Assembly: GCA_964035015.1 (NCBI GenBank)
Contig: OZ035999.1
Coordinates: forward strand, 1,859,627 to 1,923,626
Direction: 5' to 3'
Source of the DNA: Corallium rubrum
Lineage: Eukaryota > Cnidaria > Anthozoa > Scleralcyonacea > Coralliidae
Length of the DNA stretch: 64,000 nt
The position numbers were made by a program, and so were the translations under genes. The notes beneath the pieces were generated by a model. That model had not been told where the DNA came from, did no database searches, and worked only from the letters and a program-made list of their open reading frames with translations. This document shows, in pieces, positions 1-64,000 of the stretch. Positions within the stretch are counted from its first letter, which is position 1; each line of letters begins with the position of its first letter.

Positions 1-32
1 CCTAGGAATAACAATATTTTTTCCAACACCAA

Positions 33-545
33 ATGTCAATTACACTAGCACATCTATTAAAGTTAATTTTGAGCACATTACCACATGAATGTGAGCACAT
101 TCCTATGAATGTGATATACGGTGTTGAAGACCTGGACGAGAAACTAGATTTGTTTAACACTATTTTCTCTGATTGTCTGGAGAGACATGCTCCGATTAAG
201 CGTGTTAAGATCACCCGTCCTCCCGCTCCATGGTTGAAGGATGAGAATATCAAGGATTTACAAGCCCAGCGAGACAAATTGCGCCACGAAACCCGTAATA
301 CCAGCGACCCCCAAACCTGGAATGCTTACCGCGAATCAAGAAACCTCTTGAAATCGAAGATCAAGAAAGCAAAAAGAAATTTTATGCAGCGCGCCTTATC
401 AAAACGAAATTCCAAAGCAGTATGGCAAGTTATTCATCGTGTTCTGAAGCCAAACCCACAACCACTAAGACAAAATCCAGAGAGTCTTAATTCCTATTTT
501 GCCAACAGGTTGTATAACGTGAGGTTTCTCATTCGGGGATTTTAG
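33..545 (+). pseudogene. LINE ORF2 linker fragment, 170-codon open frame, repeated in every unit
   Basis: This is the first of 25 copies; the others start at 33+604n up to 7885 and at 8490+604n up to 14530. Residues from about 30 resemble the stretch between the endonuclease and reverse transcriptase domains of CR1/L2-like LINEs, with landmarks such as HAPIKRVKITRPPAPWL and a basic KSKIKKAKRNFMQRAL segment. No endonuclease or reverse transcriptase catalytic motif is present. The LINE-like frame ends at NSYFAN; the last residues and the stop come from the 97-bp linker. The copy at 7885-8343 is frameshifted by an extra A and has a different C-terminus. The open frame is probably a by-product of homology, not proof of a protein. 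Confidence 0.75.
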
Positions 546-604
546 ATATATACGTATAGGTTGTACAAAATAATTTAAGCAAAAGCTTTTTTCTTAATTT
601 AGTG
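508..604 (+). other. 97-bp non-LINE linker of each satellite unit
   Basis: The linker begins where the array leaves LINE homology (after GCCAACA) and ends at the next CCTAGG. It starts GGTTGTATAACG and ends with a pyrimidine-rich tract followed by TTTAG, so it superficially resembles a short GT-AG intron. Joining across it does not keep the frame open: a stop follows at once in the next unit. The origin of this sequence is unknown to me. The same linker recurs 25 times, the last at 15005-15101. Confidence 0.8.
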
Positions 605-3600
605 CCTAGGAATAACAATATTTTTTCCAACACCAAATGTCAATTACACTAGCACATCTATTAAAGTTAATTTTGAGCACATTACCACATGAATGTGAGC
701 ACATTCCTATGAATGTGATATACGGTGTTGAAGACCTGGACGAGAAACTAGATTTGTTTAACACTATTTTCTCTGATTGTCTGGAGAGACATGCTCCGAT
801 TAAGCGTGTTAAGATCACCCGTCCTCCCGCTCCATGGTTGAAGGATGAGAATATCAAGGATTTACAAGCCCAGCGAGACAAATTGCGCCACGAAACCCGT
901 AATACCAGCGACCCCCAAACCTGGAATGCTTACCGCGAATCAAGAAACCTCTTGAAATCGAAGATCAAGAAAGCAAAAAGAAATTTTATGCAGCGCGCCT
1001 TATCAAAACGAAATTCCAAAGCAGTATGGCAAGTTATTCATCGTGTTCTGAAGCCAAACCCACAACCACTAAGACAAAATCCAGAGAGTCTTAATTCCTA
1101 TTTTGCCAACAGGTTGTATAACGTGAGGTTTCTCATTCGGGGATTTTAGATATATACGTATAGGTTGTACAAAATAATTTAAGCAAAAGCTTTTTTCTTA
1201 ATTTAGTGCCTAGGAATAACAATATTTTTTCCAACACCAAATGTCAATTACACTAGCACATCTATTAAAGTTAATTTTGAGCACATTACCACATGAATGT
1301 GAGCACATTCCTATGAATGTGATATACGGTGTTGAAGACCTGGACGAGAAACTAGATTTGTTTAACACTATTTTCTCTGATTGTCTGGAGAGACATGCTC
1401 CGATTAAGCGTGTTAAGATCACCCGTCCTCCCGCTCCATGGTTGAAGGATGAGAATATCAAGGATTTACAAGCCCAGCGAGACAAATTGCGCCACGAAAC
1501 CCGTAATACCAGCGACCCCCAAACCTGGAATGCTTACCGCGAATCAAGAAACCTCTTGAAATCGAAGATCAAGAAAGCAAAAAGAAATTTTATGCAGCGC
1601 GCCTTATCAAAACGAAATTCCAAAGCAGTATGGCAAGTTATTCATCGTGTTCTGAAGCCAAACCCACAACCACTAAGACAAAATCCAGAGAGTCTTAATT
1701 CCTATTTTGCCAACAGGTTGTATAACGTGAGGTTTCTCATTCGGGGATTTTAGATATATACGTATAGGTTGTACAAAATAATTTAAGCAAAAGCTTTTTT
1801 CTTAATTTAGTGCCTAGGAATAACAATATTTTTTCCAACACCAAATGTCAATTACACTAGCACATCTATTAAAGTTAATTTTGAGCACATTACCACATGA
1901 ATGTGAGCACATTCCTATGAATGTGATATACGGTGTTGAAGACCTGGACGAGAAACTAGATTTGTTTAACACTATTTTCTCTGATTGTCTGGAGAGACAT
2001 GCTCCGATTAAGCGTGTTAAGATCACCCGTCCTCCCGCTCCATGGTTGAAGGATGAGAATATCAAGGATTTACAAGCCCAGCGAGACAAATTGCGCCACG
2101 AAACCCGTAATACCAGCGACCCCCAAACCTGGAATGCTTACCGCGAATCAAGAAACCTCTTGAAATCGAAGATCAAGAAAGCAAAAAGAAATTTTATGCA
2201 GCGCGCCTTATCAAAACGAAATTCCAAAGCAGTATGGCAAGTTATTCATCGTGTTCTGAAGCCAAACCCACAACCACTAAGACAAAATCCAGAGAGTCTT
2301 AATTCCTATTTTGCCAACAGGTTGTATAACGTGAGGTTTCTCATTCGGGGATTTTAGATATATACGTATAGGTTGTACAAAATAATTTAAGCAAAAGCTT
2401 TTTTCTTAATTTAGTGCCTAGGAATAACAATATTTTTTCCAACACCAAATGTCAATTACACTAGCACATCTATTAAAGTTAATTTTGAGCACATTACCAC
2501 ATGAATGTGAGCACATTCCTATGAATGTGATATACGGTGTTGAAGACCTGGACGAGAAACTAGATTTGTTTAACACTATTTTCTCTGATTGTCTGGAGAG
2601 ACATGCTCCGATTAAGCGTGTTAAGATCACCCGTCCTCCCGCTCCATGGTTGAAGGATGAGAATATCAAGGATTTACAAGCCCAGCGAGACAAATTGCGC
2701 CACGAAACCCGTAATACCAGCGACCCCCAAACCTGGAATGCTTACCGCGAATCAAGAAACCTCTTGAAATCGAAGATCAAGAAAGCAAAAAGAAATTTTA
2801 TGCAGCGCGCCTTATCAAAACGAAATTCCAAAGCAGTATGGCAAGTTATTCATCGTGTTCTGAAGCCAAACCCACAACCACTAAGACAAAATCCAGAGAG
2901 TCTTAATTCCTATTTTGCCAACAGGTTGTATAACGTGAGGTTTCTCATTCGGGGATTTTAGATATATACGTATAGGTTGTACAAAATAATTTAAGCAAAA
3001 GCTTTTTTCTTAATTTAGTGCCTAGGAATAACAATATTTTTTCCAACACCAAATGTCAATTACACTAGCACATCTATTAAAGTTAATTTTGAGCACATTA
3101 CCACATGAATGTGAGCACATTCCTATGAATGTGATATACGGTGTTGAAGACCTGGACGAGAAACTAGATTTGTTTAACACTATTTTCTCTGATTGTCTGG
3201 AGAGACATGCTCCGATTAAGCGTGTTAAGATCACCCGTCCTCCCGCTCCATGGTTGAAGGATGAGAATATCAAGGATTTACAAGCCCAGCGAGACAAATT
3301 GCGCCACGAAACCCGTAATACCAGCGACCCCCAAACCTGGAATGCTTACCGCGAATCAAGAAACCTCTTGAAATCGAAGATCAAGAAAGCAAAAAGAAAT
3401 TTTATGCAGCGCGCCTTATCAAAACGAAATTCCAAAGCAGTATGGCAAGTTATTCATCGTGTTCTGAAGCCAAACCCACAACCACTAAGACAAAATCCAG
3501 AGAGTCTTAATTCCTATTTTGCCAACAGGTTGTATAACGTGAGGTTTCTCATTCGGGGATTTTAGATATATACGTATAGGTTGTACAAAATAATTTAAGC

Positions 3601-6600
3601 AAAAGCTTTTTTCTTAATTTAGTGCCTAGGAATAACAATATTTTTTCCAACACCAAATGTCAATTACACTAGCACATCTATTAAAGTTAATTTTGAGCAC
3701 ATTACCACATGAATGTGAGCACATTCCTATGAATGTGATATACGGTGTTGAAGACCTGGACGAGAAACTAGATTTGTTTAACACTATTTTCTCTGATTGT
3801 CTGGAGAGACATGCTCCGATTAAGCGTGTTAAGATCACCCGTCCTCCCGCTCCATGGTTGAAGGATGAGAATATCAAGGATTTACAAGCCCAGCGAGACA
3901 AATTGCGCCACGAAACCCGTAATACCAGCGACCCCCAAACCTGGAATGCTTACCGCGAATCAAGAAACCTCTTGAAATCGAAGATCAAGAAAGCAAAAAG
4001 AAATTTTATGCAGCGCGCCTTATCAAAACGAAATTCCAAAGCAGTATGGCAAGTTATTCATCGTGTTCTGAAGCCAAACCCACAACCACTAAGACAAAAT
4101 CCAGAGAGTCTTAATTCCTATTTTGCCAACAGGTTGTATAACGTGAGGTTTCTCATTCGGGGATTTTAGATATATACGTATAGGTTGTACAAAATAATTT
4201 AAGTAAAAGCTTTTTTCTTAATTTAGTGCCTAGGAATAACAATATTTTTTCCAACACCAAATGTCAATTACACTAGCACATCTATTAAAGTTAATTTTGA
4301 GCACATTACCACATGAATGTGAGCACATTCCTATGAATGTGATATACGGTGTTGAAGACCTGGACGAGAAACTAGATTTGTTTAACACTATTTTCTCTGA
4401 TTGTCTGGAGAGACATGCTCCGATTAAGCGTGTTAAGATCACCCGTCCTCCCGCTCCATGGTTGAAGGATGAGAATATCAAGGATTTACAAGCCCAGCGA
4501 GACAAATTGCGCCACGAAACCCGTAATACCAGCGACCCCCAAACCTGGAATGCTTACCGCGAATCAAGAAACCTCTTGAAATCGAAGATCAAGAAAGCAA
4601 AAAGAAATTTTATGCAGCGCGCCTTATCAAAACGAAATTCCAAAGCAGTATGGCAAGTTATTCATCGTGTTCTGAAGCCAAACCCACAACCACTAAGACA
4701 AAATCCAGAGAGTCTTAATTCCTATTTTGCCAACAGGTTGTATAACGTGAGGTTTCTCATTCGGGGATTTTAGATATATACGTATAGGTTGTACAAAATA
4801 ATTTAAGCAAAAGCTTTTTTCTTAATTTAGTGCCTAGGAATAACAATATTTTTTCCAACACCAAATGTCAATTACACTAGCACATCTATTAAAGTTAATT
4901 TTGAGCACATTACCACATGAATGTGAGCACATTCCTATGAATGTGATATACGGTGTTGAAGACCTGGACGAGAAACTAGATTTGTTTAACACTATTTTCT
5001 CTGATTGTCTGGAGAGACATGCTCCGATTAAGCGTGTTAAGATCACCCGTCCTCCCGCTCCATGGTTGAAGGATGAGAATATCAAGGATTTACAAGCCCA
5101 GCGAGACAAATTGCGCCACGAAACCCGTAATACCAGCGACCCCCAAACCTGGAATGCTTACCGCGAATCAAGAAACCTCTTGAAATCGAAGATCAAGAAA
5201 GCAAAAAGAAATTTTATGCAGCGCGCCTTATCAAAACGAAATTCCAAAGCAGTATGGCAAGTTATTCATCGTGTTCTGAAGCCAAACCCACAACCACTAA
5301 GACAAAATCCAGAGAGTCTTAATTCCTATTTTGCCAACAGGTTGTATAACGTGAGGTTTCTCATTCGGGGATTTTAGATATATACGTATAGGTTGTACAA
5401 AATAATTTAAGCAAAAGCTTTTTTCTTAATTTAGTGCCTAGGAATAACAATATTTTTTCCAACACCAAATGTCAATTACACTAGCACATCTATTAAAGTT
5501 AATTTTGAGCACATTACCACATGAATGTGAGCACATTCCTATGAATGTGATATACGGTGTTGAAGACCTGGACGAGAAACTAGATTTGTTTAACACTATT
5601 TTCTCTGATTGTCTGGAGAGACATGCTCCGATTAAGCGTGTTAAGATCACCCGTCCTCCCGCTCCATGGTTGAAGGATGAGAATATCAAGGATTTACAAG
5701 CCCAGCGAGACAAATTGCGCCACGAAACCCGTAATACCAGCGACCCCCAAACCTGGAATGCTTACCGCGAATCAAGAAACCTCTTGAAATCGAAGATCAA
5801 GAAAGCAAAAAGAAATTTTATGCAGCGCGCCTTATCAAAACGAAATTCCAAAGCAGTATGGCAAGTTATTCATCGTGTTCTGAAGCCAAACCCACAACCA
5901 CTAAGACAAAATCCAGAGAGTCTTAATTCCTATTTTGCCAACAGGTTGTATAACGTGAGGTTTCTCATTCGGGGATTTTAGATATATACGTATAGGTTGT
6001 ACAAAATAATTTAAGCAAAAGCTTTTTTCTTAATTTAGTGCCTAGGAATAACAATATTTTTTCCAACACCAAATGTCAATTACACTAGCACATCTATTAA
6101 AGTTAATTTTGAGCACATTACCACATGAATGTGAGCACATTCCTATGAATGTGATATACGGTGTTGAAGACCTGGACGAGAAACTAGATTTGTTTAACAC
6201 TATTTTCTCTGATTGTCTGGAGAGACATGCTCCGATTAAGCGTGTTAAGATCACCCGTCCTCCCGCTCCATGGTTGAAGGATGAGAATATCAAGGATTTA
6301 CAAGCCCAGCGAGACAAATTGCGCCACGAAACCCGTAATACCAGCGACCCCCAAACCTGGAATGCTTACCGCGAATCAAGAAACCTCTTGAAATCGAAGA
6401 TCAAGAAAGCAAAAAGAAATTTTATGCAGCGCGCCTTATCAAAACGAAATTCCAAAGCAGTATGGCAAGTTATTCATCGTGTTCTGAAGCCAAACCCACA
6501 ACCACTAAGACAAAATCCAGAGAGTCTTAATTCCTATTTTGCCAACAGGTTGTATAACGTGAGGTTTCTCATTCGGGGATTTTAGATATATACGTATAGG

Positions 6601-7852
6601 TTGTACAAAATAATTTAAGCAAAAGCTTTTTTCTTAATTTAGTGCCTAGGAATAACAATATTTTTTCCAACACCAAATGTCAATTACACTAGCACATCTA
6701 TTAAAGTTAATTTTGAGCACATTACCACATGAATGTGAGCACATTCCTATGAATGTGATATACGGTGTTGAAGACCTGGACGAGAAACTAGATTTGTTTA
6801 ACACTATTTTCTCTGATTGTCTGGAGAGACATGCTCCGATTAAGCGTGTTAAGATCACCCGTCCTCCCGCTCCATGGTTGAAGGATGAGAATATCAAGGA
6901 TTTACAAGCCCAGCGAGACAAATTGCGCCACGAAACCCGTAATACCAGCGACCCCCAAACCTGGAATGCTTACCGCGAATCAAGAAACCTCTTGAAATCG
7001 AAGATCAAGAAAGCAAAAAGAAATTTTATGCAGCGCGCCTTATCAAAACGAAATTCCAAAGCAGTATGGCAAGTTATTCATCGTGTTCTGAAGCCAAACC
7101 CACAACCACTAAGACAAAATCCAGAGAGTCTTAATTCCTATTTTGCCAACAGGTTGTATAACGTGAGGTTTCTCATTCGGGGATTTTAGATATATACGTA
7201 TAGGTTGTACAAAATAATTTAAGCAAAAGCTTTTTTCTTAATTTAGTGCCTAGGAATAACAATATTTTTTCCAACACCAAATGTCAATTACACTAGCACA
7301 TCTATTAAAGTTAATTTTGAGCACATTACCACATGAATGTGAGCACATTCCTATGAATGTGATATACGGTGTTGAAGACCTGGACGAGAAACTAGATTTG
7401 TTTAACACTATTTTCTCTGATTGTCTGGAGAGACATGCTCCGATTAAGCGTGTTAAGATCACCCGTCCTCCCGCTCCATGGTTGAAGGATGAGAATATCA
7501 AGGATTTACAAGCCCAGCGAGACAAATTGCGCCACGAAACCCGTAATACCAGCGACCCCCAAACCTGGAATGCTTACCGCGAATCAAGAAACCTCTTGAA
7601 ATCGAAGATCAAGAAAGCAAAAAGAAATTTTATGCAGCGCGCCTTATCAAAACGAAATTCCAAAGCAGTATGGCAAGTTATTCATCGTGTTCTGAAGCCA
7701 AACCCACAACCACTAAGACAAAATCCAGAGAGTCTTAATTCCTATTTTGCCAACAGGTTGTATAACGTGAGGTTTCTCATTCGGGGATTTTAGATATATA
7801 CGTATAGGTTGTACAAAATAATTTAAGCAAAAGCTTTTTTCTTAATTTAGTG

Positions 7853-8457
7853 CCTAGGAATAACAATATTTTTTCCAACACCAAATGTCAATTACACTAG
7901 CACATCTATTAAAGTTAATTTTGAGCACATTACCACATGAATGTGAGCACATTCCTATGAATGTGATATACGGTGTTGAAGACCTGGACGAGAAACTAGA
8001 TTTGTTTAACACTATTTTCTCTGATTGTCTGGAGAGACATGCTCCGATTAAGCGTGTTAAGATCACCCGTCCTCCCGCTCCATGGTTGAAGGATGAGAAT
8101 ATCAAGGATTTACAAGCCCAGCGAGACAAATTGCGCCACGAAACCCGTAATACCAGCGACCCCCAAACCTGGAATGCTTACCGCGAATCAAGAAACCTCT
8201 TGAAATCGAAGATCAAGAAAGCAAAAAAGAAATTTTATGCAGCGCGCCTTATCAAAACGAAATTCCAAAGCAGTATGGCAAGTTATTCATCGTGTTCTGA
8301 AGCCAAACCCACAACCACTAAGACAAAATCCAGAGAGTCTTAATTCCTATTTTGCCAACAGGTTGTATAACGTGAGGTTTCTCATTCGGGGATTTTAGAT
8401 ATATACGTATAGGTTGTACAAAATAATTTAAGTAAAAGCTTTTTTCTTAATTTAGTG
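7853..8457 (+). repeat. Variant satellite unit 14 (605 bp, frameshifted)
   Basis: The run of A in the KKAKRN codons has six A here, five in the other units and four in the terminal LINE copy. The extra base shifts the frame, so the open frame ends at 8343. It is the only length variant in the array and a useful phase marker for assembly checking. Confidence 0.9.
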
Positions 8458-11400
8458 CCTAGGAATAACAATATTTTTTCCAACACCAAATGTCAATTAC
8501 ACTAGCACATCTATTAAAGTTAATTTTGAGCACATTACCACATGAATGTGAGCACATTCCTATGAATGTGATATACGGTGTTGAAGACCTGGACGAGAAA
8601 CTAGATTTGTTTAACACTATTTTCTCTGATTGTCTGGAGAGACATGCTCCGATTAAGCGTGTTAAGATCACCCGTCCTCCCGCTCCATGGTTGAAGGATG
8701 AGAATATCAAGGATTTACAAGCCCAGCGAGACAAATTGCGCCACGAAACCCGTAATACCAGCGACCCCCAAACCTGGAATGCTTACCGCGAATCAAGAAA
8801 CCTCTTGAAATCGAAGATCAAGAAAGCAAAAAGAAATTTTATGCAGCGCGCCTTATCAAAACGAAATTCCAAAGCAGTATGGCAAGTTATTCATCGTGTT
8901 CTGAAGCCAAACCCACAACCACTAAGACAAAATCCAGAGAGTCTTAATTCCTATTTTGCCAACAGGTTGTATAACGTGAGGTTTCTCATTCGGGGATTTT
9001 AGATATATACGTATAGGTTGTACAAAATAATTTAAGCAAAAGCTTTTTTCTTAATTTAGTGCCTAGGAATAACAATATTTTTTCCAACACCAAATGTCAA
9101 TTACACTAGCACATCTATTAAAGTTAATTTTGAGCACATTACCACATGAATGTGAGCACATTCCTATGAATGTGATATACGGTGTTGAAGACCTGGACGA
9201 GAAACTAGATTTGTTTAACACTATTTTCTCTGATTGTCTGGAGAGACATGCTCCGATTAAGCGTGTTAAGATCACCCGTCCTCCCGCTCCATGGTTGAAG
9301 GATGAGAATATCAAGGATTTACAAGCCCAGCGAGACAAATTGCGCCACGAAACCCGTAATACCAGCGACCCCCAAACCTGGAATGCTTACCGCGAATCAA
9401 GAAACCTCTTGAAATCGAAGATCAAGAAAGCAAAAAGAAATTTTATGCAGCGCGCCTTATCAAAACGAAATTCCAAAGCAGTATGGCAAGTTATTCATCG
9501 TGTTCTGAAGCCAAACCCACAACCACTAAGACAAAATCCAGAGAGTCTTAATTCCTATTTTGCCAACAGGTTGTATAACGTGAGGTTTCTCATTCGGGGA
9601 TTTTAGATATATACGTATAGGTTGTACAAAATAATTTAAGCAAAAGCTTTTTTCTTAATTTAGTGCCTAGGAATAACAATATTTTTTCCAACACCAAATG
9701 TCAATTACACTAGCACATCTATTAAAGTTAATTTTGAGCACATTACCACATGAATGTGAGCACATTCCTATGAATGTGATATACGGTGTTGAAGACCTGG
9801 ACGAGAAACTAGATTTGTTTAACACTATTTTCTCTGATTGTCTGGAGAGACATGCTCCGATTAAGCGTGTTAAGATCACCCGTCCTCCCGCTCCATGGTT
9901 GAAGGATGAGAATATCAAGGATTTACAAGCCCAGCGAGACAAATTGCGCCACGAAACCCGTAATACCAGCGACCCCCAAACCTGGAATGCTTACCGCGAA
10001 TCAAGAAACCTCTTGAAATCGAAGATCAAGAAAGCAAAAAGAAATTTTATGCAGCGCGCCTTATCAAAACGAAATTCCAAAGCAGTATGGCAAGTTATTC
10101 ATCGTGTTCTGAAGCCAAACCCACAACCACTAAGACAAAATCCAGAGAGTCTTAATTCCTATTTTGCCAACAGGTTGTATAACGTGAGGTTTCTCATTCG
10201 GGGATTTTAGATATATACGTATAGGTTGTACAAAATAATTTAAGCAAAAGCTTTTTTCTTAATTTAGTGCCTAGGAATAACAATATTTTTTCCAACACCA
10301 AATGTCAATTACACTAGCACATCTATTAAAGTTAATTTTGAGCACATTACCACATGAATGTGAGCACATTCCTATGAATGTGATATACGGTGTTGAAGAC
10401 CTGGACGAGAAACTAGATTTGTTTAACACTATTTTCTCTGATTGTCTGGAGAGACATGCTCCGATTAAGCGTGTTAAGATCACCCGTCCTCCCGCTCCAT
10501 GGTTGAAGGATGAGAATATCAAGGATTTACAAGCCCAGCGAGACAAATTGCGCCACGAAACCCGTAATACCAGCGACCCCCAAACCTGGAATGCTTACCG
10601 CGAATCAAGAAACCTCTTGAAATCGAAGATCAAGAAAGCAAAAAGAAATTTTATGCAGCGCGCCTTATCAAAACGAAATTCCAAAGCAGTATGGCAAGTT
10701 ATTCATCGTGTTCTGAAGCCAAACCCACAACCACTAAGACAAAATCCAGAGAGTCTTAATTCCTATTTTGCCAACAGGTTGTATAACGTGAGGTTTCTCA
10801 TTCGGGGATTTTAGATATATACGTATAGGTTGTACAAAATAATTTAAGTAAAAGCTTTTTTCTTAATTTAGTGCCTAGGAATAACAATATTTTTTCCAAC
10901 ACCAAATGTCAATTACACTAGCACATCTATTAAAGTTAATTTTGAGCACATTACCACATGAATGTGAGCACATTCCTATGAATGTGATATACGGTGTTGA
11001 AGACCTGGACGAGAAACTAGATTTGTTTAACACTATTTTCTCTGATTGTCTGGAGAGACATGCTCCGATTAAGCGTGTTAAGATCACCCGTCCTCCCGCT
11101 CCATGGTTGAAGGATGAGAATATCAAGGATTTACAAGCCCAGCGAGACAAATTGCGCCACGAAACCCGTAATACCAGCGACCCCCAAACCTGGAATGCTT
11201 ACCGCGAATCAAGAAACCTCTTGAAATCGAAGATCAAGAAAGCAAAAAGAAATTTTATGCAGCGCGCCTTATCAAAACGAAATTCCAAAGCAGTATGGCA
11301 AGTTATTCATCGTGTTCTGAAGCCAAACCCACAACCACTAAGACAAAATCCAGAGAGTCTTAATTCCTATTTTGCCAACAGGTTGTATAACGTGAGGTTT

Positions 11401-14400
11401 CTCATTCGGGGATTTTAGATATATACGTATAGGTTGTACAAAATAATTTAAGCAAAAGCTTTTTTCTTAATTTAGTGCCTAGGAATAACAATATTTTTTC
11501 CAACACCAAATGTCAATTACACTAGCACATCTATTAAAGTTAATTTTGAGCACATTACCACATGAATGTGAGCACATTCCTATGAATGTGATATACGGTG
11601 TTGAAGACCTGGACGAGAAACTAGATTTGTTTAACACTATTTTCTCTGATTGTCTGGAGAGACATGCTCCGATTAAGCGTGTTAAGATCACCCGTCCTCC
11701 CGCTCCATGGTTGAAGGATGAGAATATCAAGGATTTACAAGCCCAGCGAGACAAATTGCGCCACGAAACCCGTAATACCAGCGACCCCCAAACCTGGAAT
11801 GCTTACCGCGAATCAAGAAACCTCTTGAAATCGAAGATCAAGAAAGCAAAAAGAAATTTTATGCAGCGCGCCTTATCAAAACGAAATTCCAAAGCAGTAT
11901 GGCAAGTTATTCATCGTGTTCTGAAGCCAAACCCACAACCACTAAGACAAAATCCAGAGAGTCTTAATTCCTATTTTGCCAACAGGTTGTATAACGTGAG
12001 GTTTCTCATTCGGGGATTTTAGATATATACGTATAGGTTGTACAAAATAATTTAAGCAAAAGCTTTTTTCTTAATTTAGTGCCTAGGAATAACAATATTT
12101 TTTCCAACACCAAATGTCAATTACACTAGCACATCTATTAAAGTTAATTTTGAGCACATTACCACATGAATGTGAGCACATTCCTATGAATGTGATATAC
12201 GGTGTTGAAGACCTGGACGAGAAACTAGATTTGTTTAACACTATTTTCTCTGATTGTCTGGAGAGACATGCTCCGATTAAGCGTGTTAAGATCACCCGTC
12301 CTCCCGCTCCATGGTTGAAGGATGAGAATATCAAGGATTTACAAGCCCAGCGAGACAAATTGCGCCACGAAACCCGTAATACCAGCGACCCCCAAACCTG
12401 GAATGCTTACCGCGAATCAAGAAACCTCTTGAAATCGAAGATCAAGAAAGCAAAAAGAAATTTTATGCAGCGCGCCTTATCAAAACGAAATTCCAAAGCA
12501 GTATGGCAAGTTATTCATCGTGTTCTGAAGCCAAACCCACAACCACTAAGACAAAATCCAGAGAGTCTTAATTCCTATTTTGCCAACAGGTTGTATAACG
12601 TGAGGTTTCTCATTCGGGGATTTTAGATATATACGTATAGGTTGTACAAAATAATTTAAGCAAAAGCTTTTTTCTTAATTTAGTGCCTAGGAATAACAAT
12701 ATTTTTTCCAACACCAAATGTCAATTACACTAGCACATCTATTAAAGTTAATTTTGAGCACATTACCACATGAATGTGAGCACATTCCTATGAATGTGAT
12801 ATACGGTGTTGAAGACCTGGACGAGAAACTAGATTTGTTTAACACTATTTTCTCTGATTGTCTGGAGAGACATGCTCCGATTAAGCGTGTTAAGATCACC
12901 CGTCCTCCCGCTCCATGGTTGAAGGATGAGAATATCAAGGATTTACAAGCCCAGCGAGACAAATTGCGCCACGAAACCCGTAATACCAGCGACCCCCAAA
13001 CCTGGAATGCTTACCGCGAATCAAGAAACCTCTTGAAATCGAAGATCAAGAAAGCAAAAAGAAATTTTATGCAGCGCGCCTTATCAAAACGAAATTCCAA
13101 AGCAGTATGGCAAGTTATTCATCGTGTTCTGAAGCCAAACCCACAACCACTAAGACAAAATCCAGAGAGTCTTAATTCCTATTTTGCCAACAGGTTGTAT
13201 AACGTGAGGTTTCTCATTCGGGGATTTTAGATATATACGTATAGGTTGTACAAAATAATTTAAGCAAAAGCTTTTTTCTTAATTTAGTGCCTAGGAATAA
13301 CAATATTTTTTCCAACACCAAATGTCAATTACACTAGCACATCTATTAAAGTTAATTTTGAGCACATTACCACATGAATGTGAGCACATTCCTATGAATG
13401 TGATATACGGTGTTGAAGACCTGGACGAGAAACTAGATTTGTTTAACACTATTTTCTCTGATTGTCTGGAGAGACATGCTCCGATTAAGCGTGTTAAGAT
13501 CACCCGTCCTCCCGCTCCATGGTTGAAGGATGAGAATATCAAGGATTTACAAGCCCAGCGAGACAAATTGCGCCACGAAACCCGTAATACCAGCGACCCC
13601 CAAACCTGGAATGCTTACCGCGAATCAAGAAACCTCTTGAAATCGAAGATCAAGAAAGCAAAAAGAAATTTTATGCAGCGCGCCTTATCAAAACGAAATT
13701 CCAAAGCAGTATGGCAAGTTATTCATCGTGTTCTGAAGCCAAACCCACAACCACTAAGACAAAATCCAGAGAGTCTTAATTCCTATTTTGCCAACAGGTT
13801 GTATAACGTGAGGTTTCTCATTCGGGGATTTTAGATATATACGTATAGGTTGTACAAAATAATTTAAGTAAAAGCTTTTTTCTTAATTTAGTGCCTAGGA
13901 ATAACAATATTTTTTCCAACACCAAATGTCAATTACACTAGCACATCTATTAAAGTTAATTTTGAGCACATTACCACATGAATGTGAGCACATTCCTATG
14001 AATGTGATATACGGTGTTGAAGACCTGGACGAGAAACTAGATTTGTTTAACACTATTTTCTCTGATTGTCTGGAGAGACATGCTCCGATTAAGCGTGTTA
14101 AGATCACCCGTCCTCCCGCTCCATGGTTGAAGGATGAGAATATCAAGGATTTACAAGCCCAGCGAGACAAATTGCGCCACGAAACCCGTAATACCAGCGA
14201 CCCCCAAACCTGGAATGCTTACCGCGAATCAAGAAACCTCTTGAAATCGAAGATCAAGAAAGCAAAAAGAAATTTTATGCAGCGCGCCTTATCAAAACGA
14301 AATTCCAAAGCAGTATGGCAAGTTATTCATCGTGTTCTGAAGCCAAACCCACAACCACTAAGACAAAATCCAGAGAGTCTTAATTCCTATTTTGCCAACA

Positions 14401-14497
14401 GGTTGTATAACGTGAGGTTTCTCATTCGGGGATTTTAGATATATACGTATAGGTTGTACAAAATAATTTAAGTAAAAGCTTTTTTCTTAATTTAGTG

Positions 14498-15101
14498 CCT
14501 AGGAATAACAATATTTTTTCCAACACCAAATGTCAATTACACTAGCACATCTATTAAAGTTAATTTTGAGCACATTACCACATGAATGTGAGCACATTCC
14601 TATGAATGTGATATACGGTGTTGAAGACCTGGACGAGAAACTAGATTTGTTTAACACTATTTTCTCTGATTGTCTGGAGAGACATGCTCCGATTAAGCGT
14701 GTTAAGATCACCCGTCCTCCCGCTCCATGGTTGAAGGATGAGAATATCAAGGATTTACAAGCCCAGCGAGACAAATTGCGCCACGAAACCCGTAATACCA
14801 GCGACCCCCAAACCTGGAATGCTTACCGCGAATCAAGAAACCTCTTGAAATCGAAGATCAAGAAAGCAAAAAGAAATTTTATGCAGCGCGCCTTATCAAA
14901 ACGAAATTCCAAAGCAGTATGGCAAGTTATTCATCGTGTTCTGAAGCCAAACCCACAACCACTAAGACAAAATCCAGAGAGTCTTAATTCCTATTTTGCC
15001 AACAGGTTGTATAACGTGAGGTTTCTCATTCAAGGATTTTAGATATATACGTATAGGTTGTACAAAATAATTTAAGCAAAAGCTTTTTTCTTAATTTAGT
15101 G
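14498..15101 (+). repeat. Variant satellite unit 25, next to the LINE
   Basis: The linker reads CATTCAAGGATTTT where other units read CATTCGGGGATTTT, changing Arg to Gln in the terminal residues of the open frame. An edge unit carrying private variants is expected when unequal exchange homogenises the inside of an array more than its edges. Confidence 0.85.
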
Positions 15102-15133
15102 CCTAGGAATAACAATATTTTTTCCAACACCAA

Positions 15134-15556
15134 ATGTCAATTACACTAGCACATCTATTAAAGTTAATTTTGAGCACTTACATTGTCAATACACATGAAT
15201 GTGAGCACATTCCTATGAATGTGATATACGGTGTTGAAGACCTGGACGAGAAACTAGATTTGTTTAACACTATTTTCTCTGATTGTCTGGAGAGACATGC
15301 TCCGATTAAGCGTGTTAAGATCACCCGTCCTCCCGCTCCATGGTTGAAGGATGAGAATATCAAGGATTTACAAGCCCAGCGAGACAAATTGCGCCACGAA
15401 ACCCGTAATACCAGCGACCCCCAAACCTGGAATGCTTACCGCGAATCAAGAAACCTCTTGAAATCGAAGATCAAGAAAGCAAAAGAAATTTTATGCAGCG
15501 CGCCTTATCAAAACGAAATTCCAAAGCAGTATGGCAAGTTATTCATCGTGTTCTGA
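15134..15556 (+). pseudogene. LINE ORF2 linker region, terminal copy, frameshifted
   Basis: This is the same reading frame as in the satellite units, with three extra residues from a 9-bp difference after LILST. It leaves the reverse transcriptase frame near 15484 because one A is missing from the AAAA run, so it ends in a foreign tail at 15556. With the base count of the array units the frame would run directly into the reverse transcriptase. The single copy that keeps the reverse transcriptase is therefore the one whose frame is broken upstream of it. Confidence 0.8.
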
Positions 15557-17286
15557 AGCCAAACCCACAACCACTAAGACAAAATCCAGAGAGTCTTAAT
15601 TCCTATTTTGCCAACATCGCTCATCGAACTGTAAATGCCACAACCAAGACAATTGAAGACTTACATGCCTTAATTGCTTCGCTACCAGAGTGTAACAACA
15701 ATCCATTTCTTCTGCGACCAGTTTCTTACAACGAAGTGCTTCGCGAAATTAAATCCCTTAGATCGGACTGTTCTACTGGGCACGATCAAATCCCTGTAAA
15801 GGTAATTAAACTAGTTGTTGAAGAAATCACTTCCCCTCTGACCCACATCATTAATTGCTGCATAGAACAGGAACACTTCCCTAAGGCGTGGAAAATTGCC
15901 CGCGTTTCTCCAATCCCCAAAGTCAATAACCCAGTAACGAACAATGACCTACGCGGAATATCCATCTTACCCACCTTATCTAAAGTTTATGAGAAACTAG
16001 TACTAAGACAAATGGTTGACTTCATTGAGTCCGAACACTTACTTCCTTCCCACATATCAAGCTTTCGCAAGGGCTATTCAACAACAACTGCGCTAATAGG
16101 CATTAGAGATGATATCATCAAAGCAATGAACCGAGGAGAAGTTGCGATCATGGTTTTTGCAGACTTTAGTAAAGCGTTTGATACGGTGCACTTTGATATT
16201 ATAATAAGGAAACTACACTCCATGGGATTCTCCACCCAATTTCTTCGCTGGATAATGAATTACCTAATAGGAAGACAACAATACGTTCAAATTGATGACA
16301 AGAAATCAGAAAAACTGAATACCAATTTCGGCGTGCCACAAGGTTCCATCCTGGGACCTGTTTTGTTTAATTTATATGTAGCAGATCTTGCTAACCGACT
16401 GGGTACAATGTGTAGTTGCCACCAATACGCTGATGATACAATAATCTATAACAGCGTCAAGCCAAGAGATCTGCAAGAGGGCGTAACACGGATTAATGAC
16501 TCTCTCAGAAATCTGGTCTGCTGGTCTGATGAATCTAAACTCGCGTTAAACAATGACAAGACAAAAGCGATGCTGGTAACGACCTCTCAAATGGCTAACT
16601 ACCATTCCATACGGACGCCAGGCTCTATCAACATCAACCTGGGCTTGGAGAACAACAAAAGTCTCGACGTGATGGATAATTACAAACTCTTAGGTGTCCA
16701 TATAAGCAACGATCTTCGTTGGAAGAAACACGTCAACGAAATTGTTTCATCATGTTATGCTTCCTTGGCAATTTTACGTAAATTGCGAAACATGGCGCCA
16801 TTCCACCTGAGGAAACAATTGGCCGAGACATTGATTCTAACAAAACTTGATTACTGTGATGTGGTATTCTATCCACTTCCTGCAAACCTCTTGAAGCGTC
16901 TTCAACGGGTCCAGTCTTCTGTCGCTTGTTTTGTAACGGGCAAGTTTTCTAAAGAAGCCTCTGTACTGAGCTTAGGCTGGCTACCGATGATAGAAAAACG
17001 TGATTGGCATCTGCTGACAACTGCGTTCAAGGCTCTGAATAACAACCGTTGGCCCGAATACGCAAAATTAAAACAATACAACCCTGGTAGAGCCGGTCTT
17101 CGGTCCTGTTCAAAGGATCTGTTGGAAGTCCCGAGTATTAGAGGAACCTTCCAGTACTCTGCAGCGAAGTGTTTTAACAGCTTACCACAAACTTTGAGAG
17201 CTGAGAAAAGCTTTAAAACGTTTTACATTGAGACCAAAGCACGACTTTTCGAACGGGCAAGGGAGAGAGTGGGGTTAGTAGATTAG
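15493..17286 (+). CDS. LINE reverse transcriptase
   Basis: Product of 597 codons from an internal Met; the true ORF2 would begin far upstream. It copies LINE RNA into DNA at a nicked target. Landmarks: motif A FADFSKAFD at residues 222-230 with catalytic Asp224, GVPQGSILGP at 280-289, YADD at 312-315 (catalytic Asp pair), then the LALNNDKTK region and a C-terminal LDYCDVVFYPLP segment. All catalytic residues are present and the frame is uninterrupted to the TAG at 17284, so this part is young or still constrained. An intact element would also need an apurinic-type endonuclease, absent here. The product is probably not made as a functional full-length protein. Confidence 0.85.
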   Translation: MQRALSKRNSKAVWQVIHRVLKPNPQPLRQNPESLNSYFANIAHRTVNATTKTIEDLHALIASLPECNNNPFLLRPVSYNEVLREIKSLRSDCSTGHDQIPVKVIKLVVEEITSPLTHIINCCIEQEHFPKAWKIARVSPIPKVNNPVTNNDLRGISILPTLSKVYEKLVLRQMVDFIESEHLLPSHISSFRKGYSTTTALIGIRDDIIKAMNRGEVAIMVFADFSKAFDTVHFDIIIRKLHSMGFSTQFLRWIMNYLIGRQQYVQIDDKKSEKLNTNFGVPQGSILGPVLFNLYVADLANRLGTMCSCHQYADDTIIYNSVKPRDLQEGVTRINDSLRNLVCWSDESKLALNNDKTKAMLVTTSQMANYHSIRTPGSININLGLENNKSLDVMDNYKLLGVHISNDLRWKKHVNEIVSSCYASLAILRKLRNMAPFHLRKQLAETLILTKLDYCDVVFYPLPANLLKRLQRVQSSVACFVTGKFSKEASVLSLGWLPMIEKRDWHLLTTAFKALNNNRWPEYAKLKQYNPGRAGLRSCSKDLLEVPSIRGTFQYSAAKCFNSLPQTLRAEKSFKTFYIETKARLFERARERVGLVD

Positions 17287-17545
17287 TGCATTTCGAGGAA
17301 AACGTATATTAGCCCTCAATTCTAAATCCACAACTTATAAATATTTTATGTTAAATTCGTATTTTCTATTTTTTTTTTTCTAACATTGTTTTAATTAGTT
17401 TATCTTGTATGTACATATATGTACATGTGTGTGTGTATATATGTATACTTAATATTGTAAATTTGTAAATTTGTAGATGAAGAGCCATGTACAATGGAAA
17501 GCTACAATAAATCCGTTATTATTATATTATTATTATTATTAATAG
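17287..17545 (+). other. LINE 3' untranslated region with ATT-repeat tail
   Basis: This AT-rich stretch follows the reverse transcriptase stop. It has a short TG/TA-repeat patch near 17409-17447, an AATAAA-like signal near 17505, and ends in ATT repeats. The next element's terminal repeat starts at 17541, so the LINE tail and the MITE abut. Confidence 0.65.
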
Positions 17546-17800
17546 TAAGACAACCAGAAGTCCGACTCGCGTCGGAACCTTTGAAGTTTATGTCCTCGCG
17601 CATGTCACCTCGCGCATCTTGATTCCTCGTCATCCTACGCAATCCTGGCAAGTTCCCCCGGCAGTTTTAACCTTTTGAAGGTTCAAACTGCCAGGGGAAC
17701 TTGCCAGGATTGCGGTCGGATGGCTAAAATATCGTGCATGCGCATTGAAGAAACGCGGACAAGTTTTCACGGGAGTCAAACTTCTGGTTGTCTTACTATT
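17541..17800. mobile_element. MITE, family 1 copy A (260 bp)
   Basis: Ends are perfect 21-bp inverted repeats beginning AATAGTAAGACAACC. A second, internal palindrome around 17640-17713 carries GGCAAGTTCCCC. No transposase is encoded. A second copy of the same length lies in the opposite orientation at 35585-35844. The flanking TA/ATT-rich sequence prevents a sure target-duplication call. Confidence 0.85.
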
Positions 17801-17816
17801 CTGTGACATTAATAGG

Positions 17817-18145
17817 TTCTGACGCCACACTTGCTATCCCAAGATGCAAATCATGCTGCAACTCGGGCCCATGCTCCTTAAAAATTCAATAAAAAGATTA
17901 GGGTTGGCATTTTGTTAGCAAAAAACCGCTAGGGTTGGGAAACCAGAAACCCAGGTATTTTTTTGGCCTAAACTCACTGCCAAGATTTTTACAAACTACT
18001 GACATAATTATGGTATACTGTAATTATCTATTTCTTGAGTTTGTATTAACCTTTAAATGCAAGTGTGTAAGCACTTCATGTTTGGTGTCATCCTCACTCC
18101 CAAAATCCTCTCTAGAATTTTCATCAAATTCATTTGCATGATATG
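17817..18145. repeat. Direct duplicate segment, copy 1
   Basis: This stretch, starting TTCTGACGCCACACTTGC, returns at 22098-22397 in the same orientation with small indels. On the minus strand both copies keep a short acidic frame (landmark FDENSREDFGSEDDTKHE) that could be an exon. Copy 1 carries an extra ~36-bp piece after CTATCCCAA. No protein family is recognised. Confidence 0.75.
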
Positions 18146-18239
18146 AAAATATCTCAATTTTGTCTTCTGATGCAATAATCAATTCTACAAGAAAAAACCC
18201 CAACTTGTTACTTATGTATATAGCAAAAACCATTTGACT

Positions 18240-19935
18240 TTTATAAATATTAAAGATTAAGGTGGAAAAGTGGTGAACTGCTGATACAATACAAACATTT
18301 CCAGTGGAACTCTTTATCAGAGTAAAATGTGATGCTTCTGATTTTTAATAAGGGCTCCACACAAAACATGTATTTCATTATTAAAACCATTCTTGTACCC
18401 GGGCCAAACCCTGGATCTCTGCATCCATATCTTCCCCTGGTGTTTGACTAGTCTACAATCTAAAATGAGGAACATCAGCCCACTCTGGGAAGAAAGTGTT
18501 GTTTTGGCATCTCTGTTTTAAACGTACTCATCGAAGACCAACTGGCGAAATGAAAGAATATGGGACTGAATTAGGCTGTTGTTTTGAGAGACGATCGCAA
18601 CATGATAAATATTAGTTTATAGTATATTTTCGAATTTAAATGTGGTGTATTGCTGTTATTAGATTTGTCAAATTATATCAAATGTACGTTTATGGTGAAC
18701 AGAGTGTAGATCGTGAAATTCTTATTTTGTTGAATTTGTTTGAATTCTTTTCATTGTTTCGTAAAGCCGATCAGAAGCTCATATTTCCAGAGATTCCCAG
18801 AGCCACTTCATGCATCAGCGTCTGGGTACGAGAATGTATTAAAACTAGTTTTGGCAGTTTACCACAAAGAGAAAAGAAGACTGGAAACTAGTGATAAACC
18901 ACGCTAATTAAGGTGGAATGGTACCCACAAGGAATTTTTTTTTAAATTGGTGTGAACAAATTGCTTTTTATGCCATGTTATTACACTCAGCAAGGGAAAT
19001 TGTTTAGACAAAACTTTTAACAAAAATGGTTACCATGGCAACCATGCCACACCCATAAACACTGTTTTATGACCCTTGCGCCAACACTTATATATCTGTA
19101 TTGAAGCAACATTTGATTCTAAACTTTTGGTAGCATGTTTTATACATGTATATCTGTGATACAAGCCTAAAACAATAACAATCCATATTTAACTTACTCC
19201 TAAATTCCATGGTGAATTATAAGTAATTAATTTCCGGCCAAACTCATCCATAAATGAAGCAAAAATTAGTTGAAAAATTGAAATACACAACTTTCTTTAG
19301 GTTCACATCATAGAACTATTATTGATTAAAAAGTGCACCAAAATTCATTGAAATACATAAATATTTAGCACAGGGGAAGCGTTGAGCTATGAAGCATGCT
19401 GTGAAATTTGATCTTTCAGAAAAAGGACGTTAAAGAGATGAGGGTTCACCCAAACTATTGCGATATACTATAATTACTGTAAAATGTTTGGTTTTATTCT
19501 AAACCATATCAAATCTAATAGCAAGATGAAGCATAGATTCTCAAAATTTAATCTATATAATCAATAACTACATTGTAATCTGACACCAGATACCAGATAC
19601 CACATACTGTGACAGCATTGCCGTTTGTCTTTGAGAAATATTTTAGCTACTAGCCGGCTATTGCATAAAATCGTTTGTTCAGTTTAGTGTCAAATGAAAG
19701 AATACAGTTACTTTCTCAAACTCATTAATAATTCATGAGCTAATTATCCAATAATAAAGACCCATCTAGTCACGGGATTGCATTTGGATAACTAAGTCAA
19801 ACACGGTGTCTCAGAACACTACAATACATTTGATCGGCATACGTAATCAGGATATTTGAGGAAGATCACTAGGGATCTTCCTCCAATATCCTAATTACCT
19901 GTGCAAACTATACTTGTGTTCATTTGAGAAGCTAT
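18240..19935. other. AT-rich sequence without a recognisable gene
   Basis: I see short open frames only, of the size expected by chance, for example 18640-18891. AAGGTGG motifs near 18248 and 18909 recall the termini of the TTAAGGTGGCTCC MITE family, but no matching right ends were found. A small hairpin occurs near 19848-19896. Confidence 0.5.
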
Positions 19936-20081
19936 TTAAACAACTCGAGCTCGTGTCCCACCGGGATATCCAAACACTCGAAAACAATTAACAATAACAC
20001 TCGGCCTTCGGCCTCGTGTTTTCATACATTGTTTTCTCGTGTTTGGATATCCCGGTGAAACACTCGCTCTCGTTGTTCAAA
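19936..20081. mobile_element. Palindromic MITE (~146 bp)
   Basis: The arms read inward from AACAACTCGAGC and contain CACCGGGATATCCAAACAC on both sides, with CGGCCTTCGGCC in the centre. The arms are imperfect. It has no coding capacity. Confidence 0.7.
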
Positions 20082-20791
20082 TATTACTTTCTTAATTGTT
20101 GGATATAACTTTTTGTACTTCAAAAAACATATTTAATAGCGACGATTACCTTTGTCTACGTATGTTTCCGACAGTCGTCTGACGAACATTATGACGGTAA
20201 TTTTGTTCAGGAAAAATAAATATGTATCAGACTATATTCTGGAATAAAAATGACATGAGCCGTAGCCCAATTTTAAGAATGAGGGGAATTAGACCGAACT
20301 CAACACGGAAGTCCAAAAGGGAAACCGAAACAACACTTAAGCGAGAGATTATACAGTCAGACTTATCTTTCTAAGTTTTAACAAAAGGTCCGCTATGCGT
20401 ACATGTATCTGCGCAAACCCACCACTGTGAGAATCATGTCAAGATCTTGTGTGATCTTGGAAAATCTTGTAAGATCTTAAGAAAAATCTTAAGATTTTTA
20501 CACGTAGATCTTATAAGATAATTAAAGAGAAAGTACACGTTCTCTGACCTTAATAATTTTTTATCATGACTCATCATGACTCACAAAAACTGTGGTAGAT
20601 CACACTCACAAGTTTACTATAAGTCACGTTAAAAATACTTAACCAGTTTATCAGCAATATCCCTGTCTCCGAAATGTTTTTGTGCAAAACTTTGTCGGAA
20701 ATATAAAATTTAACGGCTAACTGCTGGAAGATATATCCCAATGACCAATAATACGGCTACCGCGGGTCTAAATACCCCTGAATCGTCTGTT
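20082..20791. other. Intergenic sequence, nothing recognised
   Basis: This is AT-rich, with several overlapping AAGATCTT-like words near 20440-20515. I see no gene or clear element. Confidence 0.4.
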
Positions 20792-21717
20792 GACATGAGC
20801 GCAAATATCAAATTGCATTATTTACGCTATTTACTTGGCCTACGGTCAAACGCGGTCATATTTAAAGTAAATCAATCGTCTGTAGGTTTGTGCCATTTGG
20901 GAAACTTGCACGGTTAGATAGAGCATTAAATTCTGTACAACATATGTGAATTAGAACAAATCGTATAGAATAGCAACGGAGAAAAATATATCAGTTGAAC
21001 CGAGATGAGCGCTAGTATCAAATTGCATTATACGGCTATTTACTTGGCCTACGGTCAAACGCGGTCATATTTAAAGTAAATCAATCGTCTGTAGGTTTGT
21101 GCCATTTGGGAAACTTGCACGGTTAGATAGAGCGTTAAATTCTGTACAACATATGTGAATTAGAGAACACTGTATAGAATAACAACGGAGAAAAGGCTAT
21201 TTGAACTGACATGAGCGCAAATATCAAATTTCATTATTTACGCTATTTACTTGGCGCACGGTCAAACGCGGTCATATTTAAAGTAAATCAATCGTCTGTA
21301 AGTTTGTGCCATTTGGGAAACTTGCACGGTTAGATAGAGCGTTAAATTCTGTACAACATATGTGAATTAAAACTCAAATCGTATAGAATAGCAACGGAGA
21401 AAAATATATTTGAACTGAGATGAGCGCAAATATCAAATTGCATTATTATGCTATTTACTTGGCGTACGGTCAAACGCGGTCATATTTAAAGTAAACTGTA
21501 AATCAATCGTCTGTAGGTTTGTGCCATTTGGGAAACTTGCACGGTTAGATAGAGCGTTAAATTCTGTACAACATATGTGAATTAAAACTCAAATCGTATA
21601 GAATAGCAACGGAGAAAAATATATTTGAACTGAGATGAGCGCAAATATCAAATTGCATTATTATGCTATTTACTTGGCGTACGGTCAAACGCAATCATTT
21701 TAAAGTATACCTGAATC
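20792..21717. repeat. Satellite, ~4.4 copies of a ~206-215-bp unit
   Basis: Copies begin near 20792, 21002, 21208, 21417 and 21632 at GA(C/G)ATGAGCGC. Shared words include GGTCAAACGCGGTCAT and GGGAAACTTGCACGG. Copies differ by substitutions and short indels, so this array is older than the 604-bp one. It has no coding content. Confidence 0.9.
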
Positions 21718-22097
21718 ATACTACTCCAATCATACAGCGTTACAATTGACTTTCTTCGAAAATAATGTTGTTCTTCGTCTCGCTCCGTAGTTCATACAAC
21801 ATGGCGAGGAAATATAAACAGTCACACTACTGCACACATTACAGGTCAGCGGTTACACCAAAAAGTTAATTAACACACAAACAAACAAACACACACACAC
21901 ACAAACAAACACAAACACACAACACGATAGCAATATATCTGCGCGTTGCGCAGATACAAAAATCGCTTGTCTTCGACACTTTTTGAGTTTCCTCATTTAA
22001 CTCTCAAAATGGGGGAGGGGTGCCAAAATGTTGAGGTGATGTACAAATTTTACTAATTGAGAACAATTGTCTCAACAGTTTTGTCCAAGATTGTACA
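21718..22097. other. Intergenic sequence with CA-rich microsatellite
   Basis: A CA/CAAA microsatellite lies at about 21875-21922. Otherwise nothing is recognised up to the duplicated segment at 22098. Confidence 0.6.
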
Positions 22098-22397
22098 TTC
22101 TGACGCCACACTTGCTATCCCAAATTCAATAAAAAGATTAGGGTTGGCATTTTGTTAGCAAAAAACTAGGTAGGGTCGGAAAACCAGAAACCAAGGTGGG
22201 TTTTTTTGGCCTAAACTCACTGCCAAGATTTTTACAAACAAAATACTGACATAACTATTATGGTATAATTATTTATTTTTTGAGTTTGTATGAGTTTGTA
22301 TTATTATTAACCTTTAAATGCAAGTGTGTAAGCACTTCATGTTTGGTGTCATCCTCACTCCCAAAATCCTCTCTAGAATTTTCATCAAATTCATTTC
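22098..22397. repeat. Direct duplicate segment, copy 2
   Basis: This is homologous to 17817-18145. Homology stops at TTCATTT, two or three bases before the proposed Gypsy 3' LTR. That fits retroelement insertion into this copy; copy 1 continues with GCATGATATG where copy 2 meets the LTR. Confidence 0.75.
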
Positions 22398-22399
22398 AT

Positions 22400-22501
22400 T
22401 GTTGTATACTCAGCTCTGTGTATAGCAATATGACCTTTATTACAAGTCCAATGTACTTATATAGTTTGTGACATCACAACTAGTTAATATTAACCTCAAC
22501 A
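22400..22501 (-). repeat. Candidate 3' LTR of the Gypsy element (~102 bp)
   Basis: Read on the minus strand it begins TGTTGAGG and ends ACAACA, the TG...CA form of LTRs. It is preceded by a purine-rich GAGGGAGA (polypurine tract) and contains a TATATAA-like box and an AATAAA signal. Very short LTRs are known for the mag lineage of Gypsy. The partner 5' LTR is not in the window because the element is cut off near 27062. Confidence 0.6.
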
Positions 22502-22689
22502 TCTCCCTCGTTAAAGAAATATGAACTTACTCTGCACACTATGTGCACAGTATAAATTATAGTAAGAATAAAGTTGTTCTGGCAGTCCGTTGTTTGACTT
22601 TCAAATAATATACAGTACAGTACTAAAGTTGCTTCCCATTGCAATCCTATTCAGGCTTGACTTCCTTAACGCTGAGGTTTTCGTACTTG

Positions 22690-23564
22690 TCATCCATATC
22701 TTGTAGTCACGTTTTGTTCAAGATTGTTTTGATTCTGTTGGCTGTGGTGTTCCACAGAGGGAAACTTTCCTGTTTCTGATGTGTCTTCTTCATTAAATAC
22801 GCTCGCTGATTCATCGTTGGCCATGTCTCTTGGACTTTCTTTTGTTTTTAAGAGATGTCGTCTGTTTCGTCGATATATACGACCATCGGGAGTTTTCACT
22901 AGGTAGGACTGTGGCGCCGTTTCATGTTGTGCAATGACAGTCACTGGTTTCCACTTTCCTTGTGATTGCATCCTTGCTGCATCTCCTTTCTGAAGGGGAG
23001 GTAAAACCCGCGAACCCACGTCGTAGGATCTCTTCTGGCTTTGTTGTCTGGATCGTAGGTCTGTAGCTGCGTTGGATTGAATCTCTGGCTGTAAGAGTGG
23101 TGTGGTGGTAGGCAGAAGACTCTTTAGTCTACGACTCATTAGGAGCTGGGCTGGAGATTTCTTTACACTGTCGAGAGGACTGTTCCGATATTCCAAAAGT
23201 GAGAGATATGGGTCTTGGTTACTTTCTTCGGCTTTCTTTAGAAGGTTTTTCACTGTTTGAACCGTTCTTTCCACTTGTCCGTTCGATTGAGGATAACCAG
23301 GGCTCGAAGTTGTATGATGAAATTCCCACGCTTTTGAAAAGTTGCTGAATTCAGTACTGGCAAATTGTGGACCATTGTCAGTCACAACCTCATCTGGTAT
23401 CCCGTGACGAGCAAAGATGGACTTTAGTGCAGTGACGGTTGAAGAACTCTTTAGACTGGAGAGCTTAGTGACTTCTGGGTACTTGGAATAATAATCGACA
23501 CAAAGAAGATAGTTGGCCTTCTTGAACTCAAACAGATCGGCACCGATTTTTGCCCATGGCCGTT
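22690..23564 (-). pseudogene. Gypsy integrase, catalytic core and C-terminal part
   Basis: It inserts the element cDNA into chromosomes. The frame is open from the insertion boundary at 23564 down to the stop at 22690. The DDE acids are visible: Asp in the GADLF segment, Asp in TDNGPQF, and Glu in NGQVERTV. A C-terminal region with SRVLPPLQKGD and a basic RRNRRHLL segment follows. The N-terminal zinc-finger part lies on the far side of the 972-bp insertion. Confidence 0.85.
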
Positions 23565-23568
23565 CCGG

Positions 23569-24540
23569 TGTCCCAGGAAATCCGTCCCACCGTAATATCG
23601 CCCTCCCGGGGGGCGAATTTCCTAGGAATATCGCCCCCCTTTAGGAATTTCGCCCTCCCCCTTTTAGTCGCAAAACATAAATCGCCCAAATTGGCAAACA
23701 TTTATATTGCCAACAACACATGCATTCTGGAAGCCAGTCGAGATAAAACTACTACGGCAACGTGTTTGAACACTAGGATTTTATGTCATATACAAAGAAC
23801 GTTTGCAAACGACGTCGGATCCCAAGAGTAATTTTCACGCCGTCGTGACTCTGTTGACAACGTGAAAAAGCATTTTCACGTTGCATAGACAACGCGGAAC
23901 CCGAGTCACTACAGAAGCCTTGGGAAAGTTTAACCTTACTTTCGCGACTAACATAGATTGAACAAGTGTTTTTCATCAAGAATTTAAGAACAGAATGAGT
24001 CCGTGCGATTATGAATGTATAAATACAACACTATTTAATACCACTCTTAAACTTCCTGCCGTAGCCGTAGTCCTTTGTCAGGATCTTAAAGTCCCTTCAG
24101 AATCGGAAGCACTTCTATCTTTCATAAGAGTACCCTGGTTCCAGAGGTAGAACTGTTATTTTTTGCGTCGCGGTATTGACCAGACAGGCTTTGCGATATG
24201 TCGATCGATCTGTTTAACGCCGTGACTTTAGCTGCTAGTTCGCCGCTGTACCAGCTTTTCCAACTTTCTATTGTCTATAACTTCACGGGGTGAATGGGAT
24301 TGTCTGACGATCCCTTGAATCTACCGAATCTAGCACTGCAGGTTATTTTTATATAGTCAACTAGTATCATTTTTATAAGATATTAAATTTACTAAACAAT
24401 GTTCTTGTCATGTTTTGAATTTAAATCGAAATCGAGAAGGGGGCGAAATTCCTAAAGGGGGGCGATATTCCTAGGAAATTCGTCCTCCCATGGGGAGGGA
24501 GGGGGGGCGAATTTACAGGGGGGGCGAATTTCCTGTGACA
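23569..24540. mobile_element. Non-autonomous DNA transposon, 972 bp, inserted in Gypsy integrase
   Basis: Ends are inverted repeats starting TGTCACAGGAAATTCG (one mismatch), followed by G/C-rich blocks with GGGGGGCGA words and CCTAGGAATATCGCCC. CCGG flanks both sides (23565-23568 and 24541-24544). Removing the element and one CCGG leaves the Gypsy frame continuous, which proves a clean insertion with a 4-bp target duplication. A TGTNR terminus plus 4-bp duplication matches Ginger-type transposons; the superfamily call is inference. No transposase is visible. Confidence 0.9.
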
Positions 24541-24544
24541 CCGG

Positions 24545-25360
24545 TATTTCATGGGGAATCAAAGGCTGCTTGGCATTGCTTTTCCTGTTTTCATTGCAGG
24601 TGGGACACCCTGAAACCATTTCTTCGATTTCTTTTCCCATTCTGGGCCAAAAGAGTATTTCCCGGGCTCTCTGCTTGCATTTGATGATTCCGAGATGAGC
24701 TTGATGTATTTCTCTTCAACATTTCACTTCTCAGGACTTTAGGAACGATAAGCCTTGCATGTTGTTTCTGAACAACAGTTGGTGCATATATGTAATTTCA
24801 TCTCGGTGTGACCAGAACTCTCTGACGTCTGAAACGACCTGGTTCTTTGCATTAGGCCATCCTTGAAGGACTGTGATCTTTAAGTGCTGTAAAGCAGGGT
24901 CTTGCTCTGTGGCATCTTGAAATTGTTGCAATTTTTCTGGGGACACTGGCAGATCAAGTTCCAAGAGGCTGACCTCTAATTCTTCATGAAGAAGATCTTC
25001 TTTCTCTTCATTTAAATATGCTCGGCTTAACGTATCAGGGAGGTACATTTCTTTGCCAGGTTTGTACGCGACTTCTAAGCTGTAACGTTGGAGCTGGAGC
25101 AACATTCTCTGTAATCGAAGTGGCGTCTGATGCAAAGGCTTTTTGAAAATAACCTCGAGGGGCTTGTGGTCAGTTTCAACCTTGGTCGTTTGCCCATAGA
25201 TGTACTGATGGAACTTGTTACAGCCATAGACTACAGCAAAGGAGTTCCTTTTCAATTTGTGCGTGCCTTTGGTGCGTACTCGCGAGAGCTCTTGATGCGA
25301 AGGCGATAGGCTGCTGATCTTGCAATAACACTGCTCCAAGGCCTTGTGCACTAGCATCAA
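24545..25360 (-). pseudogene. Gypsy RNase H and integrase zinc-finger region
   Basis: RNase H landmarks are FHQYIYGQTTKVETDHKPLE and PDTLSRAY. The integrase HHCC zinc finger is split between frames: a HQAHLGIIKCK segment lies near 24690 and CPTCNE near 24605. Frameshifts occur around 25245 (one extra T relative to the reverse transcriptase frame) and around 24700. The region ends at the 972-bp insertion. Confidence 0.8.
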
Positions 25361-26234
25361 CTGAGAGTGTTACCGGTTTGTTGACATTGTAGTACTTCAG
25401 CACTGGTGTAGAGGCCACTAAAGACTTTAACTCTGCAAAACTCTTCTTCTGGGGTTTTTCCCAATGCCACTGCGTCTTGCTTTCCAGGAGGATTCGCAGC
25501 GGTGCACTGATTTCTGACAAATTAGGAATGAATTTTGCTAAGTATTGGACCATGCCCATGAATCTCATGAGAGCTTGCTTATCGGCTGGCTCTGGCATCT
25601 CGTGAATGGCCCGTACCTTTTCAGGATCAGGCTTTAAACCATCAGCAGTAAGGAGGTGGCCCACATACGTTATCTGCGTACGCTGGGTCTTGCATTTGTC
25701 TCGATTTAGTTTTAAGTTCCTCTCTTGGCACCTGTCGAGAACAGTCTTCAAGCGATGGTTGTGCTGGCTGATAGTTTCTCCCCATACCAAAATATCATCG
25801 GCGATGCATTCAACTCCTTCGAGTCCTTCTAACAGTTCTGTCATAACTTTCTGGAAGACTTCTGGAGCAGAAGAAATGCCAAATGGGAGTCTCTTGAACC
25901 GGTATCGCCCAAATGGAGTATTAAAGGTGCACAATGTGGAACTGCTGTCATCGAGCTCAATTTGCCAGAAGCCTGAACTTGCATCGAGGGTGGAAAATAC
26001 CTGGGCATTTGGTAGTCGTGTCACAACTTCTTCAACAGTTGGCAGTGGATGGTGCTCCCGTCGGATTGCTCGATTTAAATCACGTGGATCGATACATATT
26101 CTCAGCTTGTGGGGCTTTATGACAGTTACCATGCTATTTACCCAACTCGCTGGCTCGGACTGTTTTTCAATCACTCCCAGATCTTTCATTCGTTGCAATT
26201 CTTGTAGGATTCTGGGTCGTAGTGCGACAGGCAC
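25218..26234 (-). pseudogene. Gypsy reverse transcriptase
   Basis: The open frame has 338 codons; its first codon is GTG, so the true frame begins upstream. Motif A is STLDASSGFW with catalytic Asp84, then LPFGISSAPEVF at 116-127, then ADDIL with the catalytic Asp pair near 146-147. The thumb and tether include YVGHLLTADGLKPDPEK. Catalytic residues are intact, but the frame is shifted at both ends, so a normal polyprotein cannot be made. Confidence 0.9.
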
Positions 26235-26472
26235 TTTTCTCGGTGGGTGAACAACAGGCTTTTATGTTGGGGTCCACTTCAATATGATGCTTTCCAGATG
26301 ACTTGATACAGCCAAGACCAGTAAATAGTTCTGGATATTGATCGAGAATGTCAGCACCGCTTTCACTTACGTTGGCAGATCGATCGATTGTCATAATGCG
26401 TTGTATTAGTCCCAATTCCAAACAGGTTTTACGGCCAGGGATTATTTTGTGGCCCGAGTAGCTGACCAATCT
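26167..26472 (-). pseudogene. Gypsy protease-reverse transcriptase linker
   Basis: Landmarks ELFTGLGCIKSSGKHHIEVD are typical of the segment before the reverse transcriptase. The frame departs near 26250-26260, where a single-base deletion separates it from the downstream polymerase frame. Upstream it meets the hAT insertion at 26480. Confidence 0.8.
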
Positions 26473-26480
26473 AGCTTTCG

Positions 26481-26924
26481 CAGGCCCGGATTTACCGATA
26501 GGCTTACCAGGCTATAGCCTGTAGGCCCACAATTTGGACGGCCCATGTTTTGGGACGAAAAAAAAAGATTTAGACACTATTTCAAAATTTCCCCAAACTT
26601 TATATATAACATTGTGCTCTATAACTCTACATCTGTAAGACTGTAAATGTTGAATTTCATAAATTCGATTTGTTCTACTTTTCAAACATAATTAGTTTTC
26701 TACTTTGTTAATTAAAATACACTGTTCTTAATTATTCTACTTCATAGAAATATTTCTTAAAAATGACGAGAAACTTTGTTAAAAAATGGGATTTCACACC
26801 TTTATATTTTGCTGTTTCAGTGACCCAAAATTCAAAAAAATTCCGGGGGACATGCCCCCCGGCCCCCCTAGAAATGTGTCGTCACACTTAGCCTGTGGGC
26901 CCAAAATTGTTAAATCCGGGCCTG
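26481..26924. mobile_element. hAT-type MITE (444 bp) inside Gypsy
   Basis: The 14-bp perfect terminal repeats are CAGGCCCGGATTTA. The 8-bp target duplication AGCTTTCG lies at 26473-26480 and 26925-26932. CAG ends plus 8-bp duplication are diagnostic of hAT. There is no transposase. It splits the Gypsy protease from the downstream linker. Confidence 0.95.
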
Positions 26925-27062
26925 AGCTTTCGATGCCATAAGAGGAGAGTTATTCTGAGCTATGGTGTTGTAGACAGCGCGTGACATGACATTACACTGA
27001 GCACCAGTGTCAAGTTTCACTTCTATGGGTTTGTTGTTGATCAGAATATTTTCAATCCAGTC
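26925..27062 (-). pseudogene. Gypsy retropepsin (aspartic protease) fragment
   Basis: The minus-strand frame carries KLDTGAQCNVMS, the Asp-Thr-Gly active-site motif of retropepsins (near 27010-27040). It processes the Gag-Pol polyprotein in intact elements. The region is truncated at about 27062, where GTAGGGGAA-type repeats begin. Confidence 0.8.
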
Positions 27063-27080
27063 GTCTCAGCGCTGCCACTC

Positions 27081-27415
27081 GTAGGGGAATTCCCCTACGG
27101 TAGGGGAATTTGGCTAATAGACGAGTTTCAGGGTCTTGCGTGCGCATCGTTTTGGAATGAAATTGGCGGGCTCCCCACACAGTAAGGAATGGTAAACAGA
27201 CTTGCTAGCGAGCCAACAACAGCAGAATAATAATGTTTTATATCCAGAAACTGTATCTACACTTTGTTTATTTTAAACAGTATGTTTACTTTGAGTGGAG
27301 CCTTGCCAGTTTGTTTGAAAAATGATGCGCGCGCAACACCCTGAAACTCGTCTATTGTAGGTTGTAGGGGAAACCTACGGGGAAAACAGCCTATATGTAG
27401 GGGAATGTAGGTGAA
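27081..27415. repeat. GTAGGGGAA-motif repeat split by a MITE
   Basis: The word GTAGGGGAA and its complement recur on both sides of the MITE at 27116-27356, including the palindrome GTAGGGGAATTCCCCTAC. The origin is unknown; it may be the terminus of another palindromic element. Confidence 0.5.
27116..27356. mobile_element. MITE, TA-type (241 bp)
   Basis: Imperfect ~38-bp inverted repeats begin AATAGACGAGTTTCAGGG, with GACGAGTTTC directly inside a TA on each side. The TA target suggests a Tc1/mariner relative. It is non-coding. Confidence 0.8.
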
Positions 27416-27420
27416 TTGAC

Positions 27421-27990
27421 GATAATATAAAAGTTTAGAAAAAAACCCAAGAAAAACACGAATAAATAAAGGGGTCGCTGGCAGAGCTGCAATGGTGGCC
27501 CCCCTAAACCCGCGCCCCAGAACAAGCTAAGAGCCTGACACGCAGGCTAGACCTCTTGCGGACAAATGCGCATGCCATGCAATTTGATATACACAAGCAA
27601 CGGAAGCACAATTCCCAATGAACGCAGTTGAGGTGACCGCGAGGTACTGGGTCCGAGTCATCTTCGGAACAATCATCGGGATTCGGATTTTTGTACTCGG
27701 ATTTTTCAAAATGGCGGCCACAATTTCAATCCAAGGAGTGGCAAAAACTCTACGAAGACAATAGACGCCTCAATGAAGAACAAAGTAAGAATTTGTAAGA
27801 GTAATAAGATTTAAGACTAACGTTTTTATTTTATTAAGAATCGTGGTGCAAATTTAGTAAAATGCTTGTAGTAATCTAGACGAATCACGAATTTCCCATC
27901 AATTTACTGAGAAATCACGTTTTTCTCTACAAAATCTCTGTTTTCCCAACAAGTTTTCAAAAAAGTGGGGGGTGTCACACCCAACACACC
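27421..27990. other. Non-coding stretch with one possible plus-strand exon (about 27637-27783)
   Basis: An open plus-strand frame from about 27637 includes GSESSSEQSSG and WQKLYEDNRRLNEEQ and meets GTAAGA at 27784, a plausible splice donor. The composition looks protein-like, but I know no family. GCTACGCCCCTG near 28002-28013 resembles a hAT right end without a visible partner. Confidence 0.25.
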
Positions 27991-28013
27991 TCCCGCACGC
28001 TACGCCCCTGTAT

Positions 28014-28130
28014 ATATATATATGATATGATACGATATAAAATACATGATACATGATATATCATATATTTGTGATATATGATATCATATGTGATGTGATT
28101 ATTGTGATATGTGATATATGATATAATATA
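28014..28130. repeat. AT-rich simple repeat (TATGATA-like)
   Basis: Short overlapping TGATATATGATA words occur throughout. It is low-complexity sequence. Confidence 0.85.
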
Positions 28131-29199
28131 TGTACTTTCTGTCATTTTAATAAGTTCAAGTATTTTAAAGAATATATAATTACTCTGGTATGAAATCTAT
28201 ACCTATTGATGGGGCCAAGGAAAATTTGAATGACCTCATTTTGAAGTAATTTTTTTTTTGAGTTTCTTACATGAAAATGGGTTTATAAGAGCTAATTTAT
28301 ATGGATACAAAAGAATATTAATTTAACAAGCCATTTACAAATAAGGTTTATACTTGTACATGTAGAGGTGAAATTTTCAACTGGCTCAATGAGATGTTTG
28401 GACCAGAGCCTTTGGCACACAGGATATAAATTATTTATTTTTGTTAATGAAAAATATGTTTCCTTCTATTCAATTGACATCTTATGTTGCATGAAGACAG
28501 TTTTTTATGAATTATGTCTCAACTATTATCTTATAAAGAGCCTGTTCACATGAGACCGAGTTATACAGTATCTCGGGGTTGGGATAACTAATTGGGAAAC
28601 TATGTTTCACATCTAACATCTGTATGCTACTTAATGCTTTACCCCAAGTTATCCCAGCTAAGTTATTTCCCCCTCCCCCCCCCCAGAGATGACTCAATAA
28701 AAATATTTGAAAGCACAATCTCACCTATTCTATTCTACAACTCAGAGATATCATTGGGGTGCATTCACAAATAATAACTTTAATAAATGGAACCAATAAC
28801 CAATAGAGAAAGTACACCTAAAATTCTGTAAATAGAGGATGAATACCACTTTGCCACTATCTTGTAAATACTATGAGCAAGATAGAAACAATCAAAATGA
28901 TATCTTACAAAATGATTTTTGTATAAATTTGCATTATCAAGCTGAAAATGACTTGCTACATATAATGTCATCTAATGATACAAAATTAATGAATATATAT
29001 ATTTTCAAAATTTATTTTATTGTGTTTTGTGAAGAGATATCACTGCCTTGAAACCAGGAATGCTTCAAATGTGTAACTCACACACAGCCACTACCAACAG
29101 CAATGCCAAATGGTAATTACCTGCAGTTGTTGGTAGATACTCGATTTTTATTGATCTCTAAATTGATATTATTAATTTATTATACAGTAAATATAATCC
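28131..29199. other. Intergenic sequence without recognised genes
   Basis: It contains a poly-C tract near 28670-28684 and chance-sized frames only. Confidence 0.45.
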
Positions 29200-29207
29200 A
29201 TGTAATC

Positions 29208-29663
29208 CAGTGGCGTAGCCAGGTTCTTGGGTTGGGGGGGGGGGGGGGGAGAGGGGGGAGAACCTCGATCTGCTAGGGAGGGTCCGGCATGTTGGATTTC
29301 TAGGGTCTTGGAAATACTATTTTCTGCATTTTGAGGCAAGTATTTAAGAATAATCTGAAAGCAATAAATTACATAATTTTGTTGAAATCAAACCAGAACA
29401 TAGAATGATACACGTCAGAATATCTTTAAGTTGTAAATGTAAAAACAGGTTGGAGGCATTTTGTATAGACCCTTAGAATTGTAATTTATAGAGCATATGC
29501 ATGCCTGCAATATATAACACATTACTATCTACTCACTTGGAAAACAACTGTAACCACACACCCACACCCCCATACAAGATTCTCCACAGATTTAAACATT
29601 TTATGAGGACGGTCTCAGAGACCATTGGGGGTGGGGGGTGATGCCCCCCTGGCTATGCCACTG
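29208..29663. mobile_element. hAT-type MITE (456 bp)
   Basis: The ends are CAGTGGCGTAGCCAGG and its complement with one mismatch. The 8-bp target duplication ATGTAATC lies at 29200-29207 and 29664-29671. A poly-G tract sits just inside the left end. It is non-coding. Confidence 0.93.
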
Positions 29664-29671
29664 ATGTAATC

Positions 29672-29940
29672 TATGTATTCTATGTATTTTAATGTAATTT
29701 ATGTATTATGTTACCATTATAATAGTTGCTTTAGCAATATCATGTAATAACTAGGTCATTCTAATAAAGCCATCTTTTACCATTACCAGTTGGAGTCATG
29801 GAAGTTGAGATAACTGTAGTCCTAGGATTACCCTATTGCTCAAAATGCAAATGAACTAATATATCTCAGGAGGTACAGTAGGGCTGTATGGGGGCAGGGG
29901 CACATGTCCACCCCACTTTGTTTCACTATATATACTTTTA
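29672..29940. other. AT-rich sequence with AATAAA signal, possible LINE tail
   Basis: An AATAAAGCC motif near 29763 and repeated TATGTATT words resemble an old retroelement 3' end that was split by the hAT insertion. No coding is seen. Confidence 0.3.
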
Positions 29941-29944
29941 GGAA

Positions 29945-31305
29945 ACCGCCGCATCAATGCAGTGACACAGCAGTCCACGGAAATTAGGAAAGGTCTCTGC
30001 TTGCCTTAAATTTAAGGGCAGTCTGTTCCAGAGAGCAGCTCCGCTATAACTAAAGCTATTTTTTAGGTAATTGGTTCGAGGCAATGGTAGAGGAAGTTTA
30101 TTAGTGGAATCTCTGAAAGAATATGAAAAATCACGATAAACAAATTTAGAACTTAAGTATTCAGGAGTGAGACCATGTAGAGATTTAAAACCATCACAGC
30201 TTTAGCAATTTGTCACTGTGTTTGCAGGTTTGACCAGCCTAATTGATCAATTAAATGATCAGCATTAACATCATAACTGGAAAAGGTCATCACTCGAGCT
30301 GCTCGATTTTGGAGCTTTTGAAGTTTATTAGTTAAAGTTTTGCCACAGGTTCCCCAGACAACATTGCAATAGTCCAAATGAGATTGTACTAAAGCATTAT
30401 AAACAAGGTGCAATATGTCCAGAGGGACAGAAGCTCTTATTCGTTTAATAGCTCCAATACCAGAGGCAATCTTTTTCAACAATTTATTAATCTGATCGTG
30501 CCACATGAGATTGTTATCAACTACTACTCCAAGGGTCTTGGTGGTAAATACTTGTTTTACAGGAGTATCATTAATGAGTAAATGGGGAGGCTCAGCCAAA
30601 GTATTCAATTTTTGCCTAGAACCAATTAGCATATATTCAGTCTTTGTCATATTTAGTGTAAGCTTATTAACAATAAGCCATTTGCTGATATTATTTAAAT
30701 CTACGTTTAAACAAGATTGAATGGTATTAATATCATTGCCGGCGTATGTTATATGTGTATCATCCGCATACATTCTTGGGATACTAGATGATAAACAATT
30801 TGGCAGATCATTAATGTATAAGAGAAATAGTAAGGGACCTAAAATTGTCCCTTGGGGTACGCCACATTTGAGAAAACAACTTTTAGAAAGAGAGCCATTA
30901 ATCATGCATTTTTGTGTGCGATTGTCTAAATATGACTTAAACCAATTATATGCTACATTTTGAATTCCATAGACACTCATTTTGGATAATAGTATTTCAT
31001 GATCGACCGTGTCAAAAGCCTTTTTCAAATCTAGAAATACTACAGCATTAATGTGACCACGGTCGATATTATATGCCCAGCTATCGGTAGCCTCCAATAG
31101 TGCCGTCGCTGTCGAGTGAATAGTACGAAAACCTGATTGATGTTTTGAAAAGATATTTTCCTTTAATAAATAATCATGAAGCTGGTCATACACTATTCTC
31201 TCGAAAACCTTGGCAACTATAGAAATAACAGAAATTGGGCGATAGTTATTTAAATTATTCCTCTCACCCTGTTTGAATAAGGGTGTGAGTCTAGCACATT
31301 TCCGA
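29945..31305 (-). mobile_element. LINE (CR1/L2-like), minus strand, 5' truncated and decayed
   Basis: The polymerase frame extends upstream of its longest open part to about 31300 (landmark LNNYRPISVIS) and downstream, with a stop and a frameshift, to about 29945 (landmark SYSGAALWNRLP). It is truncated at the 5' side next to a MITE terminus. Confidence 0.8.
30213..31193 (-). pseudogene. LINE reverse transcriptase, longest open part
   Basis: The open frame has 326 codons and its first codon is GTG. Motif A FLDLKKAFD is at residues 53-61, GVPQGTILGP at 111-120, YADDT at 142-146, then LDYCNVVWG. The ending TGA falls where related LINEs have Arg; CGA-to-TGA by CpG decay is likely. Beyond it the homologous frame resumes with one deleted base. 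Confidence 0.85.
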
Positions 31306-31315
31306 ATTGTTTATG

Positions 31316-31382
31316 TACGTGTTTTGGACTCTCAAACTTGTATTTTCCATTTTTCAAGAAACTGTATGGAGCCACCTTAAGT
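31316..31382. mobile_element. Terminus of TTAAGGTGGCTCC MITE family
   Basis: It matches the right end of the foldback element at 62579-63262, including CTCTCAAACTTGTAT and GTATGGAGCCACCTTAA. Only the outer ~67 bp are present. Confidence 0.75.
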
Positions 31383-31439
31383 CCTTTTACTTACAATAAA
31401 GTTGATTATTCTACATTGGTGGTAGCGGTCGTCTGAAAC

Positions 31440-31945
31440 TTAGTGTCGAAGAAGTCTTTAATTATTTGAATTCCTTGGATACTACAAAAGCATGTGGCCC
31501 TGACGGGATAACTTCTCGCCTTCTGAAGCCGAATGTCGTCAGCAAATTGCACCAAGTCTTTGTGCTATTTTCAATCATTCCTTGGATTGTGGCCGCATCC
31601 CATCCGAGTGGAAATCCGCCGATGTCACGCCTATCCACAAGAAAGATTCTAAAGAACCAGCAGAAAATTATCGACCTATTTCGTTGTTGCCGATTGTGAG
31701 TAAAGTTATGGAACGCTGCATGTAGATTACTCCACTGCAACACGGATTTCTGAGAAATCGTTCCTGCATCACACAGCTTCTTTCGGTACTTCATAACATT
31801 GGACAAAATCTTGATAGTAACACTCAGTCGGATGTTTTGTATCTTGACTTTGCTAAAGCATTCGACTCAGTTGACCATCAAATCCTGCTTGAGAAACTAA
31901 AATGTTATGGCGTGGCTGGACGACTTACAAAAGACGTAATACACT
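31440..31945 (+). pseudogene. LINE reverse transcriptase fragment, plus strand
   Basis: The frames carry ACGPDGITSRLLK, PIHKKDSKEPAENYRPISL, then LDFAKAFDSVDHQIL (motif A). Several frameshifts separate them. Motif B and YADD are missing. It is a different lineage from the minus-strand LINE nearby, judging from motif wording. Confidence 0.8.
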
Positions 31946-31959
31946 ACGGTGTTTACTCT

Positions 31960-33570
31960 TCAGAAATTCTTTTTCTGCGTCATCAGCCCTGACTCCCCTG
32001 GTTGTCATCGGATGTGGTTTCATTCTTTTGTCGGTCTCAAAATGAAACTCTTGTGGTTGTAGAATTTCGTTGAGGAAAAATTGTGGGATTTTCACACTGC
32101 ATAAATATAACTCATTATTTTACCAACGCTGCGCCATACGAAGGTTGCGTTCTTGCAGTATCGCGCTTCTGCAAACTATTTTGATTACACCAAAAATACC
32201 AAATTTATTTTTGAAAATTATCAAATTTTGCAGAATTTCGTAGAGGAAGAATTAAAAAAAGGTTACGAAAGGTAGAAAATATCCTTCGCCCCTGCTGCGA
32301 GCTCAAGTCCTTGGCATTAGAGGAAGCCGATCATTGCACAAGCGGGCTCCTGTTCTTAATGCATCGGACATTGAACTATATCTGAGAAAAACTCTCAAAT
32401 GTAACTCAAATGTGATAACCATTTTGTAAAAATACACGTTTTGTATAGGTTTAAAATTTATATAATATACTATTTGTAATTGAATGTTATATGTAATCCT
32501 ACATTGGATCTTATTAAAAAAAAATGTTGGTGAAGTCTTTGGCATCTTGCCGTCTCAATCCGACTTGAATCTAAATCTCTATGTTATTTTTTTGTGGGGT
32601 TTGGCCACATGGCTGCTCCTTTTAATACGGACCATGGCCAGTTCTTTCATGAGAAATTTAAGCCAGAAGTTTACATGTTGGTCGAAGATGCTACTTACTT
32701 TAGGATATACTTCTCCCATCTCTCTTATGGAGAAATGCATGCAACAATTCTTTACCGAGTCCCCACGTGCTGGTATGTCAACTCATTCAATTTTCATTCA
32801 ATTCTCTCCTGGCAGTAACTACCCAGTGTCTGGAGTTGGGTGTTGTGGGTTGCCATTTCCAACGCCGTATACTCTGATCAAACACATCGGGAAGGTCCAC
32901 GTAGGTATTCTTTTGATACATGGGAGCTTGGTGTCACTTGTCACCCACCTGACCCTGACCCAATGATTTCTCAGGATTAGTACATCTCCTGATTCATGAT
33001 TCACATTTCACAAGAATCACTGAATGAGACTATTGCCGAGAATTTGAGATATGTTCATATGTTGATATTTTTAATACTTTATATATAAATACAATAATAG
33101 TTATTAGACATACAAGACAACGTTTGGTAACGTTTAATTAGCTCTATTCTCTATTCTCATCGTTTTCTTGGAGACAATTTATAATTTACTCAATTTTTGA
33201 ATTTCTTCGAAATTTCCTTCAAATTTCCTGCAGAATCGTTTTTCCTGCATTTCGTCAAAATTTCCCGAAAAAAGGAAATTTCCTGCCAAGTGGAAGCCTC
33301 AGTTTCGCAAAGCTTATTGGTCAATATCGCTAGCGGCCGCGCGGAGGACTAATAAGGCGTCGCAACAAATAAAAAGAAGAAGAAGAAGAAGAATCGCGAA
33401 ACCTAGACTCGTCTACCGAGTACACGAGTATATCGGTCAGATATTTGCAATTGATCCGCGGTCAATAAAATTGACACTTCAGAAGCGATAAAAAAAATCG
33501 TCCATGTCTCGCTCTACTGATTTGAGTAGTTTCAGATTTGCACTGGAATAGCGGATGTTTTTACTGCGGC
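31960..33570. other. Non-coding stretch, nothing firmly recognised
   Basis: An A-run after CTTATT near 32513-32522 could be a retroelement tail. The open frame 32484-32966 has no recognisable features. A short AGA-rich microsatellite lies at 33370-33393. Confidence 0.35.
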
Positions 33571-33576
33571 GAAAGT

Positions 33577-34070
33577 AAGAACATCCGCAACTCTTTACTG
33601 CATAGTTCACTAAAACAAAACGTCTTAGGACCAGTGGGAACATTTCCTTGAGCTTGTTCCCGCTGCTACAGTAACGATATGCTCAATATTAACACCACAG
33701 TTAGTTCTGGTCCCAAATCCAATTTAATCCGACCACACCATCCGTCACATATAGCGAGCCATAAAAACGTCTGCGAAGGAGATTATCGTCACACGGTTTC
33801 TTGCATTTCGACCAAAATCATTTATTGTATTTCTTGTGATAAATGTCCTAAAATCTACCTCGGTGAAACTGGTAGGCACTTGTCAGACAAATTAACATCT
33901 TTGCAAAGATGTTGACAAACCTGTAGCATGACATTTCAGTAAAACATGTAGTTCCAACCACACAGTTTCGCACATAGTTCCTCACAAAAGTTTCCATATT
34001 TATATATTTGAAAGTGAACAAGCTGATGATTTCTGACAGAAAGCGAAACAGTCAGAAACGTGTCGTATTT
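33577..34070 (+). pseudogene. Penelope-like element, C-terminal region with GIY-YIG endonuclease
   Basis: The frame reads NIRNSLLHSSL, then after an in-frame TGA continues to YCISCDKCPKIYLGETGRHL, the Cys-rich segment and GIY-YIG core of Penelope-like retroelements. The YLG replaces the usual YIG. Later homology is broken by stops and frameshifts. Only the 3' third of an element is left. Confidence 0.75.
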
Positions 34071-34079
34071 TAACTAGTT

Positions 34080-34497
34080 TTCATGATATTTTATGACCTT
34101 CAGTGTTCTTAAAAATCACTCCTCAGAATGCAGGAAATGCCATTTCCAAGACTCTAAATTTCAAAAATTTCTGGGGGGCATGTCCCAGACCCCACTGGAG
34201 GAGTCCCTTTTTGTAATTCCCTGGTTAGAGTGATTGTATTAGTACAGCATTTCAAAAATATTCCATTGTAAAAACCTTTCAGATATTATTAGGATACATG
34301 TGTACATACCTGATACTTCCGTTCATTGTCTTCATTTTTCTTGTCTGATCCTGCTGTAATAATGAAAGAACAAACCGGTTTGTCAAACAAACACAGTCAC
34401 ATGACAGACAGACTGAAAAACTAAGTATCTTTTTAATGCACTGTTCATGAGAAAAGTACATCTATCTATACACTCTTGTTAGAAATTATTTGTAAAA
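34080..34497. other. Intergenic sequence
   Basis: A GGGGGGCATGTCCCAGACCCC patch near 34171-34193 resembles the inside of hAT-type MITEs, but no ends were found. Nothing else is recognised. Confidence 0.35.
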
Positions 34498-34499
34498 TA

Positions 34500-35443
34500 C
34501 AGTGAAACCGGAGTTTTGCGACCCCCATGTTTTACGAGCGATGTTCTCCACATCAAAATGGTCTCGTGCTGTCGTTCACTTCAGTTTTTGCGCTGTGTTT
34601 TTGTTACGTTTGATTCAATTTTTGCGCTGGTTTGGTCTTGTTAAAAGCTCTTGGCTTTATTAACGATCTTCCAGTAGTATTTTTTAGATGTGCACACTCA
34701 GTCTTGTCACTTTCCTTTCCAGGTTAAAAAGCCGTCGTAAAATATACAAACTTGACGCGGTAAACGATTGTCAAGATCAACTTTTTTAAAAGTTAACAAA
34801 TATTACTCATGGTTTTGGATTATTCAGTCGTTGTATTAACTCTCAAACATCAACTAAAAAGTATTTGGCTTTGACAGGAGAAATTCACACAGATTTTCAT
34901 CAAATAATGCTCAAAAGAGAAGCAAAACAAGACTAAAATGCGGTAACACGGCAATTGAGCAATACTTTCGGTTTCTTGTTTTCACATGTGGTCGCATTCG
35001 CGTTTGTTTACTACGAAAAAACGGGTATTTCTTTAACGTATTTCGGCAGTTTTACGTTGAGTTGGTCGCTCATAACAGGTACATATCTTGTTTGGGACAC
35101 AAAAACCGGTCACTGGTCGTGTAAGGCAGGTTGTGGCTCATTGCAGGTATATTTCAACTACAAATCGTCCGTGCAGAAAAAGTGGTCGTATATGACAGAT
35201 GGTGTAAGGCCATGGTATTAAACACACAAATGCCAAATTTCTTTCATTTTAATATCCAAGACTGCATTTCTTTGAAGTGTTCTTGCTTTTTCTATTTCCC
35301 TTTTAAATCTTTATAAATCGCCTTTTTCCTAACCTTGAAACGCGGCGCTGGCAAAATGGCTGCTATGACGTCACATCACTACCTATCCTTAACGACCACT
35401 TTTACGTGGCACCTGGAGTGGTCGCAAAACTCAGGTTTCACCG
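34500..35443. mobile_element. Tc1/mariner-type non-autonomous element (944 bp)
   Basis: Terminal repeats are CAGTGAAACCGGAGTTTTGC and its complement with few mismatches, directly flanked by TA on both sides. Inside, short GTGGTCG and CTGGTCG words recur. Open frames here are short and show no transposase motif. Confidence 0.85.
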
Positions 35444-35504
35444 TATGACCTTTTAAACTTTGCTATCTTTATTAAATCAAATTATTGTATTTTATATTGA
35501 AGTA

Positions 35505-35573
35505 TGGGGGGGGGGGGGGGGGGGGGTGGTGTTAGCCCAAAGTCACATATATCTGTCACACAGGGGGGGGGGA
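35505..35573. repeat. Poly-G tracts
   Basis: Two long G runs (about 35506-35526 and 35563-35571) are likely to be hard to sequence and may form G-quadruplexes. Confidence 0.8.
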
Positions 35574-35584
35574 CGGAGACACAG

Positions 35585-35844
35585 AATAGTAATACAACCA
35601 GAAGTCCACTCAAGTGAAGAGCATTTCTTCAATGAGCAGGCGCGATATTTTACACCATCCGACATCATCTTACGCCATCCTGGCAAGTTCCCCCGGCAGT
35701 TTTAACCTTCTTTTGAAGGTCCAAACTGCCGGGGGAACTTGCCAGGGTGGCGTGGGATGGCGAGGAATCAAGATGCGCGAGGCGACATGCGCGAGGATAT
35801 AAACTTCAAAGGTTCCGACGCGAGTTGGACTTCTGGTTGTATTA
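35585..35844. mobile_element. MITE, family 1 copy B (260 bp, inverted relative to copy A)
   Basis: Its ends carry TAATACAACCAGAAGT and its complement. The internal CAAGATGCGCGAGG and CCGACGCGAG words appear in reverse orientation to 17541-17800. The internal GGCAAGTTCCCCCGGC palindrome is conserved. Confidence 0.85.
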
Positions 35845-36152
35845 AAGTGCCCCTAACCCCAAAAACCTTTTTTAGCTATATCAAATCGTGGCATAATTTC
35901 TAGTGTTTGTGCGAAAACAAAATTTAATTTCTTAAAAAACTCCAATTTTATGGCAGTTTGAAATTGGCGAAACAGCGATCTCAGCTGGCACACTTCCGTG
36001 AAAATAATTCGTTTCGAGGAGGCTGGAACGAGTGTATTTTGTGACGTCACGCAAGGTACTCGTACACTATAGCGCCTTCAAGGCTTTATGCTATAAATTT
36101 CGATATCTACAAATATTTGCGCTTGCTGTATCGTTAGAAAACTTGTGAAAAT

Positions 36153-36445
36153 ATGGTGTTTAGTTGTATTGCTGCCAATTGTACGAATAAAGCTAGTCTC
36201 AAGACAATGGTGCAAGTCTCCACACATATTTCAACGATTACCAGTCTGACGCTAGGGTTGATTCAGATTTCGTGAAGGACAAAGCGTGTCTTCGAACCTT
36301 CGAAAACTTCAACACTTTGCTCAGATAATTTCAAGCCTAAGGAGTTCGAGAGAAGATATTGCATGTCACATAGTCAAACAAAACCGAACTATCAAAAATT
36401 AAGGACTGATCATCTCAGGAGTTGTGTATTTCCAAGTATTCATGA
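36153..36445 (+). pseudogene. Decayed THAP-type zinc finger
   Basis: It starts ATG-VFSCIAANCTNKASLK, the typical start of THAP domains with the first two zinc-binding Cys. A later frame has TLCSDNFKPKEFERRY, matching the Cys-x2-(Asp)-His/Asn-Phe end of the domain, and RSCVFPSI, like the AVP(S/T)IF box. The middle is frameshifted, and the His ligand position reads Asn. THAP domains occur in host transcription regulators and in P-element-like transposases; the origin here is undecided. Confidence 0.65.
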
Positions 36446-36486
36446 CCGAAGACCAGGGTGTAAACACGTTGCTAAACACCATTCGC

Positions 36487-36762
36487 TTATTTCCACTGTT
36501 CTTCTCTGTTGTAATTTTCCAACCAGTTCGTCGGCCAAAGTGTTCGGCATATTCTAAGCTGGGGTTTAATACCTTCCTCTCGACTTGAATATTTATGTTG
36601 ACTTTCACCGACATTGATTTCGGTATCTTCTATCACACCATATCCACGAATAAAGTTTACACCGTTTAGTTCCGACAGCGGATCTTTAGGTTCGATGGCT
36701 ATTGATCCGACATTGACATAACGCGTGCGAAATGGTTTACTTTGAACTTAGTGCTTGTCGAA
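36487..36762 (-). other. Open minus-strand frame of unknown nature
   Basis: About 88 codons are free of stops, with landmarks VNVGSIAIEPKDPLSELNG and GYGVIEDTEINVGE. It has no Met start and no family match. It lies just past the THAP remnant, so it might be another part of the same decayed gene on the other strand, or chance. Confidence 0.2.
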
Positions 36763-36836
36763 TCTTTTCAACAACCAGCACAAGACCCGACATTATTTAG
36801 TCTTTTGAGTTTTGGGCAAAAGGTCAGAAAGAAAAC

Positions 36837-37369
36837 TTAAAGGGATATGGCAATAAAAATTATTTTTGTCCAATTTGTAAGAATATGTAGAAAAGTTAGA
36901 AAGTACGTTTACAGATTTTCATTAGCTGGCTTACTTTTTCAGATATTTGCGAACAAAAACACAAGCCGTCCGCCATCTTGTTTCACAATTAGATCTAATT
37001 AAGTGACGTCACAAGCAGGGTAAACATTGTAAAAATTGCAGTCAGTAGCGAAATGTCAGCTAAAATTCTTTTACATTGTTAGAGTTTCAATTTGAAATAT
37101 ATCAGATCAAAATACTTAAGATTTTGCATTAAAATACCTAGGAAATTAAGAAATGTTTAGACAAATTTTACCCTGCTTTTGACGTCATGCATATCTGACG
37201 ATAGATATGCATATCCAAAATGGCGGATGGCGAGCGTATTCGTACGCAAATAATGCCGAATTTCTTAAAAAATAAAAAATCTAATGAAAATTTGTAAACG
37301 CACTTCATAACTATTCTTGATGTTCTTACAAATTAGACAAAAATAATTTTTATTGCCATATCCCTTTAA
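36837..37369. mobile_element. TTAA-flanked MITE with long terminal repeats (533 bp)
   Basis: The ends read TTAA-AGGGATATGGCAATAAAA and its complement; arms pair for about 50 bp with one mismatch and more loosely further in. The TTAA target suggests Kolobok or piggyBac ancestry. It is non-coding. Confidence 0.88.
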
Positions 37370-38150
37370 CTGGCGTGGAAAATTTATTCATACTGATGTT
37401 TCTCGTCTGAAAGATGCATTGTCGTTGACATTCTCTGTCTTTCGGTCTCTCTCTCAAATTATTAAAGTTTAAAAGACAGTTTTGATATTTAACAGAACCT
37501 AGTCTGATTCAAAGCAAGAAAACGAATTCTACAGATTGACCGACTTAAATTCAACCACGGCCGTAAGTTCGTCAGTTTGGTAACCGCATTAAACATTTCT
37601 ATAATCGCTATACGATGTCTCGATCGATGATCTAAGACTAACTGAGTGATAATGTCGGACCCTGTGCTGTTGTTGAAAAGATCCGACGAGGACTAAGTGT
37701 GAAATAAACTGTATTGCGATCTATAATAAAGTGTATATAGCGATCGAACCTAAAGTTCTGGTGCCGGAACTATAACCACGGCGTAAAGTTTATGTCCGAG
37801 TCATTAGACTGATAATTGATTTCATAATCTGATTCACTGCTAGACACGATTGCTAGACAATACTCAGAACTTTAAGAATGTGAAGTTTGTCGAGCGCTGG
37901 CCGAATCGATGGAATGCCATGTAAATCAAAGCAGCTCAGATAATCGAAGCAACAGCATCAAAGCTGTGAACCGACTACCTTGCGCGACGTCAAAAAGAGG
38001 ACTAGATCCAGGCTCCTGGTTATAAAATATTACGACGGCACTGGCCCACCAAAAGTCAAATTCAACACGCCATGAAAACCTGACAATTTATCAATCTGTG
38101 AAAACATAGTCACATATTTTGTGAACAGCCCTCAATTACTGTACATACAT
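37370..38150. other. Intergenic stretch with a short acidic minus-strand frame
   Basis: Near 37765-37850 the minus strand reads SSSESDYEINYQSNDSD before a stop. The wording loosely recalls the acidic exon family at 43-45 kb, but no splice sites support it. Confidence 0.25.
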
Positions 38151-38154
38151 GTAC

Positions 38155-38223
38155 CTCGTTTCTTCTTCTTTGTAGCTACTGGAGTCTGCACTGGAGTTCT
38201 TGCATTATGTGTAGATTGTTCAA
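38155..38223 (-). CDS. Candidate exon, basic C-terminal motif
   Basis: It is a 69-bp segment between a TTTGTTAG acceptor and a GAG-GTACAT donor. The frame gives EQSTHNARTPVQTPVATK followed by four basic residues. It may be an exon of the same minus-strand gene as the duplicated exons at 39.9-44.8 kb. No family is recognised. Confidence 0.35.
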
Positions 38224-38709
38224 CTAACAAACATAAAATTTAAAAAATATATTACTATATATAATACATGCAGTATAAACAAAAATGTCAATTAGAACAT
38301 TGAGGTGGACCGTATATCATACCAATCATCACAGATTATCACAGGGGCGCCACGTATTTTGTATATGGCCCGCATCATGTGTACTATCACCATCTGGTTC
38401 TGGTCAGGTGCTTCTTTAAAAGAAATTATCGAAAAAGAACAAAAGTTATTTTTCGATAGTTTTTTTTCTTTTTTATTATGTCTTGTTTCAAAGTCATTTG
38501 CTGGGCTCTGATATTCATTTTTAAATTGCGTTTTCCGCCTGGTGTGTCTATCGCTATAACATGACAAGTATAAATTTTAAAAAAATATATCACTATATAT
38601 AATACAATCGGATGAAGTTGTCCCTCAGTAGCATATTAAAGATATATAAGTTCAGATCAAATGAGGCCATACTGTTAAAATAAGTTTAATAAAATTGATA
38701 AAAAAGGCT

Positions 38710-39505
38710 AAAGTGTCACTATGATGAAAAAATCATCAGTCCTTTTTTGATCTCATCGTAAAGTAATTTAAAATGAGGGTGAACGGCGTTTGCGGTTTGT
38801 CAAAATATCTCATCTCGTTCAAGAGATATTCACGTTTTGGAAATGTACAAATTTATGGCTAATGATGTCATTTACTCCAAACGAGAGAAATGAAAATCGT
38901 AAAATAAGGAATATCGCTGGAAATAAGCAATAGAACGTGCTTAAACTTTGTATGCTTATAGTATCCAATAAAATACACTTCTCTGTCGAACTTTTGTGAT
39001 TGCCATGGTAAGCGTGTGCTCTCAGGTTACTCTAAACCTTAAAAAGGGAATTATCATTTTTGCCTCATTGTTTAATAATAGAAAGGTTTAAACGTTTGAA
39101 TTACAATGCCAAAATAAGCCCAAATCTTCACTTATATTCGCTGAAGTAAACGCTACTTGGTTGCTGATAAATACGCAAATTTAATTTTATCATTGGAGGG
39201 GGCCAGGAACCAGCAGTTTCCACGAAAACAACTAAAATTCCACAGTAAAACGTATTTTATTTAACACTATAAGCGTGCAAAATTTGAGCACTTTCTATTG
39301 TTTATTTCTAGAGATATACCTAATCTTTCGCTCGTTTGGAGAAAACGGCGTCATCAGCCAAATAATTTGCATATTTCAAAAACGTGAATCTCTCTTGAAC
39401 GAGATGAGATATTTACAAACCACAAACGCCATTCACTCTCATTCTAAATGTACTTTATGATTAGATCAAAAAAGACTGACGATTTTTCATCATAGTGACA
39501 CTTTA
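38710..39505. mobile_element. Foldback MITE (~796 bp)
   Basis: Arms start AAAGTGTCACTATGATGAAAA and pair over well more than 100 bp, including CGTTCAAGAGAT and its complement and the CAAACGCC segment. The right end is TTAA and the left CTAA, so a TTAA target with one mutation is likely. It is non-coding. Confidence 0.8.
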
Positions 39506-39733
39506 AAAAACATTAAAAAGGAGTTAAGCTTTCGTTGTGCTACAAAATCATCAGCACAAAATCATCAGAACTATTAACCTTTTTTATCAATTTATTAACT
39601 TATTTTAACAGTAGCTATTTAACTTGGCCTCATTTGATCTGAACTTATATATACTGTATATATAAAAAGTATAAACAAAAATGACTCAATTGCCACAGAA
39701 AAATTTAGTCGTTTATACATATATGACTTATGT

Positions 39734-39817
39734 AGACTCCAAATAAGCCACAGCTGAACACACATAATGGGTACATTGTACCATTATGTGTATTCAGCTG
39801 TGGCTTATTTGGAGTCT
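39734..39817. repeat. Palindrome, ~42-bp arms
   Basis: The arms AGACTCCAAATAAGCCACAG and complement continue through CACATAATGG to the centre at 39775. Arms are nearly perfect. A transcript would form a strong hairpin. Confidence 0.85.
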
Positions 39818-39869
39818 GAACTTTCACTGAAAATTCAATGATGTACCTAGTGTTTTTCTCCTTTTAATC

Positions 39870-40116
39870 TCATGCAGTCAGGCAATACTGAGGATTTTTC
39901 ATGCGGCTATTTTCTTCACCCTCTTGCAGCACAATACTTGTACCACCATCAACTTTTGAAGAAAAGGTAAACCTTTGCTTCTGGGAAATACATGTAATGT
40001 TATCTGGATCCATAATCTTTGTTTTGTTTGGAGTTTGCCCTTTCTTTACCACCATTGGTTTATCTTGAGCTGTATTTTGGTGAGAGTTTGTTGGTTGCTT
40101 TTCTGTGTGTCCAGAA
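39870..40116 (-). pseudogene. Exon module A, copy 1 ('GKFTF..DGGTS')
   Basis: After a TTTCAAG acceptor the frame reads SGHTEKQPTNSHQNTAQ, later FTFSSKVDGGTSIVLQEGEE, then stops at 39870 through a small insertion. It is related to the segments at 40192-40444, 40860-41018 and 41513-41756. The module is unknown to me. The stop suggests that this copy is no longer spliced into a protein. Confidence 0.5.
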
Positions 40117-40191
40117 CTTGAAATTAGAAAAATATTGAAAAAAAGACTAATTATGCAATTTAATATTTACAAGTGTACGTAGGTCACTTAC

Positions 40192-40444
40192 GGGTTGTGC
40201 ACAGTTTCGTCAGTGTCTTTATATATTGTAGGGAATTTGTTGGTATCTGAAAATTCAATGATGTAGTGACTGTACCTGGTCTTTTTCCCCTTTGGATTGC
40301 TCCCATGAGGTTGACCAGTTTTTTATTTGTCTCTTCGCCACCATACAGTGGAAACATGGTACTGCCATGTAGTTTACCAGTTATAAAACAGGTAAACTTT
40401 CCCTTTTTATTTGCAGTTGTGTTATCAATATTTGCACTTGTTAT
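40192..40444 (-). CDS. Exon module A, copy 2 (intact)
   Basis: It is a 253-bp candidate exon between TATCTTTTAG and a GTAAGTG donor, with an open frame of 84 codons: landmarks NKKGKFTCFITGKLHGSTMF, YGGEETNKKLVNLMG, QRGKRPG and QIPTNSLQYIKTLTKL. It starts in phase 0 and ends in phase 1. It is the only copy with a fully open frame and both splice signals. Function unknown; it has neither transmembrane nor signal features. Confidence 0.45.
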
Positions 40445-40734
40445 CTAAAAGATAAAAATTTAAAAAAAACAATTATATTTTATTAAATGATTTATTTTAA
40501 CAGCAAAATTGTCAGTAATACAAACAAAATTGTCAGGTCTTGCCACCACTGCAGAGCATTACAAAATTTTCAAAACTTTTTGTATGCCCAACACCATTGC
40601 CAAGCGTACAAAATTTTCAGAATTTTTGTACGCTTGGCACCACTGGGCACTGGCAAGTGTACAAAATTTTTGAAATTTCTCTACACTCAGCACTAATCCC
40701 CATTCAAGTCCACTGATATTACTGTATACGCAAT

Positions 40735-40850
40735 GGCGTAACTATAGGCATGTGAGGGCCTGTGGGATTGATTACTTCAGGGCCCTTTCTGATCTGGTGA
40801 CCACATTTCTAGGGGGGTTTGGGGGCATGCTCCCCCAATGATGTAGTGAC
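40735..40850. other. Fragment resembling a hAT-type MITE
   Basis: CAATGGCGTAACTATAGG and a GGGGGCATGCTCCCCC block resemble parts of hAT-type MITEs. It lies between exon copies 2 and 3 and overwrites the end of copy 3. No full pair of ends or target duplication was found. Confidence 0.35.
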
Positions 40851-40859
40851 TGTAACCTG

Positions 40860-41018
40860 GTCTTTTTCCCCTTTGGTGGACCAGTTTTTTTATTTTATTC
40901 TCGTCACCATCATATAGTAAAAACATGGTACTCATGTAGTTTACCTGTAATAAAACAAGTAAACTTTCCCTTTCGGTTTGTAGTTGTGTTGTCAATATTT
41001 GTACTTGTTAACTAAAAG
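40860..41018 (-). pseudogene. Exon module A, copy 3 (degraded)
   Basis: It is the same order as copy 2 (acceptor TATCTTTTAG, RKGKFTCF-like start, GKRPG-like end) but with deletions that shift the frame. The following intron-like sequence AATTTAAAAAATATAATTAT is shared with copies 2 and 4, showing that exon and flanking intron were duplicated together. Confidence 0.55.
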
Positions 41019-41242
41019 ATAAAAATTTAAAAAATATAATTATATTTTATTAAATGATTTATTTTAACAGCAAAATTGCAATTTAATATTTACAAGTGTA
41101 CGTAGGTCACTATAAAAGTAGCGTGCAGCGTAGACAGTGTAGAAACAACAATCGAAATATAGTAAGGTTAGATACGCTGCCGAAACAGAAAACGTAGGAG
41201 TCTAACGTTTCGAGCGAAGGCCCTTCATCAGAGAGAAACGTC

Positions 41243-41512
41243 AAAGGCTACTTACGGGTTGTGAAACGTCAAAGGCCACTTACAGGTTGTGAAACGTCAA
41301 AGGCCACTTACAGGTTGTGAAACGTCAAAGGCCACTTACAGGTTGTGAAACGTCAAAGGCCACTTACGGGTTGTGAAACGTCAAAGGCCACTTACGGGTC
41401 ACTTAGGCCACTTACGGTCACTTACGGGTTATGAAACGTCAAAGGCCACTTACGAGTCACTTACGGGTCACTTAGGCCACTTACAGGTTGTGAAACGTCA
41501 AAGGCCACTTAC
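41243..41512. repeat. Minisatellite (~28-bp unit) carrying a splice-donor word
   Basis: Units read GAAACGTCAAAGGCCACTTA followed by C(A/G)GGTTGT; some are shortened to GGGTCACTTA forms. On the minus strand almost every unit contains CC-GTAAGTG or CT-GTAAGTG, a strong 5' splice-site match; I count about 12. The last unit runs into the true exon end at 41513. The repeat seems to have grown from the exon-intron border. Confidence 0.85.
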
Positions 41513-41756
41513 GGGTTGTGCACAGTTTCGTCAGTGTCTTTATATATTATAGGGAATTTGTTGGTATCTGAAAATTGAATGATGTACTGTACCTGGTGTT
41601 TTTCCCCCTTTTGATCTGAGTCAGGCAATACTGAAGATTTTTCATGCTATTTTCTTCACCCTCTTGTAGCACAATACTTGTACCACCATCAAGTTTTGAA
41701 GAAAAGGTAAACTTTCCATTCCAGCAAGTAATGTTATCCATTTTTTCATTGGTAAG
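41513..41756 (-). pseudogene. Exon module A, copy 4
   Basis: After a CTTTTAG acceptor the frame gives LTNEKMDNITCWNGKFTF, KLDGGTSIVLQEGEEN and IKRGKN, then is shifted by one base relative to copy 2 and stops at NSL. It ends at a GTAAGTGG donor that merges with the minisatellite. Confidence 0.5.
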
Positions 41757-41827
41757 CTAAAAGATTTAAATTTAAAAAATATAATTATATTTTATTAAAT
41801 GATATATTTTAGCAGCAAAATGGTCAG

Positions 41828-41953
<126 letters not shown>

Positions 41954-41968
41954 CAGAGATGACACAAA

Positions 41969-42556
41969 CAGGCCCGGCGGAGATGGGGCACGACCGCCCC
42001 ACTTTTCCGTCGGTTTTTACTGACATAAGCATTTTTAAAAATATATCAAAGTTATAGCCTCTTCCGTAGGCAACTTTGTGTCTTCCCAGTCAGAGGCGGA
42101 CTTTCAACTGTTCAAGGCAATATTTTGGCTGAGTTGTTTTTATTAGTACTTTTTTTTTTATACCACTCGTCATAAAGGTTATTTTATGTTTTAGTTTAAT
42201 GTGGGAAGACCGTTTTCTTTTTGTCTTTTAAACAACAATTTTACCTTTGCCTGCAGTTTGTAGTTCGGCGACCAAGGTGAAGCTTAAACATTCTATTAGC
42301 AAATAAATCCAAAGGTTAAAAAGCCGTAATTATTAAATTTTCTTATTGCAACAAATGCCTTAAATTATCGTGAATTCTCTCTTTTAAATACCTGAATATC
42401 ACCGTTGTCTTACCGATTAATTTTTTTGAAATTCCTCTAAAAACTCTCCGAAAATGCCCTTCTGGGGCATGCAAAATTCAAAATTTGCTGGGGGAGCATG
42501 CCCTCAGCAATCTCCGCGAAGGCCGCTCCACTTCTCCAGAGCTTCCGCCGGGCCTG
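41969..42556. mobile_element. hAT-type MITE (588 bp)
   Basis: The ends CAGGCCCGGCGGA and complement are perfect for 13 bp. The 8-bp target duplication GACACAAA lies at 41961-41968 and 42557-42564. It lacks transposase. The related end CAGGCCCGG is shared with the element at 26481. Confidence 0.95.
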
Positions 42557-42597
42557 GACACAAAGAATATAGTTTATGGAATATTTTCAATACTACC

Positions 42598-42975
42598 TAC
42601 ATTAGACGTTTGGTGGACGTTCGTCAAGCTCGATTACTCAGAAAAGATTTCTGAGCCCCAGACAGGATTTGAACCTGCAACCTTCCAATGACCAGTTAGA
42701 CGCTCTAAACATACGTACCATATGCATTATATGAATACGTACAACTTACCATATCACTTTAAATATATCTCATATGCAAACGCTACCACTTAGGAGCACA
42801 TATATGACTATCAATTTGCAACCTTAGCTCTCAGTGGCTCAATGGTTAGATCGTCTAACTGGCCATTAGAAGGTTGCAGGCTCGAACCCTGCATGTCTAG
42901 GACTCAGAAAACGTTTTCTGAGTAACTGAACTTGACGAATGTCCACCAAACGCCTTCTACATTACACCAAGCTCG
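42598..42975. mobile_element. tRNA-derived SINE pair in inverted orientation
   Basis: The plus copy has an A box TGGCTCAATGG (42835-42845) and a B box GGCTCGAACCC (42879-42889), with an anticodon-like stem TCTAA/TTAGA. The minus copy (42656-42706) has B box GGTTCAAATCC. Both continue into a body with CTCAGAAAA and GACGAACGTCCACC-like words. The acceptor stem does not pair, so it is not a functional tRNA gene. Confidence 0.7.
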
Positions 42976-43029
42976 CAAACGTACCACATGCACTACATGT
43001 ATATACGCACAACTTATCATACTACTTAC

Positions 43030-43106
43030 ATTACTTTTTTTGGCGTTGGTTGGTATTTACCAGAGTCTGTGGACTCCGACGGAATAAAATCAGTATCATC
43101 ATCATC
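43030..43106 (-). CDS. Acidic exon module B, copy 1
   Basis: It is a 77-bp candidate exon between CTTGTTTTAG and a GTAAGTAG donor. The frame gives DDDDTDFIPSESTDSGKYQP then TPKK. It differs from copies 2 and 3 by small indels that change the exit phase, so it may be non-functional. The family's acid-then-basic layout suggests a disordered nuclear protein, but that is speculation. Confidence 0.4.
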
Positions 43107-43342
43107 CTAAAACAAGCAGGGAACTTGGTAAGATATGCGTCGCAAAGTCAAAGCAGAACAAAGCATTTTGCGATTCCAGTTTCTTCGCAACACCAATCTT
43201 CGCAATTTCAATCGGTTCAGTCGCAGACATACTTCCTGCGAGAAGTTTATAGATAAACTTTGAACACAGCTTGACGAACGTCCACCAAACGTACGTCTTC
43301 TACATTACACCAAGCTCGCAAACGTACCACATGCACTACATT

Positions 43343-43544
43343 GAGGGGGACATTGGGATTTTCGGTATTGCGGTATTGTGGTGTTTTTCGTGCGGGATTT
43401 CGGTAATTTTGCCGCTTCGGTACGATATTCGGTTTTATCCATTCTAGCAGTTTCGGTATTCATTAAATTTTCGACGCGGTACCGCGGTATTTCACGATTT
43501 TTTTAGCGGTATTGCGGTTCGGAGCACCCCCCAATGTCCCCCTC
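43343..43544. mobile_element. MITE (~202 bp) inside duplicated unit 2
   Basis: The ends GAGGGGGACATTGGG and complement flank GGTATTGCGG-rich sequence. The paralogous unit at 44690-44710 has the uninterrupted site CACTACATCAGTG, an empty-site control showing insertion after the units duplicated. Confidence 0.8.
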
Positions 43545-43585
43545 TGTTATCAGTGTATATACGCACAACTTATCATACTACTTAC

Positions 43586-43667
43586 ATTTTCTTTTTTTTG
43601 GCGTTGGCCGGTAGTCGTAGTCAGTAGACTCCGAGGGGATGAAGTCTTCATCAACATCGTCGTCATC
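43586..43667 (-). CDS. Acidic exon module B, copy 2
   Basis: It is an 82-bp candidate exon with TTTTAG acceptor and GTAAGTAG donor. The frame gives DDDDVDEDFIPSESTDYDYR and PTPKKRK. It ends in phase 1. Confidence 0.45.
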
Positions 43668-43809
43668 CTAAAACAAGCAGGGAACATTTCAGACGAAAAT
43701 TTCAAGGTTTACTTGCTTGGTAAGATATGCGTCGCAAAGTCAAAGCGAAACAAAGCATTTTGCGATGCCAGTTTCTTCGCAACACCAATTTAGTATGACC
43801 ACCAGAAAT

Positions 43810-43914
43810 TATATATATATATATATTATATATATATAATATAAATATATAATATATAATATATAATATATAATATATAATATATAATATATAATATATA
43901 ATATATAATATATA

Positions 43915-43959
<45 letters not shown>

Positions 43960-43964
43960 ATATT
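43810..43964. repeat. TA / TATAA microsatellite
   Basis: It mixes ATATAAT and TA repeats and directly precedes the SINE palindrome. Confidence 0.95.
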
Positions 43965-43980
43965 AATTTCACTCGATTAC

Positions 43981-44325
43981 ATAGCATGTTCTAAGGATTT
44001 AGGGTGAAGGAAAATTCGAGTGTAGAATATATACATTTTAAGTCCAAACCGGGAGCAGTTGCGAAAAATGCAACTACACAGGCCCTCCGGCAGGAATTGA
44101 ACCCACGACCTTGCGATTCTAGTGCAATGCTCTGACCACTGAGCCAGCTCTCGGCAACGGCCTCCGTGGCTCAGTGGTCAGAGCATTGCACTAGAATCGC
44201 AAGGTCGTGGGTTCAATTGCCGGAGGGCCTGTGTAGTTGCATTTTTCGCAACTGCTCCCGGTTTGGACTTAAAATGTATATATTCTACACTCGAATTTTC
44301 CTTCACCCTAAATCCTTAGAACATG

Positions 44326-44329
<4 letters not shown>
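43981..44329. mobile_element. Head-to-head SINE palindrome, 165/162-bp arms
   Basis: Arms 43981-44145 and 44168-44329 are inverted copies with a 22-bp spacer; the right arm lacks 3 bp. Each has a tRNA-like head: A box TGGCTCAGTGG and B box GGGTTCAATT. The body ends at GAACATGCTAT next to (TA)n. The same arms on both strands would make a stable hairpin RNA. Confidence 0.9.

Positions 44330-44388
<59 letters not shown>
44330..44388. repeat. (TA)n microsatellite
   Basis: Pure TA repeat follows the right SINE arm, perhaps seeded by the SINE tail. Confidence 0.95.
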
Positions 44389-44389
<1 letters not shown>

Positions 44390-44440
44390 CAGGATGGGAG
44401 GGAAAGGGAGAATGACAATACCATCATATTCATAAACATG
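44389..44440. repeat. Duplicated GGATGGGAGGGAAAGGG segment, copy 1
   Basis: This stretch after the TA array recurs after the next TA array at about 45284-45333, with small differences. The array and its right flank were therefore duplicated together. Confidence 0.7.
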
Positions 44441-44733
44441 ATTGTTTTCTTTTACCTGGCATCACATTCATTTCTGTACTTGAGATATACTCAGCTCCTA
44501 GTTCTTCTTGAAGCTATAAATTTGGTGAGGAAAAAAACAACATAATATTACCTAAATAAATGCTAATAACATACAGGGAAATAAAGTTGAGTTTCAAATA
44601 TATATATAAAACAGAGATCAGCTTGACGAACGTCCACCAAACGTACGTCTTCTATACATTAGTACACCAAGCTCGCAAACGTACCACATGCACTACATCA
44701 GTGTATATACGTACAACTTATCATACTACTTAC

Positions 44734-44822
44734 ATTTTTTTTTTCATTTTTTTGGGGGTTGGCTTATAATCCGTGTCGGAGTCCGTAGACTCCGACGGCA
44801 CGTAGTCAACATCGTCGACATC
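44734..44822 (-). CDS. Acidic exon module B, copy 3
   Basis: It is an 89-bp candidate exon, acceptor TTGTTTTAG, donor GTAAGTAG. The frame gives DVDDVDYVPSESTDSDTDYK and PTPKK, then a Lys/Met-rich end from an expanded A run. Units 2 and 3 also share the upstream flank ATTTCAGACGAAAATTTC, so they are closer to each other than to copy 1. Confidence 0.45.
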
Positions 44823-45077
44823 CTAAAACAAGCAGGGAACATTTCAGACGAAAATTTCAAGGTTTACTTGCTTGGTAAGATATGCGTCACAAAGTCGAAG
44901 CAAAACAAAGCATTTTGCGATGCCAGTTTCTTCGCAACACCAATTTAGTATGACCACCAGAAATTTCAATCGGTTCAGTCGCAGACATACTTCCTGCGAG
45001 AAGTTTATAGATAAACTTAGAACACAGGTATTATATTTTATTAAACGATATATTTTAGCCGCAAAATTGTCAGTTTG

Positions 45078-45278
<201 letters not shown>

Positions 45279-45329
45279 TGAACAGGATGGGAGGGAAAGG
45301 GAGAATGACAATGAGGATACCATCATATT

Positions 45330-45378
45330 CACAATAACTTTATTACTGGCTTTTAACAAGGCCAGTAATAAAGTTATG
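45330..45378. repeat. Hairpin, ~19-bp perfect arms
   Basis: ATAACTTTATTACTGGC pairs with its complement around a 10-bp centre. It contains AATAAA on both strands, so a bidirectional poly(A) signal is conceivable. Confidence 0.7.
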
Positions 45379-45820
45379 ATTAACAAAATCACTAACCCTA
45401 GCTATCCCACGACTTTGAATAAAGATATAATAAAAAAATTTGTCTTTCGAGTATGACGTTTTTGGACCTTTAGAATTCTGTAAATCCTTGTCCTAAAATG
45501 TAGGAAATGGCATTTCAGAGACTCTAGATTTTCCCGCACCCCCCTAACAAAATTTGGGCCCCCCAGTTTTAGTGTCGCTCCGACGGCCCTGATCTTCTGC
45601 ATAGTAAGATGAATGAAATGGTGCCAACTTGTAATGAAAGCGATAATTTGAATTAAAATTACAATTAAAATTATAATTAAATTAACGCACACATACTCGC
45701 ACAACACACAGTGTAAATTCAGACATAAGTTATAATATTGTATATTTACATAACAGTGAATTTCTTCATTCTCTCTTCTCTCCTACACTGCCTATACTTT
45801 GCTTGTTTGTTTCTTAAAGA
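45379..45820. other. Intergenic sequence
   Basis: GGGCCCCCCAG and CGCTCCGACGGCCCTG-like patches near 45555-45590 resemble hAT-element ends without a partner. Nothing else is recognised. Confidence 0.35.
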
Positions 45821-45821
45821 C

Positions 45822-46320
45822 TTAAAGGAAACTAGCTCTAACTGTTAAGGTTTGCCTCCTCAACTCTTCCCCTTTAACCTCTACATCGTTCGTCTTAAAA
45901 CGTCCCACAAACTCTTCTCCTCTTTCTCGTTCCGAACACCTCAACCCATCATCGTATTCACCTTCTCCTTCACTGTACTCACCTGTTCAACAAATCCAAG
46001 AAGCGTCCTTCTGTAGTCATCAAAGGTTTTTCTCATTCGGCCATGAACTCCAAAGAAGCCCATCCCAAGCACGCTAGCTTGTTCATGCGTGGGCGAAGTC
46101 TCTTCGGGGTCATCTCTCGGCTTCTCTCAACTTTCTTTCATAGACTTCCTCGTGATGTTCAAGTCTGAATTTCTCAGGCAAACCAATAGTCGTTTACTAG
46201 GCTTCGCTGTCTTCAAGAACATCTTCGTCATTTTATGCAATGGTCTTCTTGGTTCATCTTATCCAATAGCAAAGTCAAAACCTCAAAATCCTTCTCAAGA
46301 CTACACGTTTTATACTTTTA
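45822..46320 (-). pseudogene. Decayed coding region, family unknown
   Basis: Protein-like segments follow one another in different minus-strand frames: LEKDFEVLTLLLDKMNQED, FRLEHHEEVYERKLREAE, DDPEETSPTHEQASVLGMG, RMRKTFDDYRRTLLGFVEQ, then EYSEGEGEYDDGLRCSERE to a stop at 45822. Together they would make about 160 residues, rich in Glu/Arg. Frame switches could be introns or frameshifts; CAG-GTGAGTAC after FVEQ is also a good splice donor. I do not recognise the family. Confidence 0.45.
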
Positions 46321-46499
46321 AATTAACATAACTAATATAAAATATTCATACATTAAGCCCCAAAGGCGCAAAGATTTCAATTTATGCGTCCAAAGGCCTT
46401 CTCTCATTCGTTGTTTGCACTCTAACATCATTTGGTCACAAAAAAGTTGTAAGGAGTTAAGGTGTGGCCCTTAAGAAATCGTTAAAGAAATATGGTAGA

Positions 46500-46775
46500 A
46501 TACTTATTGTTTTGAACTATCACCCAGTTTTGTTAGATTTGCATAAAGTGTTTAGGGAATTGCAATCGATTGCTAGTGACGCTTCACGGGTTTTAAAATA
46601 AATATTACCAGAGGCATATGCACCTATTGTAAGTTTTCGAAGACCAAGGAATATTAAAGACATTTTTGGAAGGGTATGTTTCGATGCGGAAAACCCACCT
46701 GCAAAATTTGCCAGTTTATTAAGCTTTGTTCGACTTTCTATAGACCACTTTCATAATAGACACACTTTGAATATT
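46500..46775 (+). pseudogene. Penelope-like element remnant
   Basis: The frame with YHPVLLDLHKVFRELQSIAS, a stop, then APIVSFRRPRNIKDIFGR, and in the next frame FRCGKPTCKICQFI, matches the C-terminal region before the GIY-YIG domain of Penelope-like elements. The endonuclease itself is missing. One stop and one frameshift are visible. Confidence 0.7.
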
Positions 46776-46799
46776 CTTTTATGTGCATCTATGATAAGG

Positions 46800-48110
46800 A
46801 GCTGTTTACATGAGTTGGGCTAGTCCGGCTCATACATTAACTGTAGAAAAATTTCTTCTATTCTCTTTTAAATTTAGTCCATTTTACCAATGTTTCTGGT
46901 GATCTATTGATCAATATAAGAACATAAGTTTTGCAAAGAGATCTTCCAGTTCAAATTCTTTAGTCTCCCGGACATGTAAACATCAAGACATAACTTAAAC
47001 ACTTTGTCGACATTTGGCGAAGGCAACTGAAGTGTAAAAAAGTAGACAGTGCTCCGTAGGCAAGTAAACTGCCAAGAATAATTTTCATAACGAAAACAGA
47101 TACTGCGGAGCTCCCCACTGGGAGTGAAATGTGATGAAGTGCTCAGTTAGAAACGGCATTATTTCGTTACGAAAACTATTCTTGGCTGTTTACCAGCTTT
47201 TCACTGACTTTGCTCTATGTATGAACCAACTTTTAGTACTTTTGATTCGTACCGCAAAGACTTGATTCGTACCGCAGCGACAAGGATTGTCTGAACTCAG
47301 ATTGTTGAACTCGCCATAAAGTGAATCTGAACAGCTGCATACCTGTTTGTGCTAGTATTACTATACTACATTACCTCCAATGAACACGTATTGCATTAGC
47401 CTTTATTTCAGTATTGGTTTTCCTTTTTCTATTTAATAAGCTAATACTAGGAGTCTTTGAAATTTGCTATGCTAGTATTCAAAACCGTGCAAGTTCTTGC
47501 CAAGCGCACCAAGCGTTTGTGATTAGCCTCTTTTCTACCCGTCACAGTTGAAACTGCGAGTACTTGCACCTAATTAAAAAGAACCGCTCGCCGCGAAAAA
47601 AATAACCACCGCGAGTTCTCTTTAATTAGATGCAAGTATGCTTGCTGCGAGCTTCGAACCAGTTGGCCCAGTTTCTGCCATAGCTTGCAGTGCAGGTTAC
47701 TTGTCCAGTCACTGGACAAGAGGCTGGACAAGAGACGAATGAACTGAAAAGGCAAACATGACAATCTTTCAATTTACACCGTGCGACTTTATTTCAGTGT
47801 TTCATTGATTGTGCGAGAAATACCATACTACTAAAATACATCGCACTCAAGTTGTGTTAGTTCTTCAGCGCTGTGCAAGCTGTAATCTCGTACGGCGTGC
47901 TGAACGAGATTGCCGCGATCTTGAATAGATCTTTGCCTATCAAAAATAGGGGAGAAACGGCACGCGCGGCAGCTTCATTCAAATTTGGTGCTACTAGTTT
48001 ACTATTTTTAAAAAAAAAGATTTTATGCCCACACTCTTTAAGAGTGAAAATTTTGCGTAGTCGCACCATTGTTACCGGTTACCAGGCTTAGTGTTCAGTA
48101 AACGTGACTC
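46800..48110. other. Intergenic sequence with small inverted repeats
   Basis: Imperfect inverted repeats lie at about 47040-47225 and 47553-47645 (ACTTGCACCTAATTAAA and complement). TTTATT near 47788 reads AATAAA on the minus strand and could be the poly(A) signal of the glutathione S-transferase-like gene. No other gene is seen. Confidence 0.4.
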
Positions 48111-48115
48111 GAATT

Positions 48116-48536
48116 TCAGGTGACTTCAAGCGGGACATTCTTTAAGGCTTCTACGAATTCTCTGTGCTTCACATGAACAGTGTTCCAGTGCTTCTGCTTG
48201 CGTACCTCTTTCAACCATCGGTTTATTTTGGGCCATAGTTTCATATCAACAGATTCGACCCACTCGAGTTGAACTAAGATTGTGGCTACATACAGGTCAG
48301 CTACGCTTAGTTGGTCGCCACAGAGAAACGCAGACCCGTGCGAGAAGTACTTCTTCTCGATCGATTCCAGTTCGTCGACAACCTTCCTTGTCGCGTTGGT
48401 AATCACGGCTTCGGTGGGTTCCGCACCCCCGGGAAGTCGAGACGCATCGAAAAATTGAGGATAGACAAGGTTGTAACCGATCACACTAAAGAAAACACGA
48501 ACGGGGGGTGAGTTACTTGGATCGGCAGCGATATTC
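48116..48536 (-). CDS. Glutathione S-transferase-like protein, last exon
   Basis: It encodes 139 residues of an all-alpha GST C-terminal domain, ending at TGA (48116). FLCGDQLSVADLYVATI carries the family's Ser-x-Ala-Asp capping box. Theta-class enzymes are the nearest in wording; they conjugate glutathione to electrophiles in the cytosol. I start the exon at 48536 because TATACAG precedes it and phase 2 matches the donor at 49233. The open frame runs on to 48613, but that part is read-through of the intron. The N-terminal thioredoxin-like domain with the glutathione-binding residue is not in view. Confidence 0.75.
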
Positions 48537-48650
48537 CTGTATACTCGCTCCTCCAGACTGTGCAAAAGCTGTAATCTCGGGGCAGGGACACAAAAGATAT
48601 CCCAAGGGTGCACTGGCAGGGTACGGTGATGTTTCAGTTTTGAGCGTAAT

Positions 48651-48975
48651 TTGACGACACACGTTTCACGCGGGAAACTAACATGTTGCTAAGCGGAAAC
48701 GGTAACGTTACTAAGGCCAAACGGTATTGTTTCAATTTGAAACGAGTGCCAAATTTTCAAAGCAAATGTGGCATGTTTATAACTCATCTTTATACATAAT
48801 TAAATCTTCGTCAAGTGAAGCTAAGAACTCCACAGTGCTTTTCCGATCGGCCATTACGCTGACAAACCCCACAACGCGACATTTGCAACGAAGAAACAAT
48901 GTCGTTTGGCCTAACGTTACAGTTTCCGCTTAGCAACATGTTAGACTAGTTTCCGTGCGAAACGTGTGTCGTCAA
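48651..48975. mobile_element. MITE (~325 bp) in the GST intron
   Basis: Inverted ends begin TTGACGACACACGTTTC and pair over ~75 bp, including AACATGTTGCTAAGCGGAAAC. It is non-coding. Confidence 0.85.
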
Positions 48976-49074
48976 AAGTAAGAAACATGAAATACATTAC
49001 ACGTTTCCAGCATTTGATTTTACTGGGGTGCCGCGGACAACGGGTGGCCGAGGCGCAACATGTCTTAGGGCCGC

Positions 49075-49147
49075 TAGCCTGCGTAGCTGGCGGTATTAGG
49101 GAGTTCGGGCGGTCCGAACTCCCTAATACCGCCAGCTACGCAGGCTA
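49075..49147. repeat. Perfect hairpin, 34-bp arms, 5-bp loop
   Basis: The arm TAGCCTGCGTAGCTGGCGG and so on is followed by GCGGT and its exact complement. It is G/C-rich, unlike its AT-rich setting. Probably a very small palindromic MITE. Confidence 0.92.
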
Positions 49148-49232
49148 TAGGGCCGACAAAGGTCGTCACGTAACATATCTCGGGTGCGCCATTGCCCAAC
49201 TCTGCAGTCTGGTTGCGCCTACGAATATTTAC

Positions 49233-49357
49233 CTGTGAAGTTCAGACGCTGCCCAATCGAGAACAGTGTTGATCTTGGCCTTAATCTGAGGATCGTCCGC
49301 CCAGCCTTTGCGCTTTTTCGTGTACTTACTCTCAAGATAACGTATAGACACGGAACT
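49233..49357 (-). CDS. Glutathione S-transferase-like protein, penultimate exon
   Basis: It is a 125-bp exon between CTATTTAG and CACAG-GTAAAT. The frame SSVSIRYLESKYTKKRKG resembles the ES.AI.RYL end of the GST N-terminal domain, followed by IKAKINTVLDWAASELH, the first helix of the C-terminal domain. Phase 0 in and phase 2 out fit the next exon exactly. Earlier exons should lie at higher coordinates; I could not find them. Confidence 0.7.
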
Positions 49358-49670
49358 CTAAATAGAAAGAATTTTATTTCGATATTTCGAGTTTTATTTC
49401 GACATAACCGAATTTTACTTTGACTTGTCTAGTTTTTTATTTAGACACATCGTTTTATTTTTCAATATTGATTTTCGACGTTCGATTATTAATATATTTC
49501 AATTTCATAATTTCGTCCGCAACAGAAAGCCATAGATTTTTTAAAGTGCTGTTTTTCTCTGAGTTGTGGACTTTCGAAAATATTTCACTCTTTCTCTTCC
49601 TGTTATGTCTTCTTTTACATATTAATTTAGGCTATCAAATTACAAAAGAGCTGCGAACACTCAAACAGCA

Positions 49671-49964
49671 ATGAGGGGTATTTCAGGCTGTGCACAGGCT
49701 ACATCTTCGCTAGTATTTCTGATAATATTCAGTTTAGCCTACCCTCCGAGGTTTAACATCTCTATATATCCTTGTGAAGAGAATGGATATGTTAGCTCAA
49801 ACATGAAAATTTGCTATACGTGTGCACTTTGTGACTTACATGCGTGCATGTCTGAGTTAGCATATGAGCAGACAATTAACAGAACACTGACGGATTATTG
49901 GCATTTCTTGTATTATAACTGTGAACTTGATCTGTTCTTGACCTTCACATCTTCTATAATCTAA
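49671..49964 (+). CDS. Small secreted-like Cys-rich open frame, unknown
   Basis: It has 97 codons with a hydrophobic segment SSLVFLIIFSLAYP after a Met and a Cys pattern C-x12-C-x2-C-x2-C-x4-C. The spacing resembles the first repeat of TNF-receptor-type ectodomains, so it might be a first exon. No splice donor was settled and no homolog is recognised. It lies upstream of and opposite to the GST-like exons. Confidence 0.3.
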   Translation: MRGISGCAQATSSLVFLIIFSLAYPPRFNISIYPCEENGYVSSNMKICYTCALCDLHACMSELAYEQTINRTLTDYWHFLYYNCELDLFLTFTSSII

Positions 49965-50340
49965 CATCACCGGTGTTGCAGTTAGCACAACCAACACATT
50001 TCAAGACTGGAAGTGCATACCTAAATGCCTAATCCGGTAATATTTGGCAATCCACTCGATTCTAGTCAATCCAGGAAACAGTGAATGCATGCAGGGGTGG
50101 TCCGCGACTACAAATATTTAGTAGATTATATCGAGCTACTAAGTCTTTAAGAAAATAGAGTTAATTACAATTACCGTTTACTTGTTAACAAATAATAATA
50201 ATATTTATTCAGGATATCACGTCACCACAAAATGAGTAATGTATAGTTAAGAATATCCAAGCCCAACATATTATTTTCATAAAAGCCACTGAGTCGGACA
50301 CAAGAGTAAAATCATAATATTTAATTTAATTAGTAATGTA
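49965..50340. other. Intergenic sequence, nothing recognised
   Basis: AT-rich, with no element ends noted. Confidence 0.4.
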
Positions 50341-50385
50341 GGCCACGTCCACACGTATACGTTTTCCGTAATACGTAATGATATG
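50341..50385. mobile_element. Partial MITE end (GGCCACGTCCACACG family)
   Basis: AGGCCACGTCCACACGTATA matches the end of the element at 54665-54799. The other end is missing. Confidence 0.6.
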
Positions 50386-50752
50386 TTTTATAATCTAATA
50401 AAATAGATAAGGTGTTTCAAACGGAACTATAAGCGAGATAAGTTTCAACCCTTTTCGGTCACGATGTTTTTTCTTGGCTGAATAATTTCTATATATGGGC
50501 TCAGTCAGAATTAAGGTCCTCGGGTGATGAAAACTACGGTCTTAAAAACGGAATTGTTCGAGATCGCCAACTCCATGCGTGCCAACTTATTGAGTTAAAT
50601 CTTCTCGATATGGATTGCGTGCGTGAATATTCCGCAGATAATCCGGGTTGCTACGGAAGAGGAAATCTCACAAACTACTGATCCTACACACTGGGAGACC
50701 AGCTCAAAAATAAGCATGTGTCTTCAGCTGCTTATAATATTCTTAAATTAAG
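50386..50752. other. Intergenic sequence, nothing recognised
   Basis: No gene or element is apparent. Confidence 0.4.
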
Positions 50753-50975
50753 GGTTGATTAACATGAGCCCGGCTAACTGGGCTGACTCGTGTCACGAAG
50801 TTGTTTTCCTCGGCCGTAAAAGGAGATTTGAACTAACGTTTAGATTCGTTTACATCTAAACTGAACCAATTCTTCTTTTTAAATTTAGTTTATACGAGTT
50901 TCAAGACTATGCAGTGAGATCCTAATCAATGGCGTGACCAAGTCAACTGGGCTGACCTGGTTCATGTAATCAGCC
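50753..50975. mobile_element. MITE (~223 bp)
   Basis: Imperfect inverted ends read GGTTGATTAACATGAGCCCGG and GGCTGATTACATGAACCAGG, both followed by CTGGGCTGAC-like words. It is non-coding. Confidence 0.6.
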
Positions 50976-51002
50976 GCTTAAAGTGCCACTAACCCCATTT
51001 TT

Positions 51003-51774
51003 TCATAGGGTAGCCCAAGCACAATGTGTGATTCTATTTTATAATTGATTTATTTTATATGGCATAGAAATGCATACTGTGTAATAGCATGTAACTGTTC
51101 ATATCCTCTTTCATAAGATCAATATGTATCTATATGACTTGTTCATTGACCACAAAATTGAGCAGTGTTTTAATAATATAAATAAATATACATTTAAATC
51201 TACATTACCCCCTGCTGTGTTCATCTCGCTTAACCGTCGCATAAACATTGTTATATTACTATTTTTACCGTAACATATACAGGAAAATCAAATTTACTGC
51301 TCAGACTAACTGCTTACTTAATATACCATGTAAGAGGGTAAATTCACACATATACTTACAACTAGACGACCCGCAAAACCTGGGCGACTTCAAGCGTGAT
51401 TTAAAGTCGTCTAGTTGTAAGTATATGTGTGAATTTTCCCTCTTACATGGTATATTAAGTAAGCAGTTAGTTTGAACAGTAAGTTTGATTTCCCTGTATA
51501 TTTTACGGTAAAAATAGTAATATAACAATGTTTATGCGACGACTAAGCGAGGTGAACACAGCAGGGGGTAATGTAGATTTAAATATATAGTTTATTTATA
51601 TTATTAAAACACTGCTCAATTTTCTTGTCAATGAGCAAGTCATATAGATACATATTGATCTTATGAAAGAGGATATGAACACTGTTACATGCTATTAAGC
51701 AGTATGTATTTCTATGCCATATAAAATAAATCAATTATAAAATAGAATCACACATTGTGCTTGGGCTACCTATG
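51003..51774. repeat. Large palindrome, ~368-bp arms, 35-bp loop
   Basis: Arms 51003-51370 and 51406-51774 are nearly identical inverted copies; they start TCATAGG(G)TAGCCCAAGCAC and meet at GTCGTCTAGT. Each strand therefore shows the same short open frame, which is a symmetry effect. Transcription would give a long double-stranded RNA. Confidence 0.93.
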
Positions 51775-51789
51775 ATTTCTTTTGCTGAA

Positions 51790-52450
51790 AAAATTCGACA
51801 AGATAAATTCTTTTATACAACAGTTTTTTGATAGATCATCCAGGGTGTGGAACAGTCTCTCTGACGAAACAAAAGAAATAATCATTTACAACAAATTTAA
51901 AAAATATGTAAAAGAAAGATACTTTGCTTCTCATCAGAACACTAATTTTGATGTTGATATCGTGTCAACCTGGCACTCAGTTTGTCTAAGCTGTAGTTCT
52001 GTGAGAAACCCTGACTCGAAAAACTTCAGAATTTGTTGTACCAAGCAATCGAAAACATTTTCTATTACTCCTACGGAGTTACTGGACGCCATAATTGAGT
52101 AATACTACAGCAATAGCATCGAGGAATTGATTACAAAGTATAAACTTCCTACTCTGAAGGGAAAACTGTACAAAAAACAGCCACAAAAAGCAATTAAAGT
52201 CTGGAAATGGTAGTAGAAGTACAACTGTATTTTGTATGTGTCGTTGATTAACCAGTATATGTAATCTTAATGATGTGACTGTGATGACGTTTTTTTCAGT
52301 GATTTTATAGTTCAACATACGGTATTCTTAATTTGTGACTGTTATTGTATAATTTGTAACAATATTTGTCAAAGGGAAGAGACCTTGATTAGGGCGTCAT
52401 AATGCATTTGAAAATATTTATATTGATATTTGCGCAATATAAATTCATAA

Positions 52451-52483
<33 letters not shown>

Positions 52484-52490
52484 AATTATT
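51790..52490 (+). mobile_element. LINE 3' end with (TTA)n tail
   Basis: The frame 51782-52102 contains SSRVWNSLSDETKEI and FKKYVKERYF, the usual C-terminal end of CR1/L2-like ORF2, then a 3' untranslated part and TTA repeats at about 52454-52480. The polymerase core is absent, possibly replaced by the adjoining palindrome. Confidence 0.65.
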
Positions 52491-53737
52491 ATAACCCTGT
52501 TGTCTCTTGCCTCGTGTATACTTCACGAAAACCAAATAAAGAAATAAATAAAATAAAATAAATAAAGCAATATATATTAACTAAATCGGTAAAATCCTCT
52601 TGATTCTTTATGAAGCGATTAAGGTTACAGGATACCCTAGGAAGCCATATCAAGAAATGTGTTACCGCTCGCTCAATTTTTTTCCGATTTGTCTCAAATT
52701 TGCAACAAATGTAGTTGAGTATGTGACGGACACTATCGTATTATACAGTAAATAAGAAATAAAATATTGTTGCAGATATACTCATCAGTTTAAAATCACA
52801 GTACCTTCGCGCTGCGGTTTAAGGCGGTCTTTGGTTTTACCAAAAAGCTCTCAATTTATCATATTTACACTTCTCAATGTTTGTTCTAAAAAAGTGGGTT
52901 CGCGCGTTTTATTTATGTAAAAATTACCTGAGTTACAAGCTTTTATTTGTCAATTGCTAATTGTGCCACAACATAGGTCGAGAAATAAAATATCCTAGCT
53001 GCTAAACCACTACATTAGTAAAAAAATGCGAACACACGTATAACATAAGATAGAACGTACCCAGATTCCGTTTGTGGCCATTTTTTCGATATTTTCAGTA
53101 TACTATACTCTAGACTGTTGAAGATGAATTCCTGGTATTTACCACTGATGCCCCAAGAAAAAATGGCGCCATTTAATACACGCCATCAGGCGCCATCTTG
53201 TTAAGTTTGAGCCGCGAAATTGACCAATCACAGATGACCGACAGGACGCCATCTTGTTAGAAAACCAGAGAATCAAAGATGGCGCCGTTCAATTGGGGAC
53301 ACTTCGTGCAATACAAAAGTATCGAGGACCCGCAGTCCAAGTTATATAAAGGTCAGTGGTATTTACACCGATACGCATCCTATACTCATTCCCTTCAATG
53401 CTCCACTATGGGAAGAAGGCAAAATCTCGCTATCTCACTACTGTTATAAACTAAATTAATTCGAAAGAAGTATGTACCAAACATTTAGAATTTTTAAGTG
53501 ATTATAAAAAGTTGATAATGGCAACGATCTATGACTTTCTCTGATAACTCATTATGCTGCAGGTGTGACGTGAAGATGATTAATTTGCATATTAAACAAA
53601 CTGGAATATCTCAACAACGAAGCAAGGAAATGAAAAACTGCAAAAGAGGTTAATTTGTCATTTTAAGGTTCTTCCAAATGAGACAGATGATTATTTCATA
53701 TACTTAAACTGCGATATCACAAAAAAGCACGAGGTTA
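52491..53737. other. Intergenic stretch
   Basis: Several CGCCATCTTG/AAGATGGCG words near 53160-53285 suggest old MITE fragments. I see no coding. Confidence 0.4.
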
Positions 53738-54346
53738 ATAAAAAAGGTGGCTCCCTACGGTAATTTCAATAGGGGACTGGTGACTAGAAATAGTATCGCT
53801 ACGCATGCGTAAATAGCGATCTTGTCGATTCGAAATTCTATGACCGCGTCGACATAGATGTTAGATTTGTAGACGTTTTCTTCGGTGAATTTTGCTAAAA
53901 TTTTGTAAATAAGTAGTTTATAAAAAGTTCTAAAGTATATAAAAATATTTTAAATTTTCATAAGACGACAGAACTTTCTTAAGTCGATAATTTTTATAGC
54001 GAAAAATCTGTCCATGCATACAACCCTCTCTGATTTTGTGCATGGATATTCTCCACAACAGTATCGATCATCTCAGCAATTTTAAAAAAAATTCACCGAG
54101 GCAAACTGAAGACATCCCGCTTCAATTATGCAATATTTGAAAATATACCAAAGTTCCAACGTCATTATTACCATGGTAACAGCAAATAATTGAACTTTCT
54201 GATAGATATTTTATATCTGCGATAGTTCTGCTATAGTACGGTCTACTTTAGTATTTATCTAACAAATTTTTAAACTTAGAAATAGCATTAGATAATGAGC
54301 GTATGAAATAGCGCGTATTTATTGAAACTATAGGGAGCCACCTTAA
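53738..54346. mobile_element. MITE, TTAAGGTGGCTCC family (~609 bp)
   Basis: Left AAGGTGGCTCCCTACGGT and right ACTATAGGGAGCCACCTTAA pair as ends. The interior is AT-rich and non-coding. Confidence 0.7.
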
Positions 54347-54664
54347 AATCTATATAGTTTAACATCCGAAATTTTCTTTCACCAAAAATGCCTTGAACAC
54401 GAGGATAAAAGGGTTATGCATGTCACGTTATTCAAACCAAATAATTTCTATTTAAGTAGGGTATAATCGCGTCAATAACTGTTATCAGCGTGAGCCCTGA
54501 TATAAATATTTTTAACATTGATTGTTTTACGTTGAGCTGCAAACTTCAAAATCAAAGCTGTAGGTGATTCGTATTTCAAAGTCTACTTGATCTAACAACT
54601 ATGGTGGTTCTCTGAGCGTTTAAAACTTGATTGCTGCCAGGCCAACAAAATAAAATTCCTTTTC

Positions 54665-54799
54665 AGACCACGTCCACACGTATGCGTTTTCATAGCGTTT
54701 TTCATATTGTTCTCGGTCCTCAGGGGAGCAGAAAACAATGGTGTCATTACCTGAACAATATGAAAACGCTAGGAAAACGTATACGTGTGGACGTGGCCT
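54665..54799. mobile_element. MITE (135 bp, palindromic)
   Basis: The ends AG(A/G)CCACGTCCACACGTA continue through CGTTTTC to GAACAATATGAAAAACGC-like arms, so almost the whole element folds back. Confidence 0.88.
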
Positions 54800-55205
54800 C
54801 AATCTCGTTTCAATCTCTCCTTTCAATCTTTTCAATTACTGTTATTATAAGATTTTTTGTGTAACAGTTTATGACAATTTTTCTTAATTATAAAAATAAG
54901 GTGACATAGCCTCTTTAGACCACGCTGGTATGATTAAACAAGCTGCCAATTTACGGTTTCTTCGTTCGAATGTCGGAATGTGTTCGAGTTTTTACGCCGG
55001 CTCTTCTGTGTGCTAGTTCGGCTAATCTCGAAAAGTAGGCTGTGTAAACTTTGAAGTTGCCTTTTAGATCGGCCGTTTTGACGTCATATGCAAAGGGTCT
55101 ATTTCAGAGAATGTGGTACTAGTAGTCAGTAGTAGGTTAGATGTGGGAGGATTGCTAGTTGATTTACAGCTGTAAGTTGGAATGAACTTGGATATAGTGT
55201 CATAT
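54800..55205. other. Intergenic sequence, nothing recognised
   Basis: No gene or element is apparent. Confidence 0.4.
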
Positions 55206-55382
55206 TAGAGACCTTAAGATACCCCGGGTTCGGTTTACGGGTACGTGTAATCTACCCGCACCCGTAGTCGTATGTACGGGTAGACCATGATCTACCACGG
55301 GAAAACGGGTAGATATTACGAGTAAACAAAAATGGCGGTACCCGTACCCGTAAACCGAACCCAGGGTATCTTAAGGTCTCTA
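55206..55382. mobile_element. MITE (177 bp), TA-flanked
   Basis: The ends GAGACCTTAAGATACCC pair with one or two mismatches for ~38 bp and are flanked by TA. The inside is rich in ACGGGTA words. Confidence 0.87.
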
Positions 55383-55820
55383 TTATATATATCACCTCCA
55401 CTTTCTGACTACACTTAGGCATGTGCGTGCAGACATTACTAATGCATGTCACTGCATGTGTTTGTGCGTTTGATTGATATGCTAAAATAGGGGTGTTTCC
55501 GCCGCCGTTTGATTGATATACCAAAAAGGTAAAAAGCTGTGAACATAAAAGGAGCTAAAAGAGTTTGTACAGTAATGATTATTTATCAGGTTTAACCCAT
55601 CTTTGTGAGGCCGACGAAGTGGCGTGACGAACGTCTGGCTATCGTTTTCATTATACAGTTCAGTTACTCACATACGTACGACATAATGATAATGTCTACT
55701 TACCCGTCGTTCAAGAGAGCAAATTATTAATGAAAATATTATTTGTTTATTTAGAAGCATTTCCCCTCCACCGTGCAAGGGACTAAGTGCAAAATGTCTA
55801 TACTTCTGTGAAGTGTCAAA
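55383..55820. other. Intergenic sequence, nothing recognised
   Basis: Only a chance-sized minus-strand frame overlaps the preceding MITE. Confidence 0.4.
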
Positions 55821-55824
55821 TGGG

Positions 55825-56165
55825 AAGTAATTGCAAAAGGTACATAAAAGAGCTCTAAGAGCAGCGCTTTACACGAACTCTCTGACATACGAGTTTGTTT
55901 GTCGAGGTAAACTTCCATACAATGGACGACTCCACGATACTACAGTGCTCATGTACAAGGTAAAGAATAAGCTATCCACAAAAGGTAGGGGAAAATCGCA
56001 AAGGGTACAAATAAGGGCTACGAGCAGTACTTAGCACGAACTCTCTGACACTATGAGATTGTTTGTCGAGTTAAACTTCCATACAGTGGACGACTCCACG
56101 ATACTACATTGCTCATGTACAAGGTAAAGAATAAGCTATCCACGCCACACGTAACGGAATTGCTT
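55825..56165 (+). pseudogene. LINE ORF2 C-terminal fragment, duplicated in tandem
   Basis: The frame at 55831-56034 reads VQKVHKRALRAALY and LHDTTVLMYKVKNKLS, a CR1/L2-like C-terminus. A second copy offset by ~162 bp repeats ACGAACTCTCTGACA and TGGACGACTCCACGATACT. Frames are interrupted. Confidence 0.7.
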
Positions 56166-56367
56166 AGAAATAAAGACCAGCGTTAAGAAATGCAATCAAT
56201 GCATACTTTGAAAAGCTGAATTTTCTCTGATCTTGGATAAAAGTTACAAATGACAAGAGATACAAGCTTGAAATCTTTGAGAAGTAATGTAAGAAAAAAG
56301 GTTGGATGAGTAAAAGAAGGTAGATATAAGGAACTGCGGCAATCTGACAGACATTTCTATTTTTTAT

Positions 56368-56500
56368 TCGTCATCGTCGTCATCGACATCATTAAAGTCG
56401 TCACCAAAATCATCATCAAATTCATCAAAATCACCATCTTCTTCTTCATCATCAATTACATCATATCATCATCATCACCATCATCATCATCGACATCAAC
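56368..56500. repeat. GAT/ATC-rich low complexity
   Basis: The plus strand is rich in TCATCATC. On the minus strand it reads EEEDGDFDEFDDDFGDDF and then ends in DDDDDE and a stop, like the acidic tail of a nuclear protein. No upstream exon was found, so the simple-repeat explanation is preferred. Confidence 0.6.
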
Positions 56501-56504
56501 TAAA

Positions 56505-57340
56505 TGTTAGAAAGTTCGAAGTTGGTTCTTTGTCTGAGACACAAAAACGTTCTACGAATTGATCTTAATAAATCCAAACTTGGAATCAATTCAATTCTCA
56601 ACCAAATTCAACCAAAATTTAATGGGTCGGTCCTTGATCTGTGGCCAACCTTTCCACAAAATTTAAAATTTAGTTCAATAGTTTTTAAGATATGCTGGTG
56701 ACAGAAACTGACAAAGTAACAGAGCCTGAAAACATAACTACCTGGCGGTAGTAAACTGCTAAAATTGCCCCACAAGAATGCACACGAAAAGGTTTGCAGT
56801 TTATTGTCCTGTCATGTGCTTATAAAAATAGATATTGTTACCCTGCGTTTATATAGCATGAATGTACAGCCTGTAATTAGGTCGGTGAAAATTTACACGA
56901 TTGTTTGTCGAACCCTAGCTGAGTTTCTCAATCATGCAGACCTAAGAAATAGATTCTGACTGGTCTAACGTGTATGTGATTCGATCATAGTGGTTTATTT
57001 GGTTGGATAATTATTTGACCTTTACCCCAGAGTGTGATTTGTTCAATCAGAATCTATACTTCTCGGATCTGAAAAGCTCTACAGGGGTTCAACAAGCTAT
57101 TGCGCGAGTTTTTACAGACTGAATTAGAGAATGTATATCCAGGCTCTACAAATGCTAAAATATAGTAGAATCTGTGAAGATTAGTTTTAATTCTAATTCT
57201 AGCTATTCTGATTAAATAAAGTGTTTATATTATCGACAATGCCCAGTGTTTATATGACTTGATGCAAGGATACAAGAGTTTGAGACAATCCCAAAGTACT
57301 TATGTCAACACACAGTATTTTATGCCCTGAACGTTATATG
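56505..57340. other. Intergenic sequence, nothing recognised
   Basis: Short frames only. AATAAAG near 57216 might be an old retroelement tail. Confidence 0.35.
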
Positions 57341-57344
57341 TATA

Positions 57345-57413
57345 ACGTTAGTTTCATTCTTTTTCAAAATATTTATGAGCACTTTCTGAGGTTGAAACAG
57401 TAGGGAGTCACCT
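57345..57413. mobile_element. Terminus of TTAAGGTGGCTCC-family MITE
   Basis: GTTTCATTCTTTTTCAAAAT and GTCACCTTAA match the right end of the element at 58558-59060. The rest is missing. Confidence 0.7.
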
Positions 57414-57429
57414 TAAGTCCTTCTCTTTC

Positions 57430-57716
57430 CCCTCCGACTGCTTAACAGAGCTTGTGAACATTAAATCTAGCAGTGAACATTAAATCTAGCGCGTCAATAC
57501 ATATTTTTAAAAGTAAACTTCGTAGACATCTTTTAGAAACTTGTTCTTTAATTTTGCCATCGACTTTTTGTTTTCAATTTTTTAATAATTCTACTTATTT
57601 GTAATTCGTAGTACCTCATTATGTAACATATAATTATATAAATTTAGTAATTGTAATTGACTCTGAAAAGCCCCCTGGGAAGAGTTCAATAAAGTATTGT
57701 ATTATATTGTATTGTA
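57430..57716 (+). mobile_element. LINE 3' end with TATTG-type tail
   Basis: The frame includes IFKSKLRRHLLETCS, like the ORF2 C-terminal end, and closes with AATAAAGTATTGTATTATAT repeats. The word GTGAACATTAAATCTAGC is duplicated at 57455-57490. Confidence 0.6.
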
Positions 57717-57816
57717 GCTTTAACCGCGGTAAACCAAACGTGTCATTAAATTTGTTTGAATTAATTCGTTGTATAGATAATATCACCTTCTGCCAATCGA
57801 CGAATATGTAAATACG

Positions 57817-58340
57817 CAACCTCGTCCCCAGGGCATTTTGCCTCCGCGTTGGGAGGTCGGCGAAAATGGCCCTGGCATCGGCTGGTCACGTGACACCCAG
57901 AATTTTGGGGTGTTTTGGCAAGAAAATTTATGCGGTCTTTGTGTTCCGTTTTTGTATAATACGTATACATGAATAATAAATAAGAAATAATTAACGCTCT
58001 GCCGAATCACTCATGTGAACCTTTATCATAAATGCAACTGGCTAGCATTATTCATCATGATACTACTCCCCACGATTATCCAGGATACATTTAAATGTCG
58101 GGAAGAAACATATATCTAATGTTGTTCTTGACTTTTAACCAAAGCTATCGTTACAATTCTTTGGATGAACTTCGTAGAGTGGATTTATTGCAATTCATAT
58201 TTTGATGAATAAATTACACTGTATCTGAATTAATCAAGTTTTTAAACCGGCCAATCCGATTATAGAATCGACCAGCCGATGCCAGGGCCATTTTCGCCGA
58301 CCTCCCAACGTGGAGGCAAAATGCCCTGGGGACGAGGTTG
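57817..58340. mobile_element. Foldback element with 9-bp target duplication (524 bp)
   Basis: Terminal repeats of ~75 bp start CAACCTCGTCCCCAGGGC, nearly perfect. GTAAATACG is repeated at 57808-57816 and 58341-58349. A 9-bp duplication suggests Mutator-like (MULE) ancestry. It is non-coding. Confidence 0.92.
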
Positions 58341-58557
58341 GTAAATACGAATTAAATAGCATTTATTTATGATGAATTTTCTTGATTTATAAAAATATGG
58401 AACTTTTTAGTCTGTCCAACCAGAATTGATACATGTCCGACCACCTTGGCCTGACATTTGGCCTTCTGCGGAAAAAATATTTGCAGGCTTGATCTGATTA
58501 CAAGAACTAAAAAATACCAACGCGTTTGCATCAGGCTATACAAACATGGGTGAACAG

Positions 58558-59060
58558 ATGCGTTTCAGCCGTTGCTATGACAACAAGACCTTTTAAAAAT
58601 GGCCATAAATTAATTACATTTAATCCAATTTATTTCAAAAACGAGTTCGGTGACCCCCAAATTTTTTTGCATTAAAACATTTCCTTAAATATAAGTAATC
58701 AATAGGCAGACTTTAAAAAAAATTCTGTAAATCTAATTCTTTATCGAATTGGATCCAAAATTGGATTTTTTAAAATCTTACTATTGATTACTTAAACTTA
58801 AAGAAGTGCAAAAAAAATTGGGGGTCACCAAACCTGCAGTTCTGAAATAAATTGGATTAAATGTAAACTTACGGCCATGTTGAAACGTCACTGTTGTCAT
58901 AGCAATGGCTGAAGCATTATATGTTAACAGCATTTGATACTCTGAATGTTATTCTATCCATACCATCAGTTTCATTCTTTTTCAAAATATTCATAAACAT
59001 TTTCTGAGCTTGAAACATGCATTTTTCCACTTTTGAAGAAACAGTAGCGAGCCACCTTAA
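58558..59060. mobile_element. Foldback MITE, TTAAGGTGGCTCC family, left end missing
   Basis: Arms with GGTGACCCCCAA and GGGGGTCACCAAA pair around the centre near 58750. The right terminus AGCGAGCCACCTTAA is present; the matching outer left ~130 bp are absent. Confidence 0.75.
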
Positions 59061-59085
59061 TAGAGAGGATGACTTGGGCGCTTAA

Positions 59086-59207
59086 GGCGGATTTCCATTC
59101 AGCTTTTTTTGTCGGGTGGAACGGATCCAGTCGAGAGCCCATAAGGCAAAAGAAAGCAATCACAAAATGTCGATCGCGCGATAAAAAGCACTGAATGGAA
59201 ACCAGGC
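59086..59207. mobile_element. TTAA-flanked MITE (122 bp)
   Basis: GGCGGATTTCCATTCAG pairs with CTGAATGGAAACCAGGC (few mismatches), and TTAA lies outside both ends (59082-59085, 59208-59211). Confidence 0.8.
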
Positions 59208-59211
59208 TTAA

Positions 59212-61688
59212 TATTCAAATTCAATCAGTGAAAGCTGACAACAGAAGCATAAGACAGTATGGTTAGAAATAATTTTCTTCTAAAATCCTGGCTTTAAGGC
59301 TTGCATGGTAGAAAAAAGCTATATAATCAGATTTTCCCCTCTAAAGCGTTTTGCAGTGTAGGTAGTTTTGTGATTCGTTCTAATTCTTTGCACACCCCTA
59401 GCGTCACTTTTGAATATTGAAAAGTATTAGACAGTTCACAGTTTTCAGGCCAGAGCAGAAAACTTTGTTCTAGTTAATTCAGAATTTCTAATTTGCATTA
59501 CATTTGCATATTACAATATTGAATGTAAGTTGTCAAAATGCATAAATGCTGCAAGCGTAAACCATTTCAATTATTACAACATCGACACCAAGGCTGTGCA
59601 AGGGATAACCTGAGAATCAGGCAATATTATAACTCAACTGTAAATTGTCCAGTCAGAAAGCTTGATTTGTACCATGTGACCAGTCAATTAATCATCGAAT
59701 TACCCCCTCAAAAGTAATATTAGAGAGATTAAGCATACAGGCGTTTTTAGAGCCACGGACGGCGATCGAATTCAATAGCATTTTTCATTCAAAACAATGA
59801 TAATGAGCAATTTAAAATCCCAAGAGCAAAGAGAACGCCGTCGTCGTTCTACACAAGACGTCATTGAGAGCATTTTCACGTTCTTGAGACGACGGGAACT
59901 TCTAGAACGTTGAGGCCTGTCATCGTTGTTTTACTACAATGAGACATACTTTTAAAGTAGAAAACTTGTATTTTAAGGGGGATAATTTCATTACATTACA
60001 AGTAAAATAAAGGATTTGTATTTTTATCCCCGAGCCGGGCGACGGGCCGAAGGCCCGGAGCCGGTGAGGGTGCTAATCTCGACACGCGTGGAGGTCCATT
60101 TTACACGCGTGTAGTACACGCGAAATTACACGCAAGTGGGAAAGAAATTCTGCGAGATGTTTATATATATATATATATATCTATATATATGTTATCAAAT
60201 CCACAACTTGCGCAGTTCGAATAGCAGGGTACTGGTAACTAATCCGTTAAATTATTCAAATTATTTAAATTTACGTCAGCAAATTATAATTTATAAGTTC
60301 GGTTGGATTACAAAATAGTTTTTCAACGATCATGACGAAAGAAATCTTTGCCAGAAAAAAAGGTTTCAGCTAAAATGTACATTAATATTACTATGAAGAA
60401 AGACCAAGGAAAGAAGGCTAACAAGAGATGTGGCAGCGAGAAAAAGACAACAATAAATACGACTTAAAACCACTGGAAAAATCCTAAGAACTAATACGAT
60501 AAAGACAGAAAACGATGCCGACCGAAATGTAACTGAAAGAAGAATGATGTGTCCTGAAACTGTTCAAAGCCGGTAAAGAATTTTGCTCTGGTGTATTCTA
60601 CATAACTCGAGAGGGAACGATCAAGAAATTTTGAAACAAACGGCTTTTTAGATCATGAAGAGAACTGAATGATGCCTTGTCATATTTATGTGTCAACAAC
60701 GAAAAAAGTAAGAAACCACGAACGAGAAAAACAATCCGAAAAGAGTAGACTGAATTGGCAGTGTTTGTGGTCACAAAAGCAGAAGAAAGTTTAACGGTAG
60801 GAGATTCGTATTTAACAGTTTAGCTGAGTTAAAACAGAAGAAATCTTGAAAATGAAAATTAATATAAATAATATGTTGTCTAGAATTGTCTTTCAACGCT
60901 AGGACGTTGACATTGTGTGATTTGTGTCTTTTCTTGGCCACTGTTTATATATATTTTTGAATGAAAATTTGTCATTTGGTTCATCTCGTTTTGTTTTTTT
61001 TTAATACTGACATTGCATGCATGTCCTTTCGGTGTGTCAATACCATAGAAATAATACACGACTACAGATGAACCTTGCTAGCTAATTTTCTGGATGTTTT
61101 CTGATCTGTGTTCATTAATACAACAAAAACAGAAATTAGGGGAGGAGGGGGGGAGAAGGGGGGTTAAAAAAGGCATATAAAGCGGGCGAGGGGTTGTTGC
61201 GTTCATGTATTTCTAGTATAAAGATAAAATTTAAGCTTATGAGCTAACAGTTTAGATATGTGATTATTCATAGCCTTTGTTTTGGGAAAAAAAGTCTTTT
61301 CAAAGAATACGCGGTTCAGTAGTTCTGTATTGTATTCCTGTTCTTCTGGTCACCGTCCGTGTCTCAAAAACGCCTAATATGCTTAAGCTCTCTATTCCCC
61401 GCTGCAGCGGGGAATATGCTTCGTGTACCACGCGTGAACGCCACGAACGCACGATTCAACGAAGCTGTCAATAATGACGGAGTTTGGCGAGACAAGAAAA
61501 CGTTTCGCCTGAACATTCAGATGTTGAAAAGAAGCTTGTTAGGTTACAAGAAAATAAGGATTCAGGGAATACAAAGAAAGCAACAAACAATGCATCCAGA
61601 AGCCTTGAGACGACAACAGAATGGAAACAGACAATGAAAAGCGGACAAAAGTTAAGCTAGCGAACTTTATTAACATTATTTCAGTTTT
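59212..61688. other. Long stretch without recognised genes
   Basis: It has a G/C-rich inverted block (GGGCCGAAGGCCC) near 60030-60075, ACACGCG repeats to 60135, TA repeats near 60160-60190, and a perfect 22-bp palindrome ATTCCCCGCTGCAGCGGGGAAT split about 61403. The frame 61359-61637 (FRLNIQMLKRSLLGYKK) is unrecognised. Confidence 0.4.
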
Positions 61689-61791
61689 TTTTGGAAAGAT
61701 TAATATGTTTCGGTATAATATATAATTTATATATAGGTTAGGGTTATATATAAATTATATATTATACCGAAACATATTAATCTTTCCAAAA
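61689..61791. repeat. Palindrome, ~47-bp arms
   Basis: TTTTGGAAAGATTAATATG and complement flank a short AGGTTAGGG centre; the arms include ATTATATA. Arms are almost perfect. Confidence 0.9.
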
Positions 61792-62013
61792 ATTTCATAG
61801 GTTCTCGGGCTTCGCCCTCGGGATATATTATACCTCGGGGTAATATTACATCGAATTCCCCTCGCTCCAGGTCTATAAAGGCTAATTATTCTCGTCTTCT
61901 GCTAAAAAGCAAGTGGGGCGAGAAGACGAGAAATAAGGCCTAGCTGATACAATTCTTCACCTGGCCGTTTTCCGCCCCCAAATGAATTTTCTGAATCTCC
62001 AATCGACGAAGCT

Positions 62014-62259
62014 TTAATCGCACAATCCAGCCGTTCCATCTTTGAAATTTGCTGTTACAATCCAGAATTGTTTCAGAGTAATTCCTTCACGAGCTTGTTT
62101 ATGCAGTTTATATAAGGCTTCGTAGATGCTTGGGAGAAGTTGGTATATTAAACTCTTGCCATAACCAGTACGGAGTACAGCTAGCACATCCTCATTAAAA
62201 AGGACTTTTTCTATACATTCGCACTGTTCTTTCTTTTGATTTTTTACTTTAAACTTCAC
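62014..62259 (-). pseudogene. RecQ-like helicase, N-terminal fragment
   Basis: The frame begins FKVKNQKKEQCECIEKVLFN (Q-motif-like), then LAVLRTGYGKSLIYQLLP, with the Walker A TGYGKS of RecQ/DEAD helicases; the usual Pro before TG is Arg. Homology ends near 62125 and the rest is unrelated. No motif II follows on the minus strand. It could be a first exon or a captured fragment; the latter is more likely. Confidence 0.6.
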
Positions 62260-62578
62260 TAAACATCGTTGAATCGCTAGATTCGTTAGACGCTTTGTTA
62301 ATTATGTAAAGCATAATCGAAACAAATCAATCTCAAATGCGAAACAAAGCTTTTCGGGCTATAGCCAATCAGGACGACTTCCAAAATCTGGAAGTACTGC
62401 ATGAACTTTTAACGACATTTGTATCAGGCCATAGTTTACAATTGGCCTGATTGCAGGTTATGCAAGGAACTAGTATAAGACACAAATCTACGGCGCCACA
62501 AAACGTTTTAGGAAAAAAAGTATAATTTTTCATAATTTTTTGCTATCAACCCACCTTAATTAAAACACCATGAACTTA
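62260..62578. other. Intergenic sequence, nothing recognised
   Basis: No gene or element is apparent. Confidence 0.4.
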
Positions 62579-63262
62579 TTAAGGTGGCTCCATACAGTTT
62601 CTAGAAAAATGGAAGATAAACGTTTGAGAGTCCAAAACATGTGCATAAACAATTCGGGAAAAGAATAAATGTTATACATAGTTAAACAGTCTGACAATCA
62701 AAAACTGTTACCAAATAAATAGTAACAATTGTTACTATGGCAACAATGACGTTTCAAAATGGCTGCCAATTACCCTTCAAACTAATTTAATTCGAAAAAA
62801 ACTTTGGTGACATTCAATATTTTTTTTCATTAAAAGTTTTCTTGAAGTATAAGTAATCAATAGGCCGCTTTTAAAAAAATTCTGTAGATCCAATTTATTT
62901 AAAAATTAACAAACATAATTTTTCCGGAAAAAAATTATTCGTTCAATAGAATTTTTTTTAAATTGGCCTATTAATTACTCATAGCTACTTCAAGAAACGT
63001 TTTAATGAAAAAAATTATTGGGGGTCACCAAAGACTTTTTCGAATTAAATTAGTTTGAAGGGTAATTGGCAGCCATTTTGAAAAGCCACTGTTGCCATAG
63101 CAACAACTGTTGCTATTTATTTGGTAACAGTTTTTAATTGTCAGACCTTTTAACTATGCATAACATTTACTTTTATTCTTTTCCCGAATTATTTACACAC
63201 GTGTTTTGAACTCTCAAACTTGTATCTTCCATTCTTCAAGAAACTGTATGGAGCCACCTTAA
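62579..63262. mobile_element. Foldback MITE, TTAAGGTGGCTCC family, complete (684 bp)
   Basis: Both ends read TTAAGGTGGCTCCATACAGT. Arms of ~300 bp pair over most of their length and include ATTCGGGAAAAGAAT and GGGTAATTGGCAGCC. It is the reference copy for partial relatives at 31316, 57345 and 58558. Confidence 0.9.
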
Positions 63263-63312
63263 AAGTACAGCCTGAATCCTGCTTCTCCATGAACAATAAA
63301 ATGCATTATGCC

Positions 63313-63666
63313 CACTGATCTCAAATAATAGACTCATTATACTGGATAGAGCATCCGGTGCTCGCTGTGAAGTCGGAATAAATTAGTGGCGGCCATTTCA
63401 AGTGGACCCACTTGGTTTTCATACAGCCACTTTTAAGTTCTCCCATAACGACAGATACATGATTCAGCAATATAGCTGGTTTTCGTTAAAAACCCGATCA
63501 TTTAAAGCGAAAACCAGAGGCGAAAACTATCATTCAGCAATATTGTGGGTCCCACCGGATATGGTGGCCGCGAGATTTTTAGCCTCACTTCCGACTTCAA
63601 TTTTTGCCACGCGCGAAACAATAGATGCTCTATCCAGTATAATAAGTATATTATTTGAGATCAGTG
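63313..63666. mobile_element. MITE with 8-bp target duplication (354 bp)
   Basis: The ends CACTGATCTCAAATAATA pair over ~50 bp (including CTGGATAGAGCATC). ATTATGCC is repeated at 63305-63312 and 63667-63674. The 8-bp size fits hAT or P-type elements. The plus-strand frame inside has no transposase features. Confidence 0.92.
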
Positions 63667-63674
63667 ATTATGCC

Positions 63675-64000
63675 AGACTAGAAAAATTGTTGATATCCTT
63701 AATTAGACCTCGATAAGAAAGCCTTAAAATTATTGTCACACATGAAGTTAGAACTGAATAAGAGACGTCCAAATAAATTAAGAATACAGTAGACAACCAT
63801 TGATCTAACACGTCACAAACTGTCTTGGGGTATTTTTGTGGGTTTTTTTAACATTTTGAAGCCTGACGACGAGTCTTTAAGGTTTATTCTGGCTAACGCC
63901 AGACGATTCTATTCAGCACAGGGAGAGGTCCAGGCCTCAAAGTGTATAAGGGGAGGCTAATTACAGGAGGGTTAAGAGAGCCGTTTCACTGTAGTACATA
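63675..64000. other. Intergenic sequence to window end
   Basis: Nothing recognised. Confidence 0.4.

Follow-up and report, generated by a model that had tools for sequence, protein, structure and literature searches.

The locus studied here raises the question of how a fragment of a retrotransposon becomes a tandem array. The window, i.e. the whole stretch of 64,000 nucleotides that was analysed (C12:1859627-1923626, in an assembly of 474 Mb and 312 contigs), opens with a block of near-identical repeats next to a LINE, and a sequence-only reading had seen in it a satellite recently born from that element. Our preferred explanation, to which we assign a probability of roughly 0.85, is a satellite-like array that arose in place from one LINE insertion, by a tandem duplication spanning the insertion junction and subsequent unequal exchange.

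Positions 1-15101 of the window (C12:1859627-1874727, plus strand) consist of 25 head-to-tail units, with starts at 1, 605 and so on up to 14498; 24 of them measure 604 bp and one measures 605 bp, in line with the 25 units of 604/605 bp of the sequence-only reading. Nineteen units are identical, four have one common substitution, and two others show two differences each. This tandem pattern is far beyond chance. The window edge cuts the array, whose extent was taken from the window together with 120 kb to its left (184 kb read in all). On the contig it spans C12:1827880-1874727, with about 32 kb to the left of the window; the left end falls inside a unit, and the right end is window position 15101. 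As assembled, the whole array comprises 61 complete units and a partial leftmost one, a count that rests on the assembly; unit starts number 62, the last one being that of the terminal LINE copy. Sixty of the complete units are uninterrupted, and one is split at unit position 233-235 by an insertion of 9,729 bp, without which the net array length is about 37.1 kb. The reference unit (605-1208, plus strand) is matched exactly by 44 of the 60 uninterrupted units. There are 11 distinct variant unit types, and among the 57 units with a length of exactly 604 bp the mean number of pairwise substitutions is 0.65.

The insertion itself (C12:1849526-1859254; L010/L009) is a DNA-transposon-like element with CACTC...GAGTG ends, a target duplication of 2-3 bp, and the repeats AACACACC/GGTGTGTT near its ends. 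No Pfam match exceeds the curated cut-off in the three longest of its four ORFs of at least 120 aa (the best is DUF7809, with 19.6 against 27 bits), so that a CACTA-like label draws on the ends of the element and is only a guess.

A genome search for the linker joined to LINE sequence, proposed in the sequence-only reading, was run with the exact 28-base junction. It returned 61 matches in 474 Mb, all at C12:1828042-1874647; the junction of the unit at 1829358 differs by one substitution, so that this unit falls outside these matches. The exact pattern was found at no other locus genome-wide, and for this pattern we reject the idea that the unit has spread elsewhere in the genome. The array thus shows two properties of satellites, namely long head-to-tail arrangement (61 complete units with a net length of about 37 kb) and homogenised units (44 of 60 uninterrupted ones identical); abundance at several loci, judged by the exact junction, was not found. 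Because the junction occurs at one locus only, we speak of a satellite-like array or an incipient satellite, not of an established satellite family.

To the right, the array leads straight into a LINE copy that bears a reverse transcriptase (RT), as had been noticed before: an ORF at window 15409-17286 matches RVT_1 with E=3.2e-34. This terminal copy occupies 15207-17541 (plus strand) and ends in a (TTA)n-like tail. It is preceded at 15102-15206 (plus strand) by its target flank and filler, whose end next to the LINE is an altered, derived stretch, and directly followed by a palindromic MITE-like element (17542-17800, plus strand), where the right-hand part of a segmental duplication starts (C12:1469542 onward). 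At least seven other LINE copies align to it, RT region included, over 2,332-2,343 bp with 98.5-99.3% identity; the description as the only polymerase-bearing copy therefore holds locally, but not genome-wide. Five substitutions over 2,335 bp (15591, 15741, 16723, 16922 and 16983) distinguish the terminal copy from all seven others. Its start at about 15207 is internal to each of these seven copies; hence it is 5'-truncated, and it combines this truncation with a simple-repeat 3' tail.

The frames of three of the seven copies were scanned with Pfam. Those of L017 (1053 aa) and L018 (1233 aa) contain Exo_endo_phos and RVT_1 above cut-off, that of L013 (781 aa) RVT_1 only. The parent family therefore encodes an endonuclease and an RT, and the assignment to the LINEs is made because of these domains. 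L017 additionally has a PHD match at 23.7 bits, just below the 24-bit cut-off; a PHD-EN-RT architecture is at most suggestive of a CR1-like LINE clade. Between the filled and the empty site there is no target-site duplication, and about one base was lost at the 3' end. Such duplications are often missing in some LINE clades.

According to the sequence-only reading, units share 507 bp with a LINE beginning at 15102 and contain a foreign 97-bp linker; both statements need revision. With the LINE starting at about 15207, the LINE part is confined to unit positions 97-507 (411 bp; 701-1111 in the reference unit, plus strand), which have at least seven matches elsewhere at 98.8-99.5% and a shorter one of 157 bp. 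The non-LINE part consists of 182 bp of pre-insertion target, namely the 97-bp linker (unit 508-604) followed by positions 1-85 of the next unit (1112-1293, plus strand), and of 11 bp of filler that precede the 5' end of the LINE (unit 86-96; 1294-1304, plus strand). The evidence comes from L012, a separate dispersed copy that contains the left flank of the array, 22 bp, the linker and unit 1-60 in one collinear run. Its identity is 89% in 183 aligned columns and 83-84% in 182, of which 26 are gaps; gaps make up most of the differences. About 30 further sites in the genome match the linker end and the unit start at 93-95%. Owing to the collinearity in L012, the linker has to be regarded as the continuation of a dispersed target sequence, and we reject its interpretation as foreign. 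At unit 507/508, LINE sequence ending in ...GCCAACA is joined to target ...GCCAGGTTG, with two bases, CA, common to both. The filler looks like LINE and target bases in alternation. Judged by these alignments, each unit spans the point at which the truncated 5' end of one LINE insertion meets the target DNA of that insertion.

The state of the target before the insertion can be approached through a paralogous segment at C12:1463683-1480101, 0.36-0.41 Mb away. It aligns with the DNA to the left of the array as well as with that to the right of the LINE, and is thus no chance match. There are five main blocks (1470 bp at 98.2%, 2314 bp at 98.3%, 897 bp at 98.1%, 4471 bp at 99.5% and 717 bp at 97.8%), with substitutions of about 0.35-1.0%; other blocks, partly tandem repeats, have lower identity (e.g. 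865 bp at 95.6%). At the relevant point the sequence of the paralog (L011, likewise on C12) is ...GAGCACATTACCACA GAATAGTAAGACAACC..., i.e. the left flank of the units is joined directly to the sequence after the LINE 3' tail. This junction, ATTACCACAGAATAGTAAGACAACC, occurs once in the paralog and is absent from the 184 kb read around the array. Since the paralog aligns on both sides and has neither LINE nor array at that point, we consider it a paralogous empty site. It also carries a private 3.9-kb insertion, and one of its internal segments is inverted; hence linker pieces match it in reverse, and it is no perfect stand-in for the ancestor. The segment between the inverted arms is flipped in the paralog (L011 ~4037-4353 versus C12:1827692-1827858) compared with both the array locus and L012, which suggests an inversion between inverted repeats.

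Other repeats are found further along the window. A second tandem array with a 209-bp unit (20791-21707; 4.4 copies, 90% matches) also occurs at C12:1472724-1473585 in the paralog and near C12:1742244, and a 28-bp minisatellite with derivatives, GAAACGTCAAAGGCCACTTACAGGTTGT, lies at 41235-41520. On the minus strand there are LTR-retrotransposon-like pieces with RT, RNase H and integrase core domains (22690-26261), a second RT-bearing stretch (30213-31310; RVT_1, E=1.6e-36) whose protein, compared by eye, is unlike that of the LINE at 15207, and an exon-like ORF that encodes a glutathione S-transferase C-terminal domain (48116-48688).

The relationship between the units and the terminal copy can be read from a few positions. 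At window 15591 (unit 482), all 60 uninterrupted units and the terminal copy have G, and all seven other LINE copies have T; hence the units descend from this very insertion, and the proposed young tandem array out of a retrotransposon insertion is supported in this respect. Units indeed resemble one another more than they resemble the terminal copy, with 97.6-97.7% identity including gaps over the 618-bp matches to the latter, and from this likeness it had been concluded that a rearranged variant unit was amplified. The polarity of the differences speaks against that conclusion. Near 15480 the terminal copy has a run of four As, a private 1-bp deletion. The run is five As long in all seven of the other LINE copies, in the split unit and in every uninterrupted unit (59 of 60) but one, which has six. 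Immediately 5' of the LINE, the flank of the empty site, GAGCACATTACCACA, is retained in the units, and the altered stretch of the terminal copy occurs once. The rightmost unit (14498-15101, plus strand) has a private GG>AA at unit 535-536, where L011 also has GG. At both indel differences the older state is thus found in the units; the terminal copy is derived, it is the edge that changed, and we reject the amplification of a rearranged variant.

Taken together, the alignments are best accounted for by an order in which a segmental duplication was followed by the LINE insertion, then by duplication and expansion, and finally by the insertion of the 9.7-kb element. The C12 segment was already present twice, at a distance of about 0.36-0.41 Mb, when a 5'-truncated LINE of the endonuclease and RT family entered one of them, probably by target-primed reverse transcription, leaving 11 bp of filler, no target-site duplication and a loss of about one target base. 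Next, 604 bp across the junction, made up of the 182-bp target part, the 11-bp filler and the first 411 bp of the truncated LINE, would have been tandemly duplicated between the breakpoints seen in the units, presumably at the 2-bp microhomology. Unequal exchange or conversion may then have expanded and homogenised this one array to about 61 units. As the sequence shows, edge units kept private changes, the 9.7-kb element landed inside, and the left edge lost the continuity between flank and linker. This missing continuity speaks against the simplest tandem duplication, which predicts it. At the left edge, 22 bp of flank and about 0.43 kb of unit are lost (about 0.45 kb in all), next to a local duplication of about 25 bp; hence both the loss and the local duplication have to be added to the model.

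Unequal exchange with poor homogenisation at the array ends predicts variant edge units. With three units per side, an edge size chosen post hoc, and the split unit counted as not variant, six of six edge units are variant versus 10 of 55 others (p=0.00014); with two, four, five or six per side p is 0.002-0.009, and with one per side 0.066. This excess of variants at the edges fits that prediction. Some variants are common to scattered units (580C>T in five units, 138/171 in three), and 580C>T is present in 5 of 25 uninterrupted units to the right of the 9.7-kb element and in 0 of 35 to its left, so the two blocks share variants unevenly.

The expansion step has a competitor of its own. A 604-bp circle could have been excised from the junction segment and copied by a rolling-circle process at the resulting break, rebuilding the array in one step; this alternative concerns the unequal exchange or conversion only. 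It would easily give 44 identical units out of 60, and it agrees with the abrupt join inside a unit at the left edge, where the flank stops just 22 bp away from where the left breakpoint of such a circle would be. At the right edge, however, the array continues past unit 507 into the remainder of this LINE without a break, which would need a homology-guided resolution, and the scattered units with common variants point to later exchange; we regard rolling-circle copying as unlikely. Somewhat speculative is the idea that retrotransposition itself seeded the satellite: the alternating bases of the filler suggest template switching during insertion, and the first junction-spanning duplication could stem from the same aberrant repair. 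If true, one LINE insertion would directly give birth to a satellite, but we give this proposal low odds.

Two further explanations were considered. An assembler that multiplied a few genomic units would account for their extreme identity, and the unit count does rest on the assembly; such an artefact is nevertheless very improbable in view of the 11 variant unit types, the mid-array insertion with its 2-3 bp target duplication, the absence of any N in the 184 kb read, and the different edges. The units could also be promoter-like monomers that aid element movement, like those at the 5' end of mouse L1, given that an RT-bearing LINE of the same orientation follows immediately on the 3' side of the array. 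Yet the LINE-derived portion of the unit comes from the interior of the element: all seven other copies continue 5' in common LINE sequence, over the whole 140 bp shown in six copies and about 80 bp in L015, and in L017 this part belongs to a single open frame, where it is flanked by endonuclease and RT. The terminal copy, moreover, is truncated and carries a private deletion. We therefore reject promoter monomers, whose probability we consider negligible. Under the in-place origin from one LINE insertion, the array appears to be a young by-product of that insertion, specific to this locus, and has no evident function.

Satellites derived from transposable elements (TEs) are often recognised by similarity to the element alone. 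In the double-insertion model of McGurk and Barbash (2018), two adjacent TE insertions reportedly supply the first tandem pair. The locus described here likewise starts from a TE insertion but, unlike that model, involves one insertion and a junction-spanning duplication; two adjacent element copies as a first dimer were not found, the monomer being composed of one LINE junction and target collinear with L012. Neither this array nor a monomer built from a LINE 5' junction was encountered in the portions of the open-access literature that our search covered, which does not establish their absence from print. The locus also makes a population test simple, by counting units per allele and looking for a two-unit intermediate.

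Satellites derived from LINE ORF2 are already known; it is the completeness of the record that is unusual here. Other copies, empty site, insertion junction, duplication breakpoint, parent copy, both edges and a later insertion are present in one assembly, and hence the order of events is readable. According to PMC9659126, the chicken HinfI/SCR1 satellite, derived from CR1, holds a partial ORF2 coding region of the LINE. The present array resembles it in having a LINE coding fragment, but, as far as that account goes, differs in its one near-identical locus, the attached parent insertion and the target DNA in the monomer. The same source lists PROsat of Phodopus and Pvc20 of Phoca as satellites with a LINE-1 ORF2 fragment (PMC9659126). 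For PROsat it gives a similarity of 88% over a small region, compared with 98.8-99.5% between our units and other LINE copies, for which the empty site is available as well. In squamate reptiles, the SINE-derived satellites described in PMC10702118 are tandem arrays of a retroelement part, with leading and trailing monomers distinct from the middle ones and with some units containing sequence of unknown origin. In contrast to those satellites, described there at many loci and from SINEs, the array reported here involves one locus, one LINE and a non-element part that is explained; this suggests that monomer parts "of unknown origin" in other satellites may be junctions between element and target.
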